This document shows positions 1 to 43,626 of a DNA stretch of 43,626 bases, in pieces. The notes below the pieces were generated by a model, which was given only the letters and a program-made list of their open reading frames with translations, did not search any database and was not told the origin of the DNA. This stretch comes from an uncultured bacterium (GTDB taxonomy: Bacteria > Planctomycetota > UBA8108 > UBA1146), in the NCBI GenBank assembly GCA_913056395.1, contig CAJXMG010000023.1, positions 1 through 43,626 on the forward strand, read 5' to 3'. The translations under genes were made by a program, and so were the position numbers. Position 1 is the first letter of the stretch; every line of letters starts with the position of its first letter.

Positions 1-2478
1 GGCAGTATTGCAGCAGTGATCAACAGCTCCAATATCGATGCGACCATCGGCAGAATCTGGAAAGAGGGCAAAACCCGCCGTCTGCGGATGATCAACGCCG
101 TCGATGACTATGACGATCTTTTTGATCTGCCCATCAACGATCGCGGCTTGCGCCTCGGTCAGGTGGCCGTCATCGATCGGGTCGAGGGTGAGATGCGCTG
201 GGGAAGGCACCTCAACCTCTCTCCTGCCATCTCTCTGGAAATTTCGCAGCAATCGGGAGCCAATACCGTCAATACCTGCCGTCGCATTCGCGAGGTCGTG
301 AAGACGATCCAGGATGACCCCCAGCTCGCAGGCATCGAACTGCTGGTGTGGCAGGACCAGGGTCAAATGATCGAGAAATCCATCGGTCAGTTGCGGGATG
401 CAGGATTTATCGGTGGCGGACTCGCACTGGTGGTTCTGTTGATTTTCCTGCGGCGTATTTCGGCCACATTTTTGGTTGGTATGGCGATCCCCATCTCAGT
501 CCTGTCTGCGATGGCAGCCTTCTATCTCGTCGAAATGGAACTCAACACCATCACGATTCTGGCATTGATGCTGGGTGTGGGAATGTTGGTCGACACCGCT
601 GTGGTGGTGGTCGAGTCGATCGTCCGGCGCGCCACCGCCGGGCAAAGCCCTGCGGAAGCCGCCACTCAGGGAACTCTGGAAGTGGCGACTCCGGTCTTCG
701 CGGCCACCCTGACAACGATGGTCGTGTTCCTGCCGGTGATGATCTCGAGCACCAGTCAGTTTTCGGAACATTTGGGTAATGTGGGAATGGTCATTTCGTT
801 GACCATTGGAGCGAGCCTGTTCGTTTCCCTGACTCTTGTGCCGATGGTCTCTGCTCGCATCTTTGGTCAGCATGAAGTGAAGAAGGCCAACTGGTTTGAA
901 TCCTTCAAAGGGGCCTACCTCAAGTTTCTTGGTGGGGCAGTCCGTTTCAGGTTTTTGACCATCGCCATCGCGTTGGCAGCCACCTTCAGTGTCATCATTC
1001 CTTTCCAAAACGGCTTCCGCATGAATATGTCGGACATGGACTGGAAGGCCAACTTCGCCAACATTCGCTACAACCCTGTGGAGGGTCTGGATTACCGCGA
1101 AATGGAAAAGGTGGTCTACCAGATCGAGGAGCTGTTGCAGAGCCGCCGGGATGTCATCGGCGAGGGTGACATTTACTCTTGGTTCACCGATGGCACCGCC
1201 ATCACCCGCGTCTATCCTCCTCAGGAAATCGCAACGGAACAGTATCTGGCAGATCTCAAGGCAAGGATTTCGACGATCCTGCCGAAGATTCCCGGCTTCA
1301 ACATCAAGACCAGTGATGGTTGGGGATGGGGCGGACGGGGTGGTGGTGGAAGATCCAGCGCAGGCTCCATCAATGTTCGACTCAAAGGAGTCTCGGGAGC
1401 CTTGCTCGACGAATTGGCGCCGGAAGTAGCAGCTTACCTTTCCAATGTGGAAGGGGTGATCGATGCCGAACTTCCAGGGCGCAATCAGGTCGATGAGCTG
1501 ATCCTGCAACCGGACGAAGATCTTCTCGGTCGTCTTGAAGTCTCCGGAGATCAGGTGGCCCGCAGCATCAGCATGGCGTTTGCGGGCAGTCGACTCTCCA
1601 GTCTGAGAACGCGATCCAACGACATGGATATCACCCTTGGTCTTCTCGAAGAGGAGACCGATACGGTTTCCGAGTTGAAAGGGATGCGTTTCCCGGTGAC
1701 GGATGCCCTGGAGTTGCCAGTCGAGGATCTGGGTTCTCTCGTTCAATCCGAGGCCGCAGACGAACGCAAGCGTTGGGATCGTCTCGCTTACGCGAATGTG
1801 TCTGTGGAATTGGGTGCAGGAAACCAGCAACAGATTCAGGCCCGTGTGGAACAGGCGTTGAACTCTTTCACCTGGCCTGTGGGTTATACCTGGGATTTGG
1901 GTGAGCAGTGGTCGGGTCGCTGGCGAAACAGGGAATCCTTTGGCGAAGGGATGTATCTATCAGTCCTGCTCGTCTACATGGTTCTCGCATGCCTGTTCGA
2001 GTCCTTGAGAACTCCGCTGGTTCTGATGGTCTCCGTGTTCCTCGCCATCCCGGGAGTGATCTGGACCCTTTACCTTCAGGGAGATGACCTCGATACACCG
2101 GCAGCGGTCGGGACCATCCTGTTGAGTGGCATCGTGGTCAACAACGGGATCGTGCTCATCGATCAGGTGCTGAGAAAAATGGCCGAGGGGCAATCACGTC
2201 TGGATGCCATCCTTGGTGGAGCCGGGGATCGGCTGCGACCGATTCTGATCACGGCATTAACCACCATTCTCGGGCTGATCCCCATGGCCTATGCCACCGA
2301 GGTGACCGCAGGTCCTTCCTTCACCACTCTGGGTAAAACGATCATCGGGGGTTTGGGGGCTTCGACCCTGCTGACCCTCATCGTGTTGCCTGTGGTTCTG
2401 AGCCTGACCTTGAAGGAGCCTGAGAAGGTATCCCCAGCGGTGCCGGATGAGGATGATTCCACTCCCCAAGTGTCGTGA
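1..2478 (+). CDS. RND-family efflux pump inner-membrane subunit, 5'-truncated by window edge
   Basis: Proton-driven inner-membrane transporter of the RND superfamily (AcrB/HAE1-like), which exports drugs or other small molecules through a tripartite pump. The reading frame is open to base 1, so roughly the first 200 residues are missing; the first in-window GTG at 16 is not the true start. Visible parts are the TM2-TM6 block (about bases 400-880, with GMLVDTAVVVVES in TM4), the periplasmic porter loops, and the TM8-TM12 block (about 1945-2420, with GIVVNNGIVLID in TM10). AcrB has two Asp in TM4 (407/408) and Lys940 in TM10. Here the first Asp is kept, the second is Thr, and the Lys position is Asn. 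Asn at the TM10 position is common in non-proteobacterial homologues; the Thr is less usual. A Gly/Trp-rich loop sits near bases 1310-1365. Substrate cannot be told. No partner adaptor is visible. Confidence 0.9.
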   Translation, partial: GSIAAVINSSNIDATIGRIWKEGKTRRLRMINAVDDYDDLFDLPINDRGLRLGQVAVIDRVEGEMRWGRHLNLSPAISLEISQQSGANTVNTCRRIREVVKTIQDDPQLAGIELLVWQDQGQMIEKSIGQLRDAGFIGGGLALVVLLIFLRRISATFLVGMAIPISVLSAMAAFYLVEMELNTITILALMLGVGMLVDTAVVVVESIVRRATAGQSPAEAATQGTLEVATPVFAATLTTMVVFLPVMISSTSQFSEHLGNVGMVISLTIGASLFVSLTLVPMVSARIFGQHEVKKANWFESFKGAYLKFLGGAVRFRFLTIAIALAATFSVIIPFQNGFRMNMSDMDWKANFANIRYNPVEGLDYREMEKVVYQIEELLQSRRDVIGEGDIYSWFTDGTAITRVYPPQEIATEQYLADLKARISTILPKIPGFNIKTSDGWGWGGRGGGGRSSAGSINVRLKGVSGALLDELAPEVAAYLSNVEGVIDAELPGRNQVDELILQPDEDLLGRLEVSGDQVARSISMAFAGSRLSSLRTRSNDMDITLGLLEEETDTVSELKGMRFPVTDALELPVEDLGSLVQSEAADERKRWDRLAYANVSVELGAGNQQQIQARVEQALNSFTWPVGYTWDLGEQWSGRWRNRESFGEGMYLSVLLVYMVLACLFESLRTPLVLMVSVFLAIPGVIWTLYLQGDDLDTPAAVGTILLSGIVVNNGIVLIDQVLRKMAEGQSRLDAILGGAGDRLRPILITALTTILGLIPMAYATEVTAGPSFTTLGKTIIGGLGASTLLTLIVLPVVLSLTLKEPEKVSPAVPDEDDSTPQVS

Positions 2479-2488
2479 AATCGAACAC
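2471..2488 (+). repeat. 18-base element shared with the gspD upstream region (copy 1)
   Basis: TGTCGTGAAATCGAACAC here recurs with one difference (C/T at position 4) at 21776-21793, upstream of the other half of the T2SS. A shorter form, GTGAAATCG, is at 30491-30499 upstream of the histidine kinase. This copy overlaps the stop codon of the RND gene and lies 133-150 bases before the gspK -24 element. Possible operator; function is inferred only from placement. Confidence 0.4.
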
Positions 2489-2550
2489 GGTTTGCCCCAC
2501 TCGGGGTCCTGTGCAGCAAAAATCGCTGTGCATTCTCGGACCTTGAGTTG

Positions 2551-2578
2551 TAAGTTCAATAAAATAATGAGTTTATGA
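2551..2578 (+). promoter_or_regulatory. Putative activator-binding element TAAR-N17-TTTATGA (copy A, upstream of gspK)
   Basis: One of four copies in the window of TAAR, exactly 17 bases, then TTTATGA. The middle is A/T-rich and in this copy ends ATGAG just before TTTATGA. The two ends form an imperfect inverted repeat (TAA...TTA core). It begins 70 bases upstream of the -24 element at 2621, a normal position for a bacterial enhancer-binding protein site. The likely binder, by inference, is the NtrC-like regulator at 32503-33927, whose own operon has copy B. Confidence 0.5.
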
Positions 2579-2620
2579 TTTTTGGGGTCGGTAAAAGTTC
2601 CATGATCAGAGGGTGTAGAA

Positions 2621-2636
2621 TGGCACAGGATCTGCC
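2621..2636 (+). promoter_or_regulatory. Putative sigma-54 promoter for gspK-C-L-M
   Basis: TGGCAC, then GC 12 bases after GG (TGGCACAGGATCTGCC), against the consensus TGGCACR-N4-TTGCW. The -24 half is perfect; the -12 half keeps TGC but has C for the first T and for the final W. Predicted transcription start is near 2647. That lies downstream of the possible GTG start at 2643 and so supports the ATG at 2712 as the gspK start. Confidence 0.65.
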
Positions 2637-2711
2637 GATGTAGTGGATACCGGCTTCCGTTTCCATGGCAGGGAACGGATCGGCGATACGAGTCCTGAAA
2701 AGTGGGAACGA

Positions 2712-4307
2712 ATGCAGCAGCAAGCACAGAACCACCGATTGGAACGAGCTTCTCGTGTCCCCTCAGGGGATTCGGGAATGGCCCTGTTCATCGTTCTGGT
2801 TCTGGTTCTGGTTCTGACGGTCGTCATCACCCAGATGGTGTTTGTTACCCAAGTAGAAAAACGGATTTCCCAAAATCGTCAGGGTTTCGTTCAGCTGAAT
2901 TACGCTCTTCAGGCTTCCTCCCGTCTGGTGATGCAAAAGGTCACCGAGGATCTGATGGAAGATCTTGGGTTGCTCGAGGAACTCGATCTCGAAGGCGGAG
3001 ACATGCTGGGTCAGGTACCCGCGGGTAACCCCGGTTCCGATCCCAATGCCGGCCCTGGAGGTGCAGACTCCGATTCTGACGATGAAGACGAGGGGCGATC
3101 GTCATCCGATGATGCGGTCGATACCCGTCATGACGTCTGGGCTTATCCGATTCAGGACACTGTGAACGATATTCAGGTCACTGGAGATATTGTCGATGGT
3201 GAATCCTGCATCGATCTCAATCACATCTTTGAATTGGTTCTCTTCGAAGAAGAAGAGGAAACCGGAGCTGAAGGTGACATTCCGGATCTGGGGGGCATAG
3301 GAGTGCCTGCCGAATCCGGTTTTGATCCAGGATCTGTTTCCCTCGATCCCGAGAATTCCTTCCCCAGTGGAAGTGGCTTCGTCGAGGAGGAGTTTGTCCT
3401 CCCCGAGCAGGAGCAGGTGGATGACGCGGAGTACATGCTGCAACGTCTCATGGAAGCGGTGATCGACTACAATCAGGAGAACGGATTCAACTACGAGGAC
3501 ACTCCGGATCCCACCGATGCGGCTGCGGCCATCGTGGGATATGTGTTCCAGAGAGTCTCCGATGAGAAGACGCGCCGAATTCGCAGCCTCGACTCGATTT
3601 TGCAGTTGGAAGAGATCAGCCTTGAGTTCTTTGAAGGACCGGTGGATCCGATGGCTGCTGAACTGGAAGAGTCTGCAGAGCGGGATGGCCAGGATTCGGG
3701 AATGTCTTCCGGACTGGGTGGTCTCGGACTCGGTGATCTTCCGGGAATCGGTTCCCTCGACTTTCTCGAACAGAGTGGCTACTCACTCCTCGATGAAATG
3801 GTTGAAGGCCCCGTGACTCCCCTGGGATTACGTCATGTTCTGACGGCCAATTCCTCGGGAAAGATCAATCTGAACACAGCCAGGCCAGAGGTGATCATCG
3901 CCCTGATTCCTTCCTTTGAAGACTTTCAGGAAGCGAAGGAGATTGCCTGGCAAATCTACCAGCGGGGGGATACCTACCGCGAGTTGACCGAGGAGGAAGA
4001 AGCCGCTGCAGCGGAAATGCCCCTTGGCGAAGATGAAGAGGATGCTGCTCAGGAATTTGAGCATTTCACGAACATCAATCAGCTTTCCCAGATCAATGAG
4101 GATTGGAATTCTTCGGAGGTGGGCGGTGAGCCGTCGATCACCGAACTGCTGAAAGAGGACCTGGAGAAAAATGTGGTCTTCAAAAGTCAGTATTTCACCG
4201 CAAACCTCAAAGGGACAAAGGAAAATCAGACCCTCTCGGGTAAACTGGTTTGTGCGAGAAGAGATCGCCACGTCGTCGTTCTCTCATGGAGAGAATTGAA
4301 ACGATGA
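2712..4307 (+). CDS. gspK: GspK-like minor pseudopilin, type II secretion
   Basis: Tip component of the T2SS pseudopilus. From ATG 2712 the protein has 531 residues, against about 320 in classical GspK. Residues 1-22 are a leader ending in Gly, followed by a hydrophobic stretch beginning MALFIVLVLVLVLT. It lacks Glu at +5, as GspK normally does. A long, very acidic region (about residues 75-230, with DSDSDDEDEG and EEEEETGAEGD) accounts for the extra length. The C-terminal half carries the GspK helix-hairpin-helix signature GKINLNTARPEVIIALIP (about residue 385) and an acidic loop after it. A GTG at 2643 is in frame but lies at or before the predicted sigma-54 start site. gspC begins 22 bases after the stop. 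The family is clear from the cleavage site, the HHH and the neighbours; the acidic insertion is unusual and could bind calcium, which is inference. Confidence 0.85.
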   Translation: MQQQAQNHRLERASRVPSGDSGMALFIVLVLVLVLTVVITQMVFVTQVEKRISQNRQGFVQLNYALQASSRLVMQKVTEDLMEDLGLLEELDLEGGDMLGQVPAGNPGSDPNAGPGGADSDSDDEDEGRSSSDDAVDTRHDVWAYPIQDTVNDIQVTGDIVDGESCIDLNHIFELVLFEEEEETGAEGDIPDLGGIGVPAESGFDPGSVSLDPENSFPSGSGFVEEEFVLPEQEQVDDAEYMLQRLMEAVIDYNQENGFNYEDTPDPTDAAAAIVGYVFQRVSDEKTRRIRSLDSILQLEEISLEFFEGPVDPMAAELEESAERDGQDSGMSSGLGGLGLGDLPGIGSLDFLEQSGYSLLDEMVEGPVTPLGLRHVLTANSSGKINLNTARPEVIIALIPSFEDFQEAKEIAWQIYQRGDTYRELTEEEEAAAAEMPLGEDEEDAAQEFEHFTNINQLSQINEDWNSSEVGGEPSITELLKEDLEKNVVFKSQYFTANLKGTKENQTLSGKLVCARRDRHVVVLSWRELKR

Positions 4308-4329
4308 ATTGGCAAGGGATGGAACTACG

Positions 4330-5466
4330 ATGAAATTCAATATCGGCTTGATTCGAGGTGGTTTGACTCTGTTCAATCTCACCGGACTGGCTTTGCTCAC
4401 TTACGCACTGCTGAACATGTTCGGCATGATCGAGGAGGATCAAAAAACGATTCGACTCGCTGATCCCGCTGATTACGCAATGCCGGCAGATGCTCCGCGG
4501 CCTGTTTCCAACCGCTATACCAGTGTGATTCGTGATCTCTACAGAAAGAAACCTGCTCCACCGGTGGCACCGGTCCAGGCCCAGACAGAACCGGAGCTCC
4601 CGGTTCTCGATGGCGGACCTCTCCGCGATTGGAGCATCACAGGCGTCATCCTTTCCGAGGAAGGACGCAAGTTCGCCACGCTTCAGGAAAAGTCAGCGAA
4701 TCCGGTAGGAACCAATGTCGCCGGTCGCAGGACTGCAACCAGTTCGCGCCTGCGTGGAACCTCGGGTAGAACGAGCAGTCGCACGACTTCCAGCAGAGGT
4801 CGCACTTCCAGTCGTTCCCGGACGCCCAGCAGGCTGCCAGCCCAAAGCCAGTCCCGTACTCGTTACATCGAACAGGGCAAGCAGTTCAGAGTGGATGAGA
4901 ACACCTACGAGGTGGTCGACATCACCCACACCCCCAAGCAGGTGACCTACCGACACAATGGCAAAAGTTACACCCTGCAAACCGCGGATGTCCTCGATCC
5001 GGTCATCGATGAAGTGGACGGCGGTCTCGTTCTTCGTGGTTTCAGTCCTGAAGAGTTGGAGGCTCTCGGTCTTGGCGGCAATCAAATCCCTGGTCGCGGA
5101 GCACAGCAACCGACCGGAATCCCGACCGATTCAAGGGGTGCCATCAAGAATGGCAAAGGCCAAGACGTTTCCGCTGGAAAAAGTGGCACTGCCAAGCCTG
5201 GAACGACGGGGCAAAACCCCCCTGGCAGACCGAAGCCACAGGCTCGCCCACAACCAGCGAGTCGCTCGGGTTTGGGAACCCCCCAGAACCAGCGTGGACG
5301 TGGGCAGCAGGTCCGTCCTTCCACCCGTGGAAACGGTCTTTCCACCGAAACCAAGGAACAGAAACAGAGTCGCAAGCAACTCGAAGCCACATTGGGCATC
5401 GATCTCGAAAAGGACCCTGAGGGGGCGATTCGACAGCTTGAGGGCCTGAACAAGAGACAACAGTAG
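4330..5466 (+). CDS. GspC-like inner-membrane T2SS protein
   Basis: Probable clamp between the inner-membrane platform and the secretin. The 378-residue protein has a short cytoplasmic start, one membrane segment (about residues 10-32, ending ALLTYALLNMFG) and a periplasmic part. A GspC/PilP-like beta domain is split in two: LRDWSITGVILSEEGRKFAT near residue 100 and YIEQGKQFRVDENTYEVVDI to LQTADV near 180-220. Between them is an Arg/Ser/Thr-rich stretch (bases about 4720-4860) unlike standard GspC. The C-terminus is a Gly/Pro/Gln/Arg-rich tail ending in a short helical piece. An upstream in-frame TTG at 4309 is possible, but ATG 4330 places the membrane segment better. Assignment rests on topology, the HR-like domain and position between gspK and gspL. 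A PilP-type name would be equally fair. Confidence 0.65.
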   Translation: MKFNIGLIRGGLTLFNLTGLALLTYALLNMFGMIEEDQKTIRLADPADYAMPADAPRPVSNRYTSVIRDLYRKKPAPPVAPVQAQTEPELPVLDGGPLRDWSITGVILSEEGRKFATLQEKSANPVGTNVAGRRTATSSRLRGTSGRTSSRTTSSRGRTSSRSRTPSRLPAQSQSRTRYIEQGKQFRVDENTYEVVDITHTPKQVTYRHNGKSYTLQTADVLDPVIDEVDGGLVLRGFSPEELEALGLGGNQIPGRGAQQPTGIPTDSRGAIKNGKGQDVSAGKSGTAKPGTTGQNPPGRPKPQARPQPASRSGLGTPQNQRGRGQQVRPSTRGNGLSTETKEQKQSRKQLEATLGIDLEKDPEGAIRQLEGLNKRQQ

Positions 5467-5502
5467 TTAACCCGGAGTCACTCCAGCGAGAGGAGTCCTG
5501 TC

Positions 5503-7242
5503 GTGGCATTGCACGCAGGTATTGAAATCGACGGCGGCCTGGTCCGCATTGCTGTTCTGGATGTCACATCCAAACAGACAGTGTTGGTCGATTTCATCGA
5601 AGAAACCATTCTGGGAGATACGGCCGCCGAACGTGTCGAATCCCTGCGATCGATTCTTCAGGAGAACCTGGCAGAAGGTGATCGCAAGGGAGTGGAAATC
5701 GCTTCGTCGATTCCCACTCGCCTGATGACTCTCAGGGACATCTCTGTTCCCTTCACCAAAGACGAAGTGATTCAAAAAACGATTCGCTACGAGAGCGAAG
5801 GGCACATCCCCGGTGTTTCCATTGATGATCTGATCATCGACTACCTCAAATGTTCAGAAACCGAGGATTCCGCACAATTGATCATCGGCGCCATCGACAA
5901 GGAAGCCCTCGGTCAACATCTGGAGATTTTCAAGGACACCGGTGTGGACCCCGCACGGGTTGAGATCGACGGCACCGCTTTGGCCAGTGCATTTCATGTC
6001 GCCCATGAGGAAATGCGTACCGGTCGATCCCTGATCGTTGCCATGGAGGCAGGGCATACGGACTTCGCACTCCTCGAAGAGGGTCGAATCATCCGCCTGC
6101 GATCCACCGCCAATCACATGAGAGTGGAGACCTCTCCCAGTTTGCCGGCCCCCGAAGAGGCTGTTGAAGAAGTCGCTCCGGCTCCCGAGCCGGGAAGTGC
6201 GGAGGAAGAGTTCGGGCAGCTCTTTGATGAAGGTGAAACGCCGGAATTGGTCGAGACTTCCTTTGAAGAGATGGCGATTGCGGTCGTTTCCGATGAAGAG
6301 TTTGACCAGTTACAGGCCCCGGGAGTTCGTGATGTCTCCCAGGTACCGGTGAGCAGTGACGACATGGTGGCCCGTCTGATCACAGAGATTCAGAGAACCT
6401 TTGCCGGTTACCTGCTGCGGAATCCCATCGACCGGATCATCGTCTCTGGAAAAGTGGCCAAGGATCTCGATCTGGTGAGCCACTTGTCTGAAGCTTTCGA
6501 TGTTCCGGCCCAACAGTTGAGAATTTGTGACAAGGTCGAGAGCTCCATGGGGCTCGACAAGGTAGATCGCTGTAACGATTCGGGCGCCATCGCTGTAGGA
6601 CTGGCTCTCGGCATTGCAGGTCAGGGGCTGACAGCCTTTGACCTTCGCAAGGAAGAGTTCCGCTACGAACGCCGCTTTGCAAAGTTGGTTCCCGGTTTGA
6701 TTTTGCTGGGCCTGATTCTCTGTTTCTCGTCGATCGCCCATTTGGTGAGCAGTCATAGAGAACAGCAACTGCGCATGAGTGAGTATCAGGCGATTCGATA
6801 CAATCAGACCGAGATTTACCGTGCCCGCTTTGGAGAAGATCCCAAGTTGCGTGGGGCCAATACGTCGATCGTAGCCGCTGCCGAACGAAAGATTAACGAA
6901 CTCAAGGGCGGAAGTTCAGCGAACAAGCGCACGAGGCTGGATGAATACTTGCCCATCGTTGAAATGATCGAAGATGTGACCAAAGGAGTAGCGAGTGCTC
7001 GCCCCGAGGTATACCCGGAATGGCTTTCGCTCGACATCAGTGGACTTAAACGCAAGGATCAAAAGTCTACCGCAACTCTCAGGGTGTCCGATGCAGTGGC
7101 TGCCAACAGTGTTGCCGGTGCTCTGGAATCCTCCTCCAAGTTCTTCCGCATCGAAGATGACGTCAAGGAAGACAAGGAAAACAAGAAATTGACTCTGAAC
7201 CTTTTCCTGCTGCCAAGTGCCAGCGGTGCAAGGGAGCGATAG
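5503..7242 (+). CDS. gspL: GspL/PilM-like actin-fold T2SS platform protein
   Basis: Cytoplasmic actin-like scaffold fused to a membrane segment and a periplasmic domain, linking the GspE ATPase to the inner-membrane platform. GTG 5503 has AGGAG at 5491-5495, spacer 7. Residues 1-210 and about 285-385 form a PilM/GspL-type ATPase-like fold (start HAGIEIDGGLVRIAVLD; later IIVSGKVAKDLDLVSHLSEAF and GAIAVGLALG). The two halves are interrupted by an acidic Glu/Pro/Ala-rich segment (about 6140-6330). One membrane segment follows near residues 393-415 (LVPGLILLGLILCFSSIAHLV), then a coiled-coil-like piece and a ferredoxin-like periplasmic domain. At 579 residues it is longer than typical GspL (about 400), mainly through the acidic insertion. 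It is translated just ahead of gspM (2-base gap). Confidence 0.8.
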   Translation: MALHAGIEIDGGLVRIAVLDVTSKQTVLVDFIEETILGDTAAERVESLRSILQENLAEGDRKGVEIASSIPTRLMTLRDISVPFTKDEVIQKTIRYESEGHIPGVSIDDLIIDYLKCSETEDSAQLIIGAIDKEALGQHLEIFKDTGVDPARVEIDGTALASAFHVAHEEMRTGRSLIVAMEAGHTDFALLEEGRIIRLRSTANHMRVETSPSLPAPEEAVEEVAPAPEPGSAEEEFGQLFDEGETPELVETSFEEMAIAVVSDEEFDQLQAPGVRDVSQVPVSSDDMVARLITEIQRTFAGYLLRNPIDRIIVSGKVAKDLDLVSHLSEAFDVPAQQLRICDKVESSMGLDKVDRCNDSGAIAVGLALGIAGQGLTAFDLRKEEFRYERRFAKLVPGLILLGLILCFSSIAHLVSSHREQQLRMSEYQAIRYNQTEIYRARFGEDPKLRGANTSIVAAAERKINELKGGSSANKRTRLDEYLPIVEMIEDVTKGVASARPEVYPEWLSLDISGLKRKDQKSTATLRVSDAVAANSVAGALESSSKFFRIEDDVKEDKENKKLTLNLFLLPSASGARER

Positions 7243-7244
7243 CC

Positions 7245-7805
7245 ATGAGTGCCAAAGGTAACACCAACGACCTGACGCAAATTATGCTTCTGACTCTATA
7301 CCTGTGCTCGGCTGTGTTCGGGGTTTGGGGGTTTTGGGTCAAAAGCCAGGCCGCCAATTACGAGAATGGGATCCGTCGCGAACAGGTCAATCTCCAGAAT
7401 ATGCGCGAGCTTCTGGCGAGTGCCGAGAGCAAGGAGGTGGTGCTTGAGCATCGCCGTCGCGAGGAGAGCAAGAAAAACGCCAGCAAGATCAGTGACGTTG
7501 TGATCGGAATCATCGATTCAATGCGCAATTCGACAGCACGGCCTGAAATCAAGACCGCCAACAAGGACGTCAAGGGGCAGCGTGATGGGATCAAGAAGCA
7601 CATCTACAACGCCACCTTTGAAGAGCGTCCGATTCGGGATCATGTCACCTTCATCGCCAATATTCAGGCGCGGGCTCCGCATCTGGGTTTTGAAAAAGTG
7701 AAGATGATGAACAAGTCTCCGAGGAGTGAGTATCAGGATGTCTGGGATCTGCAGATGACGATTGTCAGCTACGCCGGTGGAGAAGGTTCCCAGGGCGCGC
7801 CCTGA
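7245..7805 (+). CDS. GspM/PilO-like T2SS platform protein
   Basis: Small bitopic protein of 186 residues. It has a short N-terminal tail, one membrane segment (about residues 13-33, IMLLTLYLCSAVFGVWGFWVK), a charged helical linker rich in Glu/Arg/Lys, and a small alpha/beta domain, the usual plan of GspM and PilO. AGGGAG lies 8 bases before the ATG. It begins 2 bases after gspL and is the last gene of the cluster. Sequence similarity by eye is weak, so the name rests on topology, size and position. It presumably pairs with the periplasmic domain of the upstream GspL-like protein. Confidence 0.65.
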   Translation: MSAKGNTNDLTQIMLLTLYLCSAVFGVWGFWVKSQAANYENGIRREQVNLQNMRELLASAESKEVVLEHRRREESKKNASKISDVVIGIIDSMRNSTARPEIKTANKDVKGQRDGIKKHIYNATFEERPIRDHVTFIANIQARAPHLGFEKVKMMNKSPRSEYQDVWDLQMTIVSYAGGEGSQGAP

Positions 7806-7833
7806 TCTGATTCACAGACGGGCAGTCTTTTTC

Positions 7834-10020
7834 TCACCTTGAGGCTTCGAAGAGAATCCCTTTGGATTGCATGCTTTGAGTATCGATCCCGAAGAGAAAG
7901 GCCCCACCCCAGGTTGAACTGGCTTGTTGTACCAGTGTCGATTGCCACGGGGCATGACCGAGGGATCTGCACACCTTTTCCAACTCCCCGGTGACAGGAT
8001 CAAAAATACTGGCCTCCGGCGTAGGCAACCCACCGTGATCCCGTCCGCCGGCCACCAGAATCCGACCACCGGGCAAACGGGCAATACCCGGTTGCAGTGT
8101 TTCCTGAACCAGTCTTCCTGCGGGGATCCATTCCAGAAACAGATAGCCACGTCCGTTGTCCTTCAAATTCAAAAGGAATGCGGTTCGACAACTGGCAGTT
8201 TGATGGGGTGAGAAGGGATCGGGAGTGGGTTCCTTGCGGGTTCCCGCGACGAGCAGGGCCATATTTTCAGCAAGACCGGAGTCGAGCCCCGAAATCATCT
8301 TCAGGCCTCTCCGTGGCCCGGGCAGAGTGGAGTCCGGATTCAGTTTCAGGCGTCTGAGGCTACGTGTGCTTCGACGCAGTCGGAAGCCTTCTGGAGAAGA
8401 GAGGACCCTGCAAAATTCTGCGGTGAATTTCACATACGGAGCGCCCAGTGAACCCCCATAACCTCCATAGACAAAGAGCAGAGGATCTTCCGAATCCTCA
8501 AACAGGATCGAAGAGTGTTGATGTCGGGGATAGGCCAGTTCACCCACCTGAAATGCCTGGGCCGGAATAGAATCCGATTCAGCCATGGAGCGAGTATCCA
8601 GAGTGACGACCTCGATCACTCCATTGAGTTCTCCCTCCAGTCGTCCACCGACCAGAACCACTTCATCCGCTGAAGCGATGACGTGGGCATTGTGCTCAAA
8701 GCGCGGTGTCAGATTTCCATTGATCTGCAATGGGAGAAAACGAGGTGGCGAGGAATCTGCCACCAGAGCTTCCGCATCATTTCTTACCTTTGTGCCATCC
8801 CATCCGCCGATCAGGACAATGATGTCGTCCTCTGTTCCGGACAGGGTGTCGGGACCTGGAAGAACTGATGCCGTATGTCCCTTGCGTGGATGATTCATGG
8901 CAATCGGCCCAATGTGCTGGCCTCTGGAATCGATGATCCATGCTTCTGCCATGATCCGTGAACTTCGTGTGGCCCCCAGCGTTCTACCCCCAGCGAGAAG
9001 GAACTTGCCCCCGGAAAGCGGGGTCAGGCTGGCTCCCTCCAATGCAGGCAAGCCGGGAGGAAGTGGGGCATGGTTCCAGGGGTCACACTCTCCTTCGAGA
9101 TCGACCACCCAGGGAGAGGCAACACCTGCACCGCGGGAACTCTTCAATTTTTCCGAAGGAAGTATGGTCGTAGAATCGAGGGCGATTCCAGAACTGGAAC
9201 CTTCATATTTGTAACGGGAGGGATCGACCTCGCCATCGATGGTCAAGACCGGAGAAGACCCCAGTATCAGGGAAGACTCGAGGGAAGGCCCGGATGCAAT
9301 CCAGCGCGCGGGCATCTCGGGAGTACCAAGGCGGTCCCCGGTGACGGGCAGGCGGAGGAGATCATTGGGGCCCTTGAAAGCCTCGCCAGCGGGATGACGA
9401 TCGATTCCTGTTTCAACCAGACGGTCCCACTCAAGAACCAGTAAATCTTCCTGGTTTACCGTCGAGCTGCCATCGGAATCGATCCAACGGGCGCCGACGA
9501 GGAGCGCAGGCTTGACGGGGCTGGGGGTGATGGCTGTCAGCCCACTCTTCCGTTTTCGCTGGGCTTTCAATTCGGGAACTATCGGCAGTTGATCGAGATC
9601 CACTTCGAGTTGCGTCCTGCTCCCATCCGGTTTTTCACCCCGCGGAAGAAAGGAGTCGAATCCCGAGAGCAGGATCACTTTCCATTCGTGGGGGCGATCT
9701 CCTGACTCCACGCGGTAGATCGCAGAATCCAATCCCGGATGGGTGAAGGTGATACCCGTGGATGAAGACTCCAGCAATTTCATGGGTCGATCAAAGGTGA
9801 TGGTCAGTACCCCCTGATTTTCTGAATCAGGATTTTCACTGACCGCGAGTCGGGAATCGATGATCTGCCATGTGTCTGAGGGCCGACAGCCGAATGAGCA
9901 GATCAGGATGAGGACCATCAGCGGCACGAAGAGTTTGTTCAGGAAAGCGGGTCGCGACCCGAATGACGAGGGGTCTCGGGAGTCCAATATGAAACCGGAA
10001 GTGGAAGTACGAGGTTTCAC
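7834..10020 (-). CDS. Kelch-type beta-propeller exported protein (probable lipoprotein)
   Basis: Predicted surface or periplasmic protein of 728 residues with a galactose-oxidase/kelch-like propeller. GTG 10020 is preceded by AGGAGAG at a 10-base spacer. A hydrophobic segment near residues 28-45 ends ICSFGC, an imperfect lipobox (Phe at -2). The N-terminal third looks like Ig-like or bacterial-domain material. Kelch blades are visible from about residue 330: VLIGGWDGTKVRNDAEALV, EVVLVGGRLEGELNGVIEVV, LFVYGGYGGSLG, and near the end ILVAGGRDHGGLPTPEASIF. Third gene of the operon with the HEAT protein (77-base gap) and the kelch lipoprotein. It converges on gspM with 28 bases between stops. Function is not known; T2SS cargo or a surface partner is inferred from position. 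Confidence 0.7.
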   Translation of the reverse strand: MKPRTSTSGFILDSRDPSSFGSRPAFLNKLFVPLMVLILICSFGCRPSDTWQIIDSRLAVSENPDSENQGVLTITFDRPMKLLESSSTGITFTHPGLDSAIYRVESGDRPHEWKVILLSGFDSFLPRGEKPDGSRTQLEVDLDQLPIVPELKAQRKRKSGLTAITPSPVKPALLVGARWIDSDGSSTVNQEDLLVLEWDRLVETGIDRHPAGEAFKGPNDLLRLPVTGDRLGTPEMPARWIASGPSLESSLILGSSPVLTIDGEVDPSRYKYEGSSSGIALDSTTILPSEKLKSSRGAGVASPWVVDLEGECDPWNHAPLPPGLPALEGASLTPLSGGKFLLAGGRTLGATRSSRIMAEAWIIDSRGQHIGPIAMNHPRKGHTASVLPGPDTLSGTEDDIIVLIGGWDGTKVRNDAEALVADSSPPRFLPLQINGNLTPRFEHNAHVIASADEVVLVGGRLEGELNGVIEVVTLDTRSMAESDSIPAQAFQVGELAYPRHQHSSILFEDSEDPLLFVYGGYGGSLGAPYVKFTAEFCRVLSSPEGFRLRRSTRSLRRLKLNPDSTLPGPRRGLKMISGLDSGLAENMALLVAGTRKEPTPDPFSPHQTASCRTAFLLNLKDNGRGYLFLEWIPAGRLVQETLQPGIARLPGGRILVAGGRDHGGLPTPEASIFDPVTGELEKVCRSLGHAPWQSTLVQQASSTWGGAFLFGIDTQSMQSKGILFEASR

Positions 10021-10097
10021 CGGGGTTTCTCTCCTGAAACGGGCGGGGATGGCTTCACAGAATGTTGCCTCTGAAGAGACGATTCTTCAAGGGGGGA

Positions 10098-11240
10098 TTA
10101 GCCTTCGTAACCCAGTTTTTGCAAGGCGGTGATGATTTCCTGCTGTACCCGTTGGGAGGAATCGACCCGGTCGCGCGCCTGCATCAATGCCTGAATGGCA
10201 GCAGAGCCATCGATATTGAGCAATGCTCGTACTGCAGAGATCCGGGTCGAAACATTGGCATCCTCCAGAAGGATTTTCTCGACCACGGGTATCGAATTGA
10301 CGTCGCGGATGCCTCCGAGAGCACCCAAGTACGATTGGCGTACGTAGGCATTCTGTTCTTCCGCAAGAGCCGCTTCGATGCTCTGGGAGTGTTGGTTACC
10401 TCCGGTAGTCTTGAGCCCGTAAGCAGCCCGCTGTCGAACCCTGAAGTGGGAAGGATCACGCAACAACTGGGAGTAGATGTCGATGGCATCTTCTGCCCGC
10501 TCATGGCGAGTCAGAGCTTCGACAAATCGATAGCGGTGCTGGACGGCATCTTCAGCCAGTGAATACTCGCGGAGAACTTTCAGGGAGAACTCGGTGTTGG
10601 CGAGGGCCAGTGAGTCGATGGTGTGTTTGACTTCACTCTCTTTGTCCATCTCCACGGACCAGTGGTAGTGGTCAATCAATCCGACCAGTGCTTCATCGGT
10701 GCCGATTTTTCCCAATGCCTTGAGCAGGAAGCGCCGATTGATGAAATCCGGTTCTTCCTTCAGCAGACCCACCAGCATCGGAACGTGCTCCGGGCCCAGA
10801 CTTTCCAGCAATGCTTCGAGGTCGTCGCGGGCACGAGCCACCCGATGAGCCGTGGAGGCATCGAGAGCTTCACTCCATTGACACTTCTGAAACAGATCAA
10901 AGATGGAATCTGAAATCTTGCGGTGTTCCGGGGAAAGAGTGTCGAGAGAAGAAGTTGTCTTTTCCTCGGTATCGGAAGGGGTGACAGGGATCTTGGGTTC
11001 CGCCTGCACCGCGGGTGTCTCTTCCGAAACCGCAGGGTCAGTCGGTGTGCCCACAGTGGTCCACAGAGTGGAGACGAACCAGCCAAGGCAGAGCAGGGCC
11101 AAAATGGCGATCCATTGGATCAGCGAGTTGCCCGTCTCAGAATTGTGAGAGCGAAGTGAAAAAGAGAAGCGAGTCGAAGGGGAGGTACTCTCTTTTGAGA
11201 GTGGGGTTCCCTTTCGACTCGCAACTGTGCTTTCGCTCAT
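10098..11240 (-). CDS. Membrane-anchored HEAT-repeat protein
   Basis: 380 residues. The N-terminal 40 residues are polar and Ser/Thr-rich, followed by one membrane segment (about 41-62, IQWIAILALLCLGWFVSTLW), a Pro/Glu/Thr-rich linker, then an all-helical region of HEAT/Armadillo-type repeats from about residue 130 to the end. Repeat units include PMLVGLLKEEPDFINRRFLL, VRQRAAYGLKTTGG, VRQSYLGALGGIRDVNSIPV and TRISAVRALLNIDGSAAIQA. Such repeats are scaffolds for protein contact; there is no catalytic motif. It sits 18 bases after the upstream kelch gene and 77 before the next, so it is probably co-transcribed with both. The ATG has only a weak ribosome site. Role unknown; a scaffold for the two propeller proteins is a guess. 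Confidence 0.75.
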   Translation of the reverse strand: MSESTVASRKGTPLSKESTSPSTRFSFSLRSHNSETGNSLIQWIAILALLCLGWFVSTLWTTVGTPTDPAVSEETPAVQAEPKIPVTPSDTEEKTTSSLDTLSPEHRKISDSIFDLFQKCQWSEALDASTAHRVARARDDLEALLESLGPEHVPMLVGLLKEEPDFINRRFLLKALGKIGTDEALVGLIDHYHWSVEMDKESEVKHTIDSLALANTEFSLKVLREYSLAEDAVQHRYRFVEALTRHERAEDAIDIYSQLLRDPSHFRVRQRAAYGLKTTGGNQHSQSIEAALAEEQNAYVRQSYLGALGGIRDVNSIPVVEKILLEDANVSTRISAVRALLNIDGSAAIQALMQARDRVDSSQRVQQEIITALQKLGYEG

Positions 11241-11258
11241 GAACTGCCGGTACCGTTT

Positions 11259-13163
11259 CTAGGGGGCCGCCGGTGCATTGGTTCCCGGAAGCAGGATGAC
11301 TTCGCAGCTGATGGTGGCCGGCTCATCCCCGTAGTTCGGGAAGTAGCTGACACCACCACCGATGGAAACCACGCGGTCATCCACGGTATTCAACAGGCCG
11401 TCTTCACCCGGAATCACACTGAGAGTGTGAAGGCACTTGGGCTGGGCGAGGCTGATCATCGGATCGAGGGCGACACCGTAACCGTCAAGATTGTCATCCG
11501 CGTAGGTAGTATCAACGTTGATGAAACTTCCGAAAAGACCGGTCGGGTGGGTAATCGGATTGATGAACGGGGTCGGATCCCAGGGGGGATCATTCTGGAA
11601 GTTGTAGAAGGGATCATAAATGGTGACCCCGACCAGACCATTGTTGCAGTTTCCGGTCATGGTCTCGACACAGCCGCCAGGAGTAGGGAAGTCGAATCCG
11701 CCACCGGCACTGAGGCCAACACCAGTAGTGATGGTCTGACCGTTGTAGGTACGACGGGTGTTCACCATCACCCAATCCGCCTCACTGCGTCCCCAGGGTC
11801 CGCAGTTCATCGGGTCGGCGAGAATGTTTTCGATGTTGTTGGTCAGGCCCGGTGTTCCAGTGAAGACGGTGAAGGTCAATCCGTCAGAGGGGCCAAAACC
11901 GGTAAAGGTCGCGACGACCAGATCGTTGGCACCCGCCGAGGTCGGGCATGCCGGATCGTCGTTGTCACCGTTGGCAATCATCAACAGGTTGGTCATGCCA
12001 GGAACAGAAACGATGTCACCGGCGAGGGGATTGATTTCCCCATCCTCATCGAGATCAAATTCGAGTGTGGAAGAGTATACGGTTCCCAGGTTGAGCAGGG
12101 AGGGAGTGTTGACCCTTCCTTCTGCGACGATTCCAGGTGCCAGACGATTGTCACCTGTGGTGACATCGTAGTACTCGAAATTCTGGGAGTTATCGGTGTC
12201 GTTCTGCCATGGCAGTTTGAACTGCGGTGCAAAGATGGTGGAGAGCGTCTGGAATCCGCCGGCATGAAGAATGATGTCGTCGGTGGTTCCAAGTTCGTTG
12301 TCGAGACCACCGAGTGCAGCGGAAGAGTGGCCGACACGGCCACGTGCACTCAGGAACTCGGCATCTTGTCCTGTAACCGTCAATGCGGGGGTGAAGGAGC
12401 GGGAGGCCGGGTCGTAAATCTCCATCGATTTCAGTGACGGGAAGACGTTGATCGTTACCTGGAAACCGGGCTGACCCGGTGCAAAGTTAGGATCGATGAT
12501 GGTCTCGTTGCGCGACTCCTGACCTCCGGCAATCAGCACCTTGCCGTTGGGCAAAAGAGTTGCGGAGTGGCGGAACCGGGGGGTGGCGAGATCGGGCTCA
12601 ATCGAGAGAGCATCCGGTCCAAACTCGCGGCTGCTGATATCGTAGATTTCAGAAATCTCATAGGCCTCTGCGAAGAGGGCGTCACCCGTTCCTCCGCAGA
12701 TCAGCACGTTGCCGTCCGGCAAAAGTGTTGCGCTATGGAAGATGCGGCCACCCTGACTCAAGGTCATGATGTCGCCATTCACATCGGTATCGATGAAGTC
12801 TCCAGAGATGGTGTCGGGAATCGGATCGCCGAAGTCGACGCCTGCTCCCTGATCAAAGATCTCTGCGGTGTCGAGGGAGGTCAGATGGCGTTCGTCGGTT
12901 CCTCCTGCAATCAGCACAGTACCGTCACCCAATACTGTGGCGGTGTGGCCATAGCGGGGAGTCACCATTCCCGGTCCGCGAACGACCGCATCGTCATCCA
13001 GGAAAGCGGCGGCGTTGTTGATGTTGGGGATCGAACTGCCACTACCGTGGCACCCGATCAGAGGCAGAAGAACTGCACCCAACAGGAGGAGAAGAAGGGG
13101 ATGGGATCCCTGAAATTTCAGGCGATCCTGGCAGAGGTAATTGAGAAGGCTCATGCGTTCCAT
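11259..13163 (-). CDS. Kelch-repeat outer-membrane or surface lipoprotein
   Basis: 634 residues from ATG 13163, chosen because GGAAAG lies just upstream and it places a signal peptide and lipobox (LLLLGAVLLPLIGC) at the right distance. The open frame runs further up to 13448, but that extension looks random. After the Cys comes a short Ser/Gly linker, then kelch blades of the form RYGHTATVLGDGTVLIAGGT, FHSATLLPDGNVLICGGTGD and RHSATLLPNGKVLIAGGQES, each followed by a DTAEIFD- or EIYD-like strand. Later blades are more diverged and rich in Asn/Gly/Asp loops, ending VVSIGGGVSYFPN. First gene of the operon, with a near-perfect sigma-54 promoter about 400 bases upstream. Ligand and function are unknown. 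Confidence 0.8.
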   Translation of the reverse strand: MERMSLLNYLCQDRLKFQGSHPLLLLLLGAVLLPLIGCHGSGSSIPNINNAAAFLDDDAVVRGPGMVTPRYGHTATVLGDGTVLIAGGTDERHLTSLDTAEIFDQGAGVDFGDPIPDTISGDFIDTDVNGDIMTLSQGGRIFHSATLLPDGNVLICGGTGDALFAEAYEISEIYDISSREFGPDALSIEPDLATPRFRHSATLLPNGKVLIAGGQESRNETIIDPNFAPGQPGFQVTINVFPSLKSMEIYDPASRSFTPALTVTGQDAEFLSARGRVGHSSAALGGLDNELGTTDDIILHAGGFQTLSTIFAPQFKLPWQNDTDNSQNFEYYDVTTGDNRLAPGIVAEGRVNTPSLLNLGTVYSSTLEFDLDEDGEINPLAGDIVSVPGMTNLLMIANGDNDDPACPTSAGANDLVVATFTGFGPSDGLTFTVFTGTPGLTNNIENILADPMNCGPWGRSEADWVMVNTRRTYNGQTITTGVGLSAGGGFDFPTPGGCVETMTGNCNNGLVGVTIYDPFYNFQNDPPWDPTPFINPITHPTGLFGSFINVDTTYADDNLDGYGVALDPMISLAQPKCLHTLSVIPGEDGLLNTVDDRVVSIGGGVSYFPNYGDEPATISCEVILLPGTNAPAAP

Positions 13164-13688
13164 CTCTTTCCTGAGACTGTTTCTTTCCTGAGTCGGTTTA
13201 CCGGAGAGGGCACCTGTAACGACCGGTGAAGGCCGTCGACCTATCCTACAACGACATCCAGCGGTGGGCTTCAGATCTCTCGATATCCCCGGAGAGAAAT
13301 GGGCCACCACGATTTGCACCGTTGAGGGGCGGGACAGGATTCCAGCAAAACTGGATTCCGGCATTCGCACCGGAAATCGAGCAAAACCGGGATTCCTAAC
13401 AAGCCCGGATTCTAGATCGGCTTCCAGCAACTGTCCACCTATGGCCAACCTGTCTCTTTTGGGGCAGGAGGGGCCTGTCGACCATTTGGGAGAGTTCGAA
13501 ACGGTTCAAAATCCGGTCTCAGCGGTTATTGACCCGAAAGTGGTCTCCCATAGGGTTAGCAGAGCAAGGGGAGTGCCAATTCCGAAGGCCTCTGGAATGA
13601 TCCGATTTGGTGATTGGAGCTCGCAGGAGAGGGGTATGAGCGAATTAGGCGTGCGGATCTGACACAAGGGGCAGGGGGCTGTCAAGGC
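13164..13688. other. Long non-coding leader region upstream of the kelch operon
   Basis: About 525 bases between the kelch lipoprotein start and the T2SS terminator. The clear signal in it is the sigma-54 promoter at 13563-13578 (minus strand). From its predicted start (near 13552) the transcript would have a leader of nearly 390 bases. Within the leader, imperfect repeats of the form GGATTCC/CCGGATT with GCAAAA (about 13338-13420) could fold. The plus-strand open frame 13264-13662 has no domain or ribosome site and I do not call it a gene. Confidence 0.4.
13563..13578 (-). promoter_or_regulatory. Near-perfect sigma-54 promoter of the kelch operon
   Basis: On the minus strand this reads TGGCACTCCCCTTGCT, matching TGGCACR-N4-TTGCW at every scored position except the purine at position 7. 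GG and GC are 12 bases apart as required. Predicted start is near 13552, giving a leader of about 390 bases. None of the TAAR-N17-TTTATGA elements is found upstream of it. Confidence 0.75.
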
Positions 13689-13763
13689 AAAAAACCGGGG
13701 CCTCCGGTGACTCGAACCTGGGGATCACGCAATCCGGGTTCGTGCCATCCTTCCGGAGGCCCC
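13689..13763 (-). terminator. Terminator of the gspD-J operon with a long, structured, tRNA-like loop
   Basis: Perfect 11-bp stem (GGGGCCTCCGG, 13697-13707, with its complement at 13753-13763) followed on the minus strand by six Ts, 13 bases after the gspJ stop. The loop is 45 bases, far longer than usual, and can form an inner stem (GGAT and CACG pairing with CGTG and ATCC). On the minus strand the loop also holds GGTTCGAGTC, like a tRNA T-arm, but there is no proper D-arm and the T-stem does not pair. Confidence 0.75.
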
Positions 13764-13775
13764 TCACAACTTAAT

Positions 13776-14678
13776 TTAAAATCCCCCCAGAGCCCCTTCT
13801 GTCAGGAGTTGCTCAGGATCGGGGAGCAGCAACTGATCGGTGACGATCAGTGGAATCACGGTCGAAAAAACTTCCATCAGCGGTTCGCCATCGCCATCGA
13901 GGATGCGTCCCCGCTCGTCGCCGTAGTGAAGGTAGATCACCACCTCCACAGCCTTGGGGATCGGAATCGGAAGCGGTTCTTCCGGGATCGGTTCCCCGGT
14001 GGCGGGATCGATATTGGCCGCATTCGAAGCATTTGCTGCTGTGGCAGCCGTGTTGGCCGCATTGTCCGCAGCAAGCTCCGCTTCTTCTGCAGCGATGCGT
14101 TCTTCCTCATCGAGGAAGGGAAAGTCTGATTCATTCACTTCAGGAAGCAGGTTCGATGAGTCCCAATCGTCGACCCAATTGTTCTCGGCATCCAGGAAGC
14201 GGAAATCGAGAGCCTTGACCCTGTCGTAGATCGCGGTGCGATCTCCGGTGTCGAGGGGATCCACATCCATGTCCCAGGCGACCCTGCGAAAGAGGGTGAA
14301 ATCTCCATCGTCGCCCGCCTTGAGTGCGTATCCCACGGAGCTGACCTCACCGGTGTAGGTGGGAATGGTTTCATCCGGCTCCGGAACGGGGGAGGTGGTC
14401 AGAAAGTCGATGGAGTCTTCAGCGTTTTCTTCTTCACCACGGCTTTCGCCACGGAAGATGTTCTCACCGAGTCCACGCCAGATGGTTCCTTGCAGGTCAC
14501 GGCGCATCTGATTGAGGATCGCCTCGCCAACCTTGCCGGTCAGAGTGGCTTCATGAACACGGCGGTCCGCCTCGATGGTGGTTTCCAGAATCGAGTAACT
14601 CGCCAACATGACGAGCCCGAAGATGCCGAGCACGACGACCAGTTCGATGAGAGTGAAGCCTTCTGTATTGCGTGGCAT
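13776..14678 (-). CDS. gspJ: GspJ-like minor pseudopilin
   Basis: 300 residues. Type III leader (MPRNTEG) then FTLIELVVVLGIFGLVMLAS with Glu at +5, the prepilin peptidase substrate signature. The rest resembles GspJ: a long N-terminal helix (about residues 8-60), then a beta-rich domain with FLTTSPVPEPDETIP and FTLFRRVAWDMDVDPLDT. An Ala/Asn/Glu-rich insertion (bases about 14030-14110) and a Pro-rich loop precede a strand reading AVEVVIYLHYGDERGR. It caps the pseudopilus with GspI and GspK. The ATG overlaps the gspI stop by one base (ATGA), implying translational coupling. Last gene of the operon, followed by a strong terminator. Confidence 0.85.
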   Translation of the reverse strand: MPRNTEGFTLIELVVVLGIFGLVMLASYSILETTIEADRRVHEATLTGKVGEAILNQMRRDLQGTIWRGLGENIFRGESRGEEENAEDSIDFLTTSPVPEPDETIPTYTGEVSSVGYALKAGDDGDFTLFRRVAWDMDVDPLDTGDRTAIYDRVKALDFRFLDAENNWVDDWDSSNLLPEVNESDFPFLDEEERIAAEEAELAADNAANTAATAANASNAANIDPATGEPIPEEPLPIPIPKAVEVVIYLHYGDERGRILDGDGEPLMEVFSTVIPLIVTDQLLLPDPEQLLTEGALGGF

Positions 14679-15193
14679 CAGAAACTCCCCTCCGAGGTCA
14701 GGTCGACCAATTGGCCGGCATATTCGTAGAGGGCTTCACCCTCTTGAGTGATCATCCGCGTCGTAAAGGTCACCGATCCCAGATCTTCATTGGAATCTGA
14801 ATCGGCACTGGAAACAGAGTTTCCATAAACGGAGGGGTATTCGAGGGTCAGGGAAATACGCAGGATTTTGGGCCCGATATCCGTGGTCGATTCATTGAAG
14901 ATTTCCACAGACCAGGGCCAGTCACCGACGCTGTCTTTTCCGGGGACTTCCAGATTTCCGGAGGTGTTTTCCTCCAGACCGAAAGCGACCTCGTCCAGTT
15001 TTTGTCGAGCCAGACGATTGACCAATCGTTGGTTGTTGTACTGAAAGGCATCGTCGAGAGCCTTGACGCGCAAATCGAGAATCGTCAGGAAAGCACCGCT
15101 GATGATGGCCACGGCCATCACCAGTTCGACAAGGGTGAAGCCATGTTCACCTGCAGTGTTGCGAGTCGTGGTTTCAGATGGGGAAGTTACCAT
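14678..15193 (-). CDS. gspI: GspI-like minor pseudopilin
   Basis: 171 residues. Leader ending HG, then FTLVELVMAVAIISGAFLTI, with Glu at +5. The helix continues to QRLVNRLARQKLDEVAFG, close to the GspI pattern in which a conserved Leu-Ala-rich helix precedes the small beta domain. It contains WSVEIFNES and a late strand SVTFTTRMI. It overlaps gspH by 7 bases at its start and gspJ by one base at its end. Order H-I-J is the classical T2SS order and supports this name over a generic pilin call. Confidence 0.85.
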   Translation of the reverse strand: MVTSPSETTTRNTAGEHGFTLVELVMAVAIISGAFLTILDLRVKALDDAFQYNNQRLVNRLARQKLDEVAFGLEENTSGNLEVPGKDSVGDWPWSVEIFNESTTDIGPKILRISLTLEYPSVYGNSVSSADSDSNEDLGSVTFTTRMITQEGEALYEYAGQLVDLTSEGSF

Positions 15194-15717
15194 TGGGGGA
15201 ACTCCGCATCGTTACCGGGAATGTAGTCGGTGGTTCCCAGGATCGCCTGAAAGTAGACACCGATACTCTGATCATCTTCATTGGTAATGATGGCGATATG
15301 TGAACCGGAAGCTCCGTACTGATCGAGAACCAGATCGACAGTGCCGTATTCATCACGGCTGCCATCCGGGTGCAAAATGCTGGTGATCTCCACACCATCA
15401 GGAAGAATCTCTGGCCCCAGACTTTCCCGTTGGTCAAAGTCGATGTTGGGATCTTCATCCTCTTGTGGAGGTAACAGAATTTCGACGGTGTTTTCTTCCA
15501 GACGGTAACGGAGAACATATTCGTTACCGATCCCTCCGCCGAGACTTCTGGCCCATGCGACCGTCTGGCCGACAGTTCGTGCTGCAGCCCGAAGCTTGTA
15601 GCGGGGAGACATGTTATCCAGGTTCGGAACCACAACCGTGGCGATGATGCCCAACAGAGCGATCACAACGATCAACTCGATGATGGTGAAGCCAGAGGTG
15701 CGATTCCGGGGATTCAT
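15187..15717 (-). CDS. gspH: GspH-like minor pseudopilin
   Basis: 176 residues. Leader MNPRNRTSG, then FTIIELIVVIALLGIIATVV with Glu at +5. After the helix comes AAARTVGQTVAWARSLGGG, typical of GspH (a conserved helix with Ala-Arg), followed by a beta-sandwich region (EYVLRYRLEENTVEILL, YGTVDLVLDQYGASGSHIAI). The C-terminus overlaps the gspI start by 7 bases, and the start is 3 bases from the gspG stop, so G-H-I-J are tightly coupled. It would join the tip of the pseudopilus. Confidence 0.85.
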   Translation of the reverse strand: MNPRNRTSGFTIIELIVVIALLGIIATVVVPNLDNMSPRYKLRAAARTVGQTVAWARSLGGGIGNEYVLRYRLEENTVEILLPPQEDEDPNIDFDQRESLGPEILPDGVEITSILHPDGSRDEYGTVDLVLDQYGASGSHIAIITNEDDQSIGVYFQAILGTTDYIPGNDAEFPQW

Positions 15718-15720
15718 TCT

Positions 15721-16155
15721 CTAGAATCTTCCCTGATTGTTGCTGTCGTCTGAGTAGAGGTCCTGAGCGTAGCCTTCTCCACCTTCAGTCATGTCTTCTC
15801 CCAGACTGATGAAGACGGGGCGACCGTCGATCATTTCAAAGAAGTAAACTTCATTGGTCCAGGGGTCGAGGGGCTCACTGTCGAGGTATTGGTTGCTGTT
15901 GCCATTGAAGTCCTGAGGCGGGTTCAAGAGTTCCTCGATGGAGTCGGGGTAGCGACCATGGTCGATTTTGAACATCTTGCACTGGGTGTCCAAAGTCTTG
16001 AAGTCGGTCTTGACCTTTGAGACCTTGGCCTGGTCGGTTCTGCCCATCACATTGGGAACGACGAAGGTCGCAAGGATGCCGATGATGGCGATCACGACGA
16101 TCAGCTCGATCAGGGTGAAGCCGTCTTCGACACGGTTTCGCATGGACTTGTTCAT
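15721..16155 (-). CDS. gspG: Major pseudopilin GspG
   Basis: Main subunit of the pseudopilus that drives substrate through the secretin. 144 residues; ATG 16155 has AGGAGG 6 bases upstream, the strongest ribosome site in the operon, fitting high expression. Leader MNKSMRNRVEDG, then FTLIELIVVIAIIGILATFVVPNVMGRTDQAK, almost the family consensus. The body has DFKTLDTQCKMFKIDHGRYPDS and the C-terminal GspG signature: DPWTNEVYFFEMIDG and SLGEDMTEGGEGYAQDL, including acidic residues that bind calcium in known GspG. 51 bases separate it from gspF. Confidence 0.95.
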   Translation of the reverse strand: MNKSMRNRVEDGFTLIELIVVIAIIGILATFVVPNVMGRTDQAKVSKVKTDFKTLDTQCKMFKIDHGRYPDSIEELLNPPQDFNGNSNQYLDSEPLDPWTNEVYFFEMIDGRPVFISLGEDMTEGGEGYAQDLYSDDSNNQGRF

Positions 16156-16206
16156 GTTTCCTCCTGTTTTATTTCCGGGCCAATCAGCCCTCTCTCTTTT
16201 TTTTGA

Positions 16207-17421
16207 TCAACCACTGTTGAACTGCAACAGAGGCAGCAGCACGGCCAGAATGATGAAAGACACCACCACGGCGAGCAGGACGATGATGATCGGCTCGATC
16301 ATCGCCGTCAGTTTTTGGATCGCCAATTCGATCTCCTCTTCGTAGGTTTCGGAGATTCGGTTGAGCACCGATTCCAACTCACCACTCTGTTCTCCCACGG
16401 CGATCATGTAGCCCACCATCGGCGGGAAGAGGGGAGACTTCTTCAGGGGAGTGGAGATGTCGGCACCTTCGACGATTCGTTCAGCAATTTCGGCAATCGT
16501 TTTTGACATCACCGCATTGTTCACAACCTTGCCGACGATGTTCAGCGAGTCGAGAGCGGGCAAACCGCTCTTGAGCAGGGTGGCAAGAGTCACGGTGAAA
16601 CGGGAGATGGCGGATCTTTGCAGAAGGGTTCCCAGAACAGGGACCTTCAGCAATACACGGTCGTAGGCGAATCGCCCTTTCTCGGTTTTCTTCAGTCCTT
16701 CAAGGAAGAGCAGGAATCCGAGAAGAGCTCCGAGACCGACCAACCAGTAGGCCTTGAACCAGTCACTGATCATAATCAGTACTTCGGTGGCCCACGGCAG
16801 GGCATTGTCTTTCTGAACCAGCATCTCCGTGATTCTTGGGACGACGAAAGTCATCAGGAAGATGACCACGCCGAGTCCAACCACCATCATGATGGCGGGG
16901 TAGGTCAGTGCCGCAGAAAGCTTTCCACGCAGACTGGCCTGTTTTTGCAGATATTCAGAGAGGCTGTACAGAATCTCGTCCAGGTTTCCACTCGCCTCAC
17001 CGGCTCTCACCATATTGATGTAGAGATCACTGAAAACGGAGGGGTGAAGGCTCATGGCATCCGCGAGACCTGCACCGGCGACGATGCGTTCACGGACATC
17101 CCTGAAGATGACTTCCAGGCGTTTTTCTTCGATCTGTTCAACGAGAACATTCAGGGCTTCCGAGAGATGAACCCCGGAGCCGAGCAGAGTGGAGAACTGT
17201 CGTGTCAGGATCGCCAGACTGCGAATGTCGACTTTTCGTTCGATGCGGAAGTTGAGAAGGCTGGTGGATTTTTTGCCGACCGCTTCGACCCGCTCCATCT
17301 CCGTGACGCGAAGTTGCTGATGACGCAACTTGTCACGGGCTTCTCGAGCCGTATCGGCATCGATGTTGCCCTTGGAATGGCGACCGCGTTGGTCGATGGC
17401 CTTGTAAGAGTAAATCGGCAT
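16207..17421 (-). CDS. gspF: T2SS inner-membrane platform protein GspF
   Basis: Polytopic core of the assembly platform, contacting GspE. 404 residues, the normal length. ATG 17421 has AAGGA 7 bases upstream. Two homologous T2SSF domains are visible: residues about 70-190 (LAILTRQFSTLLGSGVHLSE to ASLRGKLSAALTYPAIM) and about 270-395 (RFTVTLATLLKSGLPALDSL to ELAIQKLTAMIEPIIIVLLA). Three membrane segments: about 170-190, 220-240 and 375-400. The start MPIYSYKAIDQRGRHSKGNI is the family opening. 22 bases follow gspE. Confidence 0.95.
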   Translation of the reverse strand: MPIYSYKAIDQRGRHSKGNIDADTAREARDKLRHQQLRVTEMERVEAVGKKSTSLLNFRIERKVDIRSLAILTRQFSTLLGSGVHLSEALNVLVEQIEEKRLEVIFRDVRERIVAGAGLADAMSLHPSVFSDLYINMVRAGEASGNLDEILYSLSEYLQKQASLRGKLSAALTYPAIMMVVGLGVVIFLMTFVVPRITEMLVQKDNALPWATEVLIMISDWFKAYWLVGLGALLGFLLFLEGLKKTEKGRFAYDRVLLKVPVLGTLLQRSAISRFTVTLATLLKSGLPALDSLNIVGKVVNNAVMSKTIAEIAERIVEGADISTPLKKSPLFPPMVGYMIAVGEQSGELESVLNRISETYEEEIELAIQKLTAMIEPIIIVLLAVVVSFIILAVLLPLLQFNSG

Positions 17422-17443
17422 CGGAAATCCTTCAGTTTCTACT

Positions 17444-19147
17444 CTAGAAAACGTCCATTTGGGTCACACGGAAGACTTCGTCGACCGTGGTCACTCCCTG
17501 GGCCACTTTTCTCGCACCATCCATGCGCAGGGTTCTCAGGTGACCACTTTCGACGGCGGTCTGTTTGATCACCGAGGCACTGGTCCGCGAGATGATCTGG
17601 TCCCGGATGGTCTCATTCATCGTCAGAATTTCGTAAATGGCGGTCCGGTCGTAGTAGCCACGTCCCAGACAGGAATCACATCCTCTGCCGTGGTAGAGCA
17701 TGCCTTCGAGCAGGTCGTCCTTTTGCAGACCAAGACTGCGCAGCTGGCTCTCTTCCGGTTCGTAGGATTCCTTGCAGCGGGGGCAGATCACGCGGACGAG
17801 ACGTTGCGCGACCACACCGATCAGGGAGGAGGAGACCAGATAGGGTTCCACTCCCAGGTCGATCATTCGGGTGACCGCACCTGCGGAATCGTTGGTGTGC
17901 AGGGTGGAGAACACCAGGTGACCAGTGTTCGAGGCCTGCACGGCGATGCCGGCGGTTTCCATATCGCGGATCTCACCGACCATCATCACGTCCGGGTCCT
18001 GACGCATCAGGGAGCGCAGTCCCGACGCGAAAGTCAGTCCTTTTTTATTGGAGACCTGAATCTGACTGATGGAATCGATGTTGTATTCGATGGGGTCTTC
18101 GATGGTGATGATGTTCAGTTCCTGCGAATCCATTTCGGCGAGTGCCGCATAGAGTGTGGTGGACTTGCCCGAACCGGTGGGACCGGTCACCAGCAGCACA
18201 CCGTGCGAGGAATTGATCAGGCCATCGAGGAGTTCAAAGTTGCGATCGTCGAGGCCAATCTCACCGAGGCGGTAAAGACGGGCACTCTTGTCGAGGAGTC
18301 GGAACACGATGCGCTCACCGTAACTGGTGGGCACCGAGGAGATCCTCAAGTCCAATTCGCTGTCACCGATTTTTACCGAGGTTCGACCGTCCTGGGGGAG
18401 GCGTCTCTCGGCGATATCCATCTTGCCGATGACCTTGACCCTGGAAACGAGAGCTTCCTGGATCTTCTTCGGAATCACCTTGGTGTCGTAAAGGATACCG
18501 TCGATTCGGTAGCGCACCTGAAGGCGATCAGCAAAGGGCTGCAAATGAATATCCGAAGCCCTGTTTTTCTGGGCTTCGAAGAGGATCGTGTTCATCAGTT
18601 TGATGATCGGCGCCTTGTTGGCGATATCGAGAACGTCTTCCGTTTCATCGATTTCGGCGGCGATTCCGATCAGCTCATCATCTTCGAGTCCCTCGAGCAG
18701 CTCATCGACGTCCGCGCTCGACTTTTGGTAAGCACGGTTGATCAGTGCGGTGATCTGAGCGCGGGTGGAGACCACCGGCTCAACCACCATGTCGAGCATG
18801 GCGGAAAGATCATCCATCGGTTGTACGTCGAGGGGATCACAGGTGGCGACCATGAGAATCCCCGGCTCTTCACCGATGGCGACGAGGTTATAGGTTCGTG
18901 CGAACTGGGCCGGAACCGAGTCGACAAACTTTTCCGGAGTCGAAAACTCTTCCAGATCTTCCACGAAGTTGATGTGCAACTGGCTGGAGAGGGCCTTGAG
19001 GAAATCCTCTTCGGATACGTATCCCTTCTCCCGCAAGACCTTGTCGATGGGCTTGCCGGTGGTGCGTTCCTCTTCCTGGCACTCCATCAACTGGTTCTCG
19101 TTGAGGAGGCCGCCTTCGATCAGTTCGTTGAAGATCGAGTTTCTCAT
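17444..19147 (-). CDS. gspE: T2SS ATPase GspE
   Basis: Hexameric cytoplasmic ATPase powering pseudopilus assembly. 567 residues. N-terminal GspE/XpsE-type domain (about 1-150; NENQLMECQEEERTTGKPID and FVDSVPAQFARTYNLVAI). ATPase core from about 190: AsDIHLQP-type box (NRASDIHLQPFADRLQVRYR), Walker A GPTGSGKSTTLY, Asp box IITIEDPIEY, Walker B DPDVMMVGEIRD, His box GHLVFSTLHTNDSA. A four-cysteine zinc motif is present (CPRC ... CDSC, near residues 470 and 510), which marks T2SS/T4P assembly ATPases. The ATG overlaps the gspD stop by one base. All catalytic boxes look intact. Confidence 0.96.
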   Translation of the reverse strand: MRNSIFNELIEGGLLNENQLMECQEEERTTGKPIDKVLREKGYVSEEDFLKALSSQLHINFVEDLEEFSTPEKFVDSVPAQFARTYNLVAIGEEPGILMVATCDPLDVQPMDDLSAMLDMVVEPVVSTRAQITALINRAYQKSSADVDELLEGLEDDELIGIAAEIDETEDVLDIANKAPIIKLMNTILFEAQKNRASDIHLQPFADRLQVRYRIDGILYDTKVIPKKIQEALVSRVKVIGKMDIAERRLPQDGRTSVKIGDSELDLRISSVPTSYGERIVFRLLDKSARLYRLGEIGLDDRNFELLDGLINSSHGVLLVTGPTGSGKSTTLYAALAEMDSQELNIITIEDPIEYNIDSISQIQVSNKKGLTFASGLRSLMRQDPDVMMVGEIRDMETAGIAVQASNTGHLVFSTLHTNDSAGAVTRMIDLGVEPYLVSSSLIGVVAQRLVRVICPRCKESYEPEESQLRSLGLQKDDLLEGMLYHGRGCDSCLGRGYYDRTAIYEILTMNETIRDQIISRTSASVIKQTAVESGHLRTLRMDGARKVAQGVTTVDEVFRVTQMDVF

Positions 19148-21471
19148 GGGGTCATCTCTTCCTCGGATGCTCCTTCAACAGTGATCTGGTCCTGCTGGGA
19201 GGCATCGCGGGCATTGTCGGGGTCGGTGAACTGCTGGAGGCGAATGTCGTCATCAAAGGAGCGAACTCCCTCGATGGCGTCCTTCGTGAAGTTTCCAAGC
19301 CCGTTGTAGTTGGCGTCATCCATGATGTGAGCACTGAGGAACACATACAGATTGTCACGGGCCGTGTTTGATCCACTCGACTGGAACAACGGACCGAGGA
19401 AGGGCAGATCTCCGAGGAAGGGGATCTTGCTCTGAATCTCTGACTGGGCCATCTGGGCCAGGCCGCCAATGATGAACATTCCACCGTCGGGGATCGTCAC
19501 CTTGCTGTTGACGACGTTGGTGGAACGATCGGGAAGTGCCCCGGTTCCATCAGAGACTCCCGAGAACGAAGACACTTCCAGCTGCAGTTCGAGAAGCACG
19601 ACCTCACTGGAGATCGTCGGCACGAGATTCAGGGTGATTCCCGCAGATTCGGACTGCTGACTGGTGGTGACGTTAATGTTGCTGGTGCTGGACGTCGTGT
19701 AGAAGATTTCGTTCGTCACAGAGATCGAGTTCTCCTGATTGTCGTCAGCGAGGATAAACGGAGTGGCCAGAATGTTGCTGTCCTCATCCGATTTCAGGGC
19801 ATTGATGATCAGCGGGAACTGACCGTCCTGCTGAATGATGCCGCCGAGTCCCGTGGGAACTCCAGGGGTCCGGGTCAATCCGGTGATGACACCGTTGGGG
19901 TCGAGAGCCGGAGTGACGGTGCTCGCACCAAAGGAACTGAGCAGGATTCCGGCCAAGTTCTGGTCGTCCAGATTTCCAGCAAGGAACTCAAGGGTGTAGT
20001 TGAGACTTGAGGAATCCTTGACCTGAACCAGAGCAACCTCCAGGAACACCTGACGACGACGCTGGTCGATCTGTTTGAGGATGCTTTCGATCTCTTCGTA
20101 CTTCTCTGGCTCCGCCTCGATGATCAGCGAGTTGGTTTCTTCGTGGGGGATGATCTGGGTGCTGGTGAACTGCTGTTGAGACTGAACTCCGCCGGTGTTT
20201 CCGGTTCCGGTACGGTTCCGGCTGGTGGTCCGACTGGTCGTTCTTCCACCCTGGGCGTTGTCGTCGACCAGGGGACGAATGTTGTCCGCCAGCTCTTCCG
20301 CCTTGAGGTAGTTCACCTTGTAAATCCAGATGGTGTTTCGGCGATTGCGAACCTTGGTGTCGAGTTCGTCGATCAGCTGGTGCACCAGATCGAGCTCATC
20401 CGGGTCGGTGGACTGGATGATGATCTTCTGGGTACGGTCGTCAGGGATCAGACGGGTGGACTCTCCAGCGAGACTGCCCGAGGAGAAGCCCCTGTTTGAA
20501 GCCTGACCACGGTTGGCACCCTGTCCGGGAGTGGGGGTGGTTCTCCGACCGGTCGTTCCGGTCGGGCTGAATTCACTGAGAGCTTCCGTCACGATGGAAA
20601 CGATGCTTTGAGCGTCGGCGTAGTAAAGCTCACGAATCGACAGGGACTGATCGGGTCCGGTGACTTCGACGTCGATGTATTTGACGACGCGCTGAATGTG
20701 CTCAAGAACTCGCATCTTGGCGCGGATCAGCATCGTTTCATTTTCCGGAACGGTGACGATCTTGACACTTCCTGAGGCGTTTCCGGCACCGGCGATGCCG
20801 AGAAGTTCCTGCAGGGCGGTTCTCACCACCTGTGCAGTGGTGAAGTTCAGCTGCAGAACCAGGGTGGCCAATTCTTCTCCGGGGGCCTTGATGGCATCTT
20901 CATCGTCTGCCACGTAGATCGGGCTGACCGGATCCACGGGAGCGGTCTGTCCACCCCGGGGTGAAGCGGAGCGGACGTTGATGACGGTGGTGCCATCTTC
21001 CAGCTCGCTCTCCCAAAGTTCGTAACCATTGGTTTCGAGGATCGCCTTGATGACCGGGTAGGTCAGCGGATCCACATCTCCGATGACATCCACGGTGGTG
21101 TCTTCGGCGAAGGCTACGTCGTTGGCTGCAGACGGGTAGTTGACGAACTTGCCGGTGGTGCGCTGGATAAACCGCAACAGACTGAGGACCGGGAACGATC
21201 CTTCCTCCATGCGGTAGACCTCCGCTTCATCCCCATCATCGCTGGCAGGGGCGGCGGCTTCATCGACCGGAGCGGCGTCGTCGCCGTTCTGGCCCAGAGC
21301 GATTCCACCGAGACCGGGTCCCCCCACGAGGAGGACCAGTATCAGAAACAGCAGACCAAAGGGGCTGCGCTCCTGTGACCGGATCGGCAACTGAAACAAA
21401 CGGGTCTCAACAGGGGAGACCGCGGGACTTTTCTGAGGCATTGCTGTGCACCCTCTCAACATGGGGTTCAT
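19144..21471 (-). CDS. gspD: T2SS outer-membrane secretin GspD
   Basis: Outer-membrane channel of the T2SS. 775 residues; ATG 21471 follows GAGAGGA. A long N-region precedes the signal segment (about residues 38-60, FGLLFLILVLLVGGPGLGG). Domains in order: N0 (about 85-165), N1 (about 195-265, LVLQLNFTTAQVVRTALQEL), N2 (about 275-375, RLIPDDRTQKIIIQSTDPDE), N3 (about 380-490, VNYLKAEELADNIRPLVDDN then ETNSLIIEAEPEKYEEIESI), and the barrel (about 500-720) with ISVTNEIFYTT, IPDGGMFIIGGLAQ and IPFLGDLPFLGPLFQ. N2 and N3 hold Gly/Thr/Arg-rich loops. First gene of the operon; a sigma-54 promoter lies about 185 bases upstream. No pilotin is obvious in the window. Confidence 0.95.
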   Translation of the reverse strand: MNPMLRGCTAMPQKSPAVSPVETRLFQLPIRSQERSPFGLLFLILVLLVGGPGLGGIALGQNGDDAAPVDEAAAPASDDGDEAEVYRMEEGSFPVLSLLRFIQRTTGKFVNYPSAANDVAFAEDTTVDVIGDVDPLTYPVIKAILETNGYELWESELEDGTTVINVRSASPRGGQTAPVDPVSPIYVADDEDAIKAPGEELATLVLQLNFTTAQVVRTALQELLGIAGAGNASGSVKIVTVPENETMLIRAKMRVLEHIQRVVKYIDVEVTGPDQSLSIRELYYADAQSIVSIVTEALSEFSPTGTTGRRTTPTPGQGANRGQASNRGFSSGSLAGESTRLIPDDRTQKIIIQSTDPDELDLVHQLIDELDTKVRNRRNTIWIYKVNYLKAEELADNIRPLVDDNAQGGRTTSRTTSRNRTGTGNTGGVQSQQQFTSTQIIPHEETNSLIIEAEPEKYEEIESILKQIDQRRRQVFLEVALVQVKDSSSLNYTLEFLAGNLDDQNLAGILLSSFGASTVTPALDPNGVITGLTRTPGVPTGLGGIIQQDGQFPLIINALKSDEDSNILATPFILADDNQENSISVTNEIFYTTSSTSNINVTTSQQSESAGITLNLVPTISSEVVLLELQLEVSSFSGVSDGTGALPDRSTNVVNSKVTIPDGGMFIIGGLAQMAQSEIQSKIPFLGDLPFLGPLFQSSGSNTARDNLYVFLSAHIMDDANYNGLGNFTKDAIEGVRSFDDDIRLQQFTDPDNARDASQQDQITVEGASEEEMTP

Positions 21472-21654
21472 GGCATTTCCTCTCTCTTCATCGGCCGGGG
21501 GAGGTTCGGCCTTGGGTAATTTCGGGACTTTTTTCCTGAATCGGCGAAAACAGCTCTTCCTGGGCTGTTCGTCGCACTTGGGTGGTCAAGCGTGCCCTCT
21601 TCCTGGGAGAGACGATCCCACTTGGGGAAGCCTGAGCCGTTCCCCCTCATTTTA

Positions 21655-21670
21655 AGCAAATCAAATGCCC
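21655..21670 (-). promoter_or_regulatory. Putative sigma-54 promoter of gspD-J
   Basis: Minus strand reads GGGCATTTGATTTGCT: GGCA in the -24 half and a perfect TTGCT in the -12 half, GG to GC spacing 12. Predicted start near 21644, giving a leader of about 170 bases before gspD. Confidence 0.65.
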
Positions 21671-21716
21671 GTCCATGGCAACTGGGGAAGTTCTCCAACT
21701 TTATTTGGGGAAAGGG

Positions 21717-21736
21717 GTTACGGAGATTCCGGTAAC
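21717..21736. promoter_or_regulatory. Dyad upstream of the gspD promoter
   Basis: GTTACGGA-N3-TCCGGTAAC, an inverted repeat with one unpaired G, lies 47-66 bases upstream of the -24 element. Position and symmetry fit an enhancer-binding protein site, but the sequence differs from the TAAR-N17-TTTATGA element, so a different activator is possible. Confidence 0.45.
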
Positions 21737-21775
21737 GTCTCGAAAGAGGCTTTTCAGCCGATCTGGGGTGAAGTG

Positions 21776-21793
21776 TGTTGTGAAATCGAACAC
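21776..21793 (+). repeat. 18-base element shared with the gspK upstream region (copy 2)
   Basis: TGTTGTGAAATCGAACAC, matching 17 of 18 bases of 2471-2488. It lies 106-123 bases upstream of the gspD -24 element, but in the opposite orientation relative to transcription compared with the gspK copy. Possible shared operator for the two halves of the T2SS. Confidence 0.4.
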
Positions 21794-21886
21794 TTTGGGA
21801 GGGGTGCCCCTGGCGCGGACTTGGGAATTACCGGAACTCGGGTAGCGGGGGAGTCGGCGAGGTTCGCAGGCGTCGGTGGCAGGGGC

Positions 21887-22663
21887 TCAAAAATTTTCCC
21901 GCTGGTCCAGTTCCTGAAGCAATTTTTCTGCTTCGGGCCAGAGGTGCCGGGGAATACGGATCAACAATGAGTTCGTGGGCTCATTCACCACCACCCGAAT
22001 CGGCTGGCCACCCCGATCTTCCCAGCGATCGCTCAGCAACTGTTCGAGAATGGCAGCCCGCAGATACCGCGCTTTCCAGACCTTCAGCGCAGGTCCTTCA
22101 TCGTTGGCGGGTGGGCGCTGATCAGAACTCTCAAGAATTTTCAGGTAATGCCGGAGGCGCTCATTGGAGGCGCAGGTCATGACGATGCTGCGAGTTCTCG
22201 GTGAGGCGACAAAATTGCTGTAGCGATCGAGAAGATCCAGGTTCTTCTCTTTTCGATCCGCTTCAGCCCGGAGGATGCGAATCCCCTCCTCCGGTTCCAG
22301 ATGTTGCAGGTGAACCACTCTCATGACCGGTTTAGGTCGTGGAGGTTCGGCGAGTGGCTGATGGGTGACCCAATAGGCTCTGGGTTGGCGAATGTCTCCC
22401 ACCGGTTTGACGTACAGGCCCGATTGATTCAGCACGGTTTCCAGCAGACTTCGGTTTTCCGAAGCGATCCGAAGTGGGTTCAGTACACGGACAGGGGTAT
22501 TGCCGATAACCGGGTGCTCGTGGGCGATGGGGAGTCCGGTGATCACAGACCACCCCTGCAGGACACTTGCGGCGGGCAGGGTCCCCTGGGGCAGAATGTC
22601 ACCGGTCTTTTCGGGGAAGGGCATCAAGAGAAGAATGGAAAGGCAATACCCGAGAGGATTCAT
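21887..22663 (-). CDS. Secretin N-domain-like periplasmic protein without a barrel
   Basis: 258 residues from ATG 22663, chosen for AAGGAG six bases upstream and a hydrophobic N-terminus (NPLGYCLSILLLMPFPEKTG) that looks like a signal peptide. The body resembles secretin N1/N2-type ring-building domains: MRVVHLQHLEPEEGIRILRA with ASPRTRSIVMTCASNERLRH, then KVWKARYLRAAILEQLLSDR with VNEPTNSLLIRIPRHLWPEA. This is the pattern VxxLxxxxA...DxxTNSLxI seen in GspD. No N3-barrel region follows; the gene ends there. It lies between the activator gene (stop 22782) and gspD, same strand. It may assist or mimic the secretin ring, or be a remnant of a duplicated gspD. Function not established. Confidence 0.6.
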   Translation of the reverse strand: MNPLGYCLSILLLMPFPEKTGDILPQGTLPAASVLQGWSVITGLPIAHEHPVIGNTPVRVLNPLRIASENRSLLETVLNQSGLYVKPVGDIRQPRAYWVTHQPLAEPPRPKPVMRVVHLQHLEPEEGIRILRAEADRKEKNLDLLDRYSNFVASPRTRSIVMTCASNERLRHYLKILESSDQRPPANDEGPALKVWKARYLRAAILEQLLSDRWEDRGGQPIRVVVNEPTNSLLIRIPRHLWPEAEKLLQELDQRENF

Positions 22664-22781
22664 GGGATCTCCTTTCCTGGCCTGCAAATCTCTGTCGCTG
22701 CAGGTCCAACGCGGTGATGGTCTTCAACTTCGACAATAACAGATTTTCAACAGACGATGGGGAATCGAGTAGGGTTCCGTC

Positions 22782-24623
22782 TCAATCCGTCATGTTTTTC
22801 AGTCGGGAGTACAGGGTCGATCTTTCGATCCCCAGAATCTGCGCGGCTTTCTTCTTGTTCCCGCCAGCGTATTCAAGAACCCGGAGAATGTGCTCACGTT
22901 CCAGATCCTTGAGGGGGACCGGTTTCCAGCTCTCCTTTGATGAGGTGCTTCGACTTTGACCGGGTGAGAGTCGCAAGTCCTCGCCCGCGATTTGAGCTCC
23001 ATCCGAAAGGATCGCTGCGCTCTCAAGCAGATTGCGCAGTTCGCGGACGTTTCCGGGAAATGCATGATCCTCCAGCAAGGAGAGCGCTTCCTCAGAGAGG
23101 GTCTTTCGGGGTCTCTGTTTGTCAGAGAACTGATCGAGGAAGTGATTGGCAAGGAGAGCGACATCGCCACTCCGGTCTCGCAGAGGAGGTACCTTTACTT
23201 CGAGGACAGCCAGACGGAAGTACAGGTCTTCCCTGAAGTTTCCACTGCTTACTTCAGATTGAAGATCCCGATGAGTGGCGGCGATCAATCGTATGTCGAC
23301 CTCGATGGATGTGTTGCTGCCGACCCTCTCAAGACAACGGGTTTCCAAAAGCCGAAGCATTTTTGATTGTGCCGATTCGGGAAGTTCTCCGATTTCGTCG
23401 AGAAAAACCGTTCCCCCATCCGCGGCTTCAAACTTGCCGATTTTGCGACTGTCAGCTCCTGTGAAGGCACCCTTCTCATGACCAAAAAGTTCACTTTCGA
23501 CCAGATGGGGTGGAATGGCTGCACAGTTGATGGTGACAAAAGGAGCGGCGGCACGGTTTCCCTGGAAATGAAGTCCACGGGCAACCAACTCCTTGCCGGT
23601 TCCTGTCTCGCCCATGATGAGGACTGTTCCGGAAGTGGGTGCGACCTTGTGAATGAATTTTCGCACTTCTTCGATGGCTGGGGAGGAGCCGATGATCGGG
23701 TGTGTATCCAGAACAGACTGAACCAGGTCCACTTTCTCCTGTTGCAGTTCGTCGAGTTCGGCGTTGAGTGACAGACCTGCTCCCATCGTGGCTGCAGCGG
23801 TTCCGCTCGCCCAGAGTTCGGCCTCACCCAGAGGGTGGGATTCACCATCGATCCGGTCGAGATAGAGAATTCCACGCAGGGATTTCTCGATAAAGATGGG
23901 AGCTGCGATCACGCTGCGAATCTCATCTCCGGTCACACTGCGGCGGTCTTCGAAGCGGGGATCACTGCTGGTGTCTTTGGAAAGGACTGCCCTGCGACTG
24001 CGCAGTAATTCGCTGAGTATCGTTTGGCTGAGGACGAACCCCTGAAGAGGTACCCCAATCCTTGACCAGGCGGTCCGGCACAACCATTGATCCTCCTCCT
24101 GAATCAGGATCGCACCCCGGTCCGCCTCGAGTCCCGAAACCAGTCGACGCAGACCTTCGTCAAGGGTGTTGGCGTCGGAGAAACCCTGTCCGAGCAAGGG
24201 GGCGGCCTGATCCAGAGCTTTGAGGATGCGCCGCATCTGTATTTCGGAGAAGGAATCGGGTTCAGCGGATTTGGAGTCGAGGATCTGAGTCTGATTGGCG
24301 GATTCTTCGACGGTTTGAACCAGGGTTTCGACGACGATTTCAGTGTCACCGATTCCGATGTGCTGGCCAGGGTACAACAGTTGTTCGCGGACAGGATCGC
24401 CAGAGACGTAGGTTCCATTGGACGAGTCGAGATCAGTGATTTGCCAGCCGGCTTCCGTCAATTTCAAACGGGCATGGACACGGCTGGCTGCAGGGTCCTC
24501 CAGAGTAATATCCACCGATTCGTCCCTGCCGATCAGGATTCCCTCTGTTCTCGCCTTGTCATTGGAGATGTCATGACGCAGGGAGTTCTTGTCAGGAGCG
24601 ATGACATGAATTCGCGTTTTCAT
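22782..24623 (-). CDS. FHA-GAF sigma-54-dependent transcriptional activator
   Basis: 613 residues. FHA domain at about 28-98 (ILIGRDESVDITLEDPAASR, DLDSSNGTYVSG), which binds phosphothreonine. GAF-like sensor at about 150-282. AAA+ domain with Walker A GETGTGKE (338-345), the sigma-54 contact loop GAFTGA (385-390) and Walker B TVFLDEIGE. C-terminal Fis-type helix-turn-helix (about 575-612, NKKKAAQILGIERSTLYSRL). There is no receiver domain. ATG 24623 overlaps the kinase stop by one base; an in-frame TTG at 24644 is less likely. Being coupled to a Ser/Thr kinase, it is probably controlled by phosphothreonine recognition, which is known for FHA activators in myxobacteria. It may drive the sigma-54 promoters in this window. 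Confidence 0.92.
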   Translation of the reverse strand: MKTRIHVIAPDKNSLRHDISNDKARTEGILIGRDESVDITLEDPAASRVHARLKLTEAGWQITDLDSSNGTYVSGDPVREQLLYPGQHIGIGDTEIVVETLVQTVEESANQTQILDSKSAEPDSFSEIQMRRILKALDQAAPLLGQGFSDANTLDEGLRRLVSGLEADRGAILIQEEDQWLCRTAWSRIGVPLQGFVLSQTILSELLRSRRAVLSKDTSSDPRFEDRRSVTGDEIRSVIAAPIFIEKSLRGILYLDRIDGESHPLGEAELWASGTAAATMGAGLSLNAELDELQQEKVDLVQSVLDTHPIIGSSPAIEEVRKFIHKVAPTSGTVLIMGETGTGKELVARGLHFQGNRAAAPFVTINCAAIPPHLVESELFGHEKGAFTGADSRKIGKFEAADGGTVFLDEIGELPESAQSKMLRLLETRCLERVGSNTSIEVDIRLIAATHRDLQSEVSSGNFREDLYFRLAVLEVKVPPLRDRSGDVALLANHFLDQFSDKQRPRKTLSEEALSLLEDHAFPGNVRELRNLLESAAILSDGAQIAGEDLRLSPGQSRSTSSKESWKPVPLKDLEREHILRVLEYAGGNKKKAAQILGIERSTLYSRLKNMTD

Positions 24624-26341
24624 GGCGTGCCTGCCAACCGCCAATCGCGAAGGATGCGTTTTCTGTTCAGCTCGCCCTCGATGACCACCCTGTCCACTTT
24701 GGTATTCCAGCCGGTGAGATCTCCTTCAAGCCTCATACCCGGTGCACCTGAAGGGATCGCGTTCGATGGAATCTGGAAAGTCATTCGCAGGAGAGGGTCT
24801 TCGCTATTTTGGGATTGGACCTGCAAGCGAAAACGATCCCTGTCTGGATCGCTGGGCTCAAGGCGTTCCAGGGTGAGCTGATGGTCGATGCCCTCACGCA
24901 GGAAACCGTTGCGTACAAGTTGTTCGATTTCGATGGGTACCGGTGATCCATGTTGGAGAACTTCGATGGTTGGATCAGCAGATCTCCCAATCGAGAGTCC
25001 GATACGCCAGCGGTTGCCCGGCTGATCCGGATCCGCTGCGACCTGTAACTCCAGATCCGGATTTCCCAGCGTTCGCAATCCAGTCAACTCCCAACGATCG
25101 AGTCTGGACATGTAGGGGAAGCGAACCACCTCTGGGGCATTGGCCCAACGAAGCTGGCCTTCACGAATATTGGGTCTGATCTGATTTCTTGCACCAGAGT
25201 TTTTGGAAACGGAGACAGGACGGAAGAACCGCTCTGTTTCGACGTTATTGAACTCAAAGGTGAGCTGGTCTACGGAGCCCTTCTCAGCCAGCAGGTCTCC
25301 AAAAGAAGCGTCCACCTTTGCCAACTGCTGGCGGTAGGGAGTCAGCAGGTTGCCCGGCAGAACTGACCCGCCGATGACTGCCAGAATGAGAACCACCACT
25401 GCAGAGGCGAGAAGTCTCGTCGATCGGGGAGGAGCCTGTTCAGGGTCAATTCGCTGGGTGATCGCCTGAAGCCTGGTCAGAACTCCCGAGTGGTTCTGCG
25501 GTCGCTGTTCAGGAGCTTTATGGAGCATCGACTGAATCAGTTCAGCAAACTCTGCATCGACTGTGGGCAAAGCCTCAACGATGTCGGGAACCGGAGCATT
25601 CACATGGGCGATCAACAGATCCATTCTTGAGTCCCGGGTGTAGGGCGGCTCACCGGTGAGAAGGTGGTAGAGAGTTGCACCCAAACTGTAGATGTCGGAG
25701 CGTTCATCGGTGCCATGTCCCTGAACTTGTTCAGGGGAGCAATACTGGGGAGTACCAACGACCTCATTCCCCTCGGTGGCATCCTCTTCGATGGAACCGG
25801 CAAGTCCGAAGTCGACCAGCTTGATATTGCCGAGGGCATCGACGATCAGGTTGGAAGGCTTGATATCGCGGTGAATGATGCCCTGATTTCGTGCTTCTTC
25901 CAGAGCACGTGTGGCTGAGATCGCAACCTTGAGAACTTCTTCAATGGGCAACTTTCCACGCTCATTCAATTCTTCCTCAAAGCTGGGACCGGGAAGAAAT
26001 TCCATCACCAGATAGGGAAGATCATCCTCATCGTGAATTGCGTGGATCTGTCCAATGTTGGGATGATTGACCGCAGCGATGGCTCTGGCTTCGGCGAGGA
26101 ATTTGTCGCGAATGTCGTGGTGATCCTTCAGTCGTGGATGGACCCGCTTGATGGCGACAGTTCTCTGCAAGGAGGGATCATGGGCCCGATAGACGACGCC
26201 CATTCCACCCTCACCGATCTTCTCTTCGACCAGAAACTGACCGATGTGGTCAAAGCGGGGGGTCTGCATCGGTTGGGTGTCATCCGCTGAAAGGCTGTCC
26301 GATTCGGGGGAAGCGGGGCTGAAGAGAATGTCGGATTTCAT
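24620..26341 (-). CDS. Membrane-anchored PknB-type Ser/Thr protein kinase
   Basis: 573 residues. ATG 26341 has GGAGG 7 bases upstream. Kinase domain at about 34-290 with all main motifs: glycine loop IGEGGMGVVYRA, catalytic Lys65 (VAIKRV), HRDIKPSN (His157-Asp159), DFG (177-179), activation segment VGTPQYCSPEQ and SDIYSLGATLYHLLTG. One membrane segment (about 309-331) separates it from an extracytoplasmic part (about 240 residues) with beta-rich sequence and no PASTA repeats; it may be a sensor. The stop overlaps the start of the FHA activator, so the kinase and its likely substrate or reader are made together. TIGR00300 gene is divergent, 148 bases away; no clear promoter seen between. Confidence 0.93.
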   Translation of the reverse strand: MKSDILFSPASPESDSLSADDTQPMQTPRFDHIGQFLVEEKIGEGGMGVVYRAHDPSLQRTVAIKRVHPRLKDHHDIRDKFLAEARAIAAVNHPNIGQIHAIHDEDDLPYLVMEFLPGPSFEEELNERGKLPIEEVLKVAISATRALEEARNQGIIHRDIKPSNLIVDALGNIKLVDFGLAGSIEEDATEGNEVVGTPQYCSPEQVQGHGTDERSDIYSLGATLYHLLTGEPPYTRDSRMDLLIAHVNAPVPDIVEALPTVDAEFAELIQSMLHKAPEQRPQNHSGVLTRLQAITQRIDPEQAPPRSTRLLASAVVVLILAVIGGSVLPGNLLTPYRQQLAKVDASFGDLLAEKGSVDQLTFEFNNVETERFFRPVSVSKNSGARNQIRPNIREGQLRWANAPEVVRFPYMSRLDRWELTGLRTLGNPDLELQVAADPDQPGNRWRIGLSIGRSADPTIEVLQHGSPVPIEIEQLVRNGFLREGIDHQLTLERLEPSDPDRDRFRLQVQSQNSEDPLLRMTFQIPSNAIPSGAPGMRLEGDLTGWNTKVDRVVIEGELNRKRILRDWRLAGTP

Positions 26342-26489
26342 CGATTCGCCTCCATTCCGCTTCCGGGGACAGGTTTCAATTCCATGACGCCATCCACCCC
26401 GCCGCTGGCCGTGCTATCCTGCCGATTCGAGGGCTGGATTTGTGCCTGCCCGCCGGCTGGGAGATCAGACTCGCAAGGATAGTCTCACG

Positions 26490-27668
26490 ATGACGGACAA
26501 ATTCGACAACATACTTCGATCAGTTCCTGGAGAAGACCCGCGAACCCTTCTGAAAGCGGTTCAAAGTGCCTTTGCTGGCAAGGGGGAATTCGAGGTTTTG
26601 CGACTCACGGGCAGTGAATTGCACATAGGAATTGGGTCTGATTCGCCTCTGGTGGCCGATCTGCTCGCTTTGGGCTTTGAACAGGATCAGGTCCAGGAGC
26701 CGGTTTGGCAGTCCGCTCCAGCTGCAGGGGTCGCCCCGGAAAATTTTTACAGCACCACCCATCATCGGACGCAGGTCTGGCTCAGTGACGAATGGAAAGA
26801 GGTCGCGGATCAGCGCATGGACGGTTGCCTGACCCACGACGATGGCCAGCCCAGATGTGTAAAACTGCGTGATCTCGCTGAAGGTGACCCGGTTCTCGTC
26901 GGGTTCGACGGGGTTCGTGTCGTCCATGCGGAGTCTGAAGATGACGACCATGACTTTGCTTTCATGGCCAACGACGTTTCCTCCGAAAGACGGGCAGAGG
27001 TCCAAACGGCAAGAGTGGTGGAGTTGGCCCGTCAGGCCAGGGACCGGGGTCAAAAGATTGTATGGGTCCCGGGCCCCGTGATCGTTCATACCGGAGCTTC
27101 CCGCGAGTTGGAAATCCTGGTGCGTGAAGGTTGGGTCGATTCGGTTCTCAGTGGCAATGCCCTGGCGGTTCACGATATCGAATCCCAATGGCTCGGAACC
27201 AGCCTCGGAGTTTCTGTCGAGGATGGACGAGTGATTCCCCACGGACACTCCCATCACATGCGCGCCATCAATCGGATCCGGGCGCACGGATCGATCGCTG
27301 CCGCAGTCGATGCGGGAGAGTTGCAAGGGGGTCTCATGCATGCCCTCGTCGAGAAACAGGTGCCATGGATCCTCGCCGGCTCCATTCGTGATGACGGTCC
27401 GTTACCCGATACTGAGATGGACCTCTTCAAGGCTCAGGATCAATACGCAGAACAATTGAAGGGGGCGGGGCTGGTGATCGTCCTGTCGACGATGCTTCAC
27501 GGTATCGGAGTGGGCAACATGCTCTCCGGTGAAGTTCCTCTGGTTTGCGTGGATATTCATCCCGCCGTTGCGACCAAGTTGGCCGATCGCGGATCTGCTC
27601 AGGCGATCGGCATCGTCACCGACGTTGGACTTTTCGTTCGTCGATTGCGTGAAGAGCTGGTCGGCTGA
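26490..27668 (+). CDS. TIGR00300-family protein, ornithine cyclodeaminase-like (deoxyhypusine synthase-fold)
   Basis: 392 residues from ATG 26490 (AAGGA upstream); longer frames from 26442 lack a ribosome site. Residues about 1-110 are the conserved N-terminal domain of TIGR00300 (LTGSELHIGIGSDSPLVADL, ENFYSTTHHRTQVWLSDEWK, then MDGCLTH). The rest has a nucleotide-binding, deoxyhypusine-synthase-like fold (IVWVPGPVIVHTGASREL, NALAVHDIESQWLGTSLG, HSHHMRAINRIRA, PWILAGSIRDDGPLPDTEMD, IVLSTMLHGIGVGNML). In archaea this family includes ornithine cyclodeaminase (ornithine to proline). In cyanobacteria it is fused to an arginine-degrading domain (AgrE/ArgZ) that is absent here. Substrate is inferred. 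It shares an operon with the GlcD-like gene (16-base gap). Confidence 0.8.
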   Translation: MTDKFDNILRSVPGEDPRTLLKAVQSAFAGKGEFEVLRLTGSELHIGIGSDSPLVADLLALGFEQDQVQEPVWQSAPAAGVAPENFYSTTHHRTQVWLSDEWKEVADQRMDGCLTHDDGQPRCVKLRDLAEGDPVLVGFDGVRVVHAESEDDDHDFAFMANDVSSERRAEVQTARVVELARQARDRGQKIVWVPGPVIVHTGASRELEILVREGWVDSVLSGNALAVHDIESQWLGTSLGVSVEDGRVIPHGHSHHMRAINRIRAHGSIAAAVDAGELQGGLMHALVEKQVPWILAGSIRDDGPLPDTEMDLFKAQDQYAEQLKGAGLVIVLSTMLHGIGVGNMLSGEVPLVCVDIHPAVATKLADRGSAQAIGIVTDVGLFVRRLREELVG

Positions 27669-27684
27669 GATCGGGAGCACCCGC

Positions 27685-29097
27685 ATGGAGTTGGATACTC
27701 ATCTTTCTTTCTTCTCGAATCTCTTCGGTGATCGGTGTTCGACTCGGCAGGAAGATCTAGAGCGCTATGGCCGCGACGAAACGGAAGACCTTTGCTTTCC
27801 TCCGCATATCGTGGTCAAACCCGCAACAGTCGATGAGATTTCGCAGGTTCTCCGATACTGCCACGAGCACACGATTCCGGTCACACCTGGCGGCGCACGA
27901 ACAGGTCTGAGTGGGGGAGCGCTTCCGGTTCATGGGGGAGTGCTGTTGTCCCTCGAACTGTTGAATCGAATCCTGGAAATCGATGAAAAGAATCATCAGG
28001 TCACGGTTGAGCCTGGAGTGATTACCCAGGTTTTACAGGAAGCGGTCAAAGAGAAAGGCCTCTTCTATCCTCCGGACCCGGCCAGCAAGGGCAGTTGCTT
28101 CATCGGTGGCAACATCGCTGAAAATTCGGGTGGCCCGAAGGCGGTGAAGTATGGCGTCACCCGTGACTACGTCCTCAATCTGGAGGTGGTGCTGCCCGGG
28201 GGAGAGGTCATCTGGACCGGAGCCAATGTGCTCAAGAATGCGACCGGATATGACCTGACCCATTTGATGGTCGGTTCTGAGGGAACCCTCGGGGTGGTCA
28301 CAAAAATCGTTCTCAAACTGATACCCCACCCCACCCACGATTTGCTGATGTTGGTCCCTTTCAGGGAAGCGCGCGCAGCATGTGAAGCGGTGGCGGCCAT
28401 CTTCCAGGCGGGTATCACTCCCAGCGGACTCGAATTCATGGAGCGGGATGCCTTGGTGGCCACACGTGACTTCACGGGTGATACCACTCTGGAGATCACA
28501 GACGACCATGCGGCGCACTTGTTGATTGAGGTCGACGGACACGATCCTGATCTGTTGATGCAAGATTGCGAGAGGATCGTCGAGGTTCTCGAGCCATTCC
28601 CCACAGATGAGATTCTCTTCGCAGAATCGGCGAAGCAGAAAGAAGGACTGTGGTCACTTCGACGCAAGGTCAGTGAGGCGGTCAAGGCGCGTTCCGTCTA
28701 CAAGGAAGAAGATACGGTGGTGCCCCGTTACCAACTTCCGGAGTTACTGGATCACGTCAAAAGGATCGGCAGAGAGTACGGCTTTGAATCGATCTGCTAC
28801 GGACACGCAGGAGATGGCAATCTTCATGTCAATATTTTGCGGGGAGACCTTTCCGATCAGCAATGGCGGGAAGAAATCCCGCAGGCGATCCGGGAACTGT
28901 TTACGGAAGTCAGGGAACTGGGGGGGACCATCTCCGGTGAGCACGGCATCGGTGTGGTGCAGCAGCCGTACATGGACATCATGTTTCCCCAGGTCACCCT
29001 CGACCTGATGCGATCGATCAAGGCGGTATTCGATCCGCGGGGGATTCTCAACCCGGGCAAAATCTTTGACGGTATGAAGACGGAGCAGGGCTTCTAA
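27685..29097 (+). CDS. glcD: GlcD-like FAD-binding D-2-hydroxyacid dehydrogenase/oxidase
   Basis: 470 residues from ATG 27685 with GGGAG upstream. The FAD-binding PCMH domain (about 40-225) contains PVTPGGARTGLSGGALPVHG, VEPGVITQVLQEAVKE, SCFIGGNIAENSGGPKAVKY and VGSEGTLGVVTKI. The C-terminal FAD-oxidase domain contains EEDTVVPRYQLPEL, CYGHAGDGNLHVNIL and GGTISGEHGIGVVQ, the signature of glycolate oxidase subunit D and D-lactate dehydrogenases. No GlcE or GlcF gene follows, so it may act alone or with distant partners. It ends tail-to-tail with the prenyltransferase-repeat gene, the stops overlapping by two bases. The substrate (glycolate, D-lactate, other 2-hydroxyacid) is not decided by sequence. 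Confidence 0.9.
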   Translation: MELDTHLSFFSNLFGDRCSTRQEDLERYGRDETEDLCFPPHIVVKPATVDEISQVLRYCHEHTIPVTPGGARTGLSGGALPVHGGVLLSLELLNRILEIDEKNHQVTVEPGVITQVLQEAVKEKGLFYPPDPASKGSCFIGGNIAENSGGPKAVKYGVTRDYVLNLEVVLPGGEVIWTGANVLKNATGYDLTHLMVGSEGTLGVVTKIVLKLIPHPTHDLLMLVPFREARAACEAVAAIFQAGITPSGLEFMERDALVATRDFTGDTTLEITDDHAAHLLIEVDGHDPDLLMQDCERIVEVLEPFPTDEILFAESAKQKEGLWSLRRKVSEAVKARSVYKEEDTVVPRYQLPELLDHVKRIGREYGFESICYGHAGDGNLHVNILRGDLSDQQWREEIPQAIRELFTEVRELGGTISGEHGIGVVQQPYMDIMFPQVTLDLMRSIKAVFDPRGILNPGKIFDGMKTEQGF

Positions 29098-30383
29098 AGT
29101 TTGACCGGTTCAGCTTCGGGTTTCTCTGCGGGTTTCTTCGCGGGCTTCTCCTTTTCGGCCTCAACTTCTTTGGCTTCCTCCTTCGTGGCTCCCTTTTTCA
29201 TGTTTCCCCATTGCTTCAATTCGTCGAGATCGACCTTTGTCGGCAAAGGGATTTTGGGGGAGTGGAGGGCCATCAGGGTCATCGCTGTTCCGTAAGCAGC
29301 ACTGCGGGGAAAGACCCGGTCATTCCAGGTGCCTTCCTTGTCACGAACCTGCCACATCAATTCGAGGAGACGGCTGCGGGCCGCCTTTTGTTCTTTTTCC
29401 GGAAGGACCCGGATGGCTCGGGCAGTATGAAGGTGTGCATAAAAGAAATAGTAGGGAGCAATGTAAAAGGGTGGATTGTGGGTGCCTGTTTGTGCGCGCC
29501 GACGTTCGAGCCATTTCCAGTGATCGAAGAAGGCTTTGACTGCGAAGCGGACCTGATTGAGATCATTCATCCCGGCGTGATAGAGAGCGAGTTCACTGAC
29601 CGCCATCCGTGCGCAGGCTCCCTCAAGAGCTTCAAAACCTTCACCGGTGGCTCGTTCTGGTTGGGTTGAGTACTGGATGGCGCCACTCTCGATGCGAGCT
29701 TCCTCGATGGTTTTGAGGGCGCGAATCACGACATTGCCATCAAAGGGATAGCCCAGGTCCCGGGCACGCAACAGGGCCATCACTGCGGGTCCTGTCATGA
29801 AAGGAGAGGCGGGGCTGGAGGCATTGCGACGACGGGACCGGGAGTAATTCCATCCACCCCCCGGGATCTCATTGGCGATGAGAATGTCGATCAATTCGCG
29901 GGTTCGTGTCTGAACTTCAGGGAGAAGCTCCTGCGGAACCCGTTTGATCTGTTGCAGCCTCAACAGGGTTTCGAGGGCTTCGATGTGTCCCCAGTCACGA
30001 ACGTCGTAGCCGCGATTGAAGCCGACTCCCATCGCCGGACCTTTGCACGATTCTGCCAGAAGAAAATTCAGGCCCCGGCGCAGTGCGACATTGACGGGGT
30101 CTTCCGCATCGAGACGGATTCGTTTTGCCGGGAGAGTTTCAATCAGGGACCGCAGCACGATGGCCGTCCCTCCCACCCGATAACCCGGCGGAATTTGTCC
30201 CCGTTCCCGGTAGACCCCTTCGTATGGCCATTCGCCGATGACGGCCTCTTCATCGATGCCTTCCTGAGCTTTCAGCAGATACTGCACCGCTTGCTGAGCA
30301 GCCTCATTCCAGCCGTCTTCAACTTCGAAGGAGGTGGCGGGTGTGGATATGAGGGGCAGGCACAGGAGCAGGGTCAGGATCAT
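29094..30383 (-). CDS. Exported prenyltransferase/squalene-oxidase repeat protein
   Basis: 429 residues with an N-terminal signal peptide (ILTLLLCLPLISTPATSF). An alpha/alpha-barrel of the squalene-cyclase/protein-prenyltransferase type is suggested by repeats such as YRVGGTAIVLRSLIETL, WGHIEALETLLRLQQI, GGGWNYSRSRRRNASSPASP and GTAMTLMALHSPKIPLP. The DXDD acid motif of true squalene-hopene cyclases is not seen, so this is likely not a hopanoid enzyme. Secreted members of this fold are frequent in Planctomycetota; their role is unknown. The C-terminus is a Lys/Glu/Pro/Ala-rich tail (about 45 residues). It converges on glcD with overlapping stops. Confidence 0.75.
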   Translation of the reverse strand: MILTLLLCLPLISTPATSFEVEDGWNEAAQQAVQYLLKAQEGIDEEAVIGEWPYEGVYRERGQIPPGYRVGGTAIVLRSLIETLPAKRIRLDAEDPVNVALRRGLNFLLAESCKGPAMGVGFNRGYDVRDWGHIEALETLLRLQQIKRVPQELLPEVQTRTRELIDILIANEIPGGGWNYSRSRRRNASSPASPFMTGPAVMALLRARDLGYPFDGNVVIRALKTIEEARIESGAIQYSTQPERATGEGFEALEGACARMAVSELALYHAGMNDLNQVRFAVKAFFDHWKWLERRRAQTGTHNPPFYIAPYYFFYAHLHTARAIRVLPEKEQKAARSRLLELMWQVRDKEGTWNDRVFPRSAAYGTAMTLMALHSPKIPLPTKVDLDELKQWGNMKKGATKEEAKEVEAEKEKPAKKPAEKPEAEPVKL

Positions 30384-30522
30384 GGAAGGGCCTCGTCATT
30401 CTGTGAATTCAGTGGAAATCCGTACTGGAACCCTTGCATGGTGCCACTTCTGTCCTCTGGCAGGTATTGAAAACCGGGGAGCCAAAATGAGTGAAATCGC
30501 TACAAAATTACCTCATATGAGA

Positions 30523-30537
30523 CCCCATTTGGGGTAA
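30523..30537. repeat. 15-base palindromic repeat CCCCATTTGGGGTAA (copy 1)
   Basis: Exact copy of 37325-37339. A looser form, CCCCACTCGGGGT, is at 2495-2507. Each lies 56-89 bases upstream of a TAAR-N17-TTTATGA element. Could be a protein site or a small hairpin. Confidence 0.4.
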
Positions 30538-30580
30538 TCTGGTGTGAGGGGCAAGATTCGGGAGTCGAGGTCGCAATCTG

Positions 30581-30608
30581 TAAACCATTTTATTTATAGG
30601 GTTTATGA
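30581..30608 (+). promoter_or_regulatory. Putative activator-binding element TAAR-N17-TTTATGA (copy B, upstream of HK/RR)
   Basis: The most symmetric copy: TAAACC at the left and GGTTTA inside GGGTTTATGA at the right form a perfect 6-bp inverted repeat. It begins 72 bases upstream of the -24 element. Its place before the histidine kinase/NtrC operon suggests autoregulation. Confidence 0.55.
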
Positions 30609-30652
30609 AATGTTTTCCGGGTGAAGCCCCGTCCATTTCCATTCTGCGTGGC

Positions 30653-30668
30653 AGGTACGCCATTTGCA
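30653..30668 (+). promoter_or_regulatory. Putative sigma-54 promoter of the HK/RR operon
   Basis: AGGTACGCCATTTGCA: GG and AC-G of the -24 half and a perfect TTGCA -12 half, with GG to GC spacing 12. Predicted start is near 30679, about 55 bases before the kinase ATG. Confidence 0.65.
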
Positions 30669-30733
30669 GTCATCCCTGAAGCGACCCGCTGATTCACCGC
30701 ATGGCTGCGGTGCCGTGAGAGAGGATGGAATCC

Positions 30734-32503
30734 ATGAGTTCCGAAACGGGATTCTGGAACTTCAGGTTCAAACTGATTCTGCTGATTGCCCTGCTGATGG
30801 CCGGCACCCTTTCGGTGCAGGCGGTCATTCGCAATCACAGCATTCAGGTGATCCTGGATGGCACGGAAGAGGTGGCTGCAGGGATTGCCAATGAGGCGGC
30901 CCAGAAGATGCTGATCGCCACCTCAACCAGCGATCCTGCGGAGTGGGATAGCGAAGCGGCGGAGTCCGGTTCCGATTTCTTTGAGAACTCCAGCCAGGGA
31001 CAAAATGTGCTGGCCTTCAATACCGAGCGAATCATTCAACTTTCCAACGACTTGAGAGCCGGATTGATGGCTCGCAGGGCTTTGGAGTCGAATGTTCCGT
31101 CGCAAAAGGGTGAATACGTTCAAGCCGTCAATATGAATGAGTTGCTTCTTGACCTGCTCGTAGCCTTTCAGCCCGACCTCAACAGCGGGGTTCTGGAAGG
31201 AGTCCGGAAAAGTCTGCAATACTACGACAGTTCTTCAGGACTTGTTTCCTATCGAGAAGAGCTCAAGGCAACAGACGTTCCTGCGTCGGTGAAATTGCCT
31301 GACGGAGCTTATCTGGCAGAGTTTTCCGTGAGTTTTGCACCCCATGAAAGTCAGGCAAACCTTCACTCTCCAAACTCATCGCTTCAGCAATTGTCAGGCT
31401 TTTTTGAAATCTCTGACCGTAATGAGCCAGCCTCTGAGGATTCTGCTGGCCTTGGGGATCTTCCGGTGATCGGCGCTGAGTTCCGTGGAGATCCGGATTC
31501 TCTTTCCATCGATCTGGCGGCTCCTCTGGAAGAGTTGGCAGAGCTGGTACGTGAAACCAATGAACGGGATCTTCTCGCCACTTTGTCCATCTTCATGATC
31601 GGATTGGCATTGGCGTGGATCCTTGGCAGCCGTCTCGTCCAACCGGTGACAGAGGTGGTGGAGGGAATGCAAAAGGTTGCGGCTGGGGATATGAGCGTTC
31701 GACTCTCCGGTGAGCGCGACGCAGAGTTTGCTCTTATCAATGGCCAGTTCAATGAAATGGTTCAGCAGTTGGACAATGCCCGTTCTCTGGAGCGGGGTCT
31801 GGAGCACCGCGAGCGCCTGCAGACGATGGGAGATCTCGCTGCAGGTGTTGCCCACGACATTCGCAATCCCCTGAGCGCCATCTCGATGATCGTCGGCCGC
31901 CTCGGATTCGACTACGCCCCCACCGACGCCAAAGAGCGTGAAGAGTTCCTCGGCTATACCAAAGACATCAAGGATGAGATTGAGCGACTGAACAATCTCG
32001 TCTCGGACTTCTTGCAACTGGCGCAGCCCAATTCCCAAGAGGCGGTGCCCTGCCAGGTGGGAGGAATCCTTGAGGAACTGCAGCGACTTCTCGACAAGGA
32101 AGCTGCAGATCAGGGCGTCTCCATCGAACTGGATGTGCAGGAGGATCTTGCGGAAACACTCTGGAATCCGGTGGAGGGGAAAAGTGCATTCCTCAACGTG
32201 GCGATGAATGCCATTCAGGCGATGCAATCCAACGGAGGTTCTCTGGCGATTCAGGCGCGCAGTGACGATCACTGGATTGTCGTGTCTTTCAAGGACAATG
32301 GCCCGGGCATCGCCCGGGAAGACTGTGAGCAAGTGATGTTGCCCTACGTCACCCGCAGGCCTGGAGGAACCGGACTCGGTCTCGCCATCGCCCGTCGGGT
32401 TGCTGAGCGTTACGGGGGGCGCCTCGAACTGACTTCCCAGATTGCTGTGGGAACCGAAGTCCGTTTCATGTTGCCGGTGAGCACAGAAGAAGGGCGGGCG
32501 TGA
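30734..32503 (+). CDS. NtrB-like membrane sensor histidine kinase
   Basis: 589 residues from ATG 30734 (GAGAGG about 10 bases upstream; ATG 30725 is also in frame but sits on that site). Two membrane segments (about 12-32 and 280-302) frame a periplasmic sensor of some 245 residues with no recognised domain. Then a HAMP domain (about 303-355), HisKA with MGDLAAGVAHDIRNPLSAIS (phospho-acceptor His about 374), and HATPase with N-box LNVAMNAIQAM, DNGPGI and GGTGLGLAIARRVAERYGG. This is the class of kinases paired with NtrC-type regulators. The stop overlaps the regulator start (TGATG). It should phosphorylate the next gene product. Signal unknown. Confidence 0.93.
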   Translation: MSSETGFWNFRFKLILLIALLMAGTLSVQAVIRNHSIQVILDGTEEVAAGIANEAAQKMLIATSTSDPAEWDSEAAESGSDFFENSSQGQNVLAFNTERIIQLSNDLRAGLMARRALESNVPSQKGEYVQAVNMNELLLDLLVAFQPDLNSGVLEGVRKSLQYYDSSSGLVSYREELKATDVPASVKLPDGAYLAEFSVSFAPHESQANLHSPNSSLQQLSGFFEISDRNEPASEDSAGLGDLPVIGAEFRGDPDSLSIDLAAPLEELAELVRETNERDLLATLSIFMIGLALAWILGSRLVQPVTEVVEGMQKVAAGDMSVRLSGERDAEFALINGQFNEMVQQLDNARSLERGLEHRERLQTMGDLAAGVAHDIRNPLSAISMIVGRLGFDYAPTDAKEREEFLGYTKDIKDEIERLNNLVSDFLQLAQPNSQEAVPCQVGGILEELQRLLDKEAADQGVSIELDVQEDLAETLWNPVEGKSAFLNVAMNAIQAMQSNGGSLAIQARSDDHWIVVSFKDNGPGIAREDCEQVMLPYVTRRPGGTGLGLAIARRVAERYGGRLELTSQIAVGTEVRFMLPVSTEEGRA

Positions 32504-33927
32504 TGCGCAAGTCCGGACGAATTCTCGTCGCCGACGATGAAAAGCCCCAGCGTGAGATTCTGGTTTCCTCACTCGAGAAGCGGGGATACGAGGTGTGTGG
32601 TGCAGGAGACCTCGCCACAGCTCTGAAACTCTTCGAGCAGGGGCTTCAGGGGCAGAATCCCTTTAACACTGTGGTCACCGACCTGCGCATGCCGACCGAC
32701 AAGGAAGGTCTGGAACTGCTGATGCAGGTTCGTGACAGGGATCCCCTTTGCGAAGTGATCCTCGTCACCGCTTACGCTTCCAGCGAAGTCGCTTTCCAGT
32801 CGGGAGAGGCTCGGGCCTTTTCCTTCCTGGAGAAGCCTCTCGATTTCGAGAAGACGATTTTCACCATCGATTCTGCGGTGGAAAAATCAAAACTGGCTCA
32901 CGAGAATGCCAGCCTGCGGCAGATGATTCACGGACAGAACAGTTTTTGTGGACTGGTCGGCCGCGATGCTCGCATGCAACAACTGTATCAGTTGATCGAC
33001 CGCGTCTCGGCGACGGATGCGGTATGTCTGATTCGTGGTGAAAGTGGCACCGGTAAAGAACTGGTGGCAAGGGCGATCCACGAATGCAGCAATCGGAACA
33101 GTCAACCTTTCGTGCCCATTAATTGCGCAGCGATTCCCCCCAACCTGATCGAAAGCGAATTGTTCGGTCATGAGAAGGGGGCTTTCACCGGTGCAGCCGG
33201 TCGTCGTTCCGGACGCTTTGAAGACGTGGGGGAGGGAAGCCTCTTCCTCGATGAAATCGGTGCCATGGCACTTGATCTGCAACCGAAGCTTCTGCGTGCA
33301 CTTCAAGAGATGGAATTTTCAAGAGTGGGTTCCGTCGAGATGATTCCCTTCCGCGGAAGAATCATTTCAGCGACCGCCCGTGATCTGGAAGAAGCGGTTC
33401 AACAGGACGAATTCCGTGAAGACCTCTTCTTCAGGCTCAATGTTGTTGCCCTGGAAATTCCGCCATTGCGTGAACGATTGAGCGACCTTTCGTTACTGGT
33501 GGATCACTTCCTCGCCCGCGGAAGTGTGCGCCACGAGCGTCACTTCGAAGGAGTGACAGCAGAAGTGATGGAAGCCTTTGAAGCCCATTCATGGCCCGGT
33601 AATGTTCGAGAATTGGAAAATTGCCTGGAGCGAATGATGGTTCTCAGCGAGACCTCTCAGCTGAATGCAGATCTGCTGCCTCCGGGTTTGAGGAACTCTT
33701 CCGGGTCCACAGCAGTTGTCACCGATACTCTTTTGCCGCTGCCCAATGACGGTCTGATTCTAGAGGATTTGGAGAAAGACCTGATTCTGCAGGCTCTCCT
33801 GCGCTCGGACGGGAAGTTGGAGCCGGCAGCGAAGATGTTGGGCATCACCTACAAGACCCTGCAATACCGGATCAAGAAGTACCGCCTGCGGGAAACTTCT
33901 GAAGGAGCGGGTCAGGAAAATGAATAA
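32503..33927 (+). CDS. NtrC-family sigma-54 response regulator
   Basis: 474 residues. Receiver domain 1-125 with ILVADDE, phospho-acceptor Asp60 (VVTDLRMP), VTAYAS and the conserved Lys (FLEKPLDF). AAA+ domain: Walker A GESGTGKELVARAIHE (from residue 179), GAFTGA (226-231), Walker B SLFLDEIGAM, FREDLFFRLNVVALEIPPLR. C-terminal Fis-type HTH (about 425-470, LEPAAKMLGITYKTLQYRIK). ATG 32503 overlaps the kinase stop; GTG 32500 is the alternative. The best candidate to bind the TAAR-N17-TTTATGA elements, since its own operon has one. The cognate promoters by this logic are those of gspK, this operon and the HEAT-PDZ operon. Confidence 0.95.
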   Translation: MRKSGRILVADDEKPQREILVSSLEKRGYEVCGAGDLATALKLFEQGLQGQNPFNTVVTDLRMPTDKEGLELLMQVRDRDPLCEVILVTAYASSEVAFQSGEARAFSFLEKPLDFEKTIFTIDSAVEKSKLAHENASLRQMIHGQNSFCGLVGRDARMQQLYQLIDRVSATDAVCLIRGESGTGKELVARAIHECSNRNSQPFVPINCAAIPPNLIESELFGHEKGAFTGAAGRRSGRFEDVGEGSLFLDEIGAMALDLQPKLLRALQEMEFSRVGSVEMIPFRGRIISATARDLEEAVQQDEFREDLFFRLNVVALEIPPLRERLSDLSLLVDHFLARGSVRHERHFEGVTAEVMEAFEAHSWPGNVRELENCLERMMVLSETSQLNADLLPPGLRNSSGSTAVVTDTLLPLPNDGLILEDLEKDLILQALLRSDGKLEPAAKMLGITYKTLQYRIKKYRLRETSEGAGQENE

Positions 33928-33936
33928 ATTTCAGGG

Positions 33937-33966
33937 TTCAGATCTTCGGGTGAGCCGGAATCTGAA
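33937..33966 (+). other. Strong hairpin after the response regulator gene
   Basis: TTCAGAT, a bulged C, TTCGG, a 5-base loop, then CCGGA and ATCTGAA: about 12 pairs starting 10 bases after the stop. No T-run follows, so it is not a standard rho-independent terminator; it may protect the 3' end or attenuate read-through into the next gene. Confidence 0.5.
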
Positions 33967-34071
33967 ACGTGAATCGAGTATAAGTATCCAAAACATGACT
34001 GCGATAAACGGTGGTCATGAAACATGGCAGTTCACCACCCCGGAAGGGTGGTCCTGCAAAGGAGATTCAGA

Positions 34072-37000
34072 ATGAATACGGCAACCAAAGCGGGAGTGAT
34101 CACACTTCTGATTGCGGGTCTGTGCATCCTCGTCATCCAGATCATGGGTCCCTCGGACCCCACGATGGATCCGAGTGTTGTTTCCGAGGTGACAGAGACG
34201 GTCAGGGAGGAGGTTCGAACTGAGCCGAAACTTCCCGAAAGACCGAAGACTCTGGTCTCGGTTCAGGGCATCGTTCGTGATTCCAATGGCACTCCCCTTC
34301 CGAAGGCGCGCGTCATGGTCTCCCGTTATCAGGGAGGGGATGGCGTGGGGCTTTCCCGGGTCGATGAAACGGTTGCCGGAAACGATGGCCGTTTTGGATT
34401 CGATGGCCTGATCCCCGGTATGTACCGTTTTCAGGCGGAGTTGAGAGGATTCCAGGGCGGTCGTCAGGAAACGACTCTCGTGGGTGATGCGAACGTTGCC
34501 CAGGAAGAGATCGTTCTGGTCATGGCTTCCGGCATGAGCATCAGCGGTCGCATTCTTGACCCGACCGGGGCACCCGTTGCCGGTGCACAGGTTGCCGCTT
34601 TCCAGGAGCGGGTTGAGCAGGATGCTCCCCTGCAAACGCGTCTTCAGGTTCTCTTGAATCTGGAAGAGATGCAGCAAGAGAATGGAATCGTTGCTGTTTC
34701 CGATGACAACGGACGCTACGAAATCGTCGGACTTGAAAACATCTCCTATCGATTGCAATCGGTCGCCAGTGGATTTTCTCCTGCTGAGAAGCGCTACATT
34801 GCCGCAGGCAGTGTCGATGTGGATTTCAATCTTGAGTTGGGAGGCATTCTTTCAGGGGTCGTTTCCGATCCAGGTGGGGCTGTGGTTTCTGAAGCGCTGG
34901 TGGAAATTTACCGCCAGACCGGGACCCTCGACATCATCGAAATCATTCAGGAGCGTGCCTTCCCCCCTCTGGCAAGTCGTGTGACGGATGCCTCCGGTCA
35001 GTTTGAGTTCAACGAGTTGGGTGGATCTTCCGAATTCCGCCTGGTGGTTCAGGCAGATGGTTATCAGCCACGCCAGTTTGAGAAGCTGACAGTTCTTCCA
35101 GGAGCTGCCGAAAGAGTCGATGTCATTCTCGAGCAGGGACTGGTCATCGAAGGAACTGTTTATGATCCGGATGGAAATGCCCTCGCCGGTGCCCGTTGCA
35201 AAATCAATCCGATGGGAACCCGGACAGAAGGCCCACCCATCGAATTGACCGATGACGGGTTGGAGACGGATGAGAGTGGAAACTTCCGTTTTGATACCCT
35301 CGATGAGTTGGACTACCGACTGGTCATCAGCTTCCCCGACTACGCAACCCATCAGCAGTTGCGAATCCGTCCCGGTGGTGAGCCCCTCAATATCCAGTTG
35401 ACGGAAGGAGCGGCTATTAGCGGTGGCGTCTTCGATGCAGAGACCTCTGCTCCGATCGCGGGTGCAATGGTCATGGTCAATGACGTCGCAGATGTGAAAA
35501 AGAGTGCGATCACAGATGCATCAGGGCTTTATTACGTGCGTGGAGTCACCGAACAGCGTCGCCCCATCGCTTTCATGAATGTGGATGCCAAGGGTTACAT
35601 GCGCTCCGGCAATGTGGAAGCCAGTGTGACCGAGGGTACCGAGACCACCGGGCAGGATTTCTACCTGCAAAGAAATGGTGTGGTCCGCGGGGTTTGCCTC
35701 GATGCCAGCGGCAGACCGCTCCAGGGTGTTTCAGTCAGTGCTCGCAAGATGCACTCCGAACAGAACCCTGTGGTCGTCAATGCAGCTCCTCCGGTGACCA
35801 GCGGTGCGGATGGCACCTTTGAAGTGGTGGAAGTGTCACCGGGTACCGGCATGTTTGTCGAGGGAACTCATTCCCAATATCTGACCTCCCAATCGGACAC
35901 CTTTGATCTCGTTGCAGGTGGATCTGTCGAGAATCTGGTGTTGACGATGAAGATCGGTGGAGCCATCAGCGGCATCGTCATGGATGAATCGGGTGTTCCG
36001 CTCGAGGGTGCCGTGGTTGCCGTTCGGGATGAGTGGTTGGGCGATGTGAACCCTGAATCCCTTCCCAACAAATCGACGACGGATGGCGCAGGCCAGTTCA
36101 CCCTGAGAAGTTTGCCGGCGGGTTACCACAACCTGATCTGTTCCAATGATGGTTACCTGACCGTCGAGATGAGTGAGATCGCTGTTGAAGAAGGCATGAA
36201 CACCGCCAATCTTGAGTTGAGATTGACCCGTGGTGCCCTCCTTGAGGGGATCGTTACCGATTTGACCGGCGAGCCTGTTGAAGGCGCACGGGTGGTGGCG
36301 ATCGACACCAGTGATGGCTTGCGCAAGATTTCCAAAAACTCGGACCTCACCGGAAAATTTGTTTTCGATAATCTGGGTCGATTCCCGGTGGACATTGCCG
36401 TTGAAAAGAATGGTTTCGCGGATGTACGTCTTTTCGAGGTGCCGGTGAATGGCCAGCCGATCACGATCCAATTGGAAGCTCTCGGCGGTATGCGCGGGAC
36501 GGTCTTGCAGGAGGACGGTAGTCCCTTGAGAGCGTTCAGTGTTTCTCCGCGCATCATCGAAGGTGACCGTGAGTTGACCAAGGTCCCTGCGAGGACTTTC
36601 CAGTCCGAAGACGGCTTCTTCCAGTTTGATGGACTTGAGCCCGGTCTCTACAACGTGATCATCGGTGCACCCGGCTTTGCCCAGGCAGTGATAGAGAATG
36701 TCGCAGTCAACTCCAACCAGTGGGTGGATTTGCAGACAGTGCGTCTGGGTCAGGGCGGAAGAGTCCTGGGCCAGATCATCGATGCCAACACCAATCAACC
36801 TGTTGCAGGTGCAAAGGTGACGGTCATCGGTGGAAGTCGAAATTTCCTCACCAGCACCATTCAAGCCAGGGGTGGGGGACGCAAGGGCCAGGTGATGACC
36901 GGTCCCGACGGCTACTTCGAATTCATCGGCTTGTCCGTACCGCAGGTGGATTTGAAGGTTGAGCACCGGGCGTACATCACGGAAGTGGTCGATGACGTCC

Positions 37001-37311
37001 TCAGTGGTACTGCTGATCTGGTGGTCGCCATTGGGACCGGAGGCATCATCGAGGGCCGGGTGGTCGATTCGAATGGTGAGTTCGTCGCCGGCGTTCAGGT
37101 TTTGCTTTCCGGTGGAGTGAAAGGGACCGACTCCAGAACGCAGACGGACCGCAAGGGCTTCTTCACCTTCCCGGGTTTGCCGACGGGTGATTACACGGTG
37201 CGGGTGACCAACTTTGGAACTGCCACCCAGAAGATTCCCTTGAGCAATGCCCCGACCTTCGAGGTGCGGTTGCAGGCGGGGACCACCGAGTTCGTCGAGT
37301 TTGAGCTGTAA
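34072..37311 (+). CDS. Large anchored protein with about eleven carboxypeptidase-regulatory-like repeats
   Basis: 1079 residues from ATG 34072 (AAGGAG 8 bases upstream; ATG 34024 lacks one). A single membrane segment near the N-terminus (about 7-26, VITLLIAGLCILVIQIMG) followed by a Glu-rich linker, then a long array of beta-sandwich units, each opening with a motif such as VQGIVRDSNGTPLPKARVMV, ISGRILDPTGAPVAGAQVAA or IEGTVYDPDGNALAGA and continuing with a GxFxFxGLxPGxYxL strand. I count eleven such openings. These CarboxypepD_reg/Ig-like domains bind partners or space out surface structures; no catalytic domain is visible. The transmembrane segment puts the array outside the cytoplasm. A strong terminator follows. 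A hairpin (34034-34052) lies just before the ribosome site. Confidence 0.8.
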   Translation: MNTATKAGVITLLIAGLCILVIQIMGPSDPTMDPSVVSEVTETVREEVRTEPKLPERPKTLVSVQGIVRDSNGTPLPKARVMVSRYQGGDGVGLSRVDETVAGNDGRFGFDGLIPGMYRFQAELRGFQGGRQETTLVGDANVAQEEIVLVMASGMSISGRILDPTGAPVAGAQVAAFQERVEQDAPLQTRLQVLLNLEEMQQENGIVAVSDDNGRYEIVGLENISYRLQSVASGFSPAEKRYIAAGSVDVDFNLELGGILSGVVSDPGGAVVSEALVEIYRQTGTLDIIEIIQERAFPPLASRVTDASGQFEFNELGGSSEFRLVVQADGYQPRQFEKLTVLPGAAERVDVILEQGLVIEGTVYDPDGNALAGARCKINPMGTRTEGPPIELTDDGLETDESGNFRFDTLDELDYRLVISFPDYATHQQLRIRPGGEPLNIQLTEGAAISGGVFDAETSAPIAGAMVMVNDVADVKKSAITDASGLYYVRGVTEQRRPIAFMNVDAKGYMRSGNVEASVTEGTETTGQDFYLQRNGVVRGVCLDASGRPLQGVSVSARKMHSEQNPVVVNAAPPVTSGADGTFEVVEVSPGTGMFVEGTHSQYLTSQSDTFDLVAGGSVENLVLTMKIGGAISGIVMDESGVPLEGAVVAVRDEWLGDVNPESLPNKSTTDGAGQFTLRSLPAGYHNLICSNDGYLTVEMSEIAVEEGMNTANLELRLTRGALLEGIVTDLTGEPVEGARVVAIDTSDGLRKISKNSDLTGKFVFDNLGRFPVDIAVEKNGFADVRLFEVPVNGQPITIQLEALGGMRGTVLQEDGSPLRAFSVSPRIIEGDRELTKVPARTFQSEDGFFQFDGLEPGLYNVIIGAPGFAQAVIENVAVNSNQWVDLQTVRLGQGGRVLGQIIDANTNQPVAGAKVTVIGGSRNFLTSTIQARGGGRKGQVMTGPDGYFEFIGLSVPQVDLKVEHRAYITEVVDDVLSGTADLVVAIGTGGIIEGRVVDSNGEFVAGVQVLLSGGVKGTDSRTQTDRKGFFTFPGLPTGDYTVRVTNFGTATQKIPLSNAPTFEVRLQAGTTEFVEFEL

Positions 37312-37324
37312 ATTTTCCGGTTTT

Positions 37325-37339
37325 CCCCATTTGGGGTAA
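37325..37339. repeat. 15-base palindromic repeat CCCCATTTGGGGTAA (copy 2)
   Basis: Exact match to 30523-30537. It lies 13 bases after the stop of the repeat-domain gene and just before the terminator, 89 bases ahead of the TAAR-N17-TTTATGA copy C. Confidence 0.4.
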
Positions 37340-37343
37340 GCAA

Positions 37344-37383
37344 GGGAGCATTCGGGGCAGAACCCCCCGAATGCTCCCTTTTT
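37344..37383 (+). terminator. Rho-independent terminator after the repeat-domain gene
   Basis: A perfect 14-bp stem, GGGAGCATTCGGGG and its complement, with a 7-base loop and a TTTTT run. Strong and correctly placed 32 bases after the stop. Confidence 0.95.
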
Positions 37384-37413
37384 CATTTCAGGCCTGATCG
37401 CGAAGTGAATCGC

Positions 37414-37441
37414 TAAGGTTATTTATTCCATGGGTTTATGA
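37414..37441 (+). promoter_or_regulatory. Putative activator-binding element TAAR-N17-TTTATGA (copy C, upstream of HEAT-PDZ gene)
   Basis: TAAG, 17 bases, then TTTATGA, preceded by ATGGG as in copy D and B-like GGG. It starts 61 bases upstream of the -24 element, 11 bases (about one helical turn) closer than copy B. Confidence 0.5.
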
Positions 37442-37474
37442 AATTTGGAGAAGTCGCTTCTGGTTCGTGCGAAT

Positions 37475-37490
37475 TGGTCCACTGTTTGCA
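37475..37490 (+). promoter_or_regulatory. Putative sigma-54 promoter of the HEAT-PDZ/lipoprotein operon
   Basis: TGGTCCACTGTTTGCA: TGG and C of the -24 half, perfect TTGCA -12 half, GG to GC spacing 12. Predicted start near 37501. Confidence 0.65.
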
Positions 37491-37674
37491 ATAATCGAAG
37501 CGGAAAGAAACTTTGAAATCGGGGCGAGGGATTCCTCCTGACCATTACGTCTGAATTGGATGTTCACCTTGCTGGTTCCTGTGAATCAGCAGGGAGCAGG
37601 AAAGAGTCCCTTTCAGGATTCAGCGGAATGAATCAGCCCTATTGTCGATCCACGGATTGGTGAGCCGTTTTCCC

Positions 37675-38838
37675 ATGAACGAAGATTCAAAATTGAGTGC
37701 CCGGAATCCTGGTCCCCCTCCTCAGAGCCCCAGCGGGAAAAGATCCGCCGCGGCCCTCCTTCCTGGAGGTGTTGTGGCTGTGGTCGCCATTTTTCTGCTT
37801 TCCGGGATTCCGGCACTTTCTCTCCATGCTCTTCAGGATCCGCCAGTGGTGCAAAAGCCAGTGGTGCCAAAACCAGTGGATTCTCCAAAAGAGGATTCTG
37901 ACAAGAGTGGGGGAGTGACTCCGGCGAAGCAGGTCTCTGCTGAAGCGGATCGCTGGATCGAGCAGTTGGGGTCTTCCGATTGGGAAAAGCGTGAAGAAGC
38001 CGCTGCCGAGTTGAAAAAACTGGGGGGAGCAGCGAAATCCGCTCTGCAGAAGGCCCTCAAAAATGCCGATCCAGAAGTGGCCTCCAAGGCGGAAGAGCTG
38101 CTGGAAACTCTGGAAAGCCCCGTGATTCGTGAAGTCGGTCGACGTGGATCAGAACCCGGTGGACGGCGCAGAATCATCTCCGGTCCAGGAGGGATCGTCA
38201 CGCTGGAATTGGGCGGGGATTCTGGCAGCCGCAGAAAAGTGGAGATCGGTTCTGCCCCCGGCGAAGTGGAAGGGGCCCAGGACGAGATACTCAAGGAGAT
38301 CCGTGCAATCGAAAAGCAGATGGAGCGCGAGTTCAATCGGGGATTTACTCGTGGTTTTCCCCGTGGTTTTCCTGGGCGAATTCCTTTTCCCGATATGGAA
38401 GATCTGTTCGATATTCCCGCTGGCGGAGGCATCCGCTGGCAGGGCAGCACCACTCTGGGTGGCCAATCGAGTCGCAATGAATATCTGAATGGGAAGTTGT
38501 CCCTGAGCATCGAAACCAGGGATGACCTGATCACCATCGAGCCGCTGGGACTGGTGCTTGAATCGGTTCACCCGGTTCTCAAGGTTCACCTGCCGCAAGC
38601 CGCCGAAGCAGGGTATCTGATCAACAACGTACGTCCCGGCAGCCCCGCCGAAGCGGCAGGGTTGCGTCAGTGGGACCTTCTTCTCCGTGATGGAGAACTG
38701 AAACTTCGCAATGAAAATGAACTGGCTACAGCCTTTCGCATGCCCCGACCGGATCGTCCTGTCGAGGTAATTCGTCAGGGGCAGAAAATCCTCCTCCCGA
38801 AAACTGAAAAAGTTCCTGCTGGACAGGAAAAGAAATGA
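37675..38838 (+). CDS. Membrane-anchored HEAT-like/PDZ protein
   Basis: 387 residues from ATG 37675; no strong ribosome site, and an in-frame GTG at 37660 or TTG at 37642 is possible. One membrane segment (about 29-50, LPGGVVAVVAIFLLSGIPAL). Then a Pro/Lys/Val-rich linker (VVQKPVVPKPVDSP), a short HEAT-like helical unit (WIEQLGSSDWEKREEAAAEL to ADPEVASKAEELLETL), a Gly/Arg/Phe-rich linker (RGFTRGFPRGFPGR), and a C-terminal PDZ domain with AGYLINNVRPGSPAEAAGLR and WDLLLRDGELKLRNENELAT. No protease triad, so not a DegP-like enzyme. The stop overlaps the ATG of the lipoprotein gene (ATGA), so the two are coupled and may work together. Confidence 0.75.
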   Translation: MNEDSKLSARNPGPPPQSPSGKRSAAALLPGGVVAVVAIFLLSGIPALSLHALQDPPVVQKPVVPKPVDSPKEDSDKSGGVTPAKQVSAEADRWIEQLGSSDWEKREEAAAELKKLGGAAKSALQKALKNADPEVASKAEELLETLESPVIREVGRRGSEPGGRRRIISGPGGIVTLELGGDSGSRRKVEIGSAPGEVEGAQDEILKEIRAIEKQMEREFNRGFTRGFPRGFPGRIPFPDMEDLFDIPAGGGIRWQGSTTLGGQSSRNEYLNGKLSLSIETRDDLITIEPLGLVLESVHPVLKVHLPQAAEAGYLINNVRPGSPAEAAGLRQWDLLLRDGELKLRNENELATAFRMPRPDRPVEVIRQGQKILLPKTEKVPAGQEKK

Positions 38839-40823
38839 TTGAGAGAGCCCGTATGAAGATCACCAACGACCGCAAATTGCTGTTGCTGCTGGCAGCATTG
38901 TTGTTGCCCGCCTGTATCCATATCCACCCCTCGGGGGTGGCCCTCGCCGAAAATCCGGGTGAAGGGGTCTCAACACCGACTTCCTTCGAATTGTCCGAAG
39001 GGGATGATTCGGATGATCGTCGTCAAATGCGCGGAATGCCTCCGGTGGAAGAAATCCGCCGACTTCAGGGCGAGATCGCACAACTGAAAGAGCAGATCGC
39101 CCAGCTGCAGTCGATGCTCGCAGAGAGGGGCGGCATGCGTGCACGTCCCGGTGGAGCTGCCAGCAGGGTCGAAGAAGTACCGATGCTGGGTGGGCTGTTT
39201 ATCTCCGAATCGAGGGGCATGGGGGATGACGGACATGGCCATCATGAGCACGGACATGAGCACGGACATGATGCAATCCGCTGGATGGAGCTGGCTGAAG
39301 AAATGCGGGGCCAGCGAGGTGGTGGACACGACCACGACAGACACGACCGCGCTGAATGGCATTTCGACGAGCGTCATTTTGAGGGCGATTTGCCCATGAT
39401 TTCGATGGAGTTCCGTGATGAACCCCGCTTCGGCAGAAGGGGAGAGCAATTCCGTCAACGTCAGGGTCGTGATCGGGGGATGAATCGCTGGGAGATGTCC
39501 GGACGCAGGCCCATGCGCGGCATGAACCCCCGTATGCGGAATCTCACTCCGCGCTGGAATCAGGGAATGACACCTGTCATGCCCCGTGGACTCGCTGCCC
39601 GTCAGGGTATGGGAGCGATGCGCGGGGGTGGCTTCCCCAGGGGTGTGATTATGGGTCGAACCGGAGCCATGCCCGGGATGCAGCCGTGGGGACCTCAGGG
39701 AGGAATCGTTGTCTTCGAGCCGGGCATGGGGCACGGCGAAATGATGTTCCATGGAGCGGATGGAAATTTCGCCATCTTTGGTGAAACCGATGCCGGTCAT
39801 TCCCGATCCTGTGGCTCTGAAGGGTGCGGCGAGGAAAAGGAGTGCCCTTACCTGAAGAGTCAGTGTGAGGGAGATTCCGACTGCTGTGGCTCTGAAGAGT
39901 GCGGCGAAGAAAAGGAGTGCCCTTACCTGAAGAGTCAGTGTGAGGAAGATTCTGATTGTTGCGGTTCTGAAGAGTGCGGCGAAGAAAAGGGATGCCCTTA
40001 CATGAAGGGTCAGTGTGAGGAAGATTCCGACTGCTGTGGCTCTGAAGAGTGTGGGGCAGAAAAGGAATGCCCCTACATGAAAGAGCGTGACTCAGAGTGT
40101 TGTGGTGACGACGGTTGCTGCAAGGGTGAAAAGGAATCGGAGTATCACGGCCATGACCATGGTGGCTTCGGGGTTGAAGAAAAATCGGCAACCAAAGTCA
40201 TCATGATCCGCAAGGAATCAGGTGATTCTGGCGATATGTGGGGAGAAGTTCTCGATGCCAGAGTTGAAGCTTTTGATTCCGCCGATTCCGTTTATGAAAA
40301 CTCTCTGGGTAGCCGCCAGATGATCATTGAAATGATCTCGGACTCCCTTCCTGAAGATCTGGATCTCAAAGGTGATGTGGATATCCAGATTCATACCGAC
40401 ATCGAAGGCGCCGATCTTCCTCCAGGAATGGAGGAGGAGCTGAAAGAGATGCTCGAGAAGATGATGCTCGAGGTCGAAGTGGAGATGAAAGAAACGGGCA
40501 AGTCTGGCAAAAAGTGGACCGTTGAGAAGGAGTCGCAGAAAGAGTCGAAAAAGAAAGCGACCAATAAGAAGAAGGCTGCCAGTAAGAAGCAGGCAGCCCA
40601 GAAAAAGCAGGCAGCCCAGAAAAAGCAGGCAGCCCAGAAAAAAGCTGCTGAGAAGAAGTCTGCCGACAAGAAGAAGTCCTTGAAGAAGGATTCCAGATCA
40701 AAGGACTCGAAGAAGAAGCAGAACCGGAAAAAGGGTAACGGTGCGGTCAAAAAGGCCGAATCGGGCAGTTCCCTCGAAATCCGGGTCCGTGAGCTCACCG
40801 GATTGGGAGTTCCCGTCTTTTAG
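38835..40823 (+). CDS. His/Met/Cys/Lys-rich lipoprotein, candidate metal-binding surface protein
   Basis: 662 residues. Signal peptide with lipobox LLPAC (Cys27). Then a Leu/Ile coiled coil (about 72-100, VEEIRRLQGEIAQLKEQIAQ), a His-rich stretch (about 132-188, with HGHHEHGHEHGHD), and a Met/Arg/Gly-rich stretch (about 199-295). Next come four tandem 25-residue units (about 326-425) of the form CX4CX5CX6CX5C, each unit with five Cys. After that a CC pair region and HGHDHGG, an acidic middle, and a Lys/Ala-rich tail (about 565-645) with AAQKKQ repeats like histone H1. I know no family with this combination. His, Met and Cys suggest copper, zinc or similar soft metal binding, which is inference. 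It is coupled to the upstream HEAT-PDZ gene, and a strong terminator follows. Confidence 0.7.
   Translation: MIERARMKITNDRKLLLLLAALLLPACIHIHPSGVALAENPGEGVSTPTSFELSEGDDSDDRRQMRGMPPVEEIRRLQGEIAQLKEQIAQLQSMLAERGGMRARPGGAASRVEEVPMLGGLFISESRGMGDDGHGHHEHGHEHGHDAIRWMELAEEMRGQRGGGHDHDRHDRAEWHFDERHFEGDLPMISMEFRDEPRFGRRGEQFRQRQGRDRGMNRWEMSGRRPMRGMNPRMRNLTPRWNQGMTPVMPRGLAARQGMGAMRGGGFPRGVIMGRTGAMPGMQPWGPQGGIVVFEPGMGHGEMMFHGADGNFAIFGETDAGHSRSCGSEGCGEEKECPYLKSQCEGDSDCCGSEECGEEKECPYLKSQCEEDSDCCGSEECGEEKGCPYMKGQCEEDSDCCGSEECGAEKECPYMKERDSECCGDDGCCKGEKESEYHGHDHGGFGVEEKSATKVIMIRKESGDSGDMWGEVLDARVEAFDSADSVYENSLGSRQMIIEMISDSLPEDLDLKGDVDIQIHTDIEGADLPPGMEEELKEMLEKMMLEVEVEMKETGKSGKKWTVEKESQKESKKKATNKKKAASKKQAAQKKQAAQKKQAAQKKAAEKKSADKKKSLKKDSRSKDSKKKQNRKKGNGAVKKAESGSSLEIRVRELTGLGVPVF
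39810..40109 (+). repeat. Four tandem 75-base coding repeats (Cys-rich units)
   Basis: Units start at 39810, 39885, 39960 and 40035, exactly 75 bases apart, each encoding five cysteines. The third and fourth are more diverged at third codon positions, and the last breaks down near 40085. The repeats are within the lipoprotein gene and are not CRISPR. Confidence 0.9.
40591..40644 (+). repeat. 18-base coding repeats (AAQKKQ)
   Basis: The string GCAGCCCAGAAAAAGCAG recurs about three times in direct tandem, encoding Ala-Ala-Gln-Lys-Lys-Gln. This is the Lys/Ala-rich tail of the lipoprotein and probably varies in copy number between strains. Confidence 0.8.
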
Positions 40824-40909
40824 CCAAAATGAGAATACAGTTGCAGCCTCATTGACGAGATTTCGTGTGAGAAGCGGGTCCCACATGAAAATTTCAGGTT
40901 GTAATTTTG

Positions 40910-40947
40910 GCCTCCTCCGGACGGTCCGGGGGAGGCTTCTTTTTTTA
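40910..40947 (+). terminator. Rho-independent terminator of the HEAT-PDZ/lipoprotein operon
   Basis: GCCTCCTCCGGAC pairs with GTCCGGGGGAGGC (one G-T pair), tiny loop, then TTCTTTTTTTAT. It lies 86 bases after the stop, just before element copy D. Confidence 0.92.
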
Positions 40948-40975
40948 TAAGTCTATTATTTTTATGGATTTATGA
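40948..40975 (+). promoter_or_regulatory. Putative activator-binding element TAAR-N17-TTTATGA (copy D)
   Basis: TAAG, 17 bases, TTTATGA; the flanks give a 7-of-9 inverted repeat (TTATAAGTC with GATTTATGA). It abuts the terminator. The distance to the next gene (41207) is 231 bases, close to copy C, but no sigma-54 promoter is visible at the expected place. Confidence 0.4.
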
Positions 40976-41206
40976 GTTCTGCCAGGAGTGGCCCAGCCGC
41001 TCCCCCGGGTTCTTTTTGGAGGTCTACAGGGATTTTTTTCAAAAAGTTCTCAAGTAGACTTCAGCCACAGCCGATGACGAAGGTACGCATGAATCTCTCA
41101 CCAGGATTCAATCCCGGGTCAATCCCTATGGGAAGCGTCGCCAGCAGGGCTTCGAGACACCCTGTCAGTCGTTATTCTCACAGTCTCGGAGGGAAAGCAG
41201 GGATGG

Positions 41207-41584
41207 ATGAGCACCGATCAAATTGAAGGTGTCGGCAGTACAGGGGAGTTCGACGGAGTGGAAGGCCCGGATCGTACGGCCGAACCCAGTGGGCCAAATG
41301 GCCCTGAGGGCCCGGATGGGCCTGACGTTGCCGGAGCAGCAGGAGAACCCAATGGTCCTGAGGAGAGCGGCAATTCGGGGGAAGTTTCACGCCCGAAAGA
41401 CTCTGTAGAGGGACCATCGGAAGAAGCCCGGCTTCTCGACAAGATTCACGGAATGGGCGAGCAACCATCTCCTGTGAGCGACAAGTCGGAGCAGCGTATC
41501 GCCGAGATGTCAGAGGGGTTCAAGCCCGGAGATGCCGAGGCCCTGAAAGAGATGATCTCAAATCTGCTGAATGAGAAAATCTAG
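41207..41584 (+). CDS. Small acidic Gly/Pro-rich protein, unknown function
   Basis: 125 residues from ATG 41207, with AGGGAAAG and GGGATGG upstream. No signal peptide or membrane segment. Residues about 20-60 are Gly/Pro/Asn/Glu-rich with short collagen-like triplets (GPNGPEGPDGPD); the C-terminal third is helical (SEQRIAEMSEG, AEALKEMISNLLNEKI). No known family recognised. The gene has its own strong terminator and lies downstream of element copy D, which supports it as a real gene. The codon use looks like its neighbours. Confidence 0.65.
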   Translation: MSTDQIEGVGSTGEFDGVEGPDRTAEPSGPNGPEGPDGPDVAGAAGEPNGPEESGNSGEVSRPKDSVEGPSEEARLLDKIHGMGEQPSPVSDKSEQRIAEMSEGFKPGDAEALKEMISNLLNEKI

Positions 41585-41621
41585 GACACAAAGGCGTCCC
41601 CCCATTGAATCCAGAAGAATC

Positions 41622-41652
41622 GACCCCGCTCGTTGGAGCGGGGTCTTTTTTT
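41622..41652 (+). terminator. Rho-independent terminator after the small protein gene
   Basis: GACCCCGCTC, loop GTTG, GAGCGGGGTC, then seven Ts. A textbook structure 37 bases after the stop. Confidence 0.97.
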
Positions 41653-41750
41653 GTCATCCTGGGGATCAGTGCTGCATTGCATACTTCATTTCTGAGGTAT
41701 TAGATGTGCCTTCGCAAACTGTGACCAGACCATAATTGGGGGAGAGAACC

Positions 41751-42122
41751 ATGGCCGAGAACCAGGAAAATGAAGCGGGAGATGCTGCGGAAGCAGAGAC
41801 TCCGATTACCTTCGATGATTTCACCAAAGTCGAGTTGAGGACCGCAAAGGTGCTCGAGGTTGAGCCCCATCCGAAGGCGGATCGACTGTGGTTGCTGAAA
41901 ATTGATGGCGGTGACGAGCAGCGTCAAATTGTTGCCGGTGTCCGTTCTCACTACACCGCAGATGAACTTTTGGGGAAGACGATTGTCGTTGTCTGGAATC
42001 TGCAACCCGCCACGATTCGCGGAGTCGAATCGAAAGGGATGTTGCTTGCGGTCCAGGATGGAGAAGTGGTTCGCCTTCTGGGGCCGGATGGAAAAGTGTC
42101 ACCCGGCTGTCGAGTCGGATAG
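41751..42122 (+). CDS. Stand-alone tRNA-binding domain protein (MetRS C-terminal/CsaA-like)
   Basis: 123 residues from ATG 41751, with GGGGGAGAG upstream. An acidic N-terminal tail (about 20 residues) then an OB-fold tRNA-binding domain: FDDFTKVELRTAKVLEVEPH, KADRLWLLKID, QIVAGVRSHYTADELLGKTI, VVWNLQPATIRGVESKGMLL. This matches the C-terminal domain of bacterial methionyl-tRNA synthetase and the related stand-alone CsaA/Trbp111 proteins. It could be the split beta subunit of MetRS or an independent RNA-binding protein. recN starts 14 bases after its stop. Confidence 0.9.
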   Translation: MAENQENEAGDAAEAETPITFDDFTKVELRTAKVLEVEPHPKADRLWLLKIDGGDEQRQIVAGVRSHYTADELLGKTIVVVWNLQPATIRGVESKGMLLAVQDGEVVRLLGPDGKVSPGCRVG

Positions 42123-42136
42123 GGGGACCGTTAGCC

Positions 42137-43626
42137 GTGCTGGTTCATCTTTCAGTGGAAGATCTGGGGTTGATCGAACGGATCGAATTCGATCCGGGTC
42201 AGGGACTTCATGTCCTCACCGGCGAGACCGGAGTGGGCAAATCGATGTTGCTCGCTTCGATGCAAATGCTGCGTGGCGAAAGAACCCGAACCGACATGAT
42301 TCGACGTGGAGCGGATCGGGCTGTCGTACGTGGAATCTTTTCGCTGAATGAATCCCTCGCCGAAAAAGTGGGCGAGCTACTGGGGATCTCCATCGAGGAT
42401 GGCGAGTTGATCATCGAACGGGAGATATCCCGGGAGGGTCGCAGTCGCTGTCGGATCGATGGCCGTGAATCCACCGCCAAGGTTTTGAGAAGTATCGCTC
42501 CGTTGTTGATCGAAGTCGTCGGACAGGGGCAGGCGTTGACCCTGCTCAAATCCGACACCCAGCTCGACCTTCTCGATCGATTCGGTGGTCTGGTGCCGAT
42601 GCGACAGGCTCATGCGATTGCATGGAATGAAGCCAGGGAGTTGGAAGATCGGATTCACTCTCTGGAAGAAAATCATCGGGAGCGCAGGGATCGGGCTCTC
42701 TTCCTGGAACACGTCATTCAGGAACTGGAAGAGGCACAGTTGGAGGATGGCCAGCGCGCTTCTTTGGAGCAGGAGTTGGAACTCCTGGAGGAGCGGGATC
42801 GTGTCCTGGCAACGATTACCAAAGCCAGGGGGAGCATCCTCGAAAATGATGGCGGGGTTCTCGACACTCTCGGTGTCACCGAACGGGAGTTGCAGGGATT
42901 CGAGGCCTTGCACCCCGGGATTGCCAGTCTCCGGGAAGCCAGTCTCCATTCTCGAACTCTACTCGAAGAAGCGATGCGTGAAGTTTCGGTGCTGGAGTCC
43001 GATCTCGATATGGATCCGGTGGCTCTCGATCGCAAGCGGCGACGGTTGGATGCCATCGTCACCCTTGAAGAGAAATTTCATCGCACCGAAGAAAATCTGA
43101 TCCGCTATCTCGATGAGTGTCGGGAAGAGTTGTCGAAGATCTCAGGGGATTCGGAAGAGTTGCCCCAATTGCGAGAAGGTCTCGAAAGGTGCATCGAGAG
43201 TCTCCAGAGTGGCGCACAGGAACTTTCGCAGGCGCGGCTCAAAGTGATCGAACGACTGACCGGTGATTGCGCCCTTGAATTGCAGGATCTCGGTCTGGAG
43301 AAGGCGAAGCTGACAGGATTGCTCGAGCCTTTGTCTGACAAGGACAGTTGGCAGGGGATGAACGAATCGGGTCTTGATCGTTTTCAGATCTGTTTCAGTG
43401 CCAATCCCGGTGAGCCAGTTCAGCCCCTTTCGCAAGTGGCAAGTGGCGGTGAGCTTTCAAGGGTGATGCTCGCATTGCAGAAAACCCTCGCTTCCGTCTC
43501 CGGTACCGGCACCCTCGTTTTTGACGAGATCGACAGCAATGTTGGCGGGCGAATGGGCTTTGCCATCGGTCGCAAGCTTCGCGAAATCGGCGAGAGTCAT
43601 CAGGTGATGTGTGTCACCCATCTTCC
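42137..43626 (+). CDS. recN: DNA repair protein RecN, 3'-truncated by window edge
   Basis: SMC-like ATPase for double-strand break repair. GTG 42137 has a GGGGGA site upstream; 496 codons are visible and the frame is still open at the edge. N-terminal Walker A region (LHVLTGETGVGKSMLLASMQ), then RREGADRAVV-type and GRSRCRIDGRESTAKVLRS strings and VVGQGQALTLLKSDTQLDLL. The coiled coil (about residues 160-395) is shorter than in many RecN. The C-terminal head carries FSANPGEPVQPLSQVASGGE (ABC signature) and Walker B LVFDEIDSNVGG, then MCVTHLP at the edge. Probably in one operon with the tRNA-binding gene. Only the final 30-50 residues should be missing. Confidence 0.93.
   Translation, partial: MLVHLSVEDLGLIERIEFDPGQGLHVLTGETGVGKSMLLASMQMLRGERTRTDMIRRGADRAVVRGIFSLNESLAEKVGELLGISIEDGELIIEREISREGRSRCRIDGRESTAKVLRSIAPLLIEVVGQGQALTLLKSDTQLDLLDRFGGLVPMRQAHAIAWNEARELEDRIHSLEENHRERRDRALFLEHVIQELEEAQLEDGQRASLEQELELLEERDRVLATITKARGSILENDGGVLDTLGVTERELQGFEALHPGIASLREASLHSRTLLEEAMREVSVLESDLDMDPVALDRKRRRLDAIVTLEEKFHRTEENLIRYLDECREELSKISGDSEELPQLREGLERCIESLQSGAQELSQARLKVIERLTGDCALELQDLGLEKAKLTGLLEPLSDKDSWQGMNESGLDRFQICFSANPGEPVQPLSQVASGGELSRVMLALQKTLASVSGTGTLVFDEIDSNVGGRMGFAIGRKLREIGESHQVMCVTHL

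Follow-up and report, generated by a model that had tools for sequence, protein, structure and literature searches.

The gene at positions 38835 to 40823 of the window (the whole stretch of 43,626 nucleotides analysed here) encodes an exported protein that is best read as an envelope-stress scaffold, polyligand as well as polyelectrolyte, held by a PDZ partner. In our leading reading, to which we give a probability of about 0.4, a two-gene sigma-54 unit under the neighbouring kinase-NtrC pair produces an envelope scaffold that is docked by its PDZ partner and takes up metals and/or oxidants. The neighbouring histidine kinase and NtrC-type regulator would switch on the unit through a palindromic enhancer, and probably use the same palindrome on their own promoter. 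The product of the second cistron would be exported, probably lipid-anchored, and oligomeric through a short coiled coil, the remainder being largely disordered and carrying His, Met and Cys ligand tracts together with polyanionic and polycationic segments. Its conserved hydrophobic C-terminus would bind to the HtrA-type PDZ of a membrane-anchored HEAT-PDZ protein, and the pair would act as an on-demand scaffold that sequesters soft metals and/or oxidants and binds anionic envelope polymers. Within this scheme, lipidation, regulator binding, PDZ docking and metal or redox buffering are the steps that we infer.

The locus comprises the following features.

30725-32503, + strand: sensor histidine kinase (HAMP, HisKA, HATPase; Pfam and NCBIfam profiles), a neighbour conserved in relatives
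32500-33927, + strand: NtrC-type response regulator with a sigma-54 activation domain, the probable activator (profile matches)
34024-37311, + strand: large carboxypeptidase-regulatory-like repeat protein, 11 stretches (profile match; syntenic in relatives)
37342-37380, + strand: intrinsic terminator behind the 34024-37311 gene
37642-38838, + strand: membrane-anchored HEAT-PDZ protein with an HtrA-type PDZ in its C-terminal third; likely start ATG at 37675
38835-40823, + strand: His/Met/Cys/Lys-rich exported protein, 662 aa (ORF; alternative start at 38853)
40909-40937, + strand: intrinsic terminator, end of the two-gene unit

Across the family the kinase gene is followed by the genes for the NtrC-type regulator, the carboxypeptidase-regulatory-like protein and the HEAT-PDZ protein, and then by the 38835-40823 gene; the regulator is 66-99% identical to its counterparts elsewhere in the family (G010: 55%). 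Since they are bounded by the terminators at 37342-37380 and 40909-40937, the last two genes, which overlap by ATGA, are taken as a two-gene unit. Sequence comparison gives good support to the gene itself, its synteny, the conservation of the promoters, the shared palindromes and the type of the PDZ domain. The long repeat protein at 34024-37311 keeps its place beside the pair across the family.

Two promoters and their putative enhancers frame the regulatory proposal.

30509-30536, + strand: a pair of adjoining palindromes, TACCTCATATGAG / ACCCCATTTGGGGTA, upstream of the kinase gene; putative enhancer
30653-30668, + strand: sigma-54 promoter AGGTACGCCATTTGCA of the kinase-regulator genes, the second conserved sigma-54 element
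37324-37338, + strand: putative enhancer TCCCCATTTGGGGTA, the same palindrome as at 30522
37475-37490, + strand: sigma-54 promoter TGGTCCACTGTTTGCA of the HEAT-PDZ unit, aligned across 12 family genomes

The 37475 element shows the conserved -24/-12 arrangement with GG/GC spacing of a sigma-54-dependent gene, whereby TGGYCCNNNNTTTGCW would be expected 0.03 times by chance in the window. It is kept at 12 of 13 HEAT-PDZ loci, the exception being G001, whose HEAT-PDZ upstream region was not properly located. The kinase-side element, [AG]GG[TA]AC-N5-TTTGC[AT], occurs in 10/11 genomes, and the palindromes next to it are recognisable in all aligned relatives but G005, the one genome in which the element was also missed and in which the kinase start is misplaced. 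The palindrome TACCYCATNTGRGGTA lies upstream of both promoters, with its core CCCCATTTGGGGTA ~130-150 bp from each; chance alone would give 0.2 matches in the window with at most one mismatch. At 37324 and its counterparts it scores 13-15 of 16 at 9 of the 12 HEAT-PDZ loci and is weak or absent in G009, G011 and G014. In sequence, the two-gene unit thus carries the shared enhancer expected of a target of the adjacent kinase-NtrC pair, the binding itself being a prediction. RpoN is encoded in the genome, as are about a dozen proteins with strong matches to sigma-54 activators; most simply, the NtrC-type regulator next door likely drives both promoters, although another activator could do so. 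The sigma-54 promoter and paired palindromes between 30509 and 30668 imply that the kinase-regulator pair is probably autoregulated. Synteny and promoter conservation together lend strong support to a statement of the first-pass annotation, namely that the gene is coupled to a HEAT-PDZ gene under a sigma-54 promoter. A further candidate element, the local inverted repeat AGAAG-N3-CTTCT near 37450, was dropped, as the alignment does not keep it beyond the nearest relatives.

The 662-residue protein is built from a series of compositionally distinct blocks, listed here from the N-terminus.

38904-38930, + strand: lipobox-like site LPACIHIHP with HxH right behind the Cys; LPACIHxHP is invariant in 11 aligned sequences
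39045-39125, + strand: predicted coiled coil, residues 71-97, helical with confidence in the AlphaFold2 model
39225-39389, + strand: His-rich stretches, residues 131-146 and 165-185
39396-39689, + strand: Met/Arg/Gly-rich block, residues 188-285
39810-40121, + strand: Cys block, residues 326-429, a 75-bp tandem array of three full CX4CX5CX6CX5C units and one degenerate unit
40188-40493, + strand: acidic strand/helix block (TKVIMIR...LPPGMEEELKEML), residues 452-553, partly alignable among relatives
40500-40754, + strand: Lys/Ala-rich polycationic stretch, residues 556-640
40779-40820, + strand: hydrophobic C-terminus IRVRELTGLGVPVF, a candidate PDZ ligand, conserved in relatives

The ORF and the coiled-coil, His-rich, Met/Arg-rich and acidic blocks described in the first-pass annotation are all present, but its Cys unit count, its lipobox and the position of its Lys tail had to be corrected. 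Three rather than four units fit CX4CX5CX6CX5C, the fourth reading CX4CX5CX9CC. The DNA copies of the unit are 88-91% identical and their number differs among near relatives, which points to a young tandem array. The histone-like Lys/Ala tail exists as a stretch but is not C-terminal, since the conserved hydrophobic motif IRVRELxxLGVPVF stands behind it. As to the label of lipoprotein, the Cys of the lipobox-like LPAC is invariant in the alignment and LspA is encoded in the genome; against this, the lipobox is non-canonical, with a Pro at -2 that the standard PROSITE lipobox excludes, and a competing signal-peptidase-I-like AxA site, whose last Ala is likewise invariant, lies 11 residues past the Cys. 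Lipidation is accordingly worded here as likely, not certain. The start codon may be 38853 instead of 38835. The composition differs from that of 20 other sampled ORFs of the window (z = +5.3 for Met, +6.0 for Cys, +3.5 for Lys and +1.7 for His). AlphaFold2, run on a shallow alignment of 12 sequences, gives mostly low confidence, the exceptions being the coiled coil, its most confident part, and a few helices; on this model-based evidence, with low confidence resting on those 12 sequences, the protein would be largely disordered outside the coiled coil.

Searches of Pfam, NCBIfam, PHROGs and PDB sequences returned no family for the protein, in line with the earlier statement that it belongs to none that is recognised; the weak matches obtained, such as a spider-peptide to the Cys block (E 0.15) and Sqt1 (0.01), were set aside as low-complexity or spurious. 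Searching with the protein recovered relatives from genomes of the same family, and as they are few and mutually related, counts among them are non-independent. The DNA pattern [LF]PACIHxHP picks out 15 stretches in a collection of 84,980 species genomes, 13 of them from MAGs of this planctomycete group (two of these from one MAG; the collection may omit the window's own record), while the matches in Blastochloris and in L062 are spurious, with no protein of such kind at the match. All relatives found with the pattern belong to a single marine planctomycete family and lie behind a HEAT-PDZ gene. A dN/dS of 0.17-0.38 against near relatives indicates a real gene under purifying selection. The mean column identity is 26% over the whole protein, whereas LPACIHxHP is invariant in the aligned sequences. 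The Met/Arg/Gly block, the Lys stretch and the hydrophobic C-terminus recur in eight full members, the last in two forms, GVPV[FL]/GLPIL and NG[RK][IV]VL; His tracts and Cys units vary greatly. The syntenic gene of G010, from another genus, keeps a signal peptide, a coiled coil, a His-rich region and a Cys cluster, and is without the lipobox and the Lys stretch; it has a different C-terminal end, and no sigma-54 site was seen there. Contigs of several MAGs (L042/L043, L045/L046, L028, L041, L049, L053) break off within the gene, probably at its repeats; where the group seems to lack it or to have it truncated, part of the cause may lie in assembly. The planctomycete locus is also present on L067 (QNYK01000009.1), a record titled Bacillota, a title that is probably wrong.

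Three parts make up the HEAT-PDZ partner: a membrane segment at the N-terminus, a HEAT-like helical region and a PDZ domain at the C-terminus. The closest solved structures to this PDZ are of HtrA type, several with bound hydrophobic C-terminal peptides, the best E of ~0.001 indicating a fold type and not close homology. PDZ domains of the HtrA-like type bind hydrophobic C-termini, and it is hence an economical idea, proposed here, that the second protein docks through its conserved hydrophobic C-terminus (ending GVPVF or GRIVL) as the candidate ligand. The partner PDZ is of the same type as those of the HtrA family (AlgW, DegS, HtrA1-3), but unlike in that family no protease domain was detected in the HEAT-PDZ protein, for which peptide docking is a proposal.

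Metal or redox buffering is favoured because enrichment in Met and His persists and Cys and His are strongly retained. All 8 full members carrying the motif have raised Met and a His content above the window mean (z 1.4-3.9), and mostly Cys lies above it as well, although the arrangement of the ligands differs. Their type also differs between relatives, the Cys clusters being nearly lost in G006. In near relatives Cys is retained at 50/50 and His at 72/74 positions, versus 91% overall, with Met at the average only; these figures come from codons of three close relatives that share ancestry. Binding of soft metals is plausible from such a composition. The same enrichment despite rearrangement, and the same retention of Cys and His, count against a somewhat unlikely alternative in which the protein is a polyelectrolyte or structural scaffold that cross-links anionic envelope polymers, with the anchor, coiled coil, Arg/Met/Gly block, Lys stretch and C-terminus as its conserved parts and with His, Met and Cys incidental to repeat expansion. 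Acidic and basic blocks do alternate in all members, as that alternative would have it, and it is also helped by the young Cys copies of varying number and by HxH clusters that are enriched in some members only. As to what induces the unit, the proposal of the first-pass annotation that metals alter transcription is without sequence support, since the predicted sensor region of the kinase, for which no Pfam family matched, has no Cys and by eye no enrichment in metal ligands, and no gene for metal transport or efflux turned up among the scanned ORFs of the window; general envelope stress as the signal fits equally well. From that earlier interpretation we keep the lack of a family and the coupling to HEAT-PDZ and sigma-54 as supported, and soft-metal binding as plausible.

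The Cys-free sensor region, the HtrA type of the partner PDZ and the sigma-54 two-component control with its probable feedback loop would also suit a chaperone or adaptor for envelope stress of the kind of ZraP, CpxP and Spy: a periplasmic holdase, induced by a regulator pair, that handles misfolded proteins together with a PDZ adaptor and for which metals serve as inducer at most. We consider this unlikely, as no similarity to ZraP, CpxP or Spy appears in Pfam or NCBIfam and the protein is modelled as mostly disordered and not as a helical bundle. ZraP/ZraSR is alike in its exported protein, its sigma-54 promoter and its kinase-NtrC regulator pair close by, but the regulator here scores higher on AtoC and NtrC models than on ZraR. 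A dedicated metal-resistance sponge of the SilE/PcoE kind, induced by a specific metal, is very improbable. SilE is reported to be exported, disordered and rich in Met and His (PMC5008109), and the present protein resembles SilE and PcoE in being exported, predicted mostly disordered and His/Met-rich. However, it has no family match, the SilE-type pairs HxxM and MxxH do not exceed chance in any of the full members (in G000, 1 and 1 observed versus about 1.2 and 1.3 expected), no efflux operon is seen nearby, the sensor region of the kinase shows no ligand enrichment, and it adds Cys units, a coiled coil, a Lys stretch and a PDZ partner. Bufferins and other Cys peptides modified by MNIO enzymes are likewise exported and Cys-containing, some of them lipidated (PMC12452194). 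A peptide of that class was rejected, since the 95%-complete genome has no MNIO maturase (PF05114, for which the search was positive in two reference genomes as a control) and the protein matches no bufferin family. With bacterial histone H1-like tails it shares a Lys/Ala-rich low-complexity stretch (a weak NCBIfam match, far below the family cut-off), but it is exported and the stretch is not terminal.

A further reading, which we regard as doubtful, is that of a new kind of envelope buffer, produced when needed under a two-component switch acting through sigma-54. From species to species, turnover of repeats would remodel the His/Met/Cys chemistry of this coiled-coil disordered protein, and the anchor, the Lys stretch and the PDZ-docking C-terminus would stay fixed. 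An orphan exported protein, in a group of marine planctomycetes known from metagenome assemblies, would gain a testable place in a circuit of kinase pair, shared enhancer, sigma-54 and PDZ adaptor. It may also serve as a case of a disordered protein whose architecture and ligand-rich composition remain constant while the type of ligand shifts, which bears on the evolution of disordered metal sponges.

Other sigma-54 elements were seen in the genome. The chaperonin enhancer CTGYCANNNTGRCAG was searched for in the window and not found there. The 2.77-Mb genome has it at just three sites, two of them upstream of the sigma-54 promoter of groEL1 (G000:C1:154336-154670; L071, L076), where promoter and palindromes are both present in 14 aligned family genomes, and the third (G000:C3:74866-75965, L116) upstream of a regulator-groES-groEL2 set; this suggests that the chaperonins are under sigma-54 control. 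Within the window, positions 13776-26341 hold Type II secretion-like genes (secretin, T2SSE, T2SSF, T2SSJ) beside an FHA-GAF sigma-54 activator and a Ser/Thr kinase.
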